64,000 nucleotides of DNA from Emticicia oligotrophica DSM 17448 (lineage in GTDB: Bacteria; Bacteroidota; Bacteroidia; Cytophagales; Spirosomataceae). The position numbers were made by a program, and so were the translations under genes. The stretch spans positions 4,092,001 through 4,156,000 of the forward strand of contig NC_018748.1 in assembly GCF_000263195.1 (NCBI RefSeq), written 5' to 3'. The first letter of the stretch is position 1. Each line of letters opens with the position of its first letter. Below are positions 1 to 64,000 of the stretch, piece by piece. Under the pieces are notes generated by a model. That model did no database searches and was not told the DNA's origin. It saw only the letters and a list, made by a program, of their open reading frames with translations.

Positions 1-689
1 TCTCCAACTGCAATAACCGCCATCAAATCTGGGCGATACCAATCTTTGTAAAATTTGATGATTTCTTCTGGTTTGAAGTTTTGAATAATATCTGTTTTGC
101 CAATTGGTATTCTATTGGCATATCTTGAATTATTAAATAAAATTGGAAGTACTTTTTGCTGGATACGGGCTTGTGCATTTTTTCCTCTTGCTCTTTCTTC
201 TTCTAAAATAATGCCTCTCTCTTTGTTAATTTCAGCGGTATCAAGCGTAGCGTAGTTCGACCAGTCTGCTAAGATTTGAAAAGCCCTTTCAAATAATTTT
301 ACTGAATCGGTTGGAACTTGAAGTTGATAAATCGTTTCATCAAAGCTTGTACTTGCATTCAAATCAGCACCGAATTTCATGCCTGATTTTTGAAGAAAAT
401 TAACGAGGTCATTTTTAGGAAATTCTTTGGTTCCATTAAAATTCATGTGTTCCATGAAGTGAGCCAAACCTTGTTGGGCATCGGTTTCTAGTATCGAACC
501 AGCATTAACAACTAAACGTAGTTCCATTCGGTTCTTTGGCTCGGCGTTTTTTAAAATATAGTACTTGAATCCATTTTTTAAGGTGCCTACTTTTACGGCT
601 GGGTTATTAGGAATCGGGACATTGAGTTTTTGTGCAAATGCGTGTGTCGAAACAGCAATTATTAAAACTAGGTGGATGAGTTTTTTCAT
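1..689 (-). CDS. M16 family zinc metallopeptidase, N-terminal part (runs off window)
   Basis: Reading the minus strand from the ATG at 689 gives an open frame of 229 codons to the window edge, so the C-terminal part is missing here. The product starts with a signal peptide (residues 1-20, ending AFAQ) and then an insulinase/pitrilysin N-terminal domain. The inverted zinc motif HxxEH is visible as HFMEH at residues 77-81, followed by the typical NFNGT, and a Glu-rich LEEER stretch near residue 157 supplies the likely third zinc ligand. Family knowledge: periplasmic M16 peptidases of Bacteroidota are usually about 900 residues and degrade peptides. Substrate unknown. The gene is divergent from the DUF502 gene at 787. 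Confidence 0.9.
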   Translation of the reverse strand, partial: MKKLIHLVLIIAVSTHAFAQKLNVPIPNNPAVKVGTLKNGFKYYILKNAEPKNRMELRLVVNAGSILETDAQQGLAHFMEHMNFNGTKEFPKNDLVNFLQKSGMKFGADLNASTSFDETIYQLQVPTDSVKLFERAFQILADWSNYATLDTAEINKERGIILEEERARGKNAQARIQQKVLPILFNNSRYANRIPIGKTDIIQNFKPEEIIKFYKDWYRPDLMAVIAVG

Positions 690-744
690 GAATAAAAGGT
701 TTGTTTTGCGTTTGTTAAAACTTTTAGTGAAATGAAAATGTTTG

Positions 745-770
745 GTAAATAATAATAACGTGCTATTTAC
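745..770. promoter_or_regulatory. Inverted repeat between two divergent genes
   Basis: GTAAATA (745-751) and TATTTAC (764-770) form a 7-bp inverted repeat with a 12-nt centre. It lies between the M16 peptidase start (689, minus) and the DUF502 start (787, plus), so it could be an operator. AT-rich DNA produces such repeats by chance, so this is weak. Confidence 0.25.
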
Positions 771-786
771 AAAAAATTATTAATTT

Positions 787-1383
787 ATGACAGAAAGAAC
801 TATCCCTAGTAGGCTATTATCATATTTTATTCGAGGATTATTGTTTGTTGCCCCAATTGGATTTACTATATATATCCTTTTAGGAGCCTTTGACTTTGTA
901 GATAATATTATTCGAATTAGGATTCCAACTGGAGATCCCAATCGAGACTTAATAATTCCGGGCTTGGGTTCAATGATAATTGTGCTTGGAACCATGGTGA
1001 TTGGTTTTACATTCTCGGTTTTATTGCCTCAAACAATACAAAACATTATAGAAAATGCAATTGGTCATCTTCCCTTAGTTAGAATTTTTTATTTTGCTTT
1101 CAAAGATTTAATCTCTGCCTTTGTTGGTGATAAACGGAAATTTACACAGGCAGCCATCGTACAAATAAATAAAGAGACAAGTGTTCATAAAATTGGTTTC
1201 ATTACACAAAATGATTTGAGTAATTTAGGCGTTAATAATCTAATAGCTGTTTATTTTCCGCATAGTTATGCATTTTCGGGAGAACTTGTGTTAGTGCCCA
1301 AAGAAAACGTACAGATGCTTGATATGCCAAGTGCTGAAGTGATGAAGTTAATTGTTTCAGGTGGGGTTTCAATCAAAGAATAA
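787..1383 (+). CDS. DUF502 family inner-membrane protein
   Basis: 198 residues, the usual length of DUF502 proteins. Two membrane segments are visible at about residues 14-40 and 56-80, with a short polar region between them (PTGDPNRDL), followed by a soluble C-terminal half. The N-terminal part after SRLLSYFIRGLL (GLLFVAPIGFTIY) and the central PLVRIFYFAFKDLISAF segment are family hallmarks. The function of DUF502 is not known; the fold suggests a membrane-anchored regulator or transporter accessory. The ATG at 787 is the first in frame. The next gene begins 50 bp later on the same strand. Confidence 0.85.
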   Translation: MTERTIPSRLLSYFIRGLLFVAPIGFTIYILLGAFDFVDNIIRIRIPTGDPNRDLIIPGLGSMIIVLGTMVIGFTFSVLLPQTIQNIIENAIGHLPLVRIFYFAFKDLISAFVGDKRKFTQAAIVQINKETSVHKIGFITQNDLSNLGVNNLIAVYFPHSYAFSGELVLVPKENVQMLDMPSAEVMKLIVSGGVSIKE

Positions 1384-1433
1384 TGAGCGGTAATTATTAA
1401 AGTGGTATTTTTCTCTCCCTAAACTATAGCCAA

Positions 1434-2027
1434 ATGAGGTCGCTCTTTCTGAAATATTTACCTGTATTATTGCTATGCTGCGTGAATTTTGTGTCAAAAT
1501 CTCAAGATTTTCACCAGCGACAAGCACCAACAGTTGAAGAACTCATTCTAAAAAAAGACCCTAATCTTGGCTATGCATTATTTAACAAGGAAAATTACAT
1601 TGTTGTAGAAAACCTTCGAACAAGTAGTAGAAAAAAGGTTTTTATTGGAGAAGTCTTTCGATTTCGCACAAAGGATGGAATTTTATTTGAGAATGAAATT
1701 CATGAAGTTAAAGATTCTACTTTTGTTGTACAGGTATTTAACGAAACACGAAATCGTTTTGAATACGCAGAAATAAAGCTTGATGAAATAAGAAAAATCT
1801 ATAAAAGACCTAAACGTGAGCTAAGTGTTGGATGGGCGACATTATCTCCTTTTGGATATTTAGTTTTTGAATGGGCTGCGTGGGGCGTATCTCCTTTAAA
1901 AAATGAAAAATGGCCAATTGCTTTGGCACTAGCAGTAGCTCAACCAGTATTTACAGTAGTTTCTAACCAGTTTCGTGGAAGAAAAGTTACAGAAAATTAT
2001 AGAGTTCGAATTTTGAAATCATTTTAG
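1434..2027 (+). CDS. Secreted or envelope protein of unknown function
   Basis: 197 residues, not recognised. Residues 1-23 form a signal peptide (LPVLLLCCVNFVSKSQ). The mature protein has a charged beta-rich middle (residues 40-130) and a hydrophobic stretch at about 135-180 (GWATLSPFGYLVFEWAAWG, then ALALAVAQPVFTVV) that could be one or two membrane segments or a membrane-seeking hairpin. It follows DUF502 by 50 bp and may be cotranscribed with it. No catalytic motif is visible. Confidence 0.7.
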   Translation: MRSLFLKYLPVLLLCCVNFVSKSQDFHQRQAPTVEELILKKDPNLGYALFNKENYIVVENLRTSSRKKVFIGEVFRFRTKDGILFENEIHEVKDSTFVVQVFNETRNRFEYAEIKLDEIRKIYKRPKRELSVGWATLSPFGYLVFEWAAWGVSPLKNEKWPIALALAVAQPVFTVVSNQFRGRKVTENYRVRILKSF

Positions 2028-2111
2028 TTTCAAAGAATATGACAATTCTACTGTAAATCTATATATTTATTATAAATTTCATTTTTAGTCCAGCATTTTT
2101 CGAATTATCCT

Positions 2112-2119
2112 TATCTTTG
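2112..2119 (+). promoter_or_regulatory. -7 promoter element upstream of aroA
   Basis: TATCTTTG matches the Bacteroidota -7 consensus TAnnTTTG exactly and lies 28 bp before the aroA ATG. No clear -33 TTTG is visible. Confidence 0.5.
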
Positions 2120-2147
2120 CGGGTGAATACAGAACCATAGCAGATTA

Positions 2148-3389
2148 ATGGATAAGATAATTCTTCACAAAAGCACCAACCCGTTCGACGCAAAAATAGC
2201 ATTAGCTTCCTCAAAGTCAGAAAGTAATAGAGCCTTAATTATCAATGCATTAGCCAATTTCGAAGGCGATTTGCAGAATTTATCAACAGCACGTGATACG
2301 CAAACGATGATTCGTTTGTTGAAGGCTATTGACCAGACTGCTGATGTGATTGATGCGGGTACTACAATGCGTTTTCTTACAGCATATTTTACGGCTACAA
2401 ATCAAAATAAAGTCATGACTGGCACGCCACGTATGTGTGAGCGTCCGATTGGGATTTTAGTTGATGCATTAAAAACTTTAGGGGCGGAAATCGAATATTT
2501 AAAAAACGAAGGTTATCCTCCATTACATATCAAAGGATTTTCTGAGCAAAAAGCTGAAGAAGTATCAATTCGTGCTGATGTGAGTAGTCAATATATCTCA
2601 GCTTTATTGATGATTGCTCCAACTTTACCCAAAGGTCTTACACTTAAGCTAACAGGCGAATTGGGGTCGATTCCTTATATAAAAATGACCCTCGAACAAA
2701 TGAAAGCTTTCGGGGTAAATTATGAGGCCAACTGGGAAGAAAAAACTATCAAAGTGGCCACCAATAAGTATCAAGCCACTTCATATAAAGTAGAGTCTGA
2801 TTGGTCGGGAGCAAGTTATTGGTATAGCATTGTTGCATTATCTGAATATGAAGATACGAAAGTAGAACTCTTGGGTTTGAAAGAAAATTCATTACAAGGC
2901 GATAGTGCGATTGTTGAAATCATGGCTCAATTAGGTGTAAAAAGTAGCTTTACAGCAGATGGCGTACTTTTAACTAAAATTCCAGCTCATGAAAAACTAG
3001 TTTGGGATTTTACCAATTGCCCAGATTTAGCTCAAACTGTGGCGGTTACTTGTGCTGCTAAAGGTATTCCCGCCATATTTACAGGTATAGAAAGCTTGAA
3101 AATTAAAGAAACAGACCGTGTATTGGCTCTTCAAAATGAGTTGAAAAAATTTGGTGGAGATTTAGTGGAGGTTGAAACAAATACTTCCTATGAAGTAACA
3201 AGCACTCAACCTTTAGCCATTGCAAATGCACCGTTGACTATCGCAACGTATGATGACCACCGCATGGCCATGGCATTTGCTCCTTTAGCGATGTTAGTTG
3301 ATGTGGTAATAGAGGAGCCAAATGTAGTTGTGAAGTCATACCCAAGTTTCTGGGATGATATTAAAAAAATTATAAGTGTTGAATCTTGA
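2148..3389 (+). CDS. aroA: 3-phosphoshikimate 1-carboxyvinyltransferase (EPSP synthase)
   Basis: 413 residues, sixth step of the shikimate pathway: shikimate-3-phosphate plus phosphoenolpyruvate gives EPSP. Visible motifs are the substrate-binding SKSESNR near residues 22-28, AGTTMRF near residue 70, a GTPRMCERP loop, DRV with Glu/Lys neighbours, and YDDHRMAMAFA at about 368-378. Deviations are that the usual LPGSKS reads LASSKS and the usual AGTAMRP reads AGTTMRF; both are changes in the glyphosate/PEP region. I believe such variation is common in Bacteroidota, so activity is probably intact. A -7 element lies just upstream. pyrB follows 70 bp later with its own -7 element. Confidence 0.95.
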   Translation: MDKIILHKSTNPFDAKIALASSKSESNRALIINALANFEGDLQNLSTARDTQTMIRLLKAIDQTADVIDAGTTMRFLTAYFTATNQNKVMTGTPRMCERPIGILVDALKTLGAEIEYLKNEGYPPLHIKGFSEQKAEEVSIRADVSSQYISALLMIAPTLPKGLTLKLTGELGSIPYIKMTLEQMKAFGVNYEANWEEKTIKVATNKYQATSYKVESDWSGASYWYSIVALSEYEDTKVELLGLKENSLQGDSAIVEIMAQLGVKSSFTADGVLLTKIPAHEKLVWDFTNCPDLAQTVAVTCAAKGIPAIFTGIESLKIKETDRVLALQNELKKFGGDLVEVETNTSYEVTSTQPLAIANAPLTIATYDDHRMAMAFAPLAMLVDVVIEEPNVVVKSYPSFWDDIKKIISVES

Positions 3390-3429
3390 AAATTGATTAA
3401 AAAAAACTCATAATTCAGAACACTTTATC

Positions 3430-3437
3430 TATTTTTG
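3430..3437 (+). promoter_or_regulatory. -7 promoter element upstream of pyrB
   Basis: TATTTTTG, an exact TAnnTTTG match, 22 bp before the pyrB start codon. It implies a leader of about 20 nt and independent transcription from aroA. Confidence 0.5.
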
Positions 3438-3459
3438 CGAAATCTTTTTCAAAAACACA

Positions 3460-4383
3460 ATGCAATCAATCAGTACAAAGCATCTACTCGGAATTAAAGA
3501 CCTTACGGCCAACGATATACATTTGATTTTAGAAACTGCTAAAGAGTTTAAAGATGTTATCAACCGACCGATTAAAAAAGTTCCTTCTCTGCGTGATGTA
3601 ACCATTGCCAATGTGTTTTTTGAAAACTCTACGCGTACGCGTCTTTCTTTTGAATTAGCCGAAAAAAGACTCTCGGCCGATGTTGTAAACTTCTCGGCAT
3701 CTGGTAGTTCAGTTAAGAAAGGAGAGACACTTCTTGATACTGTGAATAACATCTTGGCTATGAAAGTAGATATGGTGGTGATGCGTCATAGTAGTCCTGG
3801 AGCTCCACATTACCTTTCAAAACATATCAAAGCAAATATAGTAAATGCGGGCGATGGAACCCATGAGCACCCAACTCAAGCTTTACTTGATGCCTTTTCA
3901 ATGCAAGAAAAAATTGGTGATTTAGCAGGTAAGAAAGTAGCAATCATTGGTGATATTTTACACTCACGTGTAGCGTTATCAAATATTTTTTGTTTACAAA
4001 AATTAGGTGCAGAAGTGATGGTGTGCGGGCCAAATACTTTATTGCCAAAATATATTCGAGAAATTGGTGTAAAAGTTGAACATAACGTTCAAAATGCCCT
4101 TCGATGGTGCGATGTAGCCAATGTATTGAGAATTCAATTAGAGCGTCAGCAAATTAAATATTTTCCTTCTCTGAGAGAGTATTCACTCTATTTTGGAATT
4201 AATAAAAAAATGCTTGAAGAACTCGATAAAGAAATTGTTTTAATGCACCCTGGGCCAATTAATCGTGGGGTTGAACTTACAAGCGATGCGGCTGATTCAT
4301 CTCATTCGATAATTCTTGACCAAGTAGAAAATGGGGTAGCTGTTAGAATGGCGGTATTATATTTATTAGCACAGCAGAATTAA
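3460..4383 (+). CDS. pyrB: Aspartate carbamoyltransferase, catalytic subunit
   Basis: 307 residues, normal length. It condenses carbamoyl phosphate with aspartate in pyrimidine synthesis. The carbamoyl-phosphate loop FFENSTRTRLSFE is at residues 53-65, a phosphate/active-site loop HSSPGAPHYL near 112, GDGTHEHPTQALLD near 132-145, and the aspartate-domain HPGPINRGVEL near 261. No pyrI regulatory subunit gene follows, so it is presumably an unregulated trimer. It ends at a strong bidirectional terminator. Confidence 0.96.
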   Translation: MQSISTKHLLGIKDLTANDIHLILETAKEFKDVINRPIKKVPSLRDVTIANVFFENSTRTRLSFELAEKRLSADVVNFSASGSSVKKGETLLDTVNNILAMKVDMVVMRHSSPGAPHYLSKHIKANIVNAGDGTHEHPTQALLDAFSMQEKIGDLAGKKVAIIGDILHSRVALSNIFCLQKLGAEVMVCGPNTLLPKYIREIGVKVEHNVQNALRWCDVANVLRIQLERQQIKYFPSLREYSLYFGINKKMLEELDKEIVLMHPGPINRGVELTSDAADSSHSIILDQVENGVAVRMAVLYLLAQQN

Positions 4384-4385
4384 TA

Positions 4386-4417
4386 TAGAAAGGGCGAATG
4401 TTGGTTCGCCCTTTCTA
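4386..4417. terminator. Bidirectional intrinsic terminator
   Basis: Perfect 13-bp stem TAGAAAGGGCGAA (4386-4398) / TTCGCCCTTTCTA (4405-4417) with a 6-nt loop. It lies between the convergent pyrB and Spy-like genes. Confidence 0.85.
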
Positions 4418-4429
4418 TTTCTAGCAATC

Positions 4430-4837
4430 TTACCTTCTGCCTTTTCGTCTACCTCTTCTTTCTTGCCAATCTTCTCTTCTTTTTTCTTGATTTTCTTTTA
4501 GTGTTTTCATTTGTTCGGGTGTCAGTACCGATTCAAATTTCTTAATGAGAGCCTCATGTTCTGCTTTCATTTTCTCTCGTCTGGCATTCATTTCTGCTTG
4601 ATGAGCCTTACGTAATTCTTCGTTTTTCTTCTCTTGTTCAAGATTAATTTCTAATACTTTTTTATATTGCTCCTCGTTCAAATTTAAAGATTTTTGCATT
4701 CTTTTTGAACGAATTTCAGCACGTTCATCAGCAGTGAGATACATCCCTCCACCTTGTAGATGGGGTCTTGGTTGTTGGGCATAAGTACTTAAGCTCAATA
4801 CAACAGCCAAAAGGCTTAAAAAAAACTTTGTTTTCAT
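4430..4837 (-). CDS. Spy/CpxP-like periplasmic protein
   Basis: 135 residues with a signal peptide (1-20, ending TYAQ). The mature protein is almost wholly charged helix with LNLNEEQYKKVLEIN near 50-64 and the LTxxQ family motif as LTPEQMKTL near 106-114, and ends in an Arg-rich tail (RRGRRKGRR). In enterobacteria, Spy/CpxP proteins are periplasmic chaperones or sensors of envelope stress. Here the assignment rests on the LTxxQ motif and helical make-up, so the exact role is open. It is convergent with pyrB. Confidence 0.7.
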   Translation of the reverse strand: MKTKFFLSLLAVVLSLSTYAQQPRPHLQGGGMYLTADERAEIRSKRMQKSLNLNEEQYKKVLEINLEQEKKNEELRKAHQAEMNARREKMKAEHEALIKKFESVLTPEQMKTLKENQEKRREDWQERRGRRKGRR

Positions 4838-4912
4838 TGCAAAATAATGTTTAATTGTGAGTGTTACAGTACTTAGAGTAAAATCAGCGTAGAGAGTTTA
4901 AATAAAAACTGC

Positions 4913-4920
4913 TATTTTTG
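4913..4920 (+). promoter_or_regulatory. -7 promoter element upstream of nuoC
   Basis: TATTTTTG, an exact TAnnTTTG match, 30 bp upstream of the chosen nuoC ATG. It overlaps an upstream in-frame TTG at 4918, arguing against that codon as the start. Confidence 0.5.
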
Positions 4921-4950
4921 CCATATTTAACAAATTTTAAGAAATCAGAA

Positions 4951-5460
4951 ATGGGCTTTGAAGAGATTAAAGGTTTGATAATTAGCATGTTTGGTTCAGA
5001 TATTATACTAAAAGAAGATAAAGTATCACCGCAACCAAGCATAACTATACCCAATGAGAGATTATTGGAAGTATGTCAGTTTTTGCACGTTCAACCGCAG
5101 CTTTATTTTGATTTTTTGGCTTGTATAACTGGAATTGATAATGGTCCTGAAGTAGGAACGATGGAAGTTATTTATCATTTTACTTCTATTCCTTATGAGC
5201 ATAATTTTGTTTTGAAAGTAGAGATTTCGAGAAATAAGGAGGGTGAGCCGCTTCCAAAAGTTTATTCGCTTACACCAATTTGGCGAACTGCCGATTGGCA
5301 TGAAAGAGAAGTTTTCGATTTACTTGGAATTGATTTTATTGGTCACCCAGATTTGAGAAGAATATTAATGCCCGCAGATTGGCAAGGTTATCCGCTAAGA
5401 AAAGACTACGAAGAACAGACCGAATATCATGGAATTATTGTTAAATATTATTTTTTTTAA
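4951..5460 (+). CDS. nuoC: NADH-quinone oxidoreductase subunit C (30 kDa subunit), stand-alone
   Basis: 169 residues from the ATG at 4951; the frame extends upstream to a TTG inside the promoter, which I reject. The complex I 30-kDa signature is clear near the C-terminus: WRTADWHEREVFDLLGI, then GHPDLRRILMP and YPLRKDYE. The subunit belongs to the peripheral arm between the quinone module and the NADH module. Odd: no other nuo gene is in the window, although nuoC normally sits between nuoB and nuoD. It has its own promoter and is followed by about 230 bp without a gene. Confidence 0.9.
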   Translation: MGFEEIKGLIISMFGSDIILKEDKVSPQPSITIPNERLLEVCQFLHVQPQLYFDFLACITGIDNGPEVGTMEVIYHFTSIPYEHNFVLKVEISRNKEGEPLPKVYSLTPIWRTADWHEREVFDLLGIDFIGHPDLRRILMPADWQGYPLRKDYEEQTEYHGIIVKYYFF

Positions 5461-5632
5461 TGAATTAGAGTCAGACTGTTTGATTCGTAAGAAATAGAAA
5501 AACCGATTTATAAATCACTTATCAACTAAATGTTTGAAAAATGGTTTTTTGAGATTCAATTTTCAACGAAAATTATCAAGTCATAATACCATTACTTTTT
5601 CGCCATTAATTTGCCAAAATCAATACAAAAAA

Positions 5633-5661
5633 AATCGGTACCGAAGGTTTCGATACCGATT
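5633..5661 (-). terminator. Intrinsic terminator of the queuosine-precursor transporter gene
   Basis: AATCGGTA (5633-5640) pairs with TACCGATT (5654-5661), with further pairing inside (CCGAA against TTCG, one mismatch). On the minus strand the hairpin is followed by a run of T. The rest of 5461-5695 holds no convincing gene; the small open frame there has no family features. Confidence 0.75.
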
Positions 5662-5695
5662 GATATTTTATCTTCAAAGTTTGAAATTAATAGCT

Positions 5696-6478
5696 TCACA
5701 TAGGCGTAAAGGTAGCTTCATCAATAATTTTATGAGCGTGTTCTTTACCTAAGTACTTGTCAATGATACTGTGGGCAATATAAATGAGTGGTGTTAGTAG
5801 AATAGCTACTGCAAATTTGTAAATGTAATTATTTGTTCCAGTTGTCAATACTTCTGTCAAAGTCCAATTTCCAAATATATAAAAAGCAATAAAAACCACC
5901 ACAAAACTATCAATTAGTTGGGAAACAAGCGTTGAACCAGTAGCACGGAGCCAAATCATTTTATTATTGGTATATTTTCGAAGCCAATGGAAAACTGTGG
6001 CGTCTAGAATTTGACCAACCAAAAAAGCAGTAATTGAGCCTAAAATAATACCTAAGCCTTGTCGGAAGATAATTCCATAGGCGTCATCAATATTCAAATA
6101 ATTACCTGCTTTATCTTTATTATTATGATTCACCCAAAAATCGGCGGGTGCAACAATGGTTGAGATGTAAATAATAATGAAAGCATAGGCTATAAGAATA
6201 GCCGTGAGATATGAGATTTTTCTAACGCCGGCTTTTCCAAAATACTCATTAATGATATCGGACGTAATAAATACAAAAGGCCAGTTTAATACACCCGAAG
6301 ACATATTAAAATTAAATTTCTGACCAAACAAAGGCAATTGCATTGGAGCTATTCCAAGCGTATTTTCTACTGAAAATATTTTTGCTCCAATCACCTCAGC
6401 TACTATCGCGTTTGTTAGGAAAATCCCACATAGAACTAAATAGAGCGTTTGTTTTTTAGTTTTTATCGAATCAGGCAT
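5696..6478 (-). CDS. Queuosine precursor transporter (YhhQ/VUT family)
   Basis: 260 residues with about six or seven membrane segments. Family hallmarks: an N-terminal helix LCGIFLTNAIVAEVIGAKIF, a central segment FVFITSDIINEYFGKAGVRK, and C-terminal helices with LVSQLIDSFVVVFIAFYIF. Proteins of this family import preQ0 or preQ1 for queuosine modification of tRNA. The product continues to a polar tail (KYLGKEHAHKIIDEA). The ATG at 6478 is preceded by an A/T-rich leader. It lies 48 bp downstream of the LolD-like ATPase gene on the same strand, but a functional link is not evident. Confidence 0.88.
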   Translation of the reverse strand: MPDSIKTKKQTLYLVLCGIFLTNAIVAEVIGAKIFSVENTLGIAPMQLPLFGQKFNFNMSSGVLNWPFVFITSDIINEYFGKAGVRKISYLTAILIAYAFIIIYISTIVAPADFWVNHNNKDKAGNYLNIDDAYGIIFRQGLGIILGSITAFLVGQILDATVFHWLRKYTNNKMIWLRATGSTLVSQLIDSFVVVFIAFYIFGNWTLTEVLTTGTNNYIYKFAVAILLTPLIYIAHSIIDKYLGKEHAHKIIDEATFTPM

Positions 6479-6526
6479 TTTAGTTTAGATAATGTTCATA
6501 GAAAATTCACAGTGAACCTTGATGAA

Positions 6527-7180
6527 CTAGCTAATGATTACTCCATCTTGCATGACTAATTTACGGTCGGCCATGTTTGCTAGGTTTTCATTGTGTGTAA
6601 TGATAACAAAAGTCTGATTGAATTGTTTTCTTAACTCAAAAAATAGCTGGTGTAATTCTTCTGCATTTTTTGAATCTAAATTTCCGCTTGGTTCATCAGC
6701 AAAAACTACCGAGGGAGAATTAATTAATGCCCGAGCAACGGCAACCCTTTGTTGCTCTCCGCCAGATAATTCAGAGGGGAAATGATTGCTTCTTTCTTTT
6801 AGTCCGAGTAAATCCAATAATTCTTCTGCCTTTTTCAAGGTTTCAGATTTCTCTTTTCCTCCAATCCAAGCGGGTAAACACACATTTTCAATCGCTGTAA
6901 ATTCAGGCATTAGGTTGTGAAACTGAAAAATGAAGCTAATTTTTTCGTTCCTAAATTTCGCTAACTCTTTGTCTTTCAATGAACTATAATCAATCCCGTT
7001 GAGTGAAACTTCCCCCGAATCTGCCTTGTCAAGTGTTCCTAAAATTTGTAATAAAGTTGTTTTTCCTGCACCAGAGGCTCCCACTATTGAAATAACTTCA
7101 CCTTGACTTATCTCTAAATCAATACCTTTCAATACTTGAAGGCTACCATAATTTTTTTTTATGTTTTTTGCTTTGAGCAT
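6527..7180 (-). CDS. ABC transporter ATP-binding protein, LolD/MacB-type
   Basis: 217 residues, a single ATPase domain. Walker [10 protein letters not shown] is at 34-42, the Q-loop [16 protein letters not shown] follows, the signature [15 protein letters not shown] is at about 138-152, and Walker [13 protein letters not shown] with the switch His in VIITHN. This is the LolD branch, which powers release of lipoproteins from the inner membrane or MacB-like export together with FtsX-type permeases. No permease gene is adjacent; two FtsX-type permeases lie elsewhere in the window (35791 and 42983), and pairing with either is only a possibility. Confidence 0.9.
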
Positions 7181-7397
7181 AATTGGCTTTTCGACTCTCT
7201 CAAATCGGTAATATTAAATTTGTTATAAATTTTTTAATGGTAAATTAATGACTAAAAATAATTAAAAATTGACACCTTTTTAGCATTAAATTTAATTTTA
7301 TAGCAATTTAGCAATTAACTGAAATTTCATAATTGTTATTTCGGTTTTGTTGATTAATTTAGCAAAAAATTTAAAACTAAAAATAATCCTACTTTAC

Positions 7398-8618
7398 ATG
7401 AACGTTCACGAGTATCAAGGTAAAGAAATACTAAGCCGTTATGGTGTACGTATCCAACGCGGTATCGTAGCCGAAACGCCAGAGCAGGCAGTAGCTGCCT
7501 ATCAGCAAATCGCCGAAATGACTAACTCTAAGTTTGCCGTTGTGAAATCTCAAATTCATGCGGGTGGACGTGGAAAGGGTAATATCGTAGGCTCTGAGCA
7601 AAGAGGTGTACAATTAGCCAAATCTGCTGATGATGTACAACGTATCTCAACAAATTTGCTTGGAAATGTATTAGTTACAATCCAAACAGGAGCCGAAGGA
7701 AAGAAAGTAAATAAGGTTTTAGTTGCTGAAGATGCTTATTATCCTGGCGAAAGTGAGCCAAAAGAATATTACATGGGTATTTTGCTTGATAGAGCAAAAG
7801 GATGTAATGTGATCATGGCTTCTACTGAAGGTGGTATGGATATCGAAGAGGTAGCTGAGCATCATCCAGAAAAAATATTTAAAGAATGGGTTGACCCACG
7901 CGTTGGTTTGCAACCTTTCCAAGCACGTAAAATTGCTGATAAATTAGGTTTGACTGGTACTGCCAATAAAGAAATGGTTAAATTCGTTTCTTCTCTGTAT
8001 CAAGCTTATGTTGAGTCTGACTCATCAATGTTTGAAATCAACCCAGTATTGAAAACTTCTGATAATAAAATTTTAGCAGTTGATGCTAAAGTAAATTTAG
8101 ATGACAATGCTTTGTATCGTCATGCTGATTTAGCTGCTATGCGTGATAAATCAGAAGAAGATCCATTGGAAGTAGAAGCTTCTGAAAGCGACCTTAACTA
8201 TGTAAAACTAGACGGAAACGTTGGTTGTATGGTAAATGGTGCTGGTTTGGCTATGGCTACAATGGATATCATCAAACTTTCGGGTGGTGAGCCTGCAAAC
8301 TTCCTTGATGTAGGTGGTGGTGCTAATGCTAAAACGGTTGAAGCTGGTTTCAGAATTATCTTGAAAGACCCGAACGTAAAAGCTATTTTAATCAACATCT
8401 TTGGTGGTATCGTTCGTTGCGACCGTGTTGCTAATGGTGTGGTTGAAGCTTACAAAGCAATTGGCGAAATTCCAGTGCCAATTATCGTTCGTTTACAAGG
8501 TACAAATGCAGCCGAAGGTGCGAAAATCATCGACGAGTCTGGTTTGAAAGTTTATTCGGCAATTGCATTAAAAGAAGCTGCTGAATTAGTAGAGAAAGTT
8601 TTGGGCGAATCTAAGTAA
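7398..8618 (+). CDS. sucC: Succinyl-CoA ligase, ADP-forming, beta subunit
   Basis: 406 residues from the ATG at 7398 ([12 protein letters not shown]); an upstream in-frame TTG at 7347 would add 17 non-conserved residues. The ATP-grasp domain occupies roughly 1-240 with [12 protein letters not shown] near 45-56 and the metal/phosphate motif FEINPV near 210. The CoA-ligase domain carries [22 protein letters not shown] and [10 protein letters not shown]. It converts succinyl-CoA to succinate with substrate-level phosphorylation in the TCA cycle. sucD is not adjacent. Synonymous codons look more GC-rich and regular than in the neighbours, which fits high expression. It ends at a strong terminator. 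Confidence 0.96.
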
Positions 8619-8636
8619 TTTTTGCTTATTCAATAA

Positions 8637-8669
8637 AAAAGGTGTTATTCGAAAGAATAACACCTTTTT
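8637..8669. terminator. Bidirectional intrinsic terminator after sucC
   Basis: Perfect stem AAAAGGTGTTATTC (8637-8650) / GAATAACACCTTTT (8655-8668) with a GAAA tetraloop and T-runs on both sides. It separates sucC from the convergent HMA gene. Confidence 0.92.
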
Positions 8670-8683
8670 GTTTTAACGACAAA

Positions 8684-9046
8684 TTAATCTTTGTGCGAAG
8701 CTGAACTTTTTTGGCAGCAACTTGGAAGTGCATCATGTGATTTTTGGTCAGCAATTACTTCATCGGCATCATAACCAATTTTTGAAATTACTTGCTTTAT
8801 TTTTTCTGGACTTGTCTTTTTTGTGTTGTAGGTAATTGTAACAACCTTATCATCTAAGTTTAAGTTAGAATTGACAATACCTTTTGAAACGCCTAGGTCA
8901 CGCTCAATACGTTTTTTGCACATACCACATTTAGCTGAGGTTTTTATTTTAATTTCAGCTGTTTTTGGTGGTTCATTGCTTGGGTTTGCAATTGTTAAAG
9001 AACTAATTGTAAGCAACACTGCTAAGATTGAAAGTACTTTTTTCAT
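8684..9046 (-). CDS. Secreted heavy-metal-associated (HMA) domain protein
   Basis: 120 residues. A signal peptide (1-20) is followed by one HMA fold (about 29-100) with the metal-binding CxxC as KCGMCKKR near residue 39, and the typical VxxxxxNLxxxxVTITYN strand. The tail adds a vicinal pair (LPSCCQKSSASHKD). HMA domains bind Cu(I), Zn or Hg and pass them to partners. Here the protein should be periplasmic rather than a P-type ATPase domain. It is the last gene of the minus-strand metal locus, 26 bp after the beta-propeller gene. Confidence 0.88.
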   Translation of the reverse strand: MKKVLSILAVLLTISSLTIANPSNEPPKTAEIKIKTSAKCGMCKKRIERDLGVSKGIVNSNLNLDDKVVTITYNTKKTSPEKIKQVISKIGYDADEVIADQKSHDALPSCCQKSSASHKD

Positions 9047-9072
9047 TGTTTGATTATTTTATGGTTAATTAA

Positions 9073-10143
9073 TTATTCTTTTAATACAATCCCGTTTGGA
9101 TAACTCCCTACTTGAATATCATTTGTTTTTTGGTGAGTGGAAGCATCAATTACTGAAACCGTATTTCCTCTTTGATTCACTACAAATGCCTTTTTTAAAT
9201 CCTTCGTAAAGGTTATTGCGTGTGCATCATCTCCAGTGGTAATTGTTCCTTTCAAACTCCATAAGTTATTTTTTCGTTCAAAATAGGCCACTTTTGTCTG
9301 ATTGGCTTGGCATATCCAAAGTTCATTTAAGGTTGGATGAAAAGCCATTTGCCCGGGTGGAAAATCTAAGTCTAAATATTCCACAATATTTAAAGAAATA
9401 GGGTCAATAACATTTATAGTATTGACTATTTTATTTTCTACGTAAATCTTTCCATCTGCAACCGCCCAGACATTGGTAGGGAAGGGGTCAACTTTGATTG
9501 TTTTTTCTATATTTTTTGTTTTTGTATTCAATACATAAACAAAACTTGTTTCTCCTAATGCAATGAAAGCATAAGTTCCATCTTTTGAAAATACAACTTC
9601 TGAAGGGTCTGCTCCCAGAGCTACTTTGGTTTTTAATACTCCTGTTCCCGCATCAAATATGAACATTTCGCCAGTATGAGTGGCACTCGCTGTCCAAATT
9701 TCCGTTCCATCATTCGTAAATGCTGCGTTAAAATTAGCATTAGTCAGAGGCATTTTCAATAAGGTATTTCCATTTAAAGCATCAACTATGGTTACTCCTC
9801 CTTTTTTATCAGTAGCATTGTGTAATAATGCATGACCTAAAGTGAAATCGAACTCAGGAATGGCAACTGCTAATCTTGTTTTATCGGGCGATAGGCTAAT
9901 ATGATGAGGAAATCTTCCTACTTCTGTTAATTGAATTATATTTTTTACACTAAGAGTGTTCAAATCAATAATAGAAATTGTATTACTTCCTCCATTAACC
10001 ACAAATGCCTTTGGAAAATCATCAACTGCGATGGGTTCTGGGTTATCTTTTTGCTTATTTTTACAAGAATATGTTAATGAACTAAGTAAAAAAACACTAA
10101 TTGTTAATAATTTAAAGGTAATAGTTTTGTCTTTTAATAACAT
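9073..10143 (-). CDS. YncE-like beta-propeller lipoprotein (copy 1)
   Basis: 356 residues. A lipoprotein signal (SSLTYSC, lipid Cys at residue 27) anchors a YVTN/YncE-type beta-propeller of about seven blades; blade signatures include AFVVNGGSNTISIIDLN near the start and FVVNQRGNTVSVIDAS with GSYPNGIVL at the end. Histidines recur at loop positions that are also His in the second propeller: FPHHISLSPD, ATHTGEM and DDAHAITF. Family knowledge: E. coli YncE neighbours a TonB receptor gene, and the Bacteroides surface lipoprotein BtuG is a propeller that hands ligand to a TonB receptor. A surface ligand-capture role is therefore plausible. Confidence 0.85.
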   Translation of the reverse strand: MLLKDKTITFKLLTISVFLLSSLTYSCKNKQKDNPEPIAVDDFPKAFVVNGGSNTISIIDLNTLSVKNIIQLTEVGRFPHHISLSPDKTRLAVAIPEFDFTLGHALLHNATDKKGGVTIVDALNGNTLLKMPLTNANFNAAFTNDGTEIWTASATHTGEMFIFDAGTGVLKTKVALGADPSEVVFSKDGTYAFIALGETSFVYVLNTKTKNIEKTIKVDPFPTNVWAVADGKIYVENKIVNTINVIDPISLNIVEYLDLDFPPGQMAFHPTLNELWICQANQTKVAYFERKNNLWSLKGTITTGDDAHAITFTKDLKKAFVVNQRGNTVSVIDASTHQKTNDIQVGSYPNGIVLKE

Positions 10144-10225
10144 GGGATTCTATTTTCTTAAAAAACGATTTTCATCCAAAATAATGTATATCAAAAGCAA
10201 AACTAATCCTAAAAACTAAGTTTGA

Positions 10226-12481
10226 TTACAATCTTCCTCCTAATTTATACCTTGTTCCAAAATATATAATTCTCCCAACCACGGGTCCCCAAGCACTACC
10301 TGCATCAAACCTGCTCCCAAATGGGTTGTCAGGAGTAACAATTGGGTCTTTTTGGGTAAAATTATTTAGATTTTCGCCGCCTAAATAGACATCCCATCTT
10401 CTAAATGAACGACTGATTTGTGCATTAATATTGGCGAATGCTGGAGCGTATCTAATTGGCATAGACTCATAACTTGTATGTATGTAGGTTGTTGATAAAT
10501 TAGGTACTCGACGTATGCCATTATATTGAACAGTAAAATCAAACTTCCATTTATCAAAAGGCAATGCATATCCTACATTGAATAAAACTCTATCACGAGG
10601 GACAAACATTTTTCTAACGGTAATTTCTTGTCCCAATGATTTACCTAAAGTTTGCCAAACATCAGAATAACGATAGGCTAATTTAAATTCTAAGCGAGGC
10701 ATCGGAATTAAATTTAGCTCAACTTGAGCGGAGTTGGCATAGTTTCTACCTTGAGAATTATAGAAATACAAGAAATTAGGGTGTTCTGTATCACCAATGA
10801 GTTGATTTTCGAAATAAGTATGGAATAAGTCAATAATGATATTTGATTTCCCAAATGATTTGGTCAAACTTGCACCAAAATTCCACGAAACTTCTGGATT
10901 GATTTTTTCTAAAAATCTAACTGTTCTTGAACTAACCAAATTTCCAAAATATTCTGCAAATGGATTAGCAGTTCTGAATCCCTTTCCTGCAGAAAATCTC
11001 AATGCCGTTTTTTCAGTAGCATTGTATAAGATATGTAGTCTGGGTGTAAAAATTGTGCCATACAAATTATGAAAATCGAGCCTTGTACCAGCCACAGTGG
11101 TTAGTTTATCGAGATATTTGTATGTGTATTCAAAGAATGCTCCTTTGACAATTTCATTTCGTTTGTAAATTAAATCAGCAAATTTTTCGTCAAAATTATC
11201 ATACAAAAAACTAGCACCAACTTTATACGAGTGATTGGTATTACCGAAAATATCTTGGTAGATTAAGTTTCCGTACAAGGTTTCTTGTTTACCATTGTAA
11301 GGACGAAATCCAAACTGTGATTTTGAATCATGAATCACTCCATTAATAATTAATCCTAAACCACGATAAGGTTTTGTTTGATAAAGTTTAGCAGTTTTAG
11401 AAAAAAACTCAGCCCTACTAGTTGTATTTGAAAATCTATAAATGAGGTTATCGAGCGAAAGGGGACTTTTATTTATCTGTCCACCCATTCGTGTGTCATA
11501 CAAGTATTTTACACCAAATTGTGCGACCATTTTATCTGACTCATATTTCCAACGATTGATAAAATTAGCTTGTGTATATTGGGGTAAATCATAGAAATTA
11601 TCATTGTTTTTATCAATGGTAGTCTGCATAGATGAGCCGTGTGAAAGTAAGGCAGTTGACCATTTTTTATTTTCATTCTTAGTCTTGAATATATGTGCTA
11701 AATTAAGATTAACTTCACCGCGGCCTAAACTATTAACATAGGTATTAAGATATATTTTTTCTGCAAGGTCGGGCTTTTGAAGTTCAACATTTATTTGTCC
11801 TGTCATCGATTCATATCCATTTACTACTGAGCCAGCACCTTTACCAATGTCGATTGATTGAATCCAAGTTCCGGGAATATTATTTAAACCAAAAGTAGTA
11901 GCTAACCCCCTGAGCGAGGGAATATTCTCAACATTTGTTTGAACGTAAGTGCCTGCTAAACCTAATAATTGAATTTGTTTAGCACCAGTAACTGCATCGG
12001 CATAACTTACTGATACAGAGGCATTTGTTTCGAAACTTTCAGAGAGATTACAACAAGCAGCCTTGGCTAAAGCTTTTGAAGTAATGATTTCGGTGTGAAT
12101 AGGGGAGAGCCTATCCAACGAAGTCGAACTGCTTCTGACAACGACCTCTTGTAATTGATTATCTGAAATTAAATAGATTCTTAAATCGTTTTCATTGCTG
12201 ATTTCGAGCGTATCAGACTTATAACCTACGAAACTGATTATTAGCTTTTTTGATTTTGACCTTGCAATACTAAATTTCCCTTCTATGTCAGTGTTGGTGG
12301 CTACTTTTGTCCCCAGCCAATTGACACTTGCACCGATGATAGGCTCCTCTTTTCCATTTGATTTATCAAGCACTATTCCACTGACATTTTGAGTAAATGC
12401 TTGTGATTGTGCTGAAATAATTAGAATTCCGATTAAAATTTTTATTCGAAATTTGTATATTAAATGATGTCTATTCTTCAT
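10226..12481 (-). CDS. TonB-dependent outer-membrane receptor
   Basis: 751 residues. Signal peptide about 1-31; CarboxypepD_reg-like domain about 33-110 (VSGIVLDKSNGKEEPIIGAS); plug about 125-245 with KAACCNLSESFE, QIQLLGL, PSLRGL and GAGSVVNGYESMTGQINVEL; then a 22-strand-type barrel ending in an aromatic-poor GTRYKLGGRL. The vicinal Cys pair in the plug is unusual for a receptor and fits the Cys/His-rich neighbours. It imports an unknown ligand with energy from TonB/ExbBD. It starts 4 bp after propeller copy 2 ends and is followed 82 bp later by copy 1, so all are likely cotranscribed. Confidence 0.93.
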   Translation of the reverse strand: MKNRHHLIYKFRIKILIGILIISAQSQAFTQNVSGIVLDKSNGKEEPIIGASVNWLGTKVATNTDIEGKFSIARSKSKKLIISFVGYKSDTLEISNENDLRIYLISDNQLQEVVVRSSSTSLDRLSPIHTEIITSKALAKAACCNLSESFETNASVSVSYADAVTGAKQIQLLGLAGTYVQTNVENIPSLRGLATTFGLNNIPGTWIQSIDIGKGAGSVVNGYESMTGQINVELQKPDLAEKIYLNTYVNSLGRGEVNLNLAHIFKTKNENKKWSTALLSHGSSMQTTIDKNNDNFYDLPQYTQANFINRWKYESDKMVAQFGVKYLYDTRMGGQINKSPLSLDNLIYRFSNTTSRAEFFSKTAKLYQTKPYRGLGLIINGVIHDSKSQFGFRPYNGKQETLYGNLIYQDIFGNTNHSYKVGASFLYDNFDEKFADLIYKRNEIVKGAFFEYTYKYLDKLTTVAGTRLDFHNLYGTIFTPRLHILYNATEKTALRFSAGKGFRTANPFAEYFGNLVSSRTVRFLEKINPEVSWNFGASLTKSFGKSNIIIDLFHTYFENQLIGDTEHPNFLYFYNSQGRNYANSAQVELNLIPMPRLEFKLAYRYSDVWQTLGKSLGQEITVRKMFVPRDRVLFNVGYALPFDKWKFDFTVQYNGIRRVPNLSTTYIHTSYESMPIRYAPAFANINAQISRSFRRWDVYLGGENLNNFTQKDPIVTPDNPFGSRFDAGSAWGPVVGRIIYFGTRYKLGGRL

Positions 12482-12485
12482 TGGA

Positions 12486-13544
12486 TTAATTTTTTATCAC
12501 AATTCCATTTGGTTTTTGTCCAACAGGAATATCCTTTATTTTTTGATGATTCAATACATCAATTATAGAAACAGTTAGATTTTTTTGATTAGTAACAAAA
12601 GCCGTTTTCCCATCTTTAGAAAATGCAATTGCGTGTGCGTCAAGTCCAGTTTGAATACTGCCTTTTTTACTCCATTTACCATTTATTTTTGTATAGTAAT
12701 AGACAAAGCTTTTACCGGCATTACTAATCCACAATTCATTTTGAAGCTGATTATAGGCAACATAACCGGGCGTAAAACCCAATTCAATTGTTTCTGTCAC
12801 TTCTAACTTGTTTGCATTAATGATACTGATTGTTTGTCCAACTTCATTGTCAACATACATGTTACCATCTTCTGCAGGCCATGCACCTACTGGTTCTACA
12901 CCAACTGGAATTGTTTTGATTACCTTCTTACTAACTGGGTCAATCACAGAAACTGAGTTGCTGCCACCATTGGCCGTAAAGGCGTATTTACCGTCTATTG
13001 AAAAAGTAACTTCCGCAGGTTCTTCACCTACTTCAATCGTATTTTTCAATGATAAGTTTTGTGCATCAAAAACTAAAGTTTTTCCATGATGTTCCATTGA
13101 AGTTGTCCAAATCTCTTTTCCATCAGGAGAAAAAGTAGCATTGTGATTCGGCTTTTCAAGAATCTTAGTATTGATAATGTTACCATTTTTAGCATCTATA
13201 ATAAGGATTTTACCTTGCGTTTGATGCTCGCCTGTGTGTCCTTCACTTAAATCTACACCCGGCACACCAATACTTAATTTGTTTCCATCTGGCGATAAGT
13301 AGATATGGTGTGGAAAAAATATATCATCAGATTTGCTACTGTGTAAGGCACTTAATTTATTGTTTGTATTTAAGTTTATTGTCTTTGTTTCATCCGATGA
13401 TAAATTAATTACAGAAATTGTCGAGCTTTCACCATTTATGACGAATGCTGCTGGATAATTTACCTCAATTTCTGGTGTAGTGTCATGTTTGCTACATGAG
13501 ATGGCAATACTAAATATGATTGCTGCAATGATTATCTTTTTCAT
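12486..13544 (-). CDS. YncE-like beta-propeller lipoprotein (copy 2)
   Basis: 352 residues with a lipobox (AISC, Cys 17). Propeller blade motifs: AFVINGESSTISVIN, AFTANGGSNSVSVIDP followed by IPVGVEPVG, and FVTNQKNLTVSIIDV with VGQKPNGIVIKN at the end. It is clearly a paralogue of the product at 9073. It is richer in His: FFPHHIYLSPDG, GEHTGEHQTQG, NHNATFSPDG, SMEHHGKTL and DAHAIAFSKDG. Such His-bearing loops on several blades could form a metal site at the propeller funnel; this is inference. It starts 15 bp after the PepSY gene and 4 bp before the receptor gene. Confidence 0.86.
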   Translation of the reverse strand: MKKIIIAAIIFSIAISCSKHDTTPEIEVNYPAAFVINGESSTISVINLSSDETKTINLNTNNKLSALHSSKSDDIFFPHHIYLSPDGNKLSIGVPGVDLSEGHTGEHQTQGKILIIDAKNGNIINTKILEKPNHNATFSPDGKEIWTTSMEHHGKTLVFDAQNLSLKNTIEVGEEPAEVTFSIDGKYAFTANGGSNSVSVIDPVSKKVIKTIPVGVEPVGAWPAEDGNMYVDNEVGQTISIINANKLEVTETIELGFTPGYVAYNQLQNELWISNAGKSFVYYYTKINGKWSKKGSIQTGLDAHAIAFSKDGKTAFVTNQKNLTVSIIDVLNHQKIKDIPVGQKPNGIVIKN

Positions 13545-13559
13545 TTTAATACTTTATGA

Positions 13560-14288
13560 TTATCGCTTTCTGCTTAAAAAGAAAAGTATAAATCCACTTA
13601 AAATTGTAAATAAACCAAATATCGAAAACGCTCTCAGTAGCCAATTAGAAATATTATCTCTCCCTTGGTAATCCATGGTATGTAGCATCCACAAAAAGTC
13701 AAAAACTCGCCATTTTGAATTTCTAAACTTCTGAACCGTCCCCAATTCACTGGCTACATAGACAGTTGTATTACTTGGATGAACGAAAGTTACTGCGTAT
13801 GCTGGTAACGGCTGTTCTCTATATTCGTGATGCTGATTTGTATTAGTTAGATAAATAACATTTTTAACTGGGCTATCTGAACTAAAGCTCTTTTTAGCTA
13901 TTTCAATCGCTTCATTTTTATTCAACGGAGGACGTAAATCTCCTGTTTTAGCATTAGCTAATTGTATTTTTTTATTTCTATCGTGTTCTTTTGAATAAGT
14001 AATTTGATAAAAAGGCTTATTCAGAATTTGTATAAGTCGAATGTCAAATAAAAAATTGACAGTGTCTTTAAGCTTTATTTTTTCTATTATTTCAGCGGGA
14101 TTTACAAATTTTGTATCGGCAGAAAGCGGGTGTATATGTGCTCTTTGATGGTCTCCATGAACATCATCCATATCTGACCAACTGAAATATAAACCACCTA
14201 CTGTCCAGAGTAAAAATTGGATTCCTAGTATTACACCCAGCCAACGGTGAGTTTTTCTGATTTTTCGCTGAAATACGTTTTTCTTCAT
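13560..14288 (-). CDS. PepSY domain membrane protein with His-rich loop
   Basis: 242 residues. An N-terminal membrane helix (about 16-34, HRWLGVILGIQFLLWTVGG) and a C-terminal one (about 218-238) flank a periplasmic part with a PepSY-like segment (LNKNEAIEIAKKSF). Just after the first helix is a dense histidine patch, DDVHGDHQRAHIHPL, that looks metal-binding. PepSY-associated TM proteins often accompany siderophore or metal TonB receptors, some as reductases. The length is about half of the usual four-helix form. It is the first gene of the operon-like run 14288 to 8684 and has a nested inverted repeat immediately upstream. Confidence 0.85.
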   Translation of the reverse strand: MKKNVFQRKIRKTHRWLGVILGIQFLLWTVGGLYFSWSDMDDVHGDHQRAHIHPLSADTKFVNPAEIIEKIKLKDTVNFLFDIRLIQILNKPFYQITYSKEHDRNKKIQLANAKTGDLRPPLNKNEAIEIAKKSFSSDSPVKNVIYLTNTNQHHEYREQPLPAYAVTFVHPSNTTVYVASELGTVQKFRNSKWRVFDFLWMLHTMDYQGRDNISNWLLRAFSIFGLFTILSGFILFFLSRKR

Positions 14289-14305
14289 ACTTTTCTTAAT
14301 ATATG

Positions 14306-14353
14306 AGTATCAAAAAGGGTATTCAATTAATAAATTGAATAATTAGTGATACT
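14306..14353. promoter_or_regulatory. Nested inverted repeat upstream of the metal-uptake operon
   Basis: Outer arms AGTATCA (14306-14312) and TGATACT (14347-14353) enclose inner arms ATTCAATT (14321-14328) and AATTGAAT (14333-14340). Both pairs are perfect and the two centres nearly coincide. The element begins 18 bp upstream of the PepSY start codon, so it is either an operator for a dimeric regulator or a 5'-UTR structure. Confidence 0.55.
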
Positions 14354-14571
14354 TCTTTAGTTAAAAGAGATAGGTAGCTTGCTAATGAGGAAGAAATCAA
14401 GATTTTCTGCTTAAAGTTCTAGTTATTAGCAAATGTAAAATAGCCAATTGGTGTTGTTAAGAAGTATAACAAATCATGGTTATTACATCATTTTATTCTG
14501 TAATAACAAAATATTTTGTTTAATTCTTTAAAATACGACTAAATGACTATTAATTTGAGAGGGAGAAGAAA
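14354..14571. other. Gene-less stretch with one hairpin
   Basis: This AT-rich stretch between the PepSY gene and the HYC_CC_PP-like gene has no convincing open frame. It holds a perfect 9-bp inverted repeat, GTTATTACA (14479-14487) / TGTAATAAC (14499-14507). That may terminate the upstream minus-strand gene, but a T-run on the minus strand is lacking. Confidence 0.4.
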
Positions 14572-15006
14572 TCAAATCAAAAAAGATTGAATGAAAATTC
14601 TTATAGAAATACCATTGGATGAAGGTGGTGAGGATGATGTTTTTTTTGAGACTAGATTTTCCAAAATGTCTCTTACCACAGCTCTTAAAAAGTCTGTAAT
14701 TGTAACTTTTACCCAATCAATGCTTTTTTGTACAAATTTTGCAACTGATTCTGAAGCTGAATAAGAATAATCAACATTTTGGTATTTTTCTTCTTCAGAG
14801 CAGCATTTAGATTTTTTTACTACTGGTCTTTCTGATGAAGTATGGTTTTTGAAAGACTTATTGCAGCAAGAAGTTTCGCTTTTGTAAAGTGCAGTTTGTT
14901 TGCCTTTTACAGTGCATGAATGCTCAATCAAGCCAAATCCAGTATTGCTTATAAGCACTACCACAGCCATAAACACATTTAATATGCGAAAAATAGCGTT
15001 TTTCAT
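14572..15006 (-). CDS. HYC_CC_PP-like small Cys-rich envelope protein
   Basis: 144 residues. An N-terminal hydrophobic segment (about 8-27) is followed by a short Cys-rich part: EHSCTVKGK, ETSCCNKSF and KSKCCSEEE, then a helical part and a Ser/Pro patch (SSSPPSSNG). This order matches the small Bacteroidota family named after HYC, CC and PP motifs, with HSC in place of HYC. Members I know of sit beside metal-transport TonB receptors and HMA proteins, as here. The molecular role is unknown; the Cys pairs suggest metal binding. It has its own -7 element and is separated by 283 bp from the PepSY gene. Confidence 0.72.
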   Translation of the reverse strand: MKNAIFRILNVFMAVVVLISNTGFGLIEHSCTVKGKQTALYKSETSCCNKSFKNHTSSERPVVKKSKCCSEEEKYQNVDYSYSASESVAKFVQKSIDWVKVTITDFLRAVVRDILENLVSKKTSSSPPSSNGISIRIFIQSFLI

Positions 15007-15026
15007 TGATTGATTGATTTTTTTTA

Positions 15027-15034
15027 CAAAGTTA
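15027..15034 (-). promoter_or_regulatory. -7 promoter element of the HYC_CC_PP-like gene
   Basis: On the minus strand this reads TAACTTTG, an exact TAnnTTTG match 20 bp before the start codon, giving a leader of about 16 nt with a short GATT tandem run. Confidence 0.5.
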
Positions 15035-15075
15035 TCTAATAATATACGAGATTTCCAAAAGAAAAGTTCAAGAAT

Positions 15076-15417
15076 TTATGCTAGACGACTTCCATTAGGT
15101 ACTTTTTGTTGAGGTTCTGATAATACAACTTCTCCGTTTTCAAGAATAAAACCGGTAGTGAGTACTTCAGACATAAAATCTGCGATTTGTCGGGGTGGAA
15201 AATTGGTCACACAAATTACTTGTTTACCTAGCAGTTCTTCTTTAGTGTAGAGTTTTGTTATTTGAGCAGATGAACGTTTGATGCCAATTTCAGGGCCAAA
15301 ATCAATTAAAAGTTTATAGGCAGGTTTGCGTGCTTTAGGGAAATCATTTATTTCAACGATTGTGCCAGCTCTAAGTTCAACCTTTTCGAAATCTTGCCAA
15401 GTGATTTGCTCGCTCAT
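15076..15417 (-). CDS. CsaA-like tRNA-binding domain protein
   Basis: 113 residues made of one tRNA-binding OB fold (EMAP-II/Trbp111 type), as in Bacillus CsaA. Motifs: FEKVELRAGTIVEINDFPKARKP is the N-terminal strand set, KRSSAQITKLY and GKQVICVTNFPPRQI follow, and the end is VPNGSRLA. CsaA has been described as a chaperone or tRNA-binding protein; its precise role is not settled. The gene stands alone between two terminator-like elements, downstream of fumC. Confidence 0.88.
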   Translation of the reverse strand: MSEQITWQDFEKVELRAGTIVEINDFPKARKPAYKLLIDFGPEIGIKRSSAQITKLYTKEELLGKQVICVTNFPPRQIADFMSEVLTTGFILENGEVVLSEPQQKVPNGSRLA

Positions 15418-15430
15418 AATGTTTCATTTA

Positions 15431-15465
15431 AAAAGAGGTGCTTGAATCATTCAAGCACCTCTTTT
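15431..15465 (-). terminator. Intrinsic terminator of fumC
   Basis: Perfect 15-bp stem AAAAGAGGTGCTTGA (15431-15445) / TCAAGCACCTCTTTT (15451-15465) with a 5-nt loop, lying between the fumC stop and the csaA-like start on the minus strand. Confidence 0.9.
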
Positions 15466-15477
15466 AGAGTATTTATA

Positions 15478-16878
15478 TTATTTTAAGCTACCTACCATAT
15501 CCTCAGGTTTTACCCACTCATCGAATTCTTCAGAAGTGAGATATCCTAAGCTAATAGCTGTTTCTTTTAATGTAGAGCCATTTTTATGAGCAGTTTGTGC
15601 AATTTCTGCTGCTTTATAATAACCAATTTTGGTATTTAGGGCTGTTACGAGCATTAATGAATTATTAACGTGTTTGTTGATGTTATCGTAAAGTGGCTCG
15701 ATACCCACCGCACATTTATCATTGAATGAAACACAACCCTCTCCAATCAAACGAGCAGAATGTAGGAAGTTATAAATCATTACTGGTTTAAATACGTTTA
15801 ATTCAAAATGACCCATTGCACCGCCAAAATTGATAGCAACGTCATTCCCCATTACCTGTGCCGAAATCATTGTTAAGGCTTCACATTGTGTTGGGTTTAC
15901 TTTTCCTGGCATGATTGATGAGCCTGGCTCATTATCAGGAATAAATAATTCACCAATACCTGCTCTTGGGCCAGAAGAAAGCATACGAATATCGTTGGCA
16001 ATTTTCATTAAACTTACCGCAACCGTTTTCAAAGCACCGTGTGCTTCAACGATGGCATCGTGAGCGGCTAAAGCCTCAAATTTATTTTCAGCAGTAATAA
16101 AAGGTAAACCCGTAAGGCCTGCAATGTGTTTAGCAACTACTTCTGAGTAACCTTGTGGAGTGTTGATACCAGTTCCTACTGCTGTGCCACCTAAAGCTAA
16201 TTCAGAAAGGTGAGCTAGGCTATTTTTAATTGCTTTTAAGCCATGGTTTAACTGAGAAACATATCCTGAGAATTCTTGGCCTACAGTTAATGGAGTAGCA
16301 TCCATGAAGTGCGTACGTCCAATTTTCACTACATTCATGAAAGCCTCTGACTTTGCAGCAAGTGTATCACGCAATTTTTCGATACCTGGAATGGTTACTT
16401 CAACCAACATTTTATAGGCAGCAATGTGCATCGCTGTTGGAAAAGTATCATTTGATGATTGAGATTTATTTACATCATCGTTTGGATGTAAGAATTTTGT
16501 TTTATCAGCAAGGTCACCACCTTGCAAAACATGTCCTCTGTAAGCAATTACCTCATTGCAATTCATATTCGATTGCGTACCAGAGCCTGTTTGCCAAACA
16601 ACCAATGGGAATTGGTCATCTAATTTGCCAGCTAAAATTTCATTGCATACAGTACCAATTAAATCTGCTTTTTCTTTAGGAAGAACGCCTAATTCATGAT
16701 TAGCTAAGGCTGCCCCATGTTTTAGGTAAGCAAATGCCTTGATAATTTCTTTTGGCATTTTATTGATATCTTGGGCAATTTTAAAGTTTTCGATTGAGCG
16801 TTGTGTTTGAGCTCCCCAGTACACATCAGCAGGCACTTGTACCTCACCCATCGTATCTTTTTCTATTCTGTATTGCAT
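15478..16878 (-). CDS. fumC: Class II fumarate hydratase
   Basis: 466 residues, the normal length of iron-free fumarase. It hydrates fumarate to L-malate in the TCA cycle. The N-terminal part has [12 protein letters not shown]; the middle has [13 protein letters not shown] and [20 protein letters not shown]; the lyase signature [16 protein letters not shown] lies near residues 316-331. All active-site loops look intact. It has a promoter with a -7 element at 16927-16934 (minus strand) and an inverted repeat behind it. Confidence 0.97.
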
Positions 16879-16926
16879 GATTTTTTATAATTATAAATAA
16901 GCTTACTTGTTAAATTTTTACTGGTG

Positions 16927-16967
16927 CAAAAATAACTTAGAATTGAATATAGTTTTGAAAAACTATA
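16927..16967 (-). promoter_or_regulatory. fumC promoter with adjacent inverted repeat
   Basis: On the minus strand TATTTTTG (16934-16927) is an exact -7 element. Directly upstream, TATAGTTTT (16948-16956) and AAAACTATA (16959-16967) form a 9-bp inverted repeat with a 2-bp centre, covering the expected -33 area. That position fits an operator or activator site. Confidence 0.45.
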
Positions 16968-16990
16968 CTTTTTTTACGATTTAATAAAAA

Positions 16991-17012
16991 AAGCACGAGA
17001 TTAGTCGTGCTT
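16991..17012 (-). terminator. Intrinsic terminator of apaG
   Basis: Stem AAGCACGA (16991-16998) / TCGTGCTT (17005-17012), followed on the minus strand by a run of seven T. Confidence 0.85.
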
Positions 17013-17033
17013 GCTACTATATCGTAAAATTTG

Positions 17034-17426
17034 TTAATTCAGTCTGTATGGAACAATCAAATTAAACTCTGGTATTTCTACGTAAAATTGTTTTCCATCA
17101 ATTAGTCGTTCCATCAAATAACTTCCCATCATTTTACCAATAGTTGTTTTTAGATTACACCCAGATACATATTCATGAGTTTCTCCAGGTTCCAACACAG
17201 GTTGTAATCCGATTACCCCTTCACCTTCCACCTCTCTGATTGTTCCATTTGTATCAAATATATACCATTGCCGGCGTTTAAGTTGAATTGTGTTTTCGTT
17301 ATTATTTTCTATTCTAATTCGATATGTAAATACAAAATGTTCTTGTATCGGGCTAGAATACATTGGTTGATATTCTGTCATTACGGTGACTTTTACTCCG
17401 GCAGTTACAGCAGTTGTTGTCATCAT
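17034..17426 (-). CDS. apaG: ApaG domain protein
   Basis: 130 residues, one ApaG domain (fibronectin-III-like fold). It carries FVFTYRIRIENNNENTIQL, RQWYIFDTNG and the glycine-rich signature GEGVIGLQPVLEPGETHEY, followed by SGCNLKTTIGKMMGSY. ApaG is linked to Co/Mg resistance in Salmonella; its biochemical role is unresolved. The protein is cytoplasmic with no signal sequence. The gene is divergent from ung and ends at its own terminator. Confidence 0.92.
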   Translation of the reverse strand: MMTTTAVTAGVKVTVMTEYQPMYSSPIQEHFVFTYRIRIENNNENTIQLKRRQWYIFDTNGTIREVEGEGVIGLQPVLEPGETHEYVSGCNLKTTIGKMMGSYLMERLIDGKQFYVEIPEFNLIVPYRLN

Positions 17427-17616
17427 AGTATTTTTTTATATAGCAAAAGACTGCTAATGTTTAGATACAATTTGGTAATTAACTTTAAAAATCCCGCAAA
17501 TAAATCTGATATTTGTTTAAGAGAAAGTTGCTTAACGGACTCAAATTGTCTACTTTTATAGATTCAACGTTGTAAAAATACATAAAATATTAATATCAAA
17601 TTATTTATTTTAACAA

Positions 17617-18282
17617 ATGGATGTAAGAATTGAAGAAAGTTGGAAAGAAAGATTAAAAAATGAGTTTGAAAAGCCGTATTTTGAGACCTTAATCTCTTTT
17701 GTAAAAGAGGCATACAAGACAAGTGTCTGTTATCCGCCGGGTAAATTAATATTCAATGCTTTTGATAAATGCCCTTTTTCACAAACCAGAGTGGTGATAC
17801 TTGGTCAAGACCCATATCATGGTGCTGGGCAAGCAAATGGTTTAAGTTTTTCTGTAAACGATGGTGTAACTTTCCCTCCTTCCCTTATTAATATATTTAA
17901 AGAGCTTAATGAAGATTTAGGTATTCCAATGCCGAAAAGTGGTAATTTAGAACGTTGGGCTGAACAGGGAGTTTTACTTTTGAATGCTACTCTCACAGTA
18001 CAAGCTTCGATGGCTGGTTCACATCAAAATAAGGGTTGGGAACAATTTACAGATGCAGTAATCAGATGTATTAATGAAGAAAAAGAAGGTGTTGTTTTTA
18101 TGCTTTGGGGTAAATATGCTCAAGATAAGGGTAAAATTATAGATACCAACAAACACTTTGTCTTGAAATCTAAGCATCCTTCACCAATGTCGGCAAACTT
18201 TGGTGGTTGGTTTGGAAATAAGCATTTCAGCCAAGCAAATAATTATTTAATCAGTCGAGGGCAAAACCCAATTGAATGGTAA
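17617..18282 (+). CDS. ung: Uracil-DNA glycosylase, family 1
   Basis: 221 residues. It removes uracil from DNA in base-excision repair. The catalytic water-activating Asp is D65 in GQDPYHG, followed by ANGLSFSV; the minor-groove loop is HPSPMSAN with its His, and NKGWEQFTD lies between. All key residues are present. The gene is a single plus-strand unit among minus-strand genes and ends at a bidirectional terminator shared with lepB. Confidence 0.97.
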   Translation: MDVRIEESWKERLKNEFEKPYFETLISFVKEAYKTSVCYPPGKLIFNAFDKCPFSQTRVVILGQDPYHGAGQANGLSFSVNDGVTFPPSLINIFKELNEDLGIPMPKSGNLERWAEQGVLLLNATLTVQASMAGSHQNKGWEQFTDAVIRCINEEKEGVVFMLWGKYAQDKGKIIDTNKHFVLKSKHPSPMSANFGGWFGNKHFSQANNYLISRGQNPIEW

Positions 18283-18283
18283 T

Positions 18284-18316
18284 AAAAAAAGCCGAAGTTA
18301 AACTTCGGCTTTTTTT
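18284..18316. terminator. Bidirectional intrinsic terminator between ung and lepB
   Basis: Stem GCCGAAGTT (18291-18299) / AACTTCGGC (18301-18309) extended by A-run and T-run pairing on either side. Both convergent genes end within about 25 bp. Confidence 0.92.
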
Positions 18317-18331
18317 ATTGGTATTTTGTAT

Positions 18332-19465
18332 TTATCTAATAATAGAGAATAATCTACTCCAACGGATTTTGTTTAAGAAACTACCATCTTTATCAATTGA
18401 CATCCAAATAAATACGGCTTTTCCGACAATATGGTCTTCTGGAACAAACCCCCAGAATCTTGAGTCATCAGAACCATGACGATTATCACCCATCATGAAA
18501 TAATAATCTTGTTTGAAAGTATATGAAGTAATGGCTTTTCCATCTACTAATAATTTGCCATTTTCATATTTAGCATTTTCATTACCATCAAATGTCGTTA
18601 TTACACCTTTGTATAATGCAATATTTTTCTCATCCAACTGAACAGTCATTCCTTTCTTTGGAATCGTAATTGGACCAAAGTTGTCTCGATTGAATGGGAA
18701 AAGACGAGAGTTGTAAGGGAAAGCAGGCATTGTAGTATCTCCTTTAGACATCAATAATGGTGTAATTCCCTTCACAAAATCAAGTTTTTTCATCTCATTC
18801 ATAGCACCTGCCGTCGATTTTACATAGTAAATCGTTTTATCAGTCATACGGAGGTCTTGCTCGAACTCTGTGATTTCGTACTTATTAAAAATCTTTTCGT
18901 TTACTTGAGTATTCGTTTCAATGGCATATTCCATTTGCATTTTCTCTGGATTGTCTGCCGCTTTTCCGTTGATAAACACTTGTCCATCACGTACTTCAAG
19001 AACATCACCTGCAATGGCTACACATCTTTTAATATAGTTGGTTCTTAAATCAACTGGATATTTGTCAAATCCACCAAACTCATCAGGTCTTTCGGGGCAT
19101 CCTGGATAGTTAAAAACTACTACATCTCCATTTTTTACACTTGTAAAGCCCGGTAGGCGATACATCGGTAGTTGAATTAAATCAGAATAAGATGGTATAT
19201 CAGTAAACCAAATTTTTTGGTGAGTCAGCGGCATTTGTATAATAGTCTTCGGAGTACGTGAACCGTAATGAAGCTTGCTTACAAATAGAAAGTCATTAAT
19301 TAATAAACTTTTTTCCATCGAACCAGTTGGAATGGTATATGCTTCCAAAAACATCCATCTGATTAGGGTTGCTGCTACTACAGCAAATAATACTGAGTCC
19401 CACCATTCTCTGATTGCAGATTTTTTCTTTTTGGTATTTGTCTCAGTTGTTTGAACTTCTGCCAT
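18332..19465 (-). CDS. lepB: Signal peptidase I
   Basis: 377 residues, longer than the E. coli-type core because of a roughly 130-residue insert typical of Bacteroidota. One membrane helix (about 24-41) anchors the protein. The catalytic Ser is S49 in PTGSMEKSL and the general base Lys is K146 in NYIKRCVAIAGD; box E MGDNRHGSDDSRFWGFV is near the C-terminus. It cleaves signal peptides in the inner membrane. It is the last gene of the parA-parB-DUF5683-dapB-lepB string, 47 bp after dapB. Confidence 0.96.
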   Translation of the reverse strand: MAEVQTTETNTKKKKSAIREWWDSVLFAVVAATLIRWMFLEAYTIPTGSMEKSLLINDFLFVSKLHYGSRTPKTIIQMPLTHQKIWFTDIPSYSDLIQLPMYRLPGFTSVKNGDVVVFNYPGCPERPDEFGGFDKYPVDLRTNYIKRCVAIAGDVLEVRDGQVFINGKAADNPEKMQMEYAIETNTQVNEKIFNKYEITEFEQDLRMTDKTIYYVKSTAGAMNEMKKLDFVKGITPLLMSKGDTTMPAFPYNSRLFPFNRDNFGPITIPKKGMTVQLDEKNIALYKGVITTFDGNENAKYENGKLLVDGKAITSYTFKQDYYFMMGDNRHGSDDSRFWGFVPEDHIVGKAVFIWMSIDKDGSFLNKIRWSRLFSIIR

Positions 19466-19512
19466 TGATATAGTTTTCTTAAAATCTAATATTTTATAAT
19501 TTGATACTTATA

Positions 19513-20235
19513 TTATCTTAAACCAAGGAGGTCAGTCATACTGTAAACGCCTTCTTTCCCGTTTAGCCACTCTGCCGCTACTACTGCACCTAGTGCAAAT
19601 CCTTGGCGACTATTGGCAATGTGGGTAATTTCTATTTGGTCAACGTCTGAAATATATTTTATGGTATGTGTGCCTGGTACTTTTCCTTCTCTTGACGACC
19701 AAATCGGAACTTCATTTTCATTCGCAATTTGGTTATTAACCCAACTATCTTTACCTGACATTTCTTCAATTATTCCTTCTGCTAGCGTAATCGCTGTGCC
19801 ACTTGGAGCATCTTTCTTTTCAGTGTGGTGTATTTCATTACTTGATACTTTATACTCGCTCATGTAAGGATTCATTAATCGAGCTAAAGTTTTGTTAAGT
19901 TCGAAAAATAAATTTACACCTATACTATAATTTGAAGCATAGAAAAAAGCAGCTTTATTTTCAATACAAAGGCGTTCTATTTCTGATTTATGTTGAAGCC
20001 ACCCAGTTGTACCACATACAGTTGGAATTCCAAACTCCATGCAGTATTTTAAATTTCCATAAGCTGATTCTGGTGAACTAAATTCTATGGCAACATCAGT
20101 ATTTTCACGATTAATTGTCAACATTTCAGTTCTATTAGTGACATCAATTTTTGCTGAAATTTCGTGACCACGTTGTAAAGCAATTTGTTCAATTACTTTA
20201 CCCATTTTTCCGTACCCTAAAAGTGCTATTCGCAT
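19513..20235 (-). CDS. dapB: 4-hydroxy-tetrahydrodipicolinate reductase
   Basis: 240 residues, slightly short but typical of Bacteroidota. An NAD(P)H Rossmann motif LLGYGKMGK is at 4-12, CGTTGW near 73-78, and the signature EIHHTEKKDAPSGTA (catalytic His pair and Lys) near 131-145. It performs the second committed step of the diaminopimelate/lysine pathway. It lies 28 bp after the DUF5683 gene and 47 bp before lepB. Confidence 0.96.
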   Translation of the reverse strand: MRIALLGYGKMGKVIEQIALQRGHEISAKIDVTNRTEMLTINRENTDVAIEFSSPESAYGNLKYCMEFGIPTVCGTTGWLQHKSEIERLCIENKAAFFYASNYSIGVNLFFELNKTLARLMNPYMSEYKVSSNEIHHTEKKDAPSGTAITLAEGIIEEMSGKDSWVNNQIANENEVPIWSSREGKVPGTHTIKYISDVDQIEITHIANSRQGFALGAVVAAEWLNGKEGVYSMTDLLGLR

Positions 20236-20263
20236 ACTTCGAGTTTGTAAGTTATTTTGAAAA

Positions 20264-20884
20264 TTAAAAATTTAATCTAAATTTTACACCAGCGGCTGAA
20301 CCAAATGATGTAGGTTGTACTGATGGTTCGATTTTAAAAGAAATGTCTTCTGTCATATCAAATCCTCTCAGGTGAGCAGATACGTTTGCTTGTATTGCTT
20401 GCAAGGTCCAACCCACCGCCAAACCAATCCATGATAGGTCTCTTTGGCGATGATACGCTTTTACTGCAGGCTCAATTTGCGTTTTTACAAATGGCCCACG
20501 AAGTTCGCCATTTATTGGTATATACACCTCTGTTTTTTTATCAATTACTATTTCTGATAAGTAGCTCTTATAAAACTTATACTTACCATTATTCCACCAA
20601 ATTGCATAAATACCTCCGGCAGCAGCTCCATAAACAATTGGAATTACCCAGTATTGTTTATTTGATGCTTGCCCCCAACCTGGAAGTATTAAAGAACGAA
20701 TGAGTATAGTTCTAGGGATACTTCGTTTATTCGCTGAGTCGGTTTTTATGATTTTCTTCAAAAAACTTGTCTTTTGTGTCGTATCAACGATTGTTTGTAC
20801 AGAGCGATTAACTTTGACAGAATCAATTTTTTGAGCCCATAAAATATTTGATACGAAGAATAAGACGATTAAAATCCTTATCAT
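20264..20884 (-). CDS. DUF5683 domain membrane protein
   Basis: 206 residues. A signal peptide (1-17, FVSNILWAQ) is followed by a linker and the DUF5683 core, which begins near SLILPGWGQASNKQYW (residues about 69-84); the next segments IPIVYGAAAGGIYAIWW and LSWIGLAVGWTLQAIQANV are membrane-like. The function is unknown. In Bacteroidota the gene is regularly found between parB and dapB, as here, so the position supports the call. The gaps are about 80 bp to parB and 28 bp to dapB. Confidence 0.85.
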   Translation of the reverse strand: MIRILIVLFFVSNILWAQKIDSVKVNRSVQTIVDTTQKTSFLKKIIKTDSANKRSIPRTILIRSLILPGWGQASNKQYWVIPIVYGAAAGGIYAIWWNNGKYKFYKSYLSEIVIDKKTEVYIPINGELRGPFVKTQIEPAVKAYHRQRDLSWIGLAVGWTLQAIQANVSAHLRGFDMTEDISFKIEPSVQPTSFGSAAGVKFRLNF

Positions 20885-20964
20885 TATGTTTGAATTTTTG
20901 GTTTATAACGATTTACAGCAAACCATAAGTGCTAAAAACCAAGTATTTAACATTCCTTAACGAC

Positions 20965-21903
20965 TTATTCGCTAACTTTTATTGTATTAAGGATTCTATC
21001 TAGTTCTTCTTTAGATGTAAAAGGAATTTTTATTTCTCCTTTATGCTTATCATCGGCTTTTACCAAAACCTTTGTTCCAAAATATCCTTGTAAGCGAAAT
21101 TGAAGCGATGAAATCTCTTGTTTGATTGTAACTTGTCGAGTAGATTTTCCTTCATCAGGTACTGTCAGCGTTAATCTTCGTACTTCATCTTCCACTTTTC
21201 TAACTGACCAATTTTCTTGAACAATTTTATTGAAAAGTTTGATTTGTGTTTCGTGATTGTCAATATTAATCAATGCACGTGCATGACCCATTGAAATCTC
21301 ATTGTCACGGACTGCCGCTTGAATAACATCAGGTAATTTAAGTAACCTTAGGTAATTGTTTACTGTCGTTCGGTTTTTACCAACTCTATCACCTAATTCT
21401 TCTTGTTTCAATTGAAACTCACTTAATAAACGGTGATAACTCAAGGCAATTTCAATGGCATTTAAGTTCTCTCTTTGAATGTTTTCAATGAGAGCCATTT
21501 CAAGCATCTGTTGGTCATTCGCAGTACGAATATAGGCAGGTATTTTTGTTAAACCAGCTAACTTTGATGCTTGTAAACGACGCTCTCCAGAGATGAGGGT
21601 ATATTTTCCTGGACTTGCTTCTTTAACGGTAATTGGCTGAATAATACCAAGCACTTTGATAGATTCAGCTAATTCTTGTAAGGCTTCTTGGTCGAAGTGT
21701 GAACGAGGTTGGAATGGATTAGTTTCAACCGATTCAATCATGATTTCGTGCATCGAACTCATGGCTTCCATTCGGCGAGGGGCTGGTGTTTCAAGGTTTT
21801 TTTCAGCAGGACCCTTTTCCGAACCCGAATCGGACAGCAATGCTCCAAGACCCCTTCCGAGTCCGGTCATGCTTTTTTTTGTGTTTGCTACCTTAGGCTC
21901 CAT
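20965..21903 (-). CDS. parB: Chromosome-partitioning protein ParB
   Basis: 312 residues. An N-terminal LGRGLGALL motif (ParA-interaction region) is followed by the ParB/Srx CTP-binding domain: NPFQPRSHFDQEALQELA, GIIQPITV and the GERRLQASK box. The HTH region has ENIQRENLNAIEIA and LKQEELGDRVGKNRTTVNNY, which reads parS. The C-terminal 45 residues form the dimer domain. It nucleates on parS near the origin and loads SMC. It lies 65 bp after parA. Confidence 0.96.
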   Translation of the reverse strand: MEPKVANTKKSMTGLGRGLGALLSDSGSEKGPAEKNLETPAPRRMEAMSSMHEIMIESVETNPFQPRSHFDQEALQELAESIKVLGIIQPITVKEASPGKYTLISGERRLQASKLAGLTKIPAYIRTANDQQMLEMALIENIQRENLNAIEIALSYHRLLSEFQLKQEELGDRVGKNRTTVNNYLRLLKLPDVIQAAVRDNEISMGHARALINIDNHETQIKLFNKIVQENWSVRKVEDEVRRLTLTVPDEGKSTRQVTIKQEISSLQFRLQGYFGTKVLVKADDKHKGEIKIPFTSKEELDRILNTIKVSE

Positions 21904-21968
21904 AAATACTTTTATTGATGAAGAGCTTTAATTCTTCATTTGTGTTGTCGTTTCTGAATAGAAAGTTA

Positions 21969-22751
21969 TCAGTTCTCCTGTCCGAGCTTTCCGTTTTTTA
22001 CCAAAATTTCACGAGCAAGATTCAGATAACTTATCGCACCTTTGCTATCAGCATCTTGGGCAAGTGCTGGAACTCCATAGCTTGGCGACTCTGAAAGTCG
22101 AATATTTCGTGGAATTAAGGTTTGGAAAACCATATTTCTGAAGTGAGTTGTCACTTCGTGCACCACCTGATTCGAAAGACGCACTCTCAAATCATACATC
22201 GTCAATAAAATTCCTTCAATCGTCAAAGCAGGATTGAGCCTTTGTTGAATAATTTTTATGGTATTCAGCAATTTCCCAAGTCCTTCTAAGGCAAAGTATT
22301 CACATTGTACTGGAATGATAACCGAATCGGCCGCAGTTAAGCTGTTAATTACGATTAAACCAAGCGAAGGTGAACAATCGACGATAATAAAATCATACAT
22401 GTCTTTTACATCCATGAGTGATTCCTTCATCTTTTCTTCACGTTTCGGAAGATTAATCATCTCAATTTCTGCACCCACTAAATCAATATGTGAAGGCAGT
22501 AAATCGAGATTAGGAAAGTCGGTTTGAATAATAATATCACGTGGACGAATATTATCAACCATACATTCATAAATGCTGTTTTCAACTTCTTTAGGGTTGA
22601 AACCCAAACCCGAAGTAGCGTTAGCCTGCGGGTCAGCATCAATTATAAGTGTACGAAACTCTAGTGCAGCTAAACTTGCCGCAAGGTTTATAGTGGTGGT
22701 GGTTTTACCTACTCCACCCTTTTGATTTGCAATTGCTATTATTTTTCCCAT
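21969..22751 (-). CDS. parA: Chromosome-partitioning ATPase ParA (Soj)
   Basis: 260 residues. The deviant Walker A KGGVGKTTTTINLA begins at residue 11; switch I is DADPQANATSGLG, and Walker B FIIVDCSPSLGL follows. No N-terminal HTH is present, so it is a chromosomal Soj type rather than a plasmid ParA with autoregulatory HTH. It segregates origins with ParB. Its start region is preceded by a -7-like element (22780-22787, minus strand) and by the repeat cluster at 22815-22867. Confidence 0.96.
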   Translation of the reverse strand: MGKIIAIANQKGGVGKTTTTINLAASLAALEFRTLIIDADPQANATSGLGFNPKEVENSIYECMVDNIRPRDIIIQTDFPNLDLLPSHIDLVGAEIEMINLPKREEKMKESLMDVKDMYDFIIVDCSPSLGLIVINSLTAADSVIIPVQCEYFALEGLGKLLNTIKIIQQRLNPALTIEGILLTMYDLRVRLSNQVVHEVTTHFRNMVFQTLIPRNIRLSESPSYGVPALAQDADSKGAISYLNLAREILVKNGKLGQEN

Positions 22752-23134
22752 TTCTTGTGGTTAGAGAAAATTACTGCCTCAAATATCCAACTTTTAATGT
22801 TAATAAACAATTAAATGTTCCACGCTGTGGGAAAAATGTTCCACGATGTGGATAAGATTGTTGATAAATGAAGCTGTGTAGTTTGTATTTTTCTAACTTG
22901 TTTTTCTTTAAATTTTAAAATAAGTATTTGATTTTTAGGGAAGTAAATTTAAAGAAAATAATTTGAATTAGTTAAAATCCAAGATTGTGAATTTATTAAA
23001 TTTGAAATAATATTTTTTCAACTTCATCCTGTTGTGCATGAATGTACATGGATTTTGCTTTTTTATTTGAGTAAGATTTCGCATTAAAGTATCAGGTTGA
23101 GGCATAAATTGGTAAAAGCTAAGTATCTTTGTGC
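22752..23134. other. Candidate replication origin / partition region (gene-less)
   Basis: A gap of 383 bp, very AT-rich, between divergent parA and truA. It holds two direct repeats ATGTTCCACG(C/A)TGTGG at 22815-22830 and 22836-22851, exactly 21 bp apart; each is an imperfect palindrome CCAC-N3-GTGG. The second overlaps a perfect DnaA box (TGTGGATAA, 22847-22855, the complement of TTATCCACA). A one-mismatch box TGTTGATAA follows at 22859-22867. The half site TGTTCCACG equals half of a known parS variant, but the spacing is 3 bp longer. Transcription diverges from here over both flanks. Confidence 0.5.
23124..23131 (+). promoter_or_regulatory. -7 promoter element of truA
   Basis: TATCTTTG, an exact TAnnTTTG match, ends only 3 bp before the truA ATG at 23135. 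If used, the message would be leaderless or nearly so. Confidence 0.5.
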
Positions 23135-23863
23135 ATGCGATATTTATTAGAATGTTCATATAAGGGCACAGAATTTCATGGATGGCAAATTCAACCAAAT
23201 GCAATTAGTGTGCAAGAATGTATAGAGAAGGGCTTGTCAACGATTCTAAAGAAGAAAATTGAAATTACTGGCAGTAGTAGAACTGATGCGGGTGTTCATG
23301 CAGCTCAGCAATTCGCCCATTTTGATTTGGAAGAGCCTATTCAAGATATTGGAAAATTAGTCAATGCTTTGAACGGGATTTTATCAAAAGGCATTGCTAT
23401 CAAGGATATCAGAGCAGTTAAGGAAGATTTTCACTCAAGATTTGATGCTACGCATCGCAGATACTTGTATCGTATTTTACAAAAGAAAAATCCATTTTGG
23501 CATGAAATTTCTTATTTCTACAAGCCTAAATTAGACCTTGAAGCGATGAATAAGGCTGGTAAATTAATGGAAAAATACATTGATTTCCAGTGTTTTAGTA
23601 AGGTAAATACAGATGTTCAAACATTTAATTGTAAAATTGAATTTGCTTATTGGGAGCAAAATGAATATTTTTTGTTTTTTCATGTAAAAGCCGATAGATT
23701 TTTAAGAGGAATGGTAAGAGCAATTGTTGGAACCATGATTGATGTAGGCTTAGGAAAATTAAGTATTGAGGGTTTTGAAGCAATAATCGTTTCAAAAGAT
23801 AGAAATAAAGCGGGTAGGGCAGTTCCACCCGAAGGTTTAACCTTGATGGAAGTTGGATATTGA
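23135..23863 (+). CDS. truA: tRNA pseudouridine synthase A
   Basis: 242 residues from the ATG at 23135; a TTG two codons upstream lies within the promoter. It isomerises uridines 38-40 in tRNA anticodon arms. The catalytic Asp is D51 in GSSRTDAGVHA, the FHGWQ motif is at 14-18, and RRYLYRI and FLRGMVRAIVGTM follow at the expected places. It begins the plus-strand run right of the candidate origin. The next gene starts 1 bp after its stop. Confidence 0.95.
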   Translation: MRYLLECSYKGTEFHGWQIQPNAISVQECIEKGLSTILKKKIEITGSSRTDAGVHAAQQFAHFDLEEPIQDIGKLVNALNGILSKGIAIKDIRAVKEDFHSRFDATHRRYLYRILQKKNPFWHEISYFYKPKLDLEAMNKAGKLMEKYIDFQCFSKVNTDVQTFNCKIEFAYWEQNEYFLFFHVKADRFLRGMVRAIVGTMIDVGLGKLSIEGFEAIIVSKDRNKAGRAVPPEGLTLMEVGY

Positions 23864-23864
23864 C

Positions 23865-24338
23865 ATGGTAAAAATTGAAATTAATAAAATCAGTTCTGAA
23901 CAAGATTTAGAAGATGTAAAACAACTTTTTCGTGAGTATGTGGCATTTCTACAAGTAAATCTTGATTTTCAAGGTTTTGAAGAAGAACTCGCCAAACTTC
24001 CTGCTAAATATGCGGAACCAGAAGGTTGTATGTTTTTGGCCAAAGTCAATGCTCAACCGGCGGGTTGTGTTGCGTTGTGGAAATTGGAAGATGGTATTTG
24101 TGAAATGAAGCGTTTGTATGTAAAACCTGAATTTCAAGGCTTAGGTTTGGGAAAAATGCTTAGTCAAAGACTAATGGAAGAAGCCCAAATGAAAGATTAC
24201 CATACAATGAAGTTGGATACGCTAAAACGTTTAGTGTCGGCCAATAAATTATATCAAAATCTTGGTTTTTCTGAAACAAAACCTTACAATTTTAATCCTG
24301 AACCTGATATTGTATACTTTGAAAAAAAAATAGTTTAA
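23865..24338 (+). CDS. GNAT family N-acetyltransferase
   Basis: 157 residues from the ATG at 23865. The acetyl-CoA loop reads VKPEFQGLGLGKML (the Q/RxxGxG/A signature) after MKRLY, which closes beta-strand 4; a C-terminal YQNLGFSE is typical. The substrate is not predictable. It follows the truA stop after a single base, and its stop TAA overlaps the start of the next gene (TAATG), so the three genes are translationally coupled. Confidence 0.9.
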   Translation: MVKIEINKISSEQDLEDVKQLFREYVAFLQVNLDFQGFEEELAKLPAKYAEPEGCMFLAKVNAQPAGCVALWKLEDGICEMKRLYVKPEFQGLGLGKMLSQRLMEEAQMKDYHTMKLDTLKRLVSANKLYQNLGFSETKPYNFNPEPDIVYFEKKIV

Positions 24339-25294
24339 TGGCAATTATTGGTAAAAATATAGATAAAGCAATTGAGGTGCTCAATTCTGGTGAGGTTATT
24401 GGTTTGCCAACGGAAACGGTTTATGGACTCGCAGGTAATGCTTATAACACAGAAGCTGTAACAAAAATATTTTCAGTTAAAAATAGACCTAACTTTGACC
24501 CGCTTATAGTGCATACTTCAAGCATAGAAAGAATCAACGAGTTTGTGACTGAAATTCCAGAAATGGCCTTGAAGCTTGCTAATAAATTTATGCCGGGCCC
24601 ATTAACTTTACTTTTGCCTAAAAAAGAAAACATTTCAGATTTAGTTACTTCTGGATTACCTACGGTGGCTGTTAGAATTCCTAATCATCCTTTAGCAATT
24701 GAACTTTTAGAAGGTATTAATTTCCCATTGGCAGCTCCGAGTGCCAATCCATTCGGATATATTTCACCAACAACCGCCCAACATGTTGATAACCAATTAG
24801 GTACTAAAATTCAGTATATTTTAGATGGTGGTGAGTGTAATGTTGGCATTGAATCTTCAATTGTTGGTTTTTTTGAAAATGAAGTCGTTGTTCTAAGAAA
24901 GGGTGGCTTGGCCATTGAAGAAATTGAAGCAATTGTGGGGCCAATTAAAATTAATGAACATTCTTCATCCAATCCTCAAGCACCTGGAATGCTGAAGAGT
25001 CATTATGCTCCTAGAACACCTTTATCGTTTTGGGGCGAAAAATCATTTTCGATAAAGGATTTTTCAAATACTGGTTTTTTAGCTTTCAGAGACTATAATC
25101 ATGTTATACCTAAAGAAAACCAACTTGTTTTATCTGAAAAAGGTGATTTAAACGAAGCTGCAAAAAACTTATTCGCATACATGCGTTTATTAGATTCTAA
25201 AGGATTTAGTGAAATTTTCACTGAATTACTACCTGAAATAGGCTTAGGAAGAGCCATTAATGACCGAATCAAAAGGGCTACAACTCAAGAATAA
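24338..25294 (+). CDS. L-threonylcarbamoyladenylate synthase, Sua5 type
   Basis: 318 residues, so the two-domain Sua5 form rather than the short YrdC form. The YrdC domain (about 1-200) has GLPTETVYGL, the KxR motif as K48-N-R50, and APSANPFG (the SxN motif); the C-terminal Sua5 domain begins after SSSNPQAPGMLKSHYAPRTP, the usual linker. It makes threonylcarbamoyl-AMP for t6A37 modification of tRNA. It overlaps the GNAT stop by one base. The neighbour truA also modifies tRNA. Confidence 0.95.
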   Translation: MAIIGKNIDKAIEVLNSGEVIGLPTETVYGLAGNAYNTEAVTKIFSVKNRPNFDPLIVHTSSIERINEFVTEIPEMALKLANKFMPGPLTLLLPKKENISDLVTSGLPTVAVRIPNHPLAIELLEGINFPLAAPSANPFGYISPTTAQHVDNQLGTKIQYILDGGECNVGIESSIVGFFENEVVVLRKGGLAIEEIEAIVGPIKINEHSSSNPQAPGMLKSHYAPRTPLSFWGEKSFSIKDFSNTGFLAFRDYNHVIPKENQLVLSEKGDLNEAAKNLFAYMRLLDSKGFSEIFTELLPEIGLGRAINDRIKRATTQE

Positions 25295-25439
25295 TTCAAG
25301 CGTTTTTAGGTATTCATTGAATTTGATTCGGAGAAACAAGTTGAATTCAAATTTTTTTTACCCTTTCCAAATAACATTCCTGTCTGCAAATACTAAAATT
25401 GAAAGGAATTATATATTTTTTGGAATTATTTTTTGTTAG

Positions 25440-26081
25440 ATGGAAACTCAAGATAAACAGACTCTACTAATAGATTTGCATTATTTGCCCAATCTAGAAT
25501 TCTTTACGTATCTACAATCCTTTCCCAATATTATACTTGAGGCAAATGAAAATTTCATTAAGCAAACTTACAGAAATCGTTGCTATATTCTTGGTGCAAA
25601 TAAAGTTGAGATGCTCACCGTACCTGTAATAGATGGAAACAAAAAGATATTGATAAAGGATTTAAAAATTGATTATAGTCAAAGATGGAACATAATTCAT
25701 TGGAGAACCATTAGTGCGGCTTATGGTAAATCTCCTTTTTTTGAGTTTTACGCCGATTATTTCCAAAATATTTTAGACAAAAAAAATACTTTTTTATGGG
25801 ATTTGAATTTTCAAATGCTGACAACTTGTCTGAAATTGTTAAAGGTTAATAGGACAATTAGTCATACTGAGGTCTATCAAAAAGAAGTTGATTCAAATGT
25901 TTTTGATGCAAGAACTCTATTTAATCCCAAAAAACAAGTAATTGAAACTAGTTTTTATCTGCCAAAGCCATATCAACAAAATTTTGGCAATGAATTTGTG
26001 CCAAATCTCTCAATTATTGATTTATTATTTTGTCGTGGAACTCAAGCCCTAGAAATTTTAAAAAATTCTTCGCTAAATTGA
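25440..26081 (+). CDS. WbqC-like protein
   Basis: 213 residues. It resembles the WbqC family: an N-terminal LIDLHYLPNLEFFTYLQ, then FIKQTYRNRCYILGANKVEMLTVPV, WRTISAAYGKSPFFEFY, and FYLPKPYQQNFGNEF followed by LSIIDLLFCRG. The function of WbqC proteins is uncertain; some occur in O-antigen clusters. In many Bacteroidota the gene sits next to lepB in the parAB string, so here it may have moved to the other side of the partition region. It stands alone with gaps of about 150 bp on both sides. Confidence 0.8.
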   Translation: METQDKQTLLIDLHYLPNLEFFTYLQSFPNIILEANENFIKQTYRNRCYILGANKVEMLTVPVIDGNKKILIKDLKIDYSQRWNIIHWRTISAAYGKSPFFEFYADYFQNILDKKNTFLWDLNFQMLTTCLKLLKVNRTISHTEVYQKEVDSNVFDARTLFNPKKQVIETSFYLPKPYQQNFGNEFVPNLSIIDLLFCRGTQALEILKNSSLN

Positions 26082-26103
26082 ACACACTTAATTAATAAAC
26101 CGT

Positions 26104-26117
26104 TATATTGCAATATA
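26104..26117. promoter_or_regulatory. Perfect palindrome upstream of clpC
   Basis: TATATTGCAATATA is a perfect 14-bp palindrome about 115 bp before the clpC ATG and 22 bp after the WbqC-like stop. It could be an operator. No CtsR- or HrcA-type site is visible. Confidence 0.35.
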
Positions 26118-26232
26118 GATATTGTGCGAATGGATACAAAATGTGTTGATAAATAATAGATTAAACTATCTACTTCATCGCCAAATTGGTACCATTCAAT
26201 CAATTAAAATTTAATCATTCAAAATTATTTTA

Positions 26233-28773
26233 ATGGAGCCAAAGTTTTCACAAAAAGTCAAAGAAATCATCACCTTAGCACGTGAAGAAGCTTTACGTCT
26301 AGGACATGATTATATCGGAACCGAACACTTGATTTTGGGGATGATTAGAGATGGTGAGGGGATTGCTCTAAATCTATTGAGAGATTCTGGCGTACAACTC
26401 GATGAGCTACGTACCACTATTGAGCAGGCTACGAAAGGAACTGCTACCAATAACATTAAAAACTTGGCGAATATTCCACTTACTCGTCAGTCTGAAAAAG
26501 TATTAAAAATTACGCATTTAGAAGCTAAAATCTTTAAATCGCAACTGATAGGTACAGAGCATTTGCTATTGGCAATTTTGCGTGATGGCGATAACCTCGG
26601 TGGCCAAATTTTACAGAAGTTCCACCTTAACTACGAACAAACAAAAGAAATGCTTGAGTATCAACTTACTGGTCAGAAGCCTGTGATGGAACGTCCGGAG
26701 ACTGATGATGATGACGAAAGAATTTTCGGTGGAGGCACTGGTGGGTACTCTCAGCAAAAAGGAGAACAAAAGAATCCTGAGAAATCAAAAACACCTGTTT
26801 TAGATAACTTCGGACGCGACCTAACCAAGTTTGCAGAAGCTGGAAAATTAGACCCGATTGTAGGACGTGAGCAAGAAATTGAGCGTGTAGCTCAGATTCT
26901 TTCAAGACGTAAGAAAAATAACCCAATTTTAATTGGTGAGCCTGGTGTTGGTAAAACCGCCATTGCAGAAGGTTTAGCACTTAGAATTGTGCAGAAGAAA
27001 GTTTCAAGAATTTTGTTCGGGAAACGTGTTGTTACGCTCGATTTAGCTTCTTTAGTGGCCGGTACTAAATACCGTGGACAATTTGAAGAAAGAATGAAAG
27101 CGGTAATGAATGAATTGGAGAAATCTCCAGATGTAATTCTTTTCATCGATGAGATTCATACCATTGTAGGTGCTGGAGGTGCAAGTGGCTCATTGGATGC
27201 TTCGAATATGTTTAAGCCAGCTTTAGCTCGTGGCGATATCCAATGTATCGGTGCAACAACCCTTGATGAGTACCGTCAATACATTGAAAAAGATGGGGCT
27301 TTAGCTCGTCGTTTCCAAATGGTAATGGTTGATGCAACATCAGTTGATGAAACCATCGAAATCTTAAATAACATTAAAGATAAGTACGAAGACCATCACC
27401 ATGTAAATTACACACCAGAAGCTCTAGAGGCAGCGGTAAAATTATCAGAGAGATACATTACTGACCGTTATTTACCAGATAAGGCGATTGATGTTTTGGA
27501 TGAAGTGGGTGCTCGTGTACACATCAATAATATTTCTGTTCCACAAGATATTTTATTCTTGGAAGAGCAAGTTGAATTAATCAAAAAAGAGAAAAATCAG
27601 GTTGTGAAGAGCCAACGCTATGAAGAAGCCGCTCAATTACGCGACCGTGAAAAGAAACTTTTAGAGCAACTCGACAAAGCCAAACAAGCTTGGGAAGAAG
27701 AAGCTAAAACTAAGCGTTATACCGTAAGCGAAGATAACGTTGCTGATGTTGTAGCAATGATGACAGGTATTCCTGTAACACGCGTGAACATGAACGAAGG
27801 TGAGAAAATCTTGAAAATGGGTGATGCACTTCGTGGAAGAATTGTTGGCCAAGATGCTGCAGTTGAAAAATTGGTTAAGTCGATTCAGCGAACAAGAGTT
27901 GGTTTGAAAGACCCTAAAAAACCAATTGGTTCATTTATTTTCTTAGGTCCAACCGGTGTTGGTAAAACGGAGCTTGCTAAAACACTCGCTACTTATCTTT
28001 TTGATAAAGAGGATGCACTCGTAAGAATAGATATGAGTGAATATATGGAGAAATTTAGTATTTCTCGATTAGTTGGAGCACCTCCAGGATACGTTGGTTA
28101 TGAAGAAGGTGGTCAATTGACTGAAAAAATTCGTAGAAAACCATATTCGGTAGTCTTGCTTGATGAGATTGAAAAAGCTCACCCTGATGTGTATAACATT
28201 CTCTTGCAAGTACTTGATGATGGTATTTTGACTGATAGTCTTGGTCGCAGAGTTGATTTCCGTAATACAATTATCATCATGACCTCAAATATTGGGGTAC
28301 GTGATTTGAAAGATTTTGGGACAGGAATTGGATTTGCAACAAAATCAAGAGTTGAGAGCCAAGATGATATGGTGAAAAGCACAATTCAAAATGCTTTGAA
28401 GAAAACTTTCTCACCAGAATTCTTGAACCGCTTAGACGACGTAATCGTGTTTAATTCTTTGAGTCGTGAAGACATTCACAAAATCATTGATATTGCTTTA
28501 GGAAAATTGGTTGCACGTATTACTAACATTGGTTATAATATCGAGCTTACTGAAAAAGCAAAAGATTTCTTAGCAGAAAAGGGTTACGACCAACAATACG
28601 GTGCAAGACCATTGAATCGAGCGATTCAAAAATATGTGGAAGACCCACTTGCTGAAGAAATCTTGAAAGGTGATGTGCAAGAAGGTGATACTATTTTAGT
28701 TGATTATAGTGGAGAAGGCGAAGCCCTTTCTTTTGGTAGAACTAAAAAAGAAGAATCTATTGAAAAGAATTAA
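26233..28773 (+). CDS. clpC: ATP-dependent Clp protease ATP-binding subunit ClpC
   Basis: 846 residues. Two Clp-N repeats span about 1-140 ([15 protein letters not shown], then [12 protein letters not shown]). The first AAA domain has Walker A GEPGVGKT at 235-242; a UVR-like middle segment ([15 protein letters not shown]) lies near 455; the second AAA domain has Walker A GPTGVGKT at 572-579 and sensor-2 [10 protein letters not shown] near the end. This is the ClpC layout, unfolding proteins for ClpP, which is not adjacent. It ends at a strong terminator. Confidence 0.96.
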
Positions 28774-28792
28774 TTCTTAGAATCTAATAATG

Positions 28793-28821
28793 AAAAAGCA
28801 CGGCAAACTGTCGTGCTTTTT
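28793..28821 (+). terminator. Intrinsic terminator of clpC, abutting the next promoter
   Basis: Stem AAAAAGCACG (28793-28802) / CGTGCTTTTT (28812-28821) with a 9-nt loop. Its T-run ends 2 bp before the -7 element of the following gene. Confidence 0.88.
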
Positions 28822-28823
28822 GT

Positions 28824-28831
28824 TATTTTTG
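28824..28831 (+). promoter_or_regulatory. -7 promoter element of the methyltransferase gene
   Basis: TATTTTTG, an exact TAnnTTTG match, ends 4 bp before the ATG at 28836. Like truA, this predicts a leaderless or almost leaderless message. Confidence 0.5.
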
Positions 28832-28835
28832 TGCC

Positions 28836-29606
28836 ATGATTTTTGATTACATTAAATATCTCTTCAAAGCAAAAGACGAGCATTCGCTACATTCCCCCTT
28901 TCTTTTTGATTTCTACACTAGAATTGTAAAAGATAAAACAAATTATGGAGTTTATAGTGAAATTGAAAATTTACGTAAACAAGCTCTGAAAGATAAAAGA
29001 CTAATTAATATTACCGATTTTGGAGCTGGAGCAAAGTTAAATAGCAATAAACAAAGAATGGTAAAAAATATTGCTAAGCATTCTCTTAAAAGACCTCAAT
29101 TAGCCAAATTCTTACACCGTATCATTAGCTATTATAATTATAAAAATATCCTTGATTTAGGAACTTCTCTGGGTATTACCACGGCTTATTTGGCCAAAGC
29201 AAATCAAGATTCTCAAGTAAATACATTTGAAGGATGTGCTGAAACCGCTAATGTTGCACAAGAAAACTTCGATGCTCTTTCAATCAATAATATTTCATTG
29301 AATGTTGGGAATATAGATACCCTTTTACCCGAAGTTCTACAAAAAATTGAGAAAATAGATTTTGCATTTTTTGATGCCAACCATCGATTTGAACCAACAA
29401 TAAGTTATTTTGAACATTGTGTAGGCAAAATTCATGAGGATTCCTGCTTTGTTTTTGATGACATTTATTGGTCTAATGAAATGAAAATGGCTTGGGATAC
29501 TATAAAAAAGCATCCCGAAGTAAGCATTAGTATAGATTTCTTTTGGATTGGTATTGTATTTTTCCGAAAAAAGCAGCCTAAACAGCATTTCATTTTAAAA
29601 TTTTAA
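28836..29606 (+). CDS. Class I SAM-dependent methyltransferase (O-methyltransferase-like)
   Basis: 256 residues. The SAM-binding motif I is ILDLGTSLGITTAYLA starting at residue 105; an acidic end of strand 2 reads VNTFEGC, motif III DFAFFDANH contains Asp and His as in metal-dependent O-methyltransferases, and FVFDDIYWS follows. The first 90 residues form a helical cap (KDEHSLHSPFLFDFY). The substrate is unknown. It is cytoplasmic, with no signal sequence. It stands alone between clpC and the suf genes. Confidence 0.85.
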   Translation: MIFDYIKYLFKAKDEHSLHSPFLFDFYTRIVKDKTNYGVYSEIENLRKQALKDKRLINITDFGAGAKLNSNKQRMVKNIAKHSLKRPQLAKFLHRIISYYNYKNILDLGTSLGITTAYLAKANQDSQVNTFEGCAETANVAQENFDALSINNISLNVGNIDTLLPEVLQKIEKIDFAFFDANHRFEPTISYFEHCVGKIHEDSCFVFDDIYWSNEMKMAWDTIKKHPEVSISIDFFWIGIVFFRKKQPKQHFILKF

Positions 29607-29624
29607 ACTAATTTAGAATTATTC

Positions 29625-29700
29625 CAAACTAAATGTTTTACTTGATTGTTGTTTTAAAAGATAGCAGATTTTAAGGTCAGTTTGATAAAACATTAGTTTG
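29625..29700. promoter_or_regulatory. Long inverted repeat upstream of sufS
   Basis: CAAACTAAATGTTTTA (29625-29640) pairs with TAAAACATTAGTTTG (29686-29700) over 15 bp with one bulged A and a 45-nt interior. The right arm ends 14 bp before the sufS ATG. It may be a 5'-UTR structure, a transcription terminator of the upstream gene, or the ends of a small inserted repeat. Confidence 0.5.
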
Positions 29701-29714
29701 ACTAACAAAACAAT

Positions 29715-30938
29715 ATGTCAGTTTTAGATATAAATAAAATTCGTAGAGATTTTCCGATATTAGATGAGAAAGTAAACGGTAGAGATTTGGTATATTTCGA
29801 TAATGCTGCTACAACACAAAAACCTGTAAAAGTATTAGAGGCCTTATCAAATTATTACGGTCATTACAATGCTAATATCCACCGTGGGATTCATTATTTA
29901 GCTGAAAAAGCTACCACCGCTTTTGAGGATTCTCGTACTACTATTCAAAAATTCATGAATGCGGCCCATAAAGAAGAGATTATCTTTACTTATGGAACTA
30001 CTGATGGAATTAATTTGGTAGCACAAACTTATGGACGAAAGTTCTTAAAAGAAGGAGATGAGATTATCATTAGTACCCTAGAACACCATTCTAATATTGT
30101 TCCTTGGCAAATGCTTTGTGAAGAAAAAGGATGTATTTTGAAAGTGATTCCTATTGATGATAATGGTGATTTGATTTTAGAAGAATTTGATAATTTACTT
30201 ACTGAAAAAACAAAATTTGTTTCTGTAGTGCATGTATCAAATGCTTTAGGTACTATCAATCCTATAAAATATATCATTGATAAGGCACATGCAATTGGTG
30301 CAAAAGTATTAATTGATGGTGCTCAGGCTTCTTCACATATAACTATTGATGTGCAAGAACTTGATACCGATTTTTATGTTTTTTCAGCACACAAATTATT
30401 TGGTCCAACTGGAATGGGTGTATTATATGGTAAATCAGATATTCTAAATGCCATGCCACCGTACAGAGGAGGAGGGGAAATGATTAAAGAAGTTTCTTTC
30501 GAAAAAACAACTTATAATGAATTACCCTATAAATTTGAAGCGGGTACACCAAATATTGCCGATGTGGTTGCAGTTAAATATGCCATTGATTATATTAATG
30601 AATTAGGAAAGGAAAACATTGCGGCTTATGAAGATGTATTGTTGAAATATGCAACTGAAAAGTTAACTGAAATTGAAGGTTTAAGAATTGTTGGACAAGC
30701 CAAGCAAAAGGTTTCAGTAGTTTCGTTTGTAATTGATAGCGTTCATCCACAAGATATTGGTGTGATTCTCGACCAACAAGGAATTGCTGTTCGAACAGGA
30801 CATCATTGTACACAACCATTGATGAAACGCTTAGGTATTCCCGGAACTTCAAGAGCTTCATTTGCTGTTTATAACACAACCGAAGAAATAGATAAGTTGA
30901 TTATGGGTATCCATAAAGTAAAAAAGATGGTTCTTTAA
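29715..30938 (+). CDS. sufS: Cysteine desulfurase SufS
   Basis: 407 residues, group II desulfurase. The PLP lysine is in SAHKLFGPTGMGVLYG (about residue 227), EHHSNIVPW lies near 120, and the active Cys is C365 in RTGHHCTQPLM, within the short loop of SufS enzymes that need SufE. It mobilises sulfur from cysteine for Fe-S cluster assembly by the SUF system. sufE and a sufT-type gene follow on the same strand; sufBCD are not in the window. Confidence 0.96.
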   Translation: MSVLDINKIRRDFPILDEKVNGRDLVYFDNAATTQKPVKVLEALSNYYGHYNANIHRGIHYLAEKATTAFEDSRTTIQKFMNAAHKEEIIFTYGTTDGINLVAQTYGRKFLKEGDEIIISTLEHHSNIVPWQMLCEEKGCILKVIPIDDNGDLILEEFDNLLTEKTKFVSVVHVSNALGTINPIKYIIDKAHAIGAKVLIDGAQASSHITIDVQELDTDFYVFSAHKLFGPTGMGVLYGKSDILNAMPPYRGGGEMIKEVSFEKTTYNELPYKFEAGTPNIADVVAVKYAIDYINELGKENIAAYEDVLLKYATEKLTEIEGLRIVGQAKQKVSVVSFVIDSVHPQDIGVILDQQGIAVRTGHHCTQPLMKRLGIPGTSRASFAVYNTTEEIDKLIMGIHKVKKMVL

Positions 30939-31002
30939 AATTAAAGTTTAGATGATAAACTTTGCAGTTTAATTAATTGAAAAGTTTCAGCATTGGGTAA
31001 AT

Positions 31003-31422
31003 ATGACCATTAACGAAATACAAGATGAAATCATTGAAGAGTTTGAGCTTTTCGATGATTGGGAAGGAAAGTACGAATATATTATTGATTTAGGGAAAAA
31101 GTTGCCGAAGTTGGCAGACGAATACAAAACTGAAGATAATATTATTAAGGGTTGTCAATCTGTTGTTTGGCTTCATGCTTACAAGAAAGATGATAATCTT
31201 TTTTTCGAGGCTGATAGTGAGGCTATTATCGTGAAAGGCTTGGTGAGCATGTTAGTAAAAGTAATGACTAATCATACGCCAGAAGAAATAGCGAATGCAG
31301 ATTTATATTTTATTGATAAAGTAGGTCTTTCGAGTCATTTGGCACAAACTCGTTCGAATGGTTTGGCGTCAATGGTAAAACAAATGAAGGCTTATGCAAT
31401 TGCCTATCAAGCAAGAAATTAA
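31003..31422 (+). CDS. sufE: Sulfur acceptor protein SufE
   Basis: 139 residues, the typical size. The sulfur-accepting Cys is C51 in IIKGCQSVVWL; FEADSEAIIVKGL and the C-terminal GLSSHLAQTRSNGLASM are family signatures. It takes persulfide from SufS and passes it to SufB. It lies 64 bp after sufS and 25 bp before the next gene, an operon arrangement. Confidence 0.95.
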   Translation: MTINEIQDEIIEEFELFDDWEGKYEYIIDLGKKLPKLADEYKTEDNIIKGCQSVVWLHAYKKDDNLFFEADSEAIIVKGLVSMLVKVMTNHTPEEIANADLYFIDKVGLSSHLAQTRSNGLASMVKQMKAYAIAYQARN

Positions 31423-31447
31423 GGATTGGTTCTAATTAAAAATAAAA

Positions 31448-31759
31448 ATGAACGAGCAAGAATTAAAAGAAAAAGTAATTGAAGCAATTAAGCAGGTTTA
31501 TGACCCTGAGATTCCAGTGGATGTTTATGAGCTAGGTTTGATTTATGATATAAAAATTTTTCCTGTAAATAATGTTTATATCTTAATGACCCTTACCTCA
31601 CCTTCATGCCCTTCAGCCGAGTCAATTCCTGTAGAAATTGAACAAAAAATTCGAGAAATTGAAACGGTGAGCGATGTAAGTGTCGAACTTACTTTTGACC
31701 CGCCTTACTCGACAGAGATGATGTCGGAAGTGGCAAAGCTTGAACTTGGATTTATGTAA
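31448..31759 (+). CDS. SufT-like MIP18 family (DUF59) Fe-S assembly protein
   Basis: 103 residues, one MIP18/DUF59 domain: YDPEIPVDVYELGLIYD at 18-34, LTLTSPSCPSAESIPVEI with the conserved Cys near residue 56, and VELTFDPPYSTEMMS near the C-terminus. The SufT group helps cluster assembly or maturation of Fe-S proteins. Its place 25 bp after sufE supports that role. Confidence 0.92.
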   Translation: MNEQELKEKVIEAIKQVYDPEIPVDVYELGLIYDIKIFPVNNVYILMTLTSPSCPSAESIPVEIEQKIREIETVSDVSVELTFDPPYSTEMMSEVAKLELGFM

Positions 31760-31786
31760 TTTCGAAAACCTGTAGGTTATCATATA

Positions 31787-31816
31787 AAAGTGTTGATTTT
31801 TCCCCTACAACACTTT
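31787..31816 (+). terminator. Possible terminator of the sufS-sufE-sufT unit
   Basis: 9-bp stem AAAGTGTTG (31787-31795) / CAACACTTT (31808-31816) with a 12-nt loop. A T-run after the stem is poor, so the call is tentative. Confidence 0.45.
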
Positions 31817-31830
31817 AAACCAAATAAAAA

Positions 31831-31856
31831 AGCTCCCCTTTAGGGGCAGGGGGCAC
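31831..31856. repeat. GC-rich intergenic repeat-like element
   Basis: AGCTCCCCTTTAGGGGCAGG followed by GGGC is a sharply GC-rich patch in an AT-rich gap, with CCCCT and AGGGG forming a small stem. From memory, similar CCCCTTTAGGGG elements recur between genes in many Bacteroidota genomes; only one copy is seen here. Confidence 0.4.
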
Positions 31857-31864
31857 TTAATACT

Positions 31865-32290
31865 ATGTATCCTCCTCATTTAGTAGCACCTATGAAAGCA
31901 GATTTAGTAAATGCTGGCTTTCAAGAATTACTTTCTTCGTCTGATGTAGATAATTTCATGGCCAATCAAAAAGGTACTTCTTTGGTTGTCATTAACTCGG
32001 TTTGTGGCTGTGCTGCCGGTACTTGTCGCCCAGGTGTGAAATTAGCTTTACAAAGAACAGAAGCTAAACCAGATTCATTGGTTACTGTATTTGCTGGTGT
32101 TGATACCGATGCAACTCAACAAATGCGTTCATACATTCCGTTTCCTCCATCATCACCTGCAATTGCCATTTTTAAAGATGGAGAAATTGCACATTTTATC
32201 GAAAGACACCACATTGAAGGTCGTTCGGCTGAGATGATTGCAATGCACCTTTCGGCAGCTCTTGAAGAAATTGTTGGAGAGGAAGCTTAA
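31865..32290 (+). CDS. BrxA/BrxB family bacilliredoxin (YphP-type)
   Basis: 141 residues. The CGC motif is at C47-G-C49 in NSVCGCAAGTCRPG, with a further Cys at 54; the N-terminus (YPPHLVAPMKADL) and SSPAIAIFKDGEIAHFIERH are family hallmarks. Bacilliredoxins remove bacillithiol from proteins. Many Bacteroidota make bacillithiol, so this role is plausible, but no bsh gene is in the window. It follows the Fe-S genes after a 105-bp gap containing a hairpin, so cotranscription is uncertain. Confidence 0.92.
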   Translation: MYPPHLVAPMKADLVNAGFQELLSSSDVDNFMANQKGTSLVVINSVCGCAAGTCRPGVKLALQRTEAKPDSLVTVFAGVDTDATQQMRSYIPFPPSSPAIAIFKDGEIAHFIERHHIEGRSAEMIAMHLSAALEEIVGEEA

Positions 32291-32297
32291 AAAAGTT

Positions 32298-32349
32298 ATG
32301 AGTTCTGAGTATTACACCGATATGCTATGGTGAACCACTCAGAACTCAT
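32298..32349. terminator. Long hairpin between convergent genes
   Basis: Perfect 13-bp stem ATGAGTTCTGAGT (32298-32310) / ACTCAGAACTCAT (32337-32349), with CACC and GGTG pairing inside the loop. It probably serves both convergent genes, though T-runs are short. Confidence 0.6.
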
Positions 32350-32362
32350 TATTCAATACAAA

Positions 32363-33091
32363 TTAGAAGTTTGGTTTCAATAAATATTTGCCGTAGAATT
32401 CGTCAATTACTTTCACTGCGTCTTCAGCAGTATCTACCAATTTAATTAGTTTTAAATCTTCTGGATTTATATTTTTTTCTTGCTCACACATAGTTTGTGT
32501 CAACCAATCTAGTAAGCCTTTCCAGTATTCACTCCCAACCATTACAATAGGGAAACGGGCAATTTTCTTAGTCTGAATTAATGTTAAGGCCTCAAAAAGT
32601 TCGTCGAGTGTGCCAAAACCACCGGGCATTACTATAAAACCTTGAGAGTATTTCATGAAACAAACTTTTCTTGCAAAGAAATAATCAAAGTTGATGCTTT
32701 TATCTTGGTCAACGTAGCGATTAGGCACTTGCTCGAATGGTAATTTGATGTTTAATCCAACCGATTTTCCTCCATTTTCAGCGGCACCTTTATTTCCTGC
32801 TTCCATAACCCCAGGGCCTCCACCAGTAATCACACCATAACCTCTAGATACTAATTTAGCTGCAATTTCTTCTGAAAGCTTATAATATTTGTGGTCGGGT
32901 TTTGTTCTAGCCGAACCGTAAATAGTTACACAAGGACCAATTTTTGCTAATCGGTCGAAACCATCAACAAATTCTGCTACTGTTTTTAATATTTGCCATG
33001 AATCTTGACTCTGAATTTCATTCCAGCCTTTTTCTACAAATGCCTCACGAATCAATTCTTCTTCATTTAAAATAATTTCTTTTTCTGCCAT
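32363..33091 (-). CDS. LOG family protein (possible cytokinin riboside phosphoribohydrolase)
   Basis: 242 residues from the ATG at 33091 (MAEKEIILNEEEL); a TTG eight codons upstream is less likely. The Rossmann-like LOG signature is present in both halves: GGGPGVMEAGNKGA near 103-116 and PGGFGTLDELFEALTLIQT near 165-183. LOG proteins release bases from nucleoside monophosphates; in bacteria the physiological role is often unclear and some were misnamed lysine decarboxylases. It is a single minus-strand gene among plus-strand ones. Confidence 0.9.
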   Translation of the reverse strand: MAEKEIILNEEELIREAFVEKGWNEIQSQDSWQILKTVAEFVDGFDRLAKIGPCVTIYGSARTKPDHKYYKLSEEIAAKLVSRGYGVITGGGPGVMEAGNKGAAENGGKSVGLNIKLPFEQVPNRYVDQDKSINFDYFFARKVCFMKYSQGFIVMPGGFGTLDELFEALTLIQTKKIARFPIVMVGSEYWKGLLDWLTQTMCEQEKNINPEDLKLIKLVDTAEDAVKVIDEFYGKYLLKPNF

Positions 33092-33198
33092 AATTTTATT
33101 TTTTATTATAGACAATCTTTTGTCTGTCGATAAACTTTTATTTGGTTGAATTAGTACAATTCTTCTGTTAAGTTCAAGAGAATTGGATAATGAAAACG

Positions 33199-33206
33199 TA
33201 TATTTG
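33199..33206 (+). promoter_or_regulatory. -7 promoter element upstream of rpiB
   Basis: TATATTTG, an exact TAnnTTTG match, 76 bp before the rpiB ATG. Confidence 0.4.
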
Positions 33207-33282
33207 CAAAAAAAAGTTTATAATACCTAAAAAATGAATTTTCTTGCTTAAAGAAGATTCAGATTTCCAAAATAATAATACT

Positions 33283-33711
33283 ATGAAAGTAGCAATTGCA
33301 GGCGACCACGCAGGATTTGAATACAAGAAAATTATTCTTCGTTATCTTCAAGAACAAAACTATCAAACTGCAGATTTCGGGCCTTACACTGATGAATCAA
33401 TGGATTATCCTGATACTGCACATCAATTATCAAGTGCGGTAGAAAGTGGTGAGTATGAATTTGGGATTTTGATTTGTGGTAGTGGCAATGGTGTTTGCAT
33501 GACCGCTAACCATCATAAAGGTATTAGAGCAGGCTTGGCATGGAATGTTGAAGTAGCAGCATTAATCAGACAACATAATAACGCAAATGTAATCTGTTTG
33601 CCAGCTCGTTTTATTGATGAAAATTTGGCATTAGATTGTGTAAAAACCTTCTTGAGTACTGAATTTGAAGGTGGGCGTCATGCCAGAAGAGCCGATAAAA
33701 TATCTTGCTAA
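33283..33711 (+). CDS. rpiB: Ribose-5-phosphate isomerase B
   Basis: 142 residues from the ATG at 33283 (MKVAIAGDHAGFEYKK); the frame is open further upstream but without conservation. Signatures of RpiB/LacAB are GDHAGFEYK at 7-15, the active Cys and loop in CGSGNGVCMTANHH, and RHARRADKI at the C-terminus. It interconverts ribose-5-P and ribulose-5-P in the pentose-phosphate pathway. It ends at a terminator. Confidence 0.95.
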   Translation: MKVAIAGDHAGFEYKKIILRYLQEQNYQTADFGPYTDESMDYPDTAHQLSSAVESGEYEFGILICGSGNGVCMTANHHKGIRAGLAWNVEVAALIRQHNNANVICLPARFIDENLALDCVKTFLSTEFEGGRHARRADKISC

Positions 33712-33721
33712 GTGATAATGA

Positions 33722-33753
33722 AAGAGGCATGAATAATCTTTTTCATGCCTCTT
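33722..33753. terminator. Bidirectional intrinsic terminator after rpiB
   Basis: Perfect 12-bp stem AAGAGGCATGAA (33722-33733) / TTCATGCCTCTT (33742-33753), 8-nt loop, between the convergent rpiB and the membrane-protein gene. Confidence 0.85.
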
Positions 33754-33758
33754 GATGT

Positions 33759-35168
33759 TTAATATTTCCTCTGATAAATACCCTTTATTTTTGTTCCTTG
33801 ATAATCATCTGCCAATGCAGGAATTCTCTTGAATATTTTGGGAATGACATTCTCTTTATCAATAATTATGGTTGGAGGGTCTTTCTTGAAATTATCAAAG
33901 ATATTAATGATACTCTCATAATTATCTGGATTTTCTAAATCAATTTTCGATAACTCCCAGTTTAGGTAGCATGTTGCTGCTTTACCGTAGGTATATTCAT
34001 CAATACGTTCGCCGATTACCAACATTTTTTGTCCTTGCATAAGCTGTGGTAGTTCTTTGGGTTTAACACGCATGTCGGTTAGCTGTTCAAAACCTTTCCC
34101 GATAATCGGTGTTACGCCTTGATATTGAATCATTAAGGTAACTATTAGAAATACAGTAAAAAGTAATTCTGGAAGAAATGCTCCTCGGAGGTGAAAAAAC
34201 CAACCCGTGATGAAATATGCAAAAAAAGGAACAAAGATAATAAACTGCATCGGAGCAACACTTGGCGAGAGAAACAAAGCAATTAGAGAAGCAATGCCCC
34301 ATATCAACATGATTTGTTGGGTACGTTGCTGATAACTGTTATATCTACTTACTTGAGTTTGACGCAAGAAACCCAGAACTGCTAGTACAGAAGGAATAGA
34401 AATAGCTATAAAGGCACTTTTGAAATCTTCTAAACTATATTGTTTGATTTTGAAGATTCCATTGAACCAATTATACTTAAATTCATCAAGGCTATCGTAA
34501 AAATAGAAATAGAGTGCCGATAAAAATATGGGGAAGACGAATCCAAGAATGGCAAGGAAATGTTGGCGTAAATTGGCATTGGTAAAAAATACCAAGCTAG
34601 AAATACTCCAAAATATAAATACCATTGTTGGTTGGTGAAATAGAGAAGCAATGCCAATGTAAAGACCAACTTCAAACACTTCGTCAGATACACCCTCACG
34701 GCGTTCCATCTGTTTAACCAATTTATTGAATGCAAAAAGTAAAAAAGTTGTTGATAATAATACAGGTGAAAGTTTACTAATATCAAACGAGATATTCATC
34801 AACAAAACATAGATTAACCCTGGTGCATAATTCTTTTCAAGATACGTTTGTCGAGTATTACAAACAAAAGTAAAATAGATGGCTTGAAAATAGGTGATAA
34901 GTAATGCAATGAATTCATAGACAAATTGAGACCTTCCAAATGAAACATCAATAGTCCAATATATGAATGATGCGAGTGGGCCAATGTTGGTCCATACTTC
35001 ACGATATAGAAAACGTCCATCATGGATTTTTTCACCGACCAACATCCATTCTAATTCAGGTAAAAGTAAAGGTAGTTTTTGCCCAAGAAATGGAAGTTTG
35101 ATTATCACAACTAGAATTAGAAGTGAAAAAATGTGAAACAGAGAATTTAACCTAAAAAATGTTAGCAA
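33759..35168 (-). CDS. Polytopic membrane protein of unknown function (GT-C-like layout)
   Basis: 469 residues with roughly ten membrane segments from residue 10 to about 375, then a soluble tail of about 95 residues (starting near KPKELPQLMQGQKMLVIGE). An acidic, aromatic loop after the first helix (PELEWMLVGEKIHDGRF) recalls the first periplasmic loop of GT-C glycosyltransferases, where acidic residues are catalytic, but I do not recognise a named family with confidence. It is a single minus-strand gene between rpiB and rbfA. Confidence 0.6.
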   Translation of the reverse strand: MLTFFRLNSLFHIFSLLILVVIIKLPFLGQKLPLLLPELEWMLVGEKIHDGRFLYREVWTNIGPLASFIYWTIDVSFGRSQFVYEFIALLITYFQAIYFTFVCNTRQTYLEKNYAPGLIYVLLMNISFDISKLSPVLLSTTFLLFAFNKLVKQMERREGVSDEVFEVGLYIGIASLFHQPTMVFIFWSISSLVFFTNANLRQHFLAILGFVFPIFLSALYFYFYDSLDEFKYNWFNGIFKIKQYSLEDFKSAFIAISIPSVLAVLGFLRQTQVSRYNSYQQRTQQIMLIWGIASLIALFLSPSVAPMQFIIFVPFFAYFITGWFFHLRGAFLPELLFTVFLIVTLMIQYQGVTPIIGKGFEQLTDMRVKPKELPQLMQGQKMLVIGERIDEYTYGKAATCYLNWELSKIDLENPDNYESIINIFDNFKKDPPTIIIDKENVIPKIFKRIPALADDYQGTKIKGIYQRKY

Positions 35169-35362
35169 GGCTTTAAGGATATTAGTTATACTGCAAAGTT
35201 ATGAAAAAAGAAGTTGATGTATAAAACTTTACTTTATTTAACCCCAAAAAATGCGGATATTTGCATAAAATTGATTGTTGAAGGTATTTAAGAACGTAAT
35301 TAAAGTAAATGGTTTTATATATTCGTTCAAATATTCTGAATTCAATCATTTAAAATAAAAAA

Positions 35363-35740
35363 ATGATGGAATCAAAAAGACAAAAACAAGTAGCAAAACA
35401 GATACAGAAGGATTTAGGTGAAATTTTTCAGCGTGAAATGAAAAGCCAATTAGAAGGTGCTTTCGTAACAATTACAGATGTAAAAGTTACGCCTGATTTG
35501 GCGATTGCAAGAGTTTATTTAAGTTTTTTATTGACAAAAGACAAAGAAGGTATTCTACAAATAATCAGAGAAAATACAAAGTCAATTCGCACGCAACTAG
35601 GAGAAAGAGTGCGTCATCAATTAAGAATTGTGCCAAATCTTCAGTTTTTTATTGATGATACCGCCGAATATGCTCAAAAAATTGATGCACTTTTTGCAAC
35701 TATTGTCATTCCTCCAGCTGAAGAGGAAACCGAGTCTTAA
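35363..35740 (+). CDS. rbfA: 30S ribosome-binding factor
   Basis: 125 residues, a single KH-type RbfA domain. It opens with SKRQKQVAKQIQKDLGEIFQRE, continues with GAFVTITDVKVTPDLAIARVYLSFL and RHQLRIVPNLQFFIDDTAEYAQKID, all typical. It helps mature the 5' end of 16S rRNA and is needed in the cold. Two ATGs in tandem (35363 and 35366) could each start it. The FtsX-type permease gene follows after 50 bp. Confidence 0.93.
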   Translation: MMESKRQKQVAKQIQKDLGEIFQREMKSQLEGAFVTITDVKVTPDLAIARVYLSFLLTKDKEGILQIIRENTKSIRTQLGERVRHQLRIVPNLQFFIDDTAEYAQKIDALFATIVIPPAEEETES

Positions 35741-35790
35741 TTAATTCATTAAAAATTAATGTTTGAATACTTTAATTTTAAAAGCAAGCT

Positions 35791-36993
35791 TTGAACCTAT
35801 CATTTCTTATTGCCAAACGATATTTTTTTTCTAAAAAGAAAAAAAGCTTTATCAATTTTATTTCCATTATTTCGATGCTGGGTATTGGTATCGGTACGAT
35901 GGCTTTGGTAATTGTATTATCGGTTTTTAATGGTTTAGAAGACTTAAATCGAAGAATTTTCAAATCATTTGACCCTGATTTGAGGATTTTACCAATGGTA
36001 GGAAAGAGTTTTATTTTGGATGAAAAACAATTAAACTTAATAAAATCTCTCAATGGAATTGATTATGTAACGGAAGTAATCCAAGACAATGCTTTAGTGA
36101 AATATGAAAATTCTCAAATGGTAGTTACACTAAAAGGGGTTGATGATGGTTTTCAAAAACATAGCCCTTTAAGGAAATCACTTGTTGAAGGAAATTTTAT
36201 CCTCCAAAAAGATAGTGTTGATTATGCATTTATTGGAGGTAATGTTTATGGTGCTTTGAATATCTCATTACAAAATATCATTGAACCACTCGAAATTTGG
36301 TATCCTCGTAATCGGAAATCGGTTTCTTTGAATCCAGATGATAATATCAATCGATATACTATTAATATATCAGGAGTTTATTCTTTGGAGCAATTTCATG
36401 ATGATTATGTCTATGTGCCACTATCAGTTGCACAACAATTAACCGAATACGGAAATAAAAGAAGTAGCCTCGAAATTCAAGTTAAACAAGGTTTTGAGAT
36501 TCCAGAAATTCAAAAGAAAATTAAAAAAATCTTAGGGGAAAACTTTCTTGTACAAAACCAAGACGAACAAAATGCCTCCTTATTTAGGGCCATTAAAATC
36601 GAAAAACTTTTTATTTTTATAGCTTTATTGTTTATCATTGGGATTGCCTCTTTTAATATTTTCTTTTCTTTAACCATGTTGGTTATTGATAAGCAACAAG
36701 ATATTAAAACGCTTTTTGCCATGGGGGCTGATGAAAGTATGGTCAAAAGGATTTTCTTTTCGGAAGGAGCAATTGTATCTTTTATTGGTGCAATCGTTGG
36801 CCTAATTTTAGGCGGTTTGATTTGTTTCTTACAAGAAAATTTTGGTATCATCAAAATGGGAATGGAGAGTTCGATTGTAGATGCTTATCCTGTAAAAATG
36901 CAACTTTCAGATTTTATTTTAACATCAATATCTATCATTATTATTACATTAATAGCCTCTTATTTACCCGCTCAAAGGGCAGCCAAAAACTAA
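35791..36993 (+). CDS. FtsX-family ABC transporter permease (LolC/E-like)
   Basis: 400 residues. The N-terminal LSFLIAKRYFFSKKKKSFIN leads into helix 1 (about 22-50), a periplasmic MacB-type core follows (about 50-265), then three helices near 275, 325 and 370 (IALLFIIGIASFNIFFSLTM; GAIVGLILGGLICFL). An in-frame stop nine codons or fewer upstream leaves TTG at 35791 as the best start, since no ATG precedes conserved residues. It probably works in lipoprotein release with a LolD-type ATPase. Confidence 0.88.
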   Translation: MNLSFLIAKRYFFSKKKKSFINFISIISMLGIGIGTMALVIVLSVFNGLEDLNRRIFKSFDPDLRILPMVGKSFILDEKQLNLIKSLNGIDYVTEVIQDNALVKYENSQMVVTLKGVDDGFQKHSPLRKSLVEGNFILQKDSVDYAFIGGNVYGALNISLQNIIEPLEIWYPRNRKSVSLNPDDNINRYTINISGVYSLEQFHDDYVYVPLSVAQQLTEYGNKRSSLEIQVKQGFEIPEIQKKIKKILGENFLVQNQDEQNASLFRAIKIEKLFIFIALLFIIGIASFNIFFSLTMLVIDKQQDIKTLFAMGADESMVKRIFFSEGAIVSFIGAIVGLILGGLICFLQENFGIIKMGMESSIVDAYPVKMQLSDFILTSISIIIITLIASYLPAQRAAKN

Positions 36994-37037
36994 TATTTTT
37001 AAAAAATGTTGTGATTAAAATTAATTGAATTAACCCA

Positions 37038-38000
37038 ATGAATAAAATATTAGGAGTAATAGTACTGTTTTTTTCGTTAAATCAAGTTTTTGCTACAGAT
37101 TTTGTAACTATTGACACAACTAAGCGATGGATACTTTCCAACAATAGAATTGATTACGATGAAATTCATCTAATCCCTTTCCAAAAGAGTAAATTAACAC
37201 TCAATACATTAGTGCTACAATTCGCAGAGAATGGTAAAATTAGATACGATTATGAAACCAATTCAAAATTTGGAAGTAATACTGAAATCAAATATTTAGA
37301 TATAAATACCTCTTTTTCTGCATGGGAAATAGATACTGTTAATCAATTACTATTACTTACCATACAAGCGGGCTATGAAACGTTCGATGATTTTCGATTT
37401 AAACGCTCTTATAAAATTGAACAAGGAACTAATGGACTAGTTTTAAAGCAAGTGAGTGAAGAGTTTTTTGCAGATTTAAGAAAGGAATCACAAGCGAGCG
37501 TAGGAACACTCAGAAAGCCTCTTGCTACACCATTAGTACAGGTTGATTATTTTGAGAAAATCCAAACCTTATTTGATAAGTCAAAAAAATGGATTTTAGT
37601 AAGAAATAGAATTGAGCGAGGGGATATTCAACTTACAACTTATGATGAGTCGAAATTAACGATTAACAATTTGGTTATGTCTTGGCTCGAAAATGGGAAA
37701 ATTGAATATGAATATGAGAGTGACCCTAAAATTAGATTTTGTGCGGGTGTAGATTTTTTAGATATTGATACCGATGAAACTACTTGGGAATTCGATAATA
37801 AAAAAAATATTCTTACACTTACCTTAAAAGGAGGGTATGCAAGTTTGGATGATTTTAAGTTTAAGCGTGAATACTTTGTTGAGATTATTGATGATGGCTT
37901 TGAATTAAGAAAAATAAAAGAGCACTATTTCAATGATTATCGTAATAGAGGAAGAGAACATAAAGGAATTCGAAAAAGAAAAGAAAGAGTAAAGAATTAA
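37038..38000 (+). CDS. Secreted protein with internal duplication, unknown function
   Basis: 320 residues with a signal peptide (1-19, NQVFA). The mature part is two copies of a module of about 125 residues: about 25-150 and 188-312. Matching landmarks are KRWILSNNRID with KKWILVRNRIE, KLTLNTLVLQFAENGKI with KLTINNLVMSWLENGKI, and TFDDFRFKRSYKIE with SLDDFKFKREYFVE. The modules look beta-rich, perhaps lipocalin-like. The family is not recognised. The M1 peptidase gene follows 19 bp later, so they are likely cotranscribed and both exported. Confidence 0.8.
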   Translation: MNKILGVIVLFFSLNQVFATDFVTIDTTKRWILSNNRIDYDEIHLIPFQKSKLTLNTLVLQFAENGKIRYDYETNSKFGSNTEIKYLDINTSFSAWEIDTVNQLLLLTIQAGYETFDDFRFKRSYKIEQGTNGLVLKQVSEEFFADLRKESQASVGTLRKPLATPLVQVDYFEKIQTLFDKSKKWILVRNRIERGDIQLTTYDESKLTINNLVMSWLENGKIEYEYESDPKIRFCAGVDFLDIDTDETTWEFDNKKNILTLTLKGGYASLDDFKFKREYFVEIIDDGFELRKIKEHYFNDYRNRGREHKGIRKRKERVKN

Positions 38001-38019
38001 ATTGTTTGAAGAAAAAGGT

Positions 38020-40518
38020 ATGAGGTTTTTTTTAAGTTTTGTGTTTTTTGGTTGGTGTATCAGCGTTTTTGCCCAAGAAAACACCATTGTAGCTCCAACT
38101 AAGGGTCAGTATAATCCTTCACGTACGAAAGAAGTTGATTTGGTTCATACAAAACTTGAGCTTAAACCAGACTGGAAAAATCAATGGCTTTTGGGAAAAG
38201 CAACCATTACATTAAAACCTCACTTTTACCCACAAACACAAGTAAGTTTAGATGCTAAAGGCTTTGAAATTAAGGAAGTTACACAGAACAACAAGCCTCT
38301 TAAATTTGAATATAACAAATTAGTTTTAAAAGTAGATTTAGCTCAAGTTTACACTCGAAAGGATACATTTTCATTACAAATAACATACATTGCTAAGCCA
38401 AATGAGTTGCCTACTGGAGGCAGTGATGCAATAACTTCAGATAAAGGCCTCTATTTTATTAATCCTTTAGGTACAGAATTAGATAAACCTCAACAAATCT
38501 GGACACAAGGTGAAACAGAAGCTAATTCTTGTTGGTTTCCTACCATAGATTCGCCAAATCAGAAAATGACCCAAGATATTTTCTTGACGGTAGAATCTAA
38601 GTTTACTACACTTTCCAATGGTAAGTTAATTTCATCCAAACTGAATTCAGATGGCACTCGCACTGACTATTGGAAACAATCAAAACCTGCCGCTCCTTAT
38701 TTGACAATGATTGCAGTTGGCGATTTTAAGAAGATTATTGACCCCAATTTTAAGGATTTTGAAGTTAGCTACTTTGTAGAACCAAAATTTGAAAAATACG
38801 CAATGAATATTTTTGGTCGAACTCCAGAAATGATTCGGTATTTTGAAAAACTCCTAGGAGTAAAATTTCAGTGGGAAAAATATGCTCAAATGGCTGTCCG
38901 TGATTACGTTTCTGGAGCAATGGAGAATACAACAGCCACGATTCACGGTGAGTTCATTCAAAAGGATAATCACCAATTGGTTGATGACAATGATGATGGG
39001 GTGATTGCCCATGAACTTTTTCATCATTGGTTCGGAGATTTAGTTACTTGCGAATCTTGGGCAAATTTACCATTAAATGAAGCTTTTGCTAATTATGCTG
39101 AATATTTGTGGGCAAACTATAAGTATGGGAAAGATGAAGGCGATTTAGTGTCGTTTATTGCACTAAATCAATATTTAGATGAATCTAAAGAAAAACAAGA
39201 GCCACTCATCAGATTCCAATATAATGACAAAGAAGATATGTTTGATTCACATTCTTACGCAAAGGGTGGGAGAATTTTACACATGCTCCGAAATGTTGTT
39301 GGTGATGAGGCTTTTTTTGAAGCTTTAAAGCAGTATCTTTTACAATATTCCTACAAGACTGCCGAAATAGAAGATTTAAGAATTGTATTTGAAAATGTGA
39401 CAGGTCAGGACTTGCATTGGTTTTTTGAACAGTGGTTTTTGAAGCCAGGTCATCCTATTTTAAAGGTTTCACATGATTACAAAGAAGGCAAAATATTGTT
39501 GAATATCAAACAAATTCAAGACACCACCTATACACCAATCTATCGTATTCCATTGAAAGTTTTCGTAAAAACAGAAGGTGAGGAGTTCGTTAAAGAAATT
39601 GTGATTGATAAGAAACAACAAAGTTTTGAAATTGCTGCTAGTTTTTCTCCAAAAATGGTGCTCTTAGACCCCGAAAATATCTTGGTTGGTAAAATAGAGC
39701 ACCCAAAGTCGAAGGATGAATTGATTTATCAATTTTATAATTCAGCAAATATAATTACAAAGCTTAATGTACTTGATTCATTGACTTTTATTCCAGAAGA
39801 AGATACAACTTTTTATTACCCGGCAGCCGACAAGAAAATTAGACAATTGTTGATTGATGCAACTAAGGATAAATTCTGGCGAGTAAGACAATTTGCCGTT
39901 CAAAAACTCTTCGATTATGATGGCGAGGATTTCCTTGAAGTAGAAAGAGCTTTACAATATAGAGTTATTCACGATGAGCGTTCGTATGTACGTGCGGATG
40001 CAATTTTAGCTATGAAAGGCTTCCAAAATTCTCATAATGATAAGCTTTTTAGAGAGGCACTCAACGATAGTTCATATACAGTGCAAGCGGCGGCTATTGA
40101 GGCACTTTTGGCTACTAAGCCCGTCGATGCTTTAGAGTTGGTTTTAAAATTTGAGACTTCAACTGATCCCAATATTTTTGCTGCGGTTGCCAATTATTTT
40201 GCTGAGGAGGCTTCACCTCTGCGATTCGATTGGTTTATGATTCATTTAAAACAAATGAAAGGAAATGATTTATACCAAGTATTAGGAATTTTTGGTACTT
40301 ATTTAGTGAAATCTTCTACCGAAATTCAATTGAAAAGTGTACCTCTTTTAAAACAAATTGCACAAAATGATTCTCAATGGTATGTTCGTTTTGCAGGAAT
40401 GCAAACCTTAAATCTAATCAGTGATAATAAGGAAGTAAAAGTCATAATTAAGGAGATTACAGATGCTGAGAAAGATGAACGACTGAAAAAAATCTACAAA
40501 CAATTCAAGGATATTTAG
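38020..40518 (+). CDS. M1 family zinc aminopeptidase, secreted
   Basis: 832 residues from the ATG at 38020, which starts a signal peptide (ending VFAQ); a TTG six codons earlier is less likely. The exopeptidase motif GAMEN is near 303-307, the zinc motif HELFH at 331-335 and the third ligand E354 in LNEAF give HExxH-x18-E. The C-terminal third (about 600-832) is helical with HEAT-like repeats (RVRQFAVQKLF, YVRADAILAM, YVRFAGMQTL). It removes N-terminal residues from peptides in the periplasm or outside. Confidence 0.95.
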   Translation: MRFFLSFVFFGWCISVFAQENTIVAPTKGQYNPSRTKEVDLVHTKLELKPDWKNQWLLGKATITLKPHFYPQTQVSLDAKGFEIKEVTQNNKPLKFEYNKLVLKVDLAQVYTRKDTFSLQITYIAKPNELPTGGSDAITSDKGLYFINPLGTELDKPQQIWTQGETEANSCWFPTIDSPNQKMTQDIFLTVESKFTTLSNGKLISSKLNSDGTRTDYWKQSKPAAPYLTMIAVGDFKKIIDPNFKDFEVSYFVEPKFEKYAMNIFGRTPEMIRYFEKLLGVKFQWEKYAQMAVRDYVSGAMENTTATIHGEFIQKDNHQLVDDNDDGVIAHELFHHWFGDLVTCESWANLPLNEAFANYAEYLWANYKYGKDEGDLVSFIALNQYLDESKEKQEPLIRFQYNDKEDMFDSHSYAKGGRILHMLRNVVGDEAFFEALKQYLLQYSYKTAEIEDLRIVFENVTGQDLHWFFEQWFLKPGHPILKVSHDYKEGKILLNIKQIQDTTYTPIYRIPLKVFVKTEGEEFVKEIVIDKKQQSFEIAASFSPKMVLLDPENILVGKIEHPKSKDELIYQFYNSANIITKLNVLDSLTFIPEEDTTFYYPAADKKIRQLLIDATKDKFWRVRQFAVQKLFDYDGEDFLEVERALQYRVIHDERSYVRADAILAMKGFQNSHNDKLFREALNDSSYTVQAAAIEALLATKPVDALELVLKFETSTDPNIFAAVANYFAEEASPLRFDWFMIHLKQMKGNDLYQVLGIFGTYLVKSSTEIQLKSVPLLKQIAQNDSQWYVRFAGMQTLNLISDNKEVKVIIKEITDAEKDERLKKIYKQFKDI

Positions 40519-40589
40519 TTGGAAACAATTAAAAATATTCGATTTTTGACTAAATTTAGGGTCGTAATGCAATTTTGAATATGCGAAAT

Positions 40590-40627
40590 GATAATGAATA
40601 GTATTATCATTTTAAAATATACTTTTA
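40590..40627 (+). promoter_or_regulatory. Fur-box-like operator and -7 element before the radical SAM gene
   Basis: GATAATGAATAGTATTATC (40590-40608) matches the classical 19-bp Fur box at 15 positions and is the core of a perfect 10-bp inverted repeat AAATGATAAT (40586-40595) / ATTATCATTT (40603-40612). TACTTTTA (40620-40627) is a near -7 element, so the box would cover the -33 area, a repressor position. Confidence 0.6.
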
Positions 40628-40648
40628 ATACCTAAACCCACATTTATA

Positions 40649-41671
40649 ATGAATAGAAATATTCAAGATGGATTAAATTTTTTCTCTAAAGTTACTTGGC
40701 CGAGAGCTTGGAATGCTTTGAAAAATGTGGGTAGTTATCTTGAATCAAAAGTTACAGGACGACCAATTCATAGAGGCTTACCGATTGCAATTTCTATTGA
40801 GCCAACTACTTCATGTAATCTTCGTTGTCCAGAATGTCCGAGCGGACTAAGGAGCTTTACTCGTCCAACGGGTATGCTTCCTGAAAATCTTTTTAAGCAA
40901 ACCATTGACGAACTTTCAGAAACACTACTATATTTGATTTTCTATTTTCAAGGAGAGCCATATTTACATCCGAAATTCTTAGAATTAGTTAAATATGCTT
41001 CCCAAAAAGGCATTTATACTGCTACTTCCACTAATGCACATTATTTAACAGATACTTTGGCAAAAAAAACTATTGAATCGGGTTTGGATAGAATGATTAT
41101 TTCAATTGATGGAACAACCCAAGATGTTTATGAACAATACAGAGTTGGTGGAAATTTAGATAAAGTTATTGAAGGAACTAAAAAGATTGTGCATTGGAAA
41201 AAAGAGTTAAAGTCAAAAACGCCACACATTATTTTTCAATTTTTGGTAGTTAAACCCAATGAGCATCAAATTGAAGATGTAAAGCAATTAGCCAAAGAAA
41301 TTGGTGTTGATGAAGTAGCTTTTAAAACAGCACAAATTTATGATTACGAAAATGGCTCGCCCTTAATTCCAACGATTGATAGATATTCAAGATACGAAGA
41401 GATAGGAGAGGGGCAGTATAAAATCAAGAATAAGCTACTTGACCATTGTTGGAAAATGTGGCATTCATGTGTAATTACTTGGGATGGTTTGGTTGTTCCT
41501 TGTTGTTTTGATAAAGATGCAGAATACAGAATGGGAGATTTAAAAGCTAAATCATTCAAAGATATTTGGCAAAGTGCTCCTTATCAGCATTTTAGGAAAT
41601 CGCTTACAACAGCACGTTCGGAGATAGAAATGTGTAAAAACTGCACAGAAGGTACAAAAATTTGGGGATAA
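40649..41671 (+). CDS. Radical SAM protein with SPASM domain
   Basis: 340 residues. The radical SAM cluster motif CxxxCxxC is C56, C60, C63 in TSCNLRCPEC. A SPASM-type C-terminal domain follows with CWKMWHSCVITWDGLVVPCC (multiple Cys) and a final CKNC. GEPYLHP and STNAHYL are typical core motifs. Related enzymes modify peptides or act in cofactor or lipid pathways; no precursor peptide gene is evident nearby. A Fur-like box upstream suggests iron control of this Fe-S enzyme. Confidence 0.9.
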   Translation: MNRNIQDGLNFFSKVTWPRAWNALKNVGSYLESKVTGRPIHRGLPIAISIEPTTSCNLRCPECPSGLRSFTRPTGMLPENLFKQTIDELSETLLYLIFYFQGEPYLHPKFLELVKYASQKGIYTATSTNAHYLTDTLAKKTIESGLDRMIISIDGTTQDVYEQYRVGGNLDKVIEGTKKIVHWKKELKSKTPHIIFQFLVVKPNEHQIEDVKQLAKEIGVDEVAFKTAQIYDYENGSPLIPTIDRYSRYEEIGEGQYKIKNKLLDHCWKMWHSCVITWDGLVVPCCFDKDAEYRMGDLKAKSFKDIWQSAPYQHFRKSLTTARSEIEMCKNCTEGTKIWG

Positions 41672-41716
41672 TCTAAATAAAACTTAACAATCATATAATC
41701 TATTTTTTTAAACACT

Positions 41717-42919
41717 ATGACAGCTCTAACACGAATTAAATTAATGTTGATGATGTTTCTCATGTTTTGTACTTGGGGAGCTTGGTATGGCCAAATGGGA
41801 AAATATTTATTTACATCTTTGAATGCAACAGGCGACCAAATAGGAGGGGCTTATGCGACATTTTCTATCGCTTCGATTGTTGCACCATTCTTTATGGGTA
41901 TGATTGCTGACCGCTTCTTTTCTGCTCAAAAAGTGATGGGTGTTTTAAATATTATTGGGGCAATAATTCTATATTTTTTAATTCAAACTAAAGACCCAGA
42001 TGTATTCTTCTGGTATATTTTGGCTTACACGATAACTTTCGCACCAAATTTGGCACTTTCAAATTCCATTGCAATGAATCAAATGGAAAATCCTGAAAAA
42101 GAATTTCCTTCGATAAGAGTAGTTGGTACAATTGCTTGGATTGTCATTACAAATATTATTGGTTTCTATGGTGTAGGCGATAAGGTAACAATCTTCCAAA
42201 TTGCTATGTTTACTTCAATTGCTTGGGCGGTTTTTGCATTTACGCTTCCAAATACACCTCCAAAAGCAACTAAAGCAACTTCTATCGGCGAGATTTTAGG
42301 TACAGATGCGTTTGTATTATTCAAAGACCGTTCGTTTTTGATTTTCTTTATTTGTTCAATTTTAGTTTGTATTCCGCTTTCATTCTACTATGCTCACGCC
42401 AATTTATCATTGACAGAATCAAATATGACAAATGTTGAAAATAAGATGTCTCTTGGTCAGGTTTCTGAAGTTGGTTTTATGCTACTTATTCCTTTTGCTT
42501 TAAGTAAATTTGGAATCAAGAAAATGTTGATAGTTGGCTTAATTGCTTGGATTGTACGCTTTATTTGTTTTGGTTATGGAGATGGAATTTCATCTGAATG
42601 GATGCTTTATTTAGCGATTGTTCTTCACGGTGTATGTTATGACTTCTTCTTTGTTACCGGACAAATTTATACAGATAACAAAGCGGGTGAAAAAATTAAG
42701 AACTCAGCTCAAGGTTTAATTACTTTAGCCACTTACGGAATTGGTATGGGTATTGGTTCTATCCTTTCTGGCAAAGTTTTAGATAAGTATACAACAAAAG
42801 TAGGCGAAGTAAGTACGCACGATTGGACATCAGTTTGGATGGTACCTGCGGCCATTGCTGCAGTAGTATTAGTACTTTTTGTGCTCGTTTTTAAGGATAA
42901 TACAAGAGCAAATGCTTAA
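41717..42919 (+). CDS. Nucleoside permease, major facilitator superfamily (NupG-like)
   Basis: 400 residues with about 12 membrane segments. The start MTALTRIKLMLMMFLMFC and WGAWYGQMGKYLF, then APFFMGMIADRFFSAQKVM (the MFS loop 2-3 motif in the nucleoside:H+ symporter form) match this family. The second half begins near DRSFLIFFICSILVCIPLS. It should import nucleosides with protons. It lies 45 bp after the radical SAM gene and ends at a terminator. Confidence 0.9.
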   Translation: MTALTRIKLMLMMFLMFCTWGAWYGQMGKYLFTSLNATGDQIGGAYATFSIASIVAPFFMGMIADRFFSAQKVMGVLNIIGAIILYFLIQTKDPDVFFWYILAYTITFAPNLALSNSIAMNQMENPEKEFPSIRVVGTIAWIVITNIIGFYGVGDKVTIFQIAMFTSIAWAVFAFTLPNTPPKATKATSIGEILGTDAFVLFKDRSFLIFFICSILVCIPLSFYYAHANLSLTESNMTNVENKMSLGQVSEVGFMLLIPFALSKFGIKKMLIVGLIAWIVRFICFGYGDGISSEWMLYLAIVLHGVCYDFFFVTGQIYTDNKAGEKIKNSAQGLITLATYGIGMGIGSILSGKVLDKYTTKVGEVSTHDWTSVWMVPAAIAAVVLVLFVLVFKDNTRANA

Positions 42920-42930
42920 TAAAGAGATAC

Positions 42931-42966
42931 AAAAAAGGGACTGTGCGAAAGCAAAGTCCCTTTTTT
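42931..42966. terminator. Bidirectional intrinsic terminator after the nucleoside permease
   Basis: AAAAAAGGGACT (42931-42942) / AGTCCCTTTTTT (42955-42966) pair perfectly; inside, TGC-GAAA-GCA forms a tetraloop-capped extension. It lies between convergent genes. Confidence 0.92.
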
Positions 42967-42982
42967 ATTGGTTCGAAAATAA

Positions 42983-44203
42983 CTAGCTTTTGAATTTGAG
43001 TGATTCAACTAATTTCATTTTTGAAACTACAAATGTTGGAATGGTAATAACTGCCCAAACTAGTATAACCGTTACAACATTTAGCCATAAAACTGTTAGC
43101 CAATCAATAGAAATTGGAACAAAACTCATATAATAGCTTTCGGAATCTAAGGGAATAATTTTGAATTCTTTTTGCAGAAAACAGAACCCTAAACCAATGA
43201 TATTGCCATAAGCCATTCCTTTGATAATGATTGTTAGACCATTGTAAATAAATATCTTTCGAATTTTGGCATTATCAGAACCTAATGCTTTTAATAAACC
43301 AATCATTGGTGTTCGCTCCATCATCATTACCAGCAAGACAGAAATCATATTAAAACTAGCAACTAACAAAATTAGTCCAATAATCACGATAATATTTCTG
43401 TCCATGAGGCTAAGCCAATCAAAAATGGCTGGAAACATATCGGTAACTCTTAATATTTGCATGTCTTGGTCTATTTCATCAAAAACTTGTTTGGCGGTAG
43501 CATCTAATTGGTCAAAATTTTTGATAAAAATTTCATAATGACCCACTGTTTGATTATTCCAATCATTCATTTTCTGAATTAATGCTAAATCTCCTAGAAT
43601 GAAGTTTTTATCAAATTCTTCCAAACCTGTATCATAAATACCAACTACTTTTACTTTTCTAATTCGTGGAGGATTTTGAATAAAGTAAATACGTACTTCG
43701 TCAGAAAGTTTGATTTTTAGCTGATTAGCTATTTTTTTACTGATAATTATCTCATCAGAATAGGTTGTATCCTTAAAATTTATTTTTCTACCTTCGACCA
43801 AATTTTCATTAAAAGTATCCCAGTCATAGTCTTTTCCAACGCCTTTTATCACAATACCAGCGTGTTCTTCTATTGATTTTAATAAACCAGCTTTATTAGC
43901 AACTACCTGAAGATGCCTGATTTCGGGGATTTTTCTGTAATTTTGATGAAATTTTGTATTTATTGTCAAAGGCGTTTCCTCAAACGATTGATTCAGCGTA
44001 ATTTTGTTTACTTGAATGTGAGAACTCAAACTAAAAAGTTTTTCTTTGATGGTTTTTTTGAAGCCAATCAAGATACTAAATGAAATAATCATCACAGCCA
44101 AGCCAATTGCAATACTTGATATTCCAATCTTTGTAACTGTTGAAGTAAATGTGGTTGTGTTGGTTTTTTGAATTCTTTGAGCAATAAACCTTGGTAAATT
44201 CAT
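42983..44203 (-). CDS. FtsX-family ABC transporter permease (LolC/E-like)
   Basis: 406 residues, the same layout as the protein at 35791: N-terminal FIAQRIQKTNTTTFTSTVTK, helix 1 (about 27-50), a periplasmic core, then three C-terminal helices including IVIIGLILLVASFNMISVLL. It carries the MMMERTPMIGLLKALGSDN loop typical of LolC/E. It is the second such permease in the window; Bacteroidota usually have separate LolC- and LolE-like genes, which may be these two. It is divergent from the SGNH gene. Confidence 0.88.
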   Translation of the reverse strand: MNLPRFIAQRIQKTNTTTFTSTVTKIGISSIAIGLAVMIISFSILIGFKKTIKEKLFSLSSHIQVNKITLNQSFEETPLTINTKFHQNYRKIPEIRHLQVVANKAGLLKSIEEHAGIVIKGVGKDYDWDTFNENLVEGRKINFKDTTYSDEIIISKKIANQLKIKLSDEVRIYFIQNPPRIRKVKVVGIYDTGLEEFDKNFILGDLALIQKMNDWNNQTVGHYEIFIKNFDQLDATAKQVFDEIDQDMQILRVTDMFPAIFDWLSLMDRNIIVIIGLILLVASFNMISVLLVMMMERTPMIGLLKALGSDNAKIRKIFIYNGLTIIIKGMAYGNIIGLGFCFLQKEFKIIPLDSESYYMSFVPISIDWLTVLWLNVVTVILVWAVITIPTFVVSKMKLVESLKFKS

Positions 44204-44329
44204 TATAATTTAAAATCTGATATTTTACAAAACTATCATTTTTTGAACCAAACATTGAAATATTGGGGTCAATTTTATTAAAAATACTCATCAAAAAATG
44301 ATTTAATTTGTTTTTGTACATTAATTTAT

Positions 44330-45277
44330 ATGAATATAAAAATCTTTTTAATTAAAGTAATTGTATTATCTGCCCTTTCATGGGGAACTATTGAGGCATT
44401 TTTCTATTTTGACCCTTACAAAAAACACGACTTTGAAACATCCTACAATGCAATTATTATTGATAAATATAAAATTCTTCAAGAAACACCATCTCCAAAA
44501 GTTGTTTTGATAGCTGGTTCTAATTTTGCTTATGGAATCAATAGTAAATTATTAACAGACTCTCTGAAAAAGCCTATTGTAAACATGGCTATTCATTATA
44601 ATTATGGCTCGAAGTTTATGCTAAAGCAATTAGAATCAGAATTAAAGAAAGGTGATACAGTAATTATGGGTTTTGAATATATCATTGAGAGTAAAGGAAA
44701 TATCAGTGAACAAATGTTGATGGCTCGATATTTCCCAAAAGCACATGAATGGATTGAATATGATGATATTTTTGAAAGAATAAGGGCTTACAGTTTGTTG
44801 AGAATCAAAGTTTTTAGGGTTGGTTTAGAGCGATTAATCAAACAAAATAAAATTGATTATTCAATTAACGATACCACCAGTGTGTTTTTTAGAGGGGCGG
44901 CCAATCAATATGGAGATTTAGTAAGTCATTATAATAATCCAAGATTTAAAACTATCCCAAGGGCAATTTTGAGTGATAAAATGAGTTTAAAAGAATCAAT
45001 TCAAGATATGAATTTATTCTATAAAACAATGAAAGCAAGGGGAGTAGAGGTATATTTTGTCTATCCAACTTATTCGGAAGAAAATTATGCTTTAGATAAA
45101 CCAATTATTGAAAAATATAAAAAAGAGTATGATTCTTTAGCCGTTTTTCCAATTTTAGGTAAACCCACTGATTTTGTTTTTGCAGATTCGCTTTATCATG
45201 ATATGGCCTATCACCTAACACAAAAAGGCGGAGATATTCGAACCAGAAAAATTATTCAGCTATTAAAAAAGAAATAA
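44330..45277 (+). CDS. Membrane-anchored SGNH/GDSL-like protein (DltD/AlgX-like)
   Basis: 315 residues. An N-terminal membrane anchor (about 5-25) precedes a periplasmic domain. The GDSL-like block I is IAGSNFAYGIN with candidate nucleophile S64; the C-terminal DSLYHDMAYHL supplies Asp and His (residues 286-295) for a triad. The fold assignment rests on these short motifs. The MBOAT gene follows after 22 bp, the same pairing as in DltB/DltD and alginate acetylation systems, so it probably helps transfer an acyl group to an exported polymer. Confidence 0.75.
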   Translation: MNIKIFLIKVIVLSALSWGTIEAFFYFDPYKKHDFETSYNAIIIDKYKILQETPSPKVVLIAGSNFAYGINSKLLTDSLKKPIVNMAIHYNYGSKFMLKQLESELKKGDTVIMGFEYIIESKGNISEQMLMARYFPKAHEWIEYDDIFERIRAYSLLRIKVFRVGLERLIKQNKIDYSINDTTSVFFRGAANQYGDLVSHYNNPRFKTIPRAILSDKMSLKESIQDMNLFYKTMKARGVEVYFVYPTYSEENYALDKPIIEKYKKEYDSLAVFPILGKPTDFVFADSLYHDMAYHLTQKGGDIRTRKIIQLLKKK

Positions 45278-45326
45278 AAGCATCATAAAGTACTTCCATT
45301 TGAAGACTTTATTCTCTGATAAAAAT

Positions 45327-46790
45327 ATGATTTTTAATTCAATAGAATTTTTATTGTTTTTTCCCATTGTTACGATTATTTATTTTTTGTTTAAGCATAA
45401 TAATAGATGGTGGTGGCTTTTGGCAGCAAGTTGTGTATTTTATATGGTTTTTAAGCCTGAATATCTTTTGATTTTAGGCTTTACGATTGTAGTTGATTAC
45501 TATGCTGGAATTTGGATTGAAAATGCACAAGGAAAGCAAAAGAGGCTTTACTTGATTATGAGTTTGGTGGCAAATATTGGGGTTTTGGCATTTTTTAAAT
45601 ATACAAACTTTGCCATTTTTGCCTTAGCACAGGCCAATATCGCTCATTTTAAATTACTTGATTTTATTTTACCAATTGGCTTATCTTTTCATACTTTTCA
45701 AGCGATGAGTTATACAATTGAAGTATATCGTGGCAATCAAAAGGCTGAAAGACATTTTGGTATATATGCACTTTATGTAATGTTTTACCCACAGTTGGTG
45801 GCTGGGCCAATTGAACGACCACAAAATGTCTTGCATCAATTCTATGAAAGGATGACTTTTGATTATGCAAGAGTTACGAGCGGCTTAAAACTAATGGCTT
45901 GGGGGCTTTTTAAAAAAGTAGTCATTGCCGATCGATTAGCTCTATTTGCCGATAAAGTTTATAATAGTCCGATGGAATATGAAGGAATTCCAATCATCGT
46001 AGCTACTTTTTTCTTTACCTTTCAAATTTTCTGCGATTTCTCTGGGTATTCAGATATCGCTCTTGGTACTGCCGAAGTGATGGGTTTTAAACTCATGAAA
46101 AATTTCGACCGTCCGTATTTCTCTAAAAGTATTTCTGAGTTTTGGAGAAGATGGCATATATCACTTTCAACGTGGTTCCGTGATTATTTGTATATCCCAT
46201 TAGGTGGTAATCGGGTTAGCAAAACTCGACAAAATTTCAACCAATTTTTGGTTTTTGCAGTGAGTGGTTTGTGGCATGGAGCCAATTGGAACTTTATTAT
46301 TTGGGGAGCATTACACGGATTTTATTTGATTTTTGCCCGATTGACAAAGAAACCAAGGGAGTTTTTCTACAAAATAACTGGAATTGAGCGAATTCCAATG
46401 CTTCATAAAAGTATTCAATCTTTCATTACTTTTTTATTGGTTGCTTTTGCATGGATATTTTTCAGAGGAAATTACCTTGAACAAAGTCAATGTTGGCATT
46501 TGATTACACATTTATTTACGAATCTTCCAACTTGGCATGAGTTCTTGACTTATCAATATTTATCTCAAAATGTATTTTTAGGCTTTACCATCGTTGAATT
46601 TATTATTGCTTTATGCTTAATAATCTTCATGGAAATGATTCATTATATTCAAAGAGATAAAAGTATCCGAGCAATTATTTCAAGTTATTCTACTCCAAAA
46701 AGATGGATAATATATTATGCTTTCATGATTGCCTTTTTCCTGCTTGGCGTTTTCGACCAACCTGCCCAATTTATCTATTTTCAGTTCTAA
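45327..46790 (+). CDS. MBOAT family membrane-bound O-acyltransferase
   Basis: 487 residues from the ATG at 45327 (MIFNSIEFLLFFP); the frame also has a TTG nine codons earlier. About 11 membrane segments are visible. The MBOAT core has LPIGLSFHTFQAMSYTIEVY, FCDFSGYSDIALGTAEVMGF, FWRRWHISLSTWFRDYLYIP, and the catalytic His H317 in SGLWHGANWNFIIWG. This is the AlgI/DltB type. With the SGNH partner upstream it should acylate a cell-surface or secreted glycan. Acyl donor and target are unknown. Confidence 0.93.
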   Translation: MIFNSIEFLLFFPIVTIIYFLFKHNNRWWWLLAASCVFYMVFKPEYLLILGFTIVVDYYAGIWIENAQGKQKRLYLIMSLVANIGVLAFFKYTNFAIFALAQANIAHFKLLDFILPIGLSFHTFQAMSYTIEVYRGNQKAERHFGIYALYVMFYPQLVAGPIERPQNVLHQFYERMTFDYARVTSGLKLMAWGLFKKVVIADRLALFADKVYNSPMEYEGIPIIVATFFFTFQIFCDFSGYSDIALGTAEVMGFKLMKNFDRPYFSKSISEFWRRWHISLSTWFRDYLYIPLGGNRVSKTRQNFNQFLVFAVSGLWHGANWNFIIWGALHGFYLIFARLTKKPREFFYKITGIERIPMLHKSIQSFITFLLVAFAWIFFRGNYLEQSQCWHLITHLFTNLPTWHEFLTYQYLSQNVFLGFTIVEFIIALCLIIFMEMIHYIQRDKSIRAIISSYSTPKRWIIYYAFMIAFFLLGVFDQPAQFIYFQF

Positions 46791-46870
46791 AACTCTATTC
46801 GTTTCATATAAAAGACCATAATAGTTGGTAGGAGGTAGAAACTTTGTTTGCAAGCAAAGGCTTTTTCTCC

Positions 46871-46878
46871 TAATTTTG
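46871..46878 (+). promoter_or_regulatory. -7 promoter element upstream of guaA
   Basis: TAATTTTG, an exact TAnnTTTG match, 18 bp before the guaA ATG. Confidence 0.5.
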
Positions 46879-46896
46879 TATTTTAGAAATGTAATC

Positions 46897-48426
46897 ATGA
46901 CCGAACAAATCCTTATTCTTGATTTTGGCTCGCAATTTACCCAGCTTATTGCCCGTCGAGTTAGAGAACTAAATGTGTATTGTGAAATACACCCTTTCAA
47001 TAAAATTCCCGCTATTACACCCGAAATTAAAGGTGTTATTCTTTCAGGGAGTCCGTGTTCAGTAAGAGATGAAGATGCTCCGATTGTTGATTGGCAAGAA
47101 TTTGCCAAAACGCTTCCTGTTTTGGGTGTTTGTTATGGAGCACAAATGATGGCTCAAACTGGCGGTGGCGAAGTGGCTCCCTCTTCAATTAGAGAATATG
47201 GACGCACAATTTTGAATAAAGTAGATAATCGTTACGCTTTATTTAAGGACGTGGCTGATGATACTCAAGTTTGGATGTCGCACAGTGATACCATTGCACA
47301 GCCTCCTAAAGATGCGGATATTATTGCTTCTACTGATACAGTAAAAGTTGCAGCTTTTAAAATAAAGGAAAAACCAGTTTATGGTATTCAGTTTCACCCA
47401 GAAGTGACACATACAGTTTTGGGAAAAACAATTATTAAAAACTTTGTGGTGGATATCTGTGAATGTTCTCAGTCTTGGACGCCCGATTCATTTGTAGAAG
47501 AAACAATCAAAGATTTACGTGAAAAATTAGGCGAGGATAAAGTAATTATGGGTCTATCTGGTGGTGTTGATTCATCGGTGGCAGCAACTTTAATTCACCA
47601 CGCAATCGGAAAAAATCTATATTGCATATTCGTTGATAATGGTTTGCTTCGTAAAGGTGAATTTGAAGAGGTGCTTGATTCATATAAAGGTTTGGGGTTA
47701 AATGTTGTGGGTGTTGATGCGAAAGATAGATTTTATGAAGCATTGAAAGGTTTAACAGACCCTGAAGCTAAACGAAAAGCTATTGGAAAAACATTCATTG
47801 ATGTTTTTGATGCCGAATCTCATAAAATTGAAGGAGCAAAATGGTTAGGTCAAGGAACAATCTATCCTGATGTAATTGAGTCAGTTTCGGTCAAAGGCCC
47901 TTCAGTAACCATCAAATCGCATCATAACGTGGGTGGTTTACCTGACTTTATGAAGCTGCAGGTAGTTGAACCATTGAGATTACTTTTCAAAGATGGTGTT
48001 AGAGAAGTAGGTAAAGCTTTAGATATTCCTCAAAATATTTTAGGACGTCATCCTTTCCCAGGACCAGGTTTAGGAATTAGGATTTTAGGCGATGTAACGG
48101 CTGAGAAAGTACAAATTTTACAAGAAGTTGATGCCATTTTTATCAATGGTCTGAAAAGTTCTGGATTGTACGATAAAGTATGGCAAGCAGGAGCAATGTT
48201 GCTTCCAGTACAAAGTGTAGGAGTAATGGGTGATGAACGTACTTATGAAAGAGTTGTTGCCCTTAGAGCTGTAACGAGTATAGATGGAATGACCGCCGAT
48301 TGGGCACATTTACCTTATGAGTTTTTAGCTGATGTTTCTAACGAAATTATCAATAAAGTGAAGGGAGTCAATAGGGTAGTGTATGATATTAGTTCGAAAC
48401 CACCAGCAACCATTGAGTGGGAATAA
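46897..48426 (+). CDS. guaA: GMP synthase (glutamine-hydrolysing)
   Basis: 509 residues from the ATG at 46897 ([17 protein letters not shown]); the frame is open 24 codons further up but lacks conservation. The class I amidotransferase domain has [11 protein letters not shown] (nucleophile Cys) and FHPEVTHT; the ATP-pyrophosphatase domain has [11 protein letters not shown]; the C-terminal dimer domain ends KPPATIEWE, as usual. It converts XMP to GMP. A -7 element at 46871-46878 precedes it; a hairpin terminator follows. Confidence 0.97.
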
Positions 48427-48453
48427 TATATGATAATTATTAATTATGATGCT

Positions 48454-48489
48454 AAAAGGGCTGGTAAATTTAAGTTTATCAGCCTTTTT
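48454..48489 (+). terminator. Intrinsic terminator of guaA
   Basis: Arms AAAAGGGCTGGTAAA and TTTATCAGCCTTTTT pair with two G-T wobbles, and the T-run completes the signal. Confidence 0.75.
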
Positions 48490-48548
48490 TATTTAGTTTA
48501 AGTTTAGTCTATTTGATAATTCAAAACTTCTTTTCTCTATAATACTTC

Positions 48549-48606
48549 TTTTAACCTTTTTTTAATCTTCCTTTAAAATCGACTTGATATTCAAAAAACA
48601 ATTTTA
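48549..48606 (+). promoter_or_regulatory. Box promoter A: triple TTTTAATC-like repeat and -7 element
   Basis: TTTTAACC (48549-48556), TTTTAATC (48560-48567) and CTTTAAAA (48571-48578) start 11 bp apart. CAATTTTA (48599-48606) lies at the -7 position, its last base 35 bp after the start of repeat 3. It precedes the TolC-adaptor pair. The layout recurs at four other sites downstream and resembles tandem binding of an OmpR/PhoB-type regulator. Confidence 0.7.
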
Positions 48607-48620
48607 CATCATCAAAATAA

Positions 48621-49886
48621 ATGAATGTGATGAAGAAATTGATTTTTGTTTTACTATTACTGGGATTTAGAGTTTCTGCACAAAGTGATACGTTGAAGCT
48701 GACTTTAAAGCAAGCTGAAGATGATTTTTTCAAGGAAAATCTTCAGTTAGTGGCTGCTAAATTGGGAATTTCCGAAGGTAGAGCATACGAATTACAAGCT
48801 GGTTTGAGACCCAATCCGAGTCTATATTTTGAGCACATGCCTTACAATACACAAAACAAGGAGTTAGGAGGTTTTAAAAAAAATAATGCGGAGCAAATTA
48901 TTCAATTTCAATACCTCGTTCAAGTTGCCCAAAAACGCCAGAAGGCCATTTCTCTTGCTCAAGCTAATACCGAACAAGCCGAAAATAGCTTTAGAGAATT
49001 AATCAGAAATCTTCAGTATCAATTACATGCCACTTTCTATGATTTATATTTTACCAATCAGGCATTGGTAGTTTATGAACAAGAAATATCAACGCTCCAA
49101 CAGACCTTAAATGCCTATCAAGAGCAATTTAATCGTGGAAATGTCCCTTTAAAAGATTTAGCTCGATTAAAAGCTTATTTGGTTTCACTGAATACTGAAA
49201 AGCAATCATTGATTCAACAAAAATTTGATGACGAAAGAGATTTAGGTTATTTGCTTGGTTCAAAAAAACAGTATACTATCGAACCAGTGGTTGAATCAGT
49301 TTTTACGAATGTCGACTTTAATAAGCTGACAATCAGTGATTTAATAAATATTGCTTCGGAAAATAGATTTGATTTGAAAGGTGCATTGACACAAAGAAAA
49401 ATTGAAGAGCGTAATTTGGAATTCCAAATGGCTAATAAAAAACCAGATTTGACTTTTCAAATGACATATGACCGAAATGGTAGTTTTGTACAAAATTATT
49501 TAGGACTTGGCGTTAGCATGAACCTACCTGTTTTTAATAAAAACCAAGGAAATATTCAAGCCGCTCAAATAAGAATACAAGAAGCTGAAAAATTACAAGA
49601 ATCGTATCAGTTGAAAGTAGAAAAAGATGTTCAAAATGCTTTCTATAAAGCACGTCAAGCAGATACAGTTGCTAAATCAATTGACAGTAAGTTTAGTGAC
49701 GATTTTTCTAAACTTATCGCTGGAGTATTAGATAATTATCGAAAACAAAACATTACAGTTGTTGAGTTTATAGATTTTTTTGACTCTTATAAACAAACAA
49801 TTTTGCAATATAATCAACTGCAAAACGATAGAGTATCTGCCTTTGAAAATCTAAACTTTACGGTTGGTAAAGCAATTTTGAATTAA
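48621..49886 (+). CDS. TolC family outer-membrane efflux protein (CzcC/CusC-like)
   Basis: 421 residues with a signal peptide (1-21, FRVSAQ) and no lipobox. Two TolC repeats are present: the first has RPNPSLYFEHMPY and long coiled helices; the second has NKKPDLTFQMTYDRNG and LGLGVSMNLPVFNKNQGNIQAAQ. It forms the outer-membrane channel of a tripartite pump. It heads a two-gene unit with the adaptor gene 36 bp downstream, and box promoter A precedes it. The matching HME pump lies 8 kb away at 57880. Confidence 0.9.
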   Translation: MNVMKKLIFVLLLLGFRVSAQSDTLKLTLKQAEDDFFKENLQLVAAKLGISEGRAYELQAGLRPNPSLYFEHMPYNTQNKELGGFKKNNAEQIIQFQYLVQVAQKRQKAISLAQANTEQAENSFRELIRNLQYQLHATFYDLYFTNQALVVYEQEISTLQQTLNAYQEQFNRGNVPLKDLARLKAYLVSLNTEKQSLIQQKFDDERDLGYLLGSKKQYTIEPVVESVFTNVDFNKLTISDLINIASENRFDLKGALTQRKIEERNLEFQMANKKPDLTFQMTYDRNGSFVQNYLGLGVSMNLPVFNKNQGNIQAAQIRIQEAEKLQESYQLKVEKDVQNAFYKARQADTVAKSIDSKFSDDFSKLIAGVLDNYRKQNITVVEFIDFFDSYKQTILQYNQLQNDRVSAFENLNFTVGKAILN

Positions 49887-49922
49887 TTTTTATCGAAATT
49901 ATATATTTAAAAATAAAATAAC

Positions 49923-51032
49923 ATGAAAAATTCATTGAGATTATTGTTTCTGGGGCTATCGATTGTATCGATTTTTTCCACTGCAATGACTGGTTGTGGA
50001 GAAGGGCAGACCAAACAAGATTCTAAGGAAGCAGCTCAAAAGCAAGTCAGTTTAGATGCAGAAACTTATAAAAATTTAAAAACTATCAATGCAGAAGTAA
50101 AAACTGTAAATCAGGTTTTAAATTTAACTGGCAAAATTACCTTTGACCAAGATGGTGTTGTGAAAGTTTTTCCTTTAGTAGGTGGACACATCGAGGAGGT
50201 TAAAGTCGAATTAGGCGATTATGTGCAAAAAGGACAAGTTTTAGCGGTGATTAGAAGTGGAGATTTAGCCGATTTGGAGCAACAAGCAATTTCTGCCAAA
50301 AGTAATTTATCGGTTGCACAAAAAAATCTTCAAGTTTCTGAAGATATGACAAAGTCTGGCCTTTCATCTCAAAAAGAATTAGTTGCAGCCAAAGAGGGTG
50401 TAGAAACTGCAAAAGCAGAAGTAAATAGGGTGGCAGAAAGAAAGAGTATCTTAGGTGCTAAAGGAATGTTGTATGTAGTTAAAGCTCCGACTAATGGATT
50501 TATTGTTGAAAAAACCGCGGCTACGGGCATGGAACTGCGTGGAGATGACCCCGAAAATTTATTTACAATTAGCAACCTTGACCGTGTTTGGGTCATGGCA
50601 AATGTATATGAATCAGATATTGCAAAGGTGCATTTAGGGCAAGAAGCAAAAATTACCACTATATCTTTTCCAGATAAAGTATATACAGGCAAGATTGATA
50701 AAATTTTCAATACGCTTGACCCGATGAATAAAACTGAAAAGGTACGAATTCAATTGATGAACAAAGATTTTCAGTTAAAACCAGAAATGTTTACGAATAT
50801 TATAGTTGAATATGGTGGTTCTGAGCAACGTCTTGCTGTGCCTAGCAAAGCTGTAGTTTTTGATAATAATCAGAATTTTGTGGTTGTAAAAGAGTCAGGA
50901 AAATTGGCTGTAAAACCTATTTCGATTTACAAAGTAGTTGGTGATAAAACCTTTATTTATTCAGGAGTTGAGGCAAATACGCCAATTGTGACTGAAAACC
51001 AATTGACTTTATATCAAGCACTTATTCAATAA
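49923..51032 (+). CDS. RND efflux periplasmic adaptor lipoprotein (CzcB/CusB-like)
   Basis: 369 residues with a lipobox (AMTGC, lipid Cys 25). The lipoyl-type domain has VFPLVGGHIEEVKVELGDYV with KGQVLAVI, the alpha-hairpin spans about 120-180, and beta-barrel segments include VWVMANVYESDIAKVHLGQ. The C-terminal membrane-proximal part ends in NTPIVTENQLTLYQALI. This is the adaptor of an HME-type pump joining a TolC channel to CzcA. No Met-rich CusF-like domain is visible. Confidence 0.9.
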   Translation: MKNSLRLLFLGLSIVSIFSTAMTGCGEGQTKQDSKEAAQKQVSLDAETYKNLKTINAEVKTVNQVLNLTGKITFDQDGVVKVFPLVGGHIEEVKVELGDYVQKGQVLAVIRSGDLADLEQQAISAKSNLSVAQKNLQVSEDMTKSGLSSQKELVAAKEGVETAKAEVNRVAERKSILGAKGMLYVVKAPTNGFIVEKTAATGMELRGDDPENLFTISNLDRVWVMANVYESDIAKVHLGQEAKITTISFPDKVYTGKIDKIFNTLDPMNKTEKVRIQLMNKDFQLKPEMFTNIIVEYGGSEQRLAVPSKAVVFDNNQNFVVVKESGKLAVKPISIYKVVGDKTFIYSGVEANTPIVTENQLTLYQALIQ

Positions 51033-51059
51033 TTATTGTTTGTTTATTTATTTTAGATT

Positions 51060-51083
51060 CGGGTTACTGAAATTAGTAACTCG
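51060..51083 (+). terminator. Hairpin after the CzcB-like gene
   Basis: CGGGTTACT (51060-51068) / AGTAACTCG (51075-51083), one G-T wobble, 6-nt loop. The T-run is weak, so it may be a partial terminator or mRNA-end structure. Confidence 0.5.
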
Positions 51084-51153
51084 ATTCTTATACCCCAATT
51101 TTAATGATAATTAATTGTATTACAATACCTTTAATCATCGACTTTGGGGATAG

Positions 51154-51211
51154 TTTTAATCAAATTTTAAGACGATATACTTATTTGGAAAGCCATCGTT
51201 GAATATTTTTG
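51154..51211 (+). promoter_or_regulatory. Box promoter C: repeat pair and perfect -7 element
   Basis: TTTTAATC (51154-51161) and TTTTAAGA (51165-51172) start 11 bp apart. The third slot (51176) is degenerate. TATTTTTG (51204-51211) is an exact -7 element ending 35 bp after the third slot starts, the same geometry as at the other box promoters. The ATG of the next gene lies only 10 bp further on. Confidence 0.65.
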
Positions 51212-51220
51212 TAAAAATAA

Positions 51221-51613
51221 ATGGGTAACACAATTTTGAAATATCTTCTTTTTTTGTGTATTCTTTTAATGGGTGCCAGTTGTCGAGCGGATGAGTTTAA
51301 AAGAAATATTAGTCCGACTCTATCACCTCACAAAAGAAACTCAATTGTTTTGCCTTTGAGTGGTTTAACTAAGACTTTTGCACTAACCCTCAAAACAGCT
51401 ATTTCTTTTTATAATCTTTTCTTTTATTTAGAAGAAATAGTCGAAGATGCGAAAACAAATAAAAAACCATATCCCACACAAGAAAATAATTATACCAAAA
51501 AACCTTCCATTTGCCTATTAGGCTTACAATCAAAATTTACCTACTATTATTTATTTAAAAAAAATCATAAAGGCCATAAAAGGTTTATTTTAAACTGTGC
51601 CTATTTACTATGA
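51221..51613 (+). CDS. Small putative lipoprotein of unknown function
   Basis: 130 residues, not recognised. The N-terminus has a lipoprotein signal (CILLMGASC, lipid Cys 21). The mature part is basic, with FKRNISPTLSPHKRNSIVL, a hydrophobic helix (about 45-65), a YLEEIVEDAKTNKKP stretch and a Lys/Tyr-rich end. It lies under box promoter C, between the HME adaptor and the HAE-1 cassette. Its start codon is about 10 bp from the -7 element, so the message is nearly leaderless. It could be a spurious frame, but the promoter and lipobox support it. Confidence 0.55.
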   Translation: MGNTILKYLLFLCILLMGASCRADEFKRNISPTLSPHKRNSIVLPLSGLTKTFALTLKTAISFYNLFFYLEEIVEDAKTNKKPYPTQENNYTKKPSICLLGLQSKFTYYYLFKKNHKGHKRFILNCAYLL

Positions 51614-51849
51614 TTTTAGTTTTTTGAAAGCAAAATTGCTTATAAAAGACATCAATACAATTAAATCAAATTTCGAACCTGTTTGAGGTAAATCATTCTG
51701 CTGCTTTTACAGAACTCTACATTCAAACAGTATATCAAACGCAAAAAAACAAGCTTTAAAATAGGCTTTTCGGCCTCAATGGCAACGCTTTGCCTATATT
51801 TTAATAGCTCTTCGACAATTATAAATTTTAAATCCGAAGAAGAATAATT
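51614..51849 (+). promoter_or_regulatory. Gene-less leader of the HAE-1 cassette with hairpin
   Basis: No open frame of interest. AAAATAGGC (51758-51766) can pair with GCCTATATTTT (51792-51802, one bulge) around a 25-nt loop, followed by a short T-rich run. It may terminate or attenuate readthrough from the small lipoprotein gene into the AcrA-like gene. Confidence 0.4.
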
Positions 51850-52938
51850 ATGAAAAAATCACTCATGTTTTTAGGTTTGACTGTCTTGCTTTTTAATGCG
51901 AGTTGTAAGTCAGAAGAAAAAGAGGAAAAGAAAGAAGATGCCAAACTTCTAGTTACTTCTCCCATCCGCAAAGATACTGTTGTCACTACCGACTATGTTT
52001 GCCAAATTCGATCAATTAATAATATCGAGTTACGTGCCCTTGAGAAGGGTTATTTACAAGGCATTTTTGTAGATGAAGGTAAGTTTGTGAAAAAAGGACA
52101 ATTAATGTTCCAGATTATGCCAAACCTCTATCAAGCAGAAATGAAAAAAGCGGAAGCGGAAGCAAATTATGCAGAAATTGAATATAAAAACACCAAATCA
52201 TTGGCTGATGGAAATATTGTTTCAGCAAATGAATTAGCTCTGGCCAAAGCAAAACTAGACAAAGCTCTTGCTGAATTGGCTCTAACGAAAGTGCATTTGG
52301 GATTTACTGAAATTCGAGCACCATTTGATGGAATCATGGACCGCCTTCGTGTAAGAAAAGGTAGTTTGGTTGATGAAGGTGATTTACTTACAACTTTATC
52401 AGATAATAGCAAAATGTGGGTTTATTTCAATGTGCCAGAAGCACAGTATTTAAACTTTAAAACCCATGCAAAAAGTGATGGTGGAATGCAAAAAGTATCG
52501 CTCAAAATGGCTAATAATGAATTGTTTAAGTTTCCGGGTATTGTAGAAACCATTGAAGGAGAGTTTGATAATGAAACAGGAAATATCGCCTTTAGAGCAA
52601 CGTTCCCCAATCCAGAAGGACTATTAAGACATGGTGAAACAGGTAATATTCAAGTAACAGTTCCTGTGAAAAATGCATTGCTTATTCCACAAAAAGCTAC
52701 TTTTGAGGTACTCGATAAAACGTATGTGTATGTAATTGATAAAGACAATATTGTGCGTTCTCGCCCCGTAACGATTGCCGCTGAAATGCCGCATTTATAT
52801 GCTATTTCTTCTGGTCTATCTACTGGCGACAAGATTCTTTTGGAAGGTTTAAGAAAAGTAAAAGAAAACCAAAAGATAGATTACAAGTTTGAAGAACCTT
52901 CACAGGTAATTTCACACTTAAGTCTTTACGCTGAATAG
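51850..52938 (+). CDS. RND efflux periplasmic adaptor lipoprotein (AcrA/MexA-like)
   Basis: 362 residues with a lipobox (FNASC, lipid Cys 19) and a Lys/Glu-rich linker. The lipoyl halves are [20 protein letters not shown] and [15 protein letters not shown]; the hairpin between them is short (about 95-145), as in HAE adaptors. Barrel and membrane-proximal domains follow ([25 protein letters not shown]). It links the AcrB-like pump to its outer-membrane channel. The pump gene starts 28 bp later. Confidence 0.92.
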
Positions 52939-52966
52939 TTTTTATCCACCGAAACAAAAGAAATAT

Positions 52967-55900
52967 ATGTTTAGTAATATCATCAAACGACCTGTATTGG
53001 CTATCGTTATTTCGGTATTGATAGTTTTTACTGGTACTTTAGCCATCAAGCAACTGCCAACTTCGCAGTTTCCAGAAATTGCCCCTACAACAGTCAATAT
53101 CTTTATTGCTTACCCAGGGTCAAGTGCTGACGTTCTCGTTAAATCTACACTCGTAACCCTCGAAAATGCCATCAATGGTGTTCAGGGAATGAGATACCTC
53201 GCCACCGATGCAACAAGTGCGGGTGAAGCAACGCTTCGTGTAATTTTTGAACCGGGTACCGACCCTAATCAGGCGGTTATTAGGGTAAAAACAAGGGTTG
53301 ACCAAGTAATGCCTTTGTTACCAGAGTTAGTACAACGTGAAGGGGTTGTGATTACACCAATCCAACCAAGTATGTTGATGTACATTAATCTCTATGGAAC
53401 AAGTAAGAATTTCGATGAAAAGTTTTTGTATAACTACGCTAACGTAAACCTTTTACCCGAAATTAACCGTATCAATGGGGTAGCAAGAACGCAAATTTTG
53501 GGTAGTCGCCAATTTGCGATGAGGGTTTGGTTAAATCCAGACCGTATGCGTGCATATAATATTTCGGCTGAAGATGTAATGAAAGCATTGGCAGAGCAAA
53601 GTATTATTGGTCGCCCGGGTCGTATTGGTCAAAGTTCTGGTATAGCGGCTCAATCTTTAGAATACGTTTTGACATACAAAGGCCGCTACAATAAACCCGA
53701 AGAGTATGAAAATGTGATTCTGCGAGCAAATCCTGCTGGTGAAAGTATTCGATTGAAAGATGTTGCTAAAGTAGAACTTGGCAGTGAATTTTTTGATATT
53801 TATTCTAACCTTGATGGTCATCCTTCGGCAGCGATTGTATTGAAACAAAATGTGGGTAGTAATGCGAGTGAAGTAATTCAACAAGTAAAAGATAAAATGG
53901 AGGAGTTAAAAGCAACTTTCCCTCCCGGAGTTGAATATAAGTTGAGTTATGATGTATCGAAATTTTTGGATGCCTCAATTGAGCAAGTACTTCATACCTT
54001 ACGTGATGCCTTTATTTTGGTGGCTTTGGTTGTTTTCCTTTTCTTAGGCGACTGGCGTTCGACACTTATTCCAATTATTGCCGTACCTGTGTCATTAATT
54101 GGTGCATTTTTCGTGATGCAAATGTTTGGGCTTTCTATAAATCTTATCACACTTTTTGCATTGGTTTTGGCTATTGGTATTGTGGTTGATGATGCGATTG
54201 TGGTTGTTGAGGCCGTTCACGCCAAAATGGAAGAAGAGCATCTTTCGCCATATAATGCTGTTAGAAAAGTAATGGGCGAAATCAGTGGAGCTATCATTGC
54301 AATTACGCTCGTAATGGTGTCTGTGTTCTTACCAATTGCCTTTATGTCAGGTCCTGTGGGTACTTTCTATCGGCAGTTTTCAATTACGATGGCGAGTTCT
54401 ATCATACTTTCGGCTGTTGTTGCTCTTACGCTAACCCCAGTACTTTGTGCCATGATTCTTAAAAATAATCATGGAAAACCAAAGAAAAAATCTCCAATTG
54501 ATTGGCTCATTGACCAATTCAACAAAGGTTTTGAAAAGTTAACAGGTCGTTATGTGAGTGTTTTGAAGTTCATTGTTAATAAACGATTGCTAACGTTCTT
54601 AATATTAGTTGCTTTTAGTGTTGGAATTATCTTCGAAAACAAAATCTTACCAGCGGGATTTATTCCAAGTGAAGACCAAGGTACAATTTATGCCATTATT
54701 CAAACACCACCGGGTTCAACACTTGAAAGAACAAATGCAGTTTCAAGAGAATTACAAGAAATTTGTAAGAAAGTAGAAGGCGTTGAATCGGTTTCTTCAT
54801 TGGCAGGATACGAAATCATGACCGAAGGTCGTGGTTCGAATGCTGGTACTTGTTTGATTAACTTGAAAAACTGGTCTGAAAGAGAAAGAGGAGTACATGA
54901 AATTATCGAAGAATTAGAAGAAAAAACTAAAGATTTAGGGGCAGTTGTAGAGTATTTCGAGCCACCTGCCGTACCCGGTTTTGGTTCTTCAGCAGGTTTT
55001 TCAATGCGTATGCTTGATAAGAATAATACAACTGATTATCAAGAATTCGATAAGGTAAACAAAGACTTTATGGCTGCTTTAGGTAAGCGTAAAGAGTTGA
55101 CTGGTTTATTTACTTTCTTTGCCGCGAATTATCCTCAATATGAATTAGAGATTGATAATAATGTGGCCATGCAAAAGGGGGTATCCATTGGAAAAGCAAT
55201 GGAGAATCTTAATATCATGATTGGTAGTACTTATGAACAGGGTTTCATTCGTTTTGGCCGTTTCTTTAAGGTCTATGTTCAGTCATCACCAGAATTCCGA
55301 CGTCTTCCTTCTGATATTATGAATATGTTTGTAAAAAACGATAATGGCGAAATGGTGCCTTATTCAGCATTCATGAAATTAGTGAAAAAACAGGGTCCAA
55401 ACGAGATTACAAGGTATAATATGTACAACTCATCGTCAATTCAAGGACAACCAGCGAAAGGTTATACCACTGCCGATGCAATCAAGGCTATTCAAGAAGT
55501 ATCAAAAACACTTCCAAAAGGTTATGATATTGCTTGGGAAGGTTTATCCTATGATGAAGCCAAACGAGGAAACGAATCAATTTATGTTTTTGCTGTCGTT
55601 TTGATATTTGTTTATTTCGTTTTGGCGGCTCAATATGAAAGCTTCTTGTTGCCTATGGCTGTAATTTTCTCGCTACCTGTTGGGGTATTTGGGTCTTTCT
55701 TCTTGCTAAAAGCGATGGGTATGGCCAATGATGTTTATGCTCAAGTAGGTCTTATCATGTTAGTTGGTCTTTTAGGGAAGAATGCCGTATTGATTGTAGA
55801 GTTTGCCGTTCAACAGCGACAAAAAGGTATGTCGATTTTTGATGCTGCCATTGAAGGAGCTAAAGTTCGTTTCCGACCAATTTTAATGACATCTTTTGCT

Positions 55901-56215
55901 TTCGTAGCAGGTCTAATTCCTTTGGTTATTTCTCATGGTGCTGGTGCAATTGGTAATAAAACAATCGGTGGCTCAGCTATGGGTGGAATGCTTTTCGGTA
56001 CAATTTTCGGTGTAATGATAATTCCAGGTCTGTATTACATATTTGGAAGTTTATCCGATGGTAAACATCTAATTAAAGACGAGGACGAAGAACCATTATC
56101 TGAAAGGTTTGTGGAATCAAGTGAAGAACGCGGTAAGATTTTGAAAAATATCAGAAAAGCGAATGAAAGATTGAAAAAATTATTAAACCGAAACGACGAA
56201 GATGATACGAAATAA
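52967..56215 (+). CDS. RND multidrug efflux pump, HAE-1 family (AcrB-like)
   Basis: 1082 residues, 12 membrane helices with two large periplasmic loops. It begins [20 protein letters not shown]; the proton-relay helix 4 has [11 protein letters not shown] with the Asp pair D408-D409, matching D407-D408 of E. coli Acr[27 protein letters not shown] is the family's helix 6 region. A C-terminal charged extension of about 40 residues is slightly longer than usual. It exports hydrophobic or amphiphilic compounds. Its stop overlaps the next gene by 14 bp. Confidence 0.95.
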
Positions 56216-57641
56216 CATAAAAAAGAAACTTCTGTTTATTGCTTTGGCCGTTTCAGCAATAGTTCTCGACTCTTGTAAAACACCGGCCATAATTGGCAAA
56301 ATAGAAAATAAATCATTGCCTAATTATGCAGCTTCACAGGATTCTACCAATTCTGCGAAACTAAAATGGAAGGATTTTTTCAATGACCCATATCTAAATG
56401 CATTGATAGACACAGCACTGCTAAATAATCAGGAGCTGAATATTACAATGCAAGAAATTGAGATGTCGAAAAATGAAATCATGGCACGAAGAGGGGAGTA
56501 CCTTCCATTTGTAAGATTAGGGGGCGGAACGGGTGTTGATAAAGTTTCACGCTATACGAGTAAGGGTGCAAGTGATGAAATTACTGAAATTAAGCCAGGA
56601 AAACGAACTCCAGTTGTTCTTCCTGATTCTTATTTTGGGGCTTTTGCTAGCTGGGAGGTAGATATTTGGCATAAATTGCGTAATGCTCAAAAAGCAGCTG
56701 CCGCCAATTATTTAGGAACAATTGAAGGAAAAAACTTTCTGGTGACCAACTTAGTTGCTGAAATTGCTAATTCTTATTACGAATTGTTAGCACTTGATAA
56801 TCAATTAGATATTGTCAAGAAAAACATCGAAATATTAAATTCGGCTTTATTGATTATCAAACAAGAAAAAGAAGCAGCAAAAGTTACAGAATTGGCTGTT
56901 CAAAGATTTGAAGCTGAGGTTTTTAAGACTCAAAGTCTTCAATTTGAAATTCAGCAGAAAATAGTTGAAACCGAAAATCGAATAAATTTTTTAGTTGGAC
57001 GTTTCCCTCGACCAATTCAAAGAAGTTCACAACAATTTGCTTCAATGGTACCTACGAAAATTTCCGTTGGATTACCTGCACAGTTATTGGAAAAACGCCC
57101 CGATATTCGTCGTGCAGAATTAGGTATTCAAGCTGCTAAATTGAATGTAAGTGTTGCAAAAGCTAATTTTTATCCTTCGTTGGGGCTTTCTGCATCATTA
57201 GGTTTTCGTTCGTTTAACCCACTTTTATTAGCGAATTTGCCACAATCTTTGATTATGTCATTAGCTGGAGATTTGGCTGGTCCATTAGTAAATAAAAATG
57301 CAATTACAGCAACTTATAAAAATGCGAATGCCAAGCAGATTCAAGCAGTTTACGATTATGAAAAGACTGTTTTAAATGCATTTATCGAGGTTACAAATCA
57401 GTTGGCAAACATTAATAATCTTGAAAAGAATTATTCAATGAAAAATAATCAAGTGGAAGCATTGACAAGGTCAACAGATATTTCGCTAAAACTTTTCAAA
57501 GCTGCACGTGCAGATTACATGGAGGTATTGTTAACTCAACGAGATGTACTTGAAGCCAGAATGGAATTAATCGAAACTCGCATGAAACAATTGAATGCGG
57601 CTGTTAACACTTATAGAGCATTAGGCGGAGGCTGGAATTAA
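56202..57641 (+). CDS. Outer-membrane efflux lipoprotein (OprM/NodT family)
   Basis: 479 residues with a lipobox (VLDSC, lipid Cys 25). The first TolC repeat has [20 protein letters not shown] and the Trp-rich [18 protein letters not shown]; the second has [19 protein letters not shown] and [20 protein letters not shown], all NodT-family hallmarks. It completes the HAE-1 tripartite pump. Its start lies inside the pump gene (14-bp overlap), so the genes are translationally coupled. A long hairpin terminator follows. Confidence 0.94.
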
Positions 57642-57659
57642 TATTAAGTGTAAATTATC

Positions 57660-57731
57660 ATCCACAAAGGTTTTTAAGAAATAAACTAGGGTATTATTAA
57701 ACTAGATATTTTTTTAGAAATCTTTGTGGAT
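57660..57731 (+). terminator. Long-loop terminator of the HAE-1 cassette
   Basis: ATCCACAAAG (57660-57669) pairs perfectly with CTTTGTGGAT (57722-57731), which is followed by six T. The pairing extends inward with few mismatches around a loop of about 50 nt. Confidence 0.7.
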
Positions 57732-57796
57732 TTTTTGAATAGTTACATATTTGTTCATTAAATATATTCAATCCTTTCTTATTAAACTTATTTTTG

Positions 57797-57854
57797 TTTT
57801 AATCCTCTTTTAATCTTTCCTTTAAACGTCTTTCAGACTACCACAACACTTTTG
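57797..57854 (+). promoter_or_regulatory. Box promoter B: triple repeat and -7 element
   Basis: TTTTAATC (57797-57804), TTTTAATC (57808-57815) and CCTTTAAA (57819-57826), 11 bp apart. CACTTTTG (57847-57854) is a near -7 element at the standard distance of 35 bp from repeat 3 start to its last base. It drives the CzcA-like gene at 57880. Confidence 0.7.
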
Positions 57855-57879
57855 TGCTATCAAGCAAACAACGAGTGTC

Positions 57880-60800
57880 ATGAACAAATTCATCAAAGGA
57901 ATTTTATCCTTTTCCCTCAAAAATAAATACTTTATCTTTTTTGCTACTTTATTAGCAGTTATTGGTGGTTGGATTGCCTACCAAAATACACCAATTGAGG
58001 CTTTTCCCGATGTAACAAATACACAAATCACAATTATTACACAATGGCCGGGCCGAAGTGCGGAGGAGGTTGAAAAGTTTGTTTCAATTCCAATAGAAAT
58101 CGGATTGAATCCTGTTCAAAAGAAAACAGATATTCGTTCGACTACTGTTTTTGGTCTTTCGGTTGTGAAAGTTATGTTTGAAGATGGTGTTGATGATGCT
58201 TTTGCTCGTCAACAAATTAATAATTTGATAGGAAGTGTAAATTTACCAGAAGGTATTGAACCTGATATACAACCTCCTTATGGCCCTACTGGTGAAATTT
58301 TCAGATATACACTTGAAAGTAAAGCACGAACTGTCAGAGAATTGAAAACAATCCAAGATTGGGTGGTTGAACGACAGTTGAAAGGGGTAGCAGGTGTAGC
58401 AGATGTAGTTAGTTTTGGTGGAGAAGTAAAAACCTATGAGATTAGTGCTAATCCTCATTTACTAGCAGATTATGATGTTACTCCACTTGAGCTTTATCAA
58501 GCGGTTGCCAACTCGAATGTAAACGTTGGTGGAGATGTGATTGAAAAAAATTCAGAGGCTTATGTTGTTCGTGGAATTGGCCTTTTGAAGGGGATTAATG
58601 ACATAGAAAAAATAATCATTAAAAGTGCGAATGGCGTACCAATTACGGTAAAAAACGTGGCAACAGTTACAGAATCGGCCTTACCTCGTCTGGGTCAAGC
58701 TGGTAGAGATGGACAAAATGATGTTCTTGAGTGTATTGTTGTGATGCGTAAAGCTGAAAATCCAAGTCAGGTTATAGAAAATGTTAAAGCAAAAATTGAA
58801 GAACTTAATACTTCTATTTTGCCACAAGATGTAAAAATTAATACTTTTTATAATAGAGAAACCCTTATTCATTTTGCTACCCACACCGTAACACATAACC
58901 TTTTAGAAGGAATTATATTTGTTACCTGCATTGTGTTTTTGTTTATGGCCGATTGGCGTACAACGGTTACTGTTTCGATTGTTATTCCATTGGCTCTATT
59001 ATTTTCATTCATTTGTCTTCGTTTGAAAGGAATGTCTGCCAATTTACTATCAATGGGAGCGATTGACTTTGGTATTATTGTCGATGGTGCAGTTGTAATG
59101 GTAGAAGGAATTTTCGTGGTGCTTGATAATTTGGCTAATCAGATAGGTATGGAGCGATACAATAAGCTTTCAAAATTGGGTATTATTCGTAAGACTGGTA
59201 CAGAAATGGGTAAAGCCATATTTTTCTCAAAGCTAATTATCATAACTTGTTTGATTCCAATATTTTCTTTCCAAAAAGTTGAAGGAAAAATGTTCTCACC
59301 TTTAGCTTGGACATTGGGTTTTGCTTTACTCGGAGCATTGATTTTTACACTTACGTTGGTGCCTGTTTTAGCAAGTATTTTATTAAGAAAGAATGTACGT
59401 GAAAAACACAACCCGTTTGTGTTATTTATTGAAAAATGGGTAATGAAAGGCTTTAATTATGTATTCAATCATAAACGCAAAACATTACTAATTACTGTAA
59501 TTGTAGTAGTATTGGGTCTATTTAACTTTAAGTTTTTAGGCTCAGAATTTCTTCCAGAATTGAATGAAGGTTCGATTTATGTGCGTGCAAGTATGCCGAT
59601 GAATATTTCATTGAATGAATCGATTCGATATACCAATGAGATGCGTCAAGTATTTAGAAGTTTCCCAGAGGTAAAAGGGGTGATGTCTCAAACTGGCCGT
59701 CCAAATGATGGAACCGACCCAACTGGCTTTTATAATATTGAGTTTTTGGTTGATATTTTCCCACAAGAGGATTGGAAAAGAGATATTTCAAAAGAACAAT
59801 TAATCAGTCAAATGCAAGAACGGCTTGATAAATTCACGGGTGTTAACTTCAACTTCTCGCAACCTATTATGGACAATGTTGAGGAAGCAGTTTCGGGGGT
59901 TAAAGGTAGTATTGCCGTGAAAATTTACGGACAAGATCTAGTTTTGATGGAGAAAAAAGCCAAAGAGGTACATAATCAATTGGCTACTGTTCGTGGAATT
60001 GAAGATTTAGGGGTAATTAAAAATATTGGCCAGCCCGAATTGAGAATTGAATTAGATGAAGACAAGTTGGGTCTTTATGGTGTTCAAAAAGGTGATGCTC
60101 AAGCAGTTATTGAAATGGCCATTGGTGGTAAAGCGGCTACTCAAATATACGAGGGAGAGCGTAAGTTTGATTTAAGAATTAGATTCCAACCAGAATATCG
60201 TAAATCTGATTCCGAAATCAGTAATTTATTAATTCCAACGATGAATAATACTCAAATTCCGTTGAAAGAAATAGCTAAAATCTATTACAATACTGGCCCA
60301 ATATTAGTATTCCGTGAGGCTAATCAACGTTTCAATGCAGTAAAATTCTCGGTTCGTGGAAGAGATATGGGAAGTGCCATTGCAGAAGCCCAGCAAAAAG
60401 TAAATGCACACGTGAAGTTACCTAAAGGATATACAATGAAATGGGCTGGTGATTTTGAAAATCAACAACGTGCTACCAACCGTTTAATGCAGGTAGTTCC
60501 AATTAGTTTGTTGTTGATTTTCTTGATATTATTTGTATTATTTGGCAATATTAAAGATGCTGGAATTGTATTGGTGAATGTACCATTTGCAATCATTGGT
60601 GGAATAGCTTCTTTGCTAATTTCGGGTACGAATTTTAGTATTTCGGCAGGTATTGGTTTTATTGCACTTTTCGGTATTTGTATTCAAAATGGCGTTATTT
60701 TAATTTCAGTATTCAAGAAAAACCTTCATGAACGAATGAATCTCACGGAAGCTATTACTAAAGGTGTTATTTCACGTATTAGACCTGTAATAATGACCGC

Positions 60801-60978
60801 CATGATGGCTGCAATTGGTTTAATTCCTGCAGCAATCTCTCACGGTATTGGCTCAGAAACTTCAAAACCTTTGGCAATTGTAGTGATTGGTGGATTAATA
60901 ACCGCAACGGTTTTAACTTTACTAGCCTTCCCTATAATTTTCTATGTCTTTTATAAAGAAAAGTTGCCTTTAAATTAA
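57880..60978 (+). CDS. Heavy-metal RND efflux pump, HME family (CzcA/CusA-like)
   Basis: 1032 residues, 12-helix RND layout. Helix 4 reads AIDFGIIVDGAVVMVEG and keeps the HME proton/cation residues D396, D402 and E409, the same spacing as D402, D408 and E415 of CzcA. GWIAYQNTPIEAFPDVTNTQ near the N-terminus and YVRASMPMNISLNESIRY are HME-type. The metal is not certain; the DFG-DG motif is usual for divalent metals, while Cu(I) pumps have Met pairs. Its channel and adaptor are presumably the products at 48621 and 49923. Confidence 0.94.
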   Translation: MNKFIKGILSFSLKNKYFIFFATLLAVIGGWIAYQNTPIEAFPDVTNTQITIITQWPGRSAEEVEKFVSIPIEIGLNPVQKKTDIRSTTVFGLSVVKVMFEDGVDDAFARQQINNLIGSVNLPEGIEPDIQPPYGPTGEIFRYTLESKARTVRELKTIQDWVVERQLKGVAGVADVVSFGGEVKTYEISANPHLLADYDVTPLELYQAVANSNVNVGGDVIEKNSEAYVVRGIGLLKGINDIEKIIIKSANGVPITVKNVATVTESALPRLGQAGRDGQNDVLECIVVMRKAENPSQVIENVKAKIEELNTSILPQDVKINTFYNRETLIHFATHTVTHNLLEGIIFVTCIVFLFMADWRTTVTVSIVIPLALLFSFICLRLKGMSANLLSMGAIDFGIIVDGAVVMVEGIFVVLDNLANQIGMERYNKLSKLGIIRKTGTEMGKAIFFSKLIIITCLIPIFSFQKVEGKMFSPLAWTLGFALLGALIFTLTLVPVLASILLRKNVREKHNPFVLFIEKWVMKGFNYVFNHKRKTLLITVIVVVLGLFNFKFLGSEFLPELNEGSIYVRASMPMNISLNESIRYTNEMRQVFRSFPEVKGVMSQTGRPNDGTDPTGFYNIEFLVDIFPQEDWKRDISKEQLISQMQERLDKFTGVNFNFSQPIMDNVEEAVSGVKGSIAVKIYGQDLVLMEKKAKEVHNQLATVRGIEDLGVIKNIGQPELRIELDEDKLGLYGVQKGDAQAVIEMAIGGKAATQIYEGERKFDLRIRFQPEYRKSDSEISNLLIPTMNNTQIPLKEIAKIYYNTGPILVFREANQRFNAVKFSVRGRDMGSAIAEAQQKVNAHVKLPKGYTMKWAGDFENQQRATNRLMQVVPISLLLIFLILFVLFGNIKDAGIVLVNVPFAIIGGIASLLISGTNFSISAGIGFIALFGICIQNGVILISVFKKNLHERMNLTEAITKGVISRIRPVIMTAMMAAIGLIPAAISHGIGSETSKPLAIVVIGGLITATVLTLLAFPIIFYVFYKEKLPLN

Positions 60979-60991
60979 TTTTCATAATATG

Positions 60992-61026
60992 AAGGGCTAA
61001 GATTTATGCTTAGCCCTTTTTTATTT
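60992..61026 (+). terminator. Intrinsic terminator of the CzcA-like gene
   Basis: Perfect stem AAGGGCTAAG (60992-61001) / CTTAGCCCTT (61009-61018) with a 7-nt loop and T-run. It separates the pump gene from the kinase gene. Confidence 0.9.
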
Positions 61027-61073
61027 TGTTTGTTATATGTGATATTGCATGATAATTAATCGAGAATTTCTTT

Positions 61074-62447
61074 ATGAAAATAGTTGACAAACAGACCATA
61101 CGTATTCCAACAATTTTGAGTGTTGCACTCATCATTTTTTCGGCTAATATATACCTCTTTTATAGTAATTTCCGTGAAAATGAGTTTTATCTATACCTTC
61201 GGAATAATGCTATTTCGATTGAAAAAATGATTATAGACAAAGGCTTGAGTGGCGAAGATGTTCGTACAATGGATGATATGAAAGAAAATATTTATACTCA
61301 AGAGCAATTTATTATTTATGATTCAACGGGCACCGTAATTTTTAAATCGAGATATGCTGTTAATCACTTAACAGATAATTTACTAAAAGAAGTGTATAAG
61401 CATGAGGTTGAATTTAAAAAAGATGGATATGAAAGAACCATTTTCCTCAGTCGTAACAATAAATATAAACGTCTGCTTGTAATAGAAGCTGCAGGATATG
61501 ACTTATCTGGCTTTAATAAACAAAGAAATCTCCTTTATATTTTAATCATTAGTTCGGTTTTACTAATTAGTATTATTACGCTTACCACGAGATATTATAT
61601 CAGGACAGATTTGCGGCCTATTGGTGAAATTGCCAAAAGAATGAAGAAGATTTCTAGCAAAAACCTTCAATCACGAATTCCAGAAGCCGACCTTGATAAT
61701 GAAATTGGCCAAATGGCTCATACATTCAATGATTTGCTTGATAGACTAGATAATTCCTATACCCAACAACGAAATTTTGTATCTTATGTAACACACGAGC
61801 TTCGAACCCCCCTATCTATTTTATTGGGTAATGCCCAAGTGACACTCATGAAAGAACGAACAGTTGAAGAATACAAACAAACTGTAGAAAACTTTCAAGT
61901 GGATATTAACAATATGATAAATTTAGTAAATAGTTTACTCGAATTAGCAAGAATGAATGCCGATGCCCAGTCGGTGCCTTTTGTAGAGGTAAGGGTTGAT
62001 GAAGTATTATGGGCTGCTTCTGATATTGTTAAAAAAAATCAACCAGAATATCATATTAATGTTGAGTTTGAGCAGATTCCTGAAAATGATGAGCAAATGA
62101 TTGTGAGTGGAAATGCAGAATTATTAGTATTGGTTTTTAGAAATCTGATGGAAAATGCATGTAAGTATAGTGCAGATAAAAGAGTAGAAGCGAAAATTTT
62201 ATATGAGAAAAATTCAATTAGGATTGATTTTATTGATAAAGGGGTGGGGATGTCTTCGAGTGAAACGGAACATATTTTTGAACCTTTTTATAGAAATGAA
62301 AAAACCAAAGAAATCTCAGGACATGGAATTGGCTTACCACTAACCAAGAGAATCGTGGAAATTCATTCTGGGAAAATATCGGTTTTATCAGAAGAAGGTG
62401 TTGGTTCAATTTTTACAGTAGAATTGCCCGTAAAGCAGCTTTATTAG
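61074..62447 (+). CDS. Membrane-bound sensor histidine kinase
   Basis: 457 residues. Helix 1 (about 13-33) and helix 2 (about 152-173) flank a periplasmic sensor of about 115 residues; a HAMP domain follows (about 174-227). The phospho-acceptor is H241 in VTHELRTPLS. The ATPase domain has the N-box NLMENACKYS, and DKGVGMSSSE and GHGIGLPLTKRIV as G-boxes. The sensor has few His or Met, so no metal site is obvious and the signal is unknown. It belongs with the regulator at 62860; unusually the kinase gene comes first. Its stop lies just before box promoter D. Confidence 0.94.
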   Translation: MKIVDKQTIRIPTILSVALIIFSANIYLFYSNFRENEFYLYLRNNAISIEKMIIDKGLSGEDVRTMDDMKENIYTQEQFIIYDSTGTVIFKSRYAVNHLTDNLLKEVYKHEVEFKKDGYERTIFLSRNNKYKRLLVIEAAGYDLSGFNKQRNLLYILIISSVLLISIITLTTRYYIRTDLRPIGEIAKRMKKISSKNLQSRIPEADLDNEIGQMAHTFNDLLDRLDNSYTQQRNFVSYVTHELRTPLSILLGNAQVTLMKERTVEEYKQTVENFQVDINNMINLVNSLLELARMNADAQSVPFVEVRVDEVLWAASDIVKKNQPEYHINVEFEQIPENDEQMIVSGNAELLVLVFRNLMENACKYSADKRVEAKILYEKNSIRIDFIDKGVGMSSSETEHIFEPFYRNEKTKEISGHGIGLPLTKRIVEIHSGKISVLSEEGVGSIFTVELPVKQLY

Positions 62448-62448
62448 A

Positions 62449-62506
62449 CTTTAATTTGCTTTTAATTTAGGTTTTAGATGTTTTTTATCATTAGAATATA
62501 TTTTTG
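62449..62506 (+). promoter_or_regulatory. Box promoter D: triple repeat and perfect -7 element
   Basis: CTTTAATT (62449-62456), TTTTAATT (62460-62467) and GTTTTAGA (62471-62478), 11 bp apart. TATTTTTG (62499-62506) is an exact -7 element at the standard distance. The site directly follows the kinase stop and drives the small-protein gene and perhaps the regulator gene, which would be autoregulation. Confidence 0.7.
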
Positions 62507-62558
62507 ATTTAGAAAGCCAAACAGTGATTTGGTAGCTAACTCTATAATATAGACTGAC

Positions 62559-62777
62559 ATGAAAAAAAATCTTATTTTAGCATTTATTGCGGCTATTTTT
62601 GCTGCAAATGCAAATGCCCAAACAACACCTGAAGTTTCAAAAAAAACAGCTAAATTAGAGAAAAAAGAAGATAAAATAACGGCTAAAATGGCTGCTCATG
62701 AAATGAAGAAAGAGCAGAAAGAAGCTAAAAAAACAGAGAAAGAGACAAAAAAAGAAGCTAAACACGCACATAAATAA
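62559..62777 (+). CDS. Small secreted Lys/Glu/Ala-rich protein
   Basis: 72 residues: a clear signal peptide (1-20, ANANAQ) and a mature part of about 52 residues made of Lys, Glu, Ala and Thr, predicted one long charged helix, with a His end (KHAHK). No family is recognised. It lies between kinase and regulator genes under box promoter D, so it is probably strongly induced by the system; a periplasmic feedback or polyanion-binding role is conceivable but unproven. Confidence 0.75.
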   Translation: MKKNLILAFIAAIFAANANAQTTPEVSKKTAKLEKKEDKITAKMAAHEMKKEQKEAKKTEKETKKEAKHAHK

Positions 62778-62787
62778 TTTTTCTTAA

Positions 62788-62851
62788 TATTTTTGCTCTG
62801 ATTCCCACAAATTTATATTAGCAAGGTAGCTTACTGCCTTGCTAAAATTTT
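62788..62851 (+). promoter_or_regulatory. Second promoter and attenuator-like hairpin before the regulator gene
   Basis: TATTTTTG (62788-62795) is an exact -7 element. Downstream, TTAGCAAGGTAG (62818-62829) and CTGCCTTGCTAA (62834-62845) form a 12-bp stem (one T-G pair) with a CTTA loop, followed by AATTTTT. The hairpin lies between this promoter and the regulator ATG at 62860, so it can act as a terminator of the small-protein message and as an attenuator of the regulator. Confidence 0.6.
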
Positions 62852-62859
62852 TCGATTTT

Positions 62860-63540
62860 ATGAAAATACTGATTGTAGAAGACGAGCTCCGTTTGGCTGA
62901 ATTCATTAAAAAAGGTCTTGAGGAAAATACACACATGGCAGATATTGCCAAAGATGGTGAAATGGGCCTAAAGATGGCATTCGATAACGATTATGATGTA
63001 ATTATTATGGATGTTAATATGCCAAAAATGAATGGCTATGACGTTACACAACAAATTAGGTCTGAAAAGCAAAATACCCCAATTCTGATGCTCACAGCCA
63101 TGGGTACATTAAACGATAAAGCCTTGGGTTTTGATGCTGGTATTGATGATTTTTTGGTGAAACCATTTCAGTTTCAAGAGCTTTTAATGAGACTCAACGC
63201 TCTACATAGAAGAAATGCAATTGTGCAGCATCAAGTAAAGCGTAATATTATGAAAGTCGCTGACTTAGAACTTGATTTAACAGCCAGAACAGTCATTAGA
63301 AACGGGAAAGATATTTTGTTGACTGCTAAAGAATATGCTTTGCTTGAGTATTTAATGATTAACCATAATAGGGTAGTATCCAGGGTTGATATTGCTGAAA
63401 AGATTTGGGACTCAGACCTTGACCCAACCAGTAATACCATTGATACTTACATAAATTTTCTTCGAAAAAAAGTTGATAAAGAATTTTCTTCCAAACTAAT
63501 CCACACAATAGTGGGAATGGGTTATATCTTAAAAGAGTAG
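62860..63540 (+). CDS. OmpR/PhoB-family response regulator
   Basis: 226 residues from the ATG at 62860 (MKILIVEDELRLAEFIKK); seven upstream codons are not conserved. The receiver domain has the acidic pair in VEDE, phospho-acceptor D51 in IIMDVNMPKMNGYD, the LTA switch and FLVKPFQFQEL with the conserved Lys. The winged-helix domain (about 130-226) has DLELDLTARTVIRNGK, LTAKEYALLEYLM and SNTIDTYINFLRKKVD. Such regulators bind 10-11-bp-spaced direct repeats, fitting the five box promoters of the island. Partner kinase: 61074. Confidence 0.95.
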   Translation: MKILIVEDELRLAEFIKKGLEENTHMADIAKDGEMGLKMAFDNDYDVIIMDVNMPKMNGYDVTQQIRSEKQNTPILMLTAMGTLNDKALGFDAGIDDFLVKPFQFQELLMRLNALHRRNAIVQHQVKRNIMKVADLELDLTARTVIRNGKDILLTAKEYALLEYLMINHNRVVSRVDIAEKIWDSDLDPTSNTIDTYINFLRKKVDKEFSSKLIHTIVGMGYILKE

Positions 63541-63561
63541 TAATTCTTATTAAGAATATAA

Positions 63562-63596
63562 AATAGCCTTGACATAAAATCTAGGCTATTTTTTTG
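63562..63596 (+). terminator. Intrinsic terminator of the response-regulator gene
   Basis: Stem AATAGCCT (63562-63569) / AGGCTATT (63583-63590) followed by a T-run. Confidence 0.88.
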
Positions 63597-63646
63597 TAAA
63601 TACTTGATAATAAGGTGTTTGAGTTGTATTATGAGGCGGATTCTAT

Positions 63647-63704
63647 TTTTAATCACTCTTTAATTTGATTTTTAGAAGCAATTAAGATAATACCTATACT
63701 TTTA
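63647..63704 (+). promoter_or_regulatory. Box promoter E: triple repeat and -7 element
   Basis: TTTTAATC (63647-63654), CTTTAATT (63658-63665) and TTTTTAGA (63669-63676), 11 bp apart. TACTTTTA (63697-63704) lies at the standard distance, and the following CATC is shared with box promoter A. No gene of normal size follows within 200 bp; a terminator lies 80 bp downstream. Confidence 0.7.
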
Positions 63705-63708
63705 CATC

Positions 63709-63788
63709 AAGAAACAGTAATAGTGAATTTTCATAAAGGAATTTTAGGTCTTAAAGCTCTGGTTTCACATTAACCAGAGCTTTTTTTA
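63709..63788 (+). ncRNA. Candidate small RNA under box promoter E
   Basis: A transcript of about 80 nt is predicted from box promoter E to a strong intrinsic terminator: AAAGCTCTGGTT (63753-63764) / AACCAGAGCTTT (63772-63783) with a 7-nt loop and T-run. The only frame inside is a 16-codon GTG-started one (63723-63773) whose stop lies in the hairpin; it has no clear ribosome site, so a non-coding RNA is more likely, though a leader peptide is possible. The 5' end is an estimate from the -7 element. Confidence 0.5.
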
Positions 63789-63839
63789 GAGTAGAAGTAT
63801 TAATCCGCCATAGTGGGTTTAGTTAGTTAGGGTTATAGT

Positions 63840-63871
63840 TCTCTGATTAAAACCCGATTTTTAATCAGAGA
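63840..63871 (+). other. Hairpin upstream of the last open frame
   Basis: Perfect 13-bp stem TCTCTGATTAAAA (63840-63852) / TTTTAATCAGAGA (63859-63871) with a 6-nt loop, followed by CTTTTAATAAAATTTTG. It could be a second terminator or a leader structure of the gene that starts at 63914. Confidence 0.5.
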
Positions 63872-63913
63872 CTTTTAATAAAATTTTGTTGAATCTTAAT
63901 CTTTTCAAGTCTT

Positions 63914-64000
63914 ATGGAAACTTCATTTTTAGCAAACCTACCTTACAATACACAAATTCAATCATTCAAGAGTGAAAAACCAAGATTACTCAAATTGCAT
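63914..64000 (+). CDS. Start of an unidentified gene (runs off window)
   Basis: An ATG at 63914 opens a frame with no stop to the window end (29 codons). The product begins METSFLANLPYNTQIQSF and has no signal peptide. It is too short to identify. If the candidate sRNA terminator leaks, box promoter E would also drive this gene. Confidence 0.4.
   Translation, partial: METSFLANLPYNTQIQSFKSEKPRLLKLH

What the first reader, a model, noticed from the sequence alone, without database searches (positions are those of the whole stretch)
48549..63704. Five promoters with one shared architecture define a local two-component regulon
Sites at 48549, 51154, 57797, 62449 and 63647 each carry 8-mers close to TTTTAATC with starts exactly 11 bp apart (three copies in four sites, two clear copies at 51154). 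In all five a -7 element (xAnnTTTR) ends 35 bp after the start of the third repeat slot. Seen directly: sequence, phase and constant distance. Known: OmpR/PhoB-family regulators bind 10-11-bp-spaced direct repeats and activate from just upstream of the core promoter. Inference: the regulator at 62860 binds here, controlling both parts of the split HME pump, a small lipoprotein, itself with the small secreted protein, and a short RNA.
Basis: partly seen in the sequence, partly recalled or inferred. Interest (0 to 1): 0.85.

Follow-up and report, generated by a model that had tools for sequence, protein, structure and literature searches.

The report
Shared promoter code of bacterial efflux switch
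Five promoters in a Bacteroidota bacterium carry the same evenly spaced repeats at a fixed distance from the core promoter, most likely because one two-component switch turns on efflux pump genes, small secreted proteins, its own regulator gene and a short RNA together.

Summary
TTTAA-N6-TTTAA occurs in the 64-kb window only at the five named sites, and all five have a Bacteroidota -7 element (xAnnTTTR) at one fixed offset. The genome is an Emticicia-genus member (Cytophagales). A profile built only from other Emticicia genomes ranks four of the five sites 1-4, and the fifth (51154) 8th with a weak score, in the whole 5.2-Mb genome. The operator is better described as four 11-bp-phased half-sites, two strong and two weak, ending 9 bp before the -7 element. 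Similar operators lie upstream of the regulator gene in 7 of 7 orthologues of 59-62% identity (5 of 7 with a proper -7 element) and beside several paralogous two-component systems.

A second regulator (RR2, 57% identical, similar recognition helix) has the same operator at its own promoter and in two relatives sits beside the same kinase, so RR1 alone cannot be named as the binder. The 'lipoprotein' lacks a conserved lipobox cysteine. Probable further targets lie outside the window. The short RNA is supported by conservation. A different RNA family, without an Rfam match, sits beside the regulator in several other genera. Binding, activation and RNA function are untested.

The parts
48549..48589 (+). 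Operator 1: four 11-bp-phased slots (TTTTAACC, TTTTAATC, CTTTAAAA, ACTTGATA) upstream of the TolC-MFP half of the HME pump
   Evidence: R1 rank 3 in own genome, E 5.5e-6
48599..48606 (+). -7 element CAATTTTA
   Evidence: 8 of 8 columns identical in 4 genomes
48621..49886 (+). TolC-type outer membrane factor (OEP)
   Evidence: PF02321
49923..51032 (+). CusB/CzcB-like membrane fusion protein
   Evidence: PF16576; TIGR01730 above cut-off
51154..51172 (+). Operator 2: two strong slots (TTTTAATC, TTTTAAGA); slots 3 and 4 not recognisable
   Evidence: R1 rank 8, E 0.046; slots 1-2 with spacer identical in 19 of 19 columns in 3 genomes
51204..51211 (+). -7 element TATTTTTG
   Evidence: 8 of 8 columns identical in 3 genomes
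51221..51613 (+).
   Evidence: frame conserved; no Pfam or NCBIfam family
51850..57641 (+). HAE-type efflux operon (MFP 51850-52938, RND 52967-56215, OMF 56202-57641) between the two halves of the HME pump; no operator match of its own, possibly read from operator 2
   Evidence: absent between the halves in G010 (L088)
57797..57837 (+). Operator 3 upstream of the HME RND permease
   Evidence: R1 rank 1, E 1.0e-6
57847..57854 (+). -7 element CACTTTTG
   Evidence: 6 of 8 columns identical in 4 genomes
57880..60978 (+). CusA/CzcA-family heavy-metal RND permease
   Evidence: TIGR00914, 939 bits against cut-off 701
61074..62447 (+). Sensor histidine kinase (HAMP, HisKA, HATPase)
   Evidence: best NCBIfam model cztS_silS_copS, below cut-off
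62449..62489 (+). Operator 4 upstream of the 72-aa secreted protein
   Evidence: R1 rank 4, E 4.9e-4
62499..62506 (+). -7 element TATTTTTG
   Evidence: 5 of 8 columns identical in 4 genomes
62559..62777 (+). Small (72 aa) secreted Lys/Glu/His-rich protein; proteins of like size and composition follow an operator in two loci of the distant Emticicia clade
   Evidence: by eye; no Pfam or NCBIfam family
62818..62845 (+). Terminator-like hairpin between the 72-aa gene and RR1; possible attenuator
   Evidence: 12 such hairpins in the stretch against 9.4 expected; hairpin GCAAGGT/ACCTTGC at the same place in G008, G004, G010 and G009, not in G003
62860..63540 (+). Response regulator RR1 (receiver plus Trans_reg_C), candidate binder of the operators
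63647..63687 (+). Operator 5 upstream of the short RNA
   Evidence: R1 rank 2, E 1.1e-6
63697..63704 (+). -7 element TACTTTTA
   Evidence: 7 of 8 columns identical in 4 genomes
63711..63787 (+). Short RNA gene (start inferred about 7 nt after the -7 element) ending in an intrinsic-terminator-like hairpin; conserved core ATTTTCATAAAGGAATT
   Evidence: aligned in 5 other Emticicia genomes, least well in G003; stem 93.3% paired; no Rfam match at a gathering cut-off

Best explanation
The five sites are operators of activator-dependent promoters. Dimers of a phosphorylated OmpR/PhoB-type regulator bind four head-to-tail half-sites 11 bp apart on one face of the DNA: two strong ones (TTTTAATC) upstream and two weak ones filling the place of the -33 element. 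This positions RNA polymerase on a -7 element (TAnnTTTG type) that begins a fixed 9 bp further on. The kinase at 61074 signals to RR1 (62860) and/or its relative RR2 (C5:4014811). The system thereby raises both halves of a CusA-type pump, a secreted protein and possibly an HAE pump, a Lys/Glu/His-rich secreted protein, the regulators themselves and a short RNA. Shown here: sequence, phase, fixed distance, conservation and genome-wide specificity. Inferred: binding, activation, which regulator, and the inducer (metal or envelope stress).
For: Fixed phase and distance in 5 of 5. A profile trained only on relatives ranks four sites 1-4 and RR2's promoter 5 in 5.2 Mb, with 51154 at rank 8. Of the five top-10 hits outside the cluster, 4 lie within 2.5 kb of an OmpR-type regulator gene, against 1.6% of the genome so placed (P about 4e-7). 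Identical alignment columns: slots 1-2 82 of 95, slot 3 35 of 40, slot 4 33 of 40, -7 34 of 40, spacers 42 of 75, upstream flank 179 of 485, downstream 76 of 110 (to +79) and 334 of 465 (beyond, partly coding). In 12 loci of other Emticicia genomes 29 of 44 TTTAA-N6-TTTAA have xAnnTTTR at offset 50; the next commonest offsets have 8 (offset 20, close clade) and 4 (offset 31, distant clade) (many of these are orthologous copies). A four-slot operator lies upstream of the RR gene in 7 of 7 orthologues of 59-62% identity, with xAnnTTTR in place in 5. CiaR binds TTTAAG-N5-TTTAAG, also 11 bp apart, with recognition helix VVEVYVSKVRKKL (PMC3091779, passages); RR1 has TIDTYINFLRKKV there.
Against: No binding or expression data. 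RR2 and several paralogues share helix residues and operator geometry, so the binder is not settled. 51154 lacks slots 3 and 4 and scores weakly (E 0.046). In G003 and G009 the two regulators and kinase stand without a pump between them, so the pump is not the system's only purpose. Profile R1 did not return C5:4156285 (only 150 of 11881 candidates were scored). In G002 and G009 exact-pattern counts do not exceed the control (3 against 3-1=2, that is 3 and 2; and 2 against 4). In Fibrella forsythiae and Fibrivirga the -7 position upstream of the RR gene reads GAGCTTCG and GAGCTTGG, and in the four Fibrella/Fibrivirga loci slot 3 is imperfect. The 12 more distant relatives tested show no such operator upstream of the RR gene.
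Confidence: 0.8

Rival explanations
1. The same operators, but the true regulator in this genome is RR2 (or RR1 and RR2 together), with RR1 a duplicated branch. One kinase would feed two regulators that read the same operator.
For: RR2 lies beside the kinase in G003 and G009. Its promoter has the operator in own, G008, G004, G010, G003 and G009. The presumed recognition helix is nearly the same. In the distant-clade genome G005 a single RR is directly followed by the kinase.
Against: In this genome RR2 is 140 kb away with no kinase-like frame among its listed neighbours (by eye), while RR1 stays in the cluster. Autoregulation does not show which protein acts on the other sites.
Confidence: 0.4
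2. The operator is a code read by several paralogous two-component systems (cross-talk), so the five promoters answer to more than one stimulus.
For: Operators of the same or nearly the same geometry lie beside the systems at C5:1012361 (-7 one base further on), C5:518849, C5:4199791 and C5:2550244; the last has a look-alike in Fibrella forsythiae and Fibrivirga.
Against: Half-site letters differ between systems (TCTAAT at 518849 and 4199791, TTTAAGG and TTTAAAG at 2550244), which suggests each regulator reads its own version.
Confidence: 0.25
3. The repeats bind a repressor, or the phase comes from A/T-tract DNA curvature without a specific regulator.
For: AT-rich DNA; the repeat pair alone is no more frequent genome-wide than its reverse (18 and 18).
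Against: Operators persist upstream of the RR gene in six loci of 48-55% GC with the same phase, four of them with the -7 element in place. Half-sites stand where a -33 element would be, which fits activation. Specific TT.A positions are conserved, not AT content alone.
Confidence: 0.08
4. The short RNA at 63711 is not a regulator but the leader or tail of a tiny 16-codon reading frame, or a mere terminator.
For: A GTG-started 16-codon frame runs into the terminator in the own genome (read).
Against: The GTG start is ATA in G009 and the frame is not kept in G003; changes among the others are mostly non-synonymous (read). Conservation continues outside the frame.
Confidence: 0.15

Closest known systems
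CiaRH regulon of Streptococcus (CiaR, csRNAs)
   Same: OmpR-type regulator, TTTAAG-N5-TTTAAG repeats 11 bp apart upstream of the core promoter at a fixed distance, and csRNA genes in the regulon whose unpaired part often carries an anti-AUG CAU (PMC3091779, passages read). Here too a short RNA with UUUUCAU in its core is in the regulon.
   Different: Four slots rather than two, a Bacteroidota -7 element rather than TATAAT, efflux pumps as targets, and no homology shown between the RNAs. Pairing with an mRNA is not established here.
CusRS, CzcRS and CopRS heavy-metal two-component systems
   Same: Next to a CusA/CzcA pump; RR1's best NCBIfam model is cztR_silR_copR and the kinase's is cztS_silS_copS.
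   Different: Both are below the curated cut-offs (233.0 against 279.2; 191 against 292.55). The operator is a run of direct repeats, whereas the CusR box is a palindrome (recalled). In two relatives the regulators and kinase stand without a pump between them.
PhoB, PmrA and HP1043-type tandem direct-repeat operators
   Same: Head-to-tail half-sites about 11 bp apart in or next to the -35 region (recalled; PmrA and HP1043 papers seen only in the listing).
   Different: Combined with the sigma-A -7 box of Bacteroidota and a four-slot array kept in several genera.
Bacteroidota sigma-A promoter (-7 TAnnTTTG)
   Same: The -7 consensus (PMC9723704, passages).
   Different: No TTG stands at the usual -33 distance (17-23 bp before the -7, recalled) in the five sites: three have none in p+22 to p+49, and the others have one 12 and one 16 bp before the -7.

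Membership tests
OmpR/PhoB-family regulon | Regulator with receiver and winged-helix Trans_reg_C domains | tested here: met
   PF00072 and PF00486 in RR1
OmpR/PhoB-family regulon | Tandem direct half-sites spaced 10-11 bp | tested here: met
   11-bp phase in 5 of 5 sites; weak slots 3 and 4 in most rows
OmpR/PhoB-family regulon | Purified regulator binds the repeats | not testable with these tools
   needs footprinting
CiaRH-type regulon with small RNAs | 11-bp TTTAA-type repeats at fixed distance from the core promoter, including a small-RNA promoter | tested here: met
CiaRH-type regulon with small RNAs | Small RNA pairs with start regions of target mRNAs | tested here: inconclusive
   19-nt complementarity (G-U allowed) to the kinase start in the own genome only; 9 to 12 nt in G008, G004 and G009
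CusRS/CzcRS heavy-metal system | NCBIfam subfamily cut-off for regulator and kinase | tested here: not met
   233.0 against 279.2 bits; 191 against 292.55 bits
CusRS/CzcRS heavy-metal system | Response to metal ions | not testable with these tools
   no expression data
RNA family modelled by R2 | Match to the covariance model of core AAAGUUGUGUGGAUU plus terminator | tested here: not met
   at the window's short RNA R2 gives no match at E<=10; its relatives in L084 and L085 reach only E 4.6 and 3.9
Known Rfam family | Covariance-model score at or above the gathering cut-off | tested here: not met
   window 48000-64000, six other loci

The most novel reading that the evidence does not exclude
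Cytophagales run a CiaRH-like circuit that arose independently: one kinase, two duplicated regulators and dedicated small RNAs beside the regulator gene (at least two kinds, each found under the same four-slot operator in some genomes) that feed back on the circuit or on envelope-protein mRNAs. The RNA family modelled by R2, found in 80 of 390 genomes of the order and without an Rfam match, would be a new class of RNA tied to two-component control in a phylum whose RNA regulation is little known. Against it: in most loci of genus g33 the best operator lies between that RNA and the regulator, so the RNA need not be driven by it, and no target was found.
Probability: 0.2. Interest if true: 0.75.

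Novelty: new variant of a known kind. Interest (0 to 1): 0.55.

Why it matters
If true, two-component regulons of this part of the Bacteroidota become readable from sequence: four 11-bp half-sites plus a -7 element at a fixed offset point to the targets of each paralogous system, and the half-site letters perhaps to the regulator. It also gives a concrete, testable activator geometry for promoters that lack a -33 element, and conserved small RNAs next to a regulator gene for functional study.

Tried and rejected
One-mismatch pattern scan: noise, 38 against 73 in the control.

Short RNA pairing with the kinase start (19 nt, G-U allowed): best of the reading frames scanned in the window, but the leader before the start codon is not kept in relatives. 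The pairing with the RR1 start rests on the common ATGAAAAT start: YTTTATGAAAAT occurs 32 times in the genome (one of them the RNA gene itself), reversed control 22.

R2-type RNA as antisense to the IHT codons of regulator genes: 11 nt with RR1 in the own genome and 9 nt in G005, but not at that place in the 7 other genomes printed (a ninth gave no row), nor in the three other own regulators tested (prompted). Rejected as chance.

16-codon frame in the short RNA: not coding-like.

Covariation of the short RNA's terminator: 93.3% of cells paired and covariation score reached by 6 of 500 shuffles each, but the number of pairs changed on both sides (2) is reached by 227 of 500, so it is modest support.

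Rfam: nothing at a gathering cut-off.

Papers: the searches listed no description of this system; only listings and abstract openings were seen, from an open-licence library, apart from passages of PMC3091779, PMC6847099 and PMC9723704.

Full report
Setting. The window is C5:4092001-4156000 of a 5.22-Mb genome. Its genus in the search tool contains a genome (G004) whose contig is that of Emticicia aquatilis (contig lengths), and RR1 orthologues of 94, 93 and 85% identity are in Emticicia sp. HJF.15, E. aquatilis and E. aquatica. NCBI places Emticicia in Leadbetterellaceae, Cytophagales; the tool's family grouping is wider. From 48.6 to 63.8 kb lie: TolC and MFP; a small secreted protein; an HAE-type MFP-RND-OMF operon; a CusA/CzcA-type permease; a sensor kinase; a 72-aa Lys/Glu/His-rich secreted protein; an OmpR-type response regulator (RR1); and a short RNA.

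Observation. Each of the five sites has two clear copies of TTTTAATC 11 bp apart, a weak third slot, and a -7 element of the form xAnnTTTR ending 35 bp after the start of slot 3. In the window TTTAA-N6-TTTAA occurs nowhere else on either strand. Genome-wide the strict pair has 18 matches, as many as its reversed control, but 6 of them (five sites) are in this cluster, and 0 of the 12 others has the -7 element in place. With the -7 element fixed the own genome has 8 exact matches against 1 in the control, and 11 Emticicia genomes together 57 against 21 (summed); G002 (3 against 2) and G009 (2 against 4) do not stand out. With one mismatch the own-genome count is below the control (38 against 73), so only exact matches carry weight.

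Independent test. I built a sequence profile (R1) from 15 operators of other Emticicia genomes, none from this genome. In this genome its ranks 1-4 are the sites at 57797, 63647, 48549 and 62449 (E 1.0e-6 to 4.9e-4). Rank 5 is the promoter of RR2, a paralogue 57% identical to RR1 (E 0.0025). The site at 51154 is rank 8 (E 0.046). Ranks 6, 7 and 10 also lie beside OmpR-type regulator genes: between a kinase and TolC/MFP-like genes at C5:1014406, before a TerC-like gene and a regulator at C5:520371, and before a universal-stress-like gene divergent from a regulator at C5:4199678 (gene names by eye). Four of the five top-10 hits outside the cluster lie within 2.5 kb of one of 15 OmpR-type regulator genes, against 1.6% of the genome so placed (P about 4e-7); of ranks 11-50, one does. 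R1 did not return C5:4156285; only 150 of 11881 candidates were scored.

Anatomy. Over 36 Emticicia operators (many orthologous) and 14 operator rows chosen to avoid orthologous duplicates, the repeats do not stop at slot 3. TT.A recurs at p+24 and p+35, in phase with slots 1 and 2, in 11 and 9 of 14 rows, and at no other offset from 18 to 45 in more than 2. In one search, with one mis-cut row (10 and 9 of 14), none of 20,000 shuffles reached either count. Slots 1 and 2 are in these rows by selection, slots 3 and 4 are not. A paralogous system shows the plan in full: at C5:2548752 four TTTAA lie exactly 11 bp apart, followed by TTGCTTTG at the same offset. The last slot ends 9 bp before the -7 element. 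A -33 TTG, which the standard promoter of this phylum has (recalled; the -7 consensus TAnnTTTG is in PMC9723704, passages read), is not at its usual distance in the five sites; slots 3 and 4 stand there instead. This is what an activator-dependent promoter would look like (inference).

Conservation. At the five promoters, aligned with 2 or 3 relatives each, identical columns are 82 of 95 in slots 1-2, 35 of 40 in slot 3, 33 of 40 in slot 4, 34 of 40 in the -7 element, 42 of 75 in spacers, 179 of 485 in the upstream flank (which includes the end of the kinase gene at one site), and 76 of 110 and 334 of 465 downstream. In 12 loci of other Emticicia genomes 29 of 44 TTTAA-N6-TTTAA have the -7 element at offset 50 (21 of 31 in the close clade, 8 of 13 in the distant one); the next commonest offsets have 8 and 4. 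Further away, 19 loci with regulator relatives were tested. In 7 of 7 of 59-62% identity (three Fibrella, Fibrivirga, Rudanella, a strain labelled Flavobacterium sp. SUN052, a Spirosomataceae MAG; locus GC 39-55%) the best four-slot score upstream of the regulator gene was reached by none of 300 shuffles; 5 of the 7 have xAnnTTTR at the offset, while F. forsythiae and Fibrivirga read GAGCTTCG and GAGCTTGG, and slot 3 is imperfect in the four Fibrella and Fibrivirga loci. In 0 of 12 more distant loci was there a signal (lowest p 0.083). The scoring rule was written after seeing the Emticicia sites, and the shuffles keep base composition only.

Who binds. RR1 is the natural candidate but not the only one. 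In G003 and G009 the order is RR2, kinase, RR1, without a pump between; in G010 the TolC and MFP genes and CusA are contiguous, each half with its own operator. RR2 and RR1 are nearly the same in the presumed recognition helix, and RR2's own promoter carries the operator in six Emticicia genomes including this one. In the window's genome RR2 is 140 kb away with no kinase-like frame among its listed neighbours (by eye). In G005, of the distant clade, one regulator is followed directly by the kinase. I read this as one kinase with two duplicated regulators that share an operator (inference; no tree was built).

Targets. In the window: TolC-MFP, the secreted protein at 51221 (and by read-through perhaps the HAE operon; not shown), CusA and probably the kinase, the 72-aa protein, perhaps RR1, and the short RNA. 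Outside: RR2 (C5:4014704), a fatty-acid hydroxylase (PF04116) followed by two more genes, one of them DUF2147 (C5:4156285), and, weakly (one mismatch, R1 rank 12 with E 0.45), a gene at C5:3687086 that looks like the DUF4136 gene found after the short RNA in G008, G004 and G010 (Pfam was run on the G008 gene only). In two loci of the distant clade an operator following another kinase-like gene drives a small Lys/Glu/His-rich secreted protein (G005 and G006). The mix suggests envelope stress as well as metals (inference); the regulator and kinase do not reach the NCBIfam cut-offs of the heavy-metal families.

The 130-aa protein keeps its frame in 2 relatives, but the would-be lipobox Cys is Ser in both. 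A hairpin with a T-rich tail separates the 72-aa gene from RR1 (such hairpins number 12 in the stretch against 9.4 in shuffles), and a hairpin is kept there in four of five relatives, so RR1 may be reached only by read-through.

Short RNA. After operator 5, about 77 nt are conserved in G008, G004, G010 and G009 and recognisably in G003, ending in a terminator-like stem that is 93.3% paired over 6 sequences; two pairs are changed on both sides, a number that 227 of 500 shuffles also reach, while the covariation score is reached by 6. In G009 operator 5 has lost part of slot 3 and the -7 spacing. The core pattern, with up to 3 mismatches, is in 5 of 11 Emticicia genomes. Its core UUUUCAUAAAGGAAUU resembles the anti-AUG element of streptococcal csRNAs, which belong to the CiaR regulon with TTTAAG-N5-TTTAAG operators (PMC3091779, passages). 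I could not show a target: a 19-nt match to the kinase start is confined to this genome, and ATGAAAAT starts are common.

A second RNA family. In the distant Emticicia clade and in a MAG of another genus a different RNA, with core UUUUUCAUAAAAGUUGUGUGGAUUC and a terminator, lies between two operators just upstream of the regulator (in the MAG the first -7 is one base further on). The core, with up to 3 mismatches, is in 14 of 222 genomes of the tool's family, among them 11 of 11 Emticicia; in the window's genome it lies elsewhere (C5:3888732) without the operator. A covariance model (R2, 14 sequences) has matches at E<=0.001 in 80 of 390 genomes of the order, 65 of them in the window's family and all those below E 7e-5 there (E-values are rough and no shuffled control was run). 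Of the 30 loci inspected, 12 have an OmpR-type regulator gene starting within 1.3 kb downstream (at least two of them from genomes used to train R2), and 4 have a CusA-type permease ending just upstream (by eye). In most loci of genus g33 the best operator score lies between the RNA and the regulator, so there the RNA need not be under it. The window's RNA is not found by R2. No Rfam family reaches its gathering cut-off in the loci scanned.

Verdict. The five promoters are with high probability a co-designed set. This is a known kind of system (OmpR/PhoB direct-repeat regulon), in a variant fitted to the Bacteroidota promoter and kept in several genera. The most novel part, small RNAs tied to the regulator, is supported by conservation and position only.

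Noticed in passing
C5:3888690-3888909 (-) and C5:2721272 (-), own genome; loci L181, L312: Three copies of an RNA family (core AAAGUUGUGUGGAUU plus terminator, two in tandem) without a gathering-level Rfam match, with matches in 80 of 390 genomes of the order; in several genera it sits near the regulator gene, sometimes after a CusA-type pump.
   Followed up: partly
window 63808-63871: Conserved leader with a TCTCTGATTAAAA...TTTTAATCAGAGA hairpin just before the 117-aa reading frame that starts at 63914; part of it is kept even in G003.
   Followed up: no
C5:2548752 (own); L103 17225 and L105 18433: Four TTTAA repeats in 11-bp phase upstream of a 314-aa protein beside another two-component system; a similar gene with four TTAAG-like repeats is in Fibrella forsythiae and Fibrivirga.
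   Followed up: partly
C5:520371 and C5:4199678 (own): Four-slot operators with a different half-site (TCTAAT) before a TerC-like gene with a regulator, and before a universal-stress-like gene divergent from a regulator.
   Followed up: partly
window 51781-51794: Hairpin GGCAACGCTTTGCC before the HAE operon, identical in the two relatives compared; possible attenuator.
   Followed up: no
L088 (G010): The two halves of the HME pump are contiguous, so the HAE operon between them was inserted in some Emticicia or lost in this one.
   Followed up: partly
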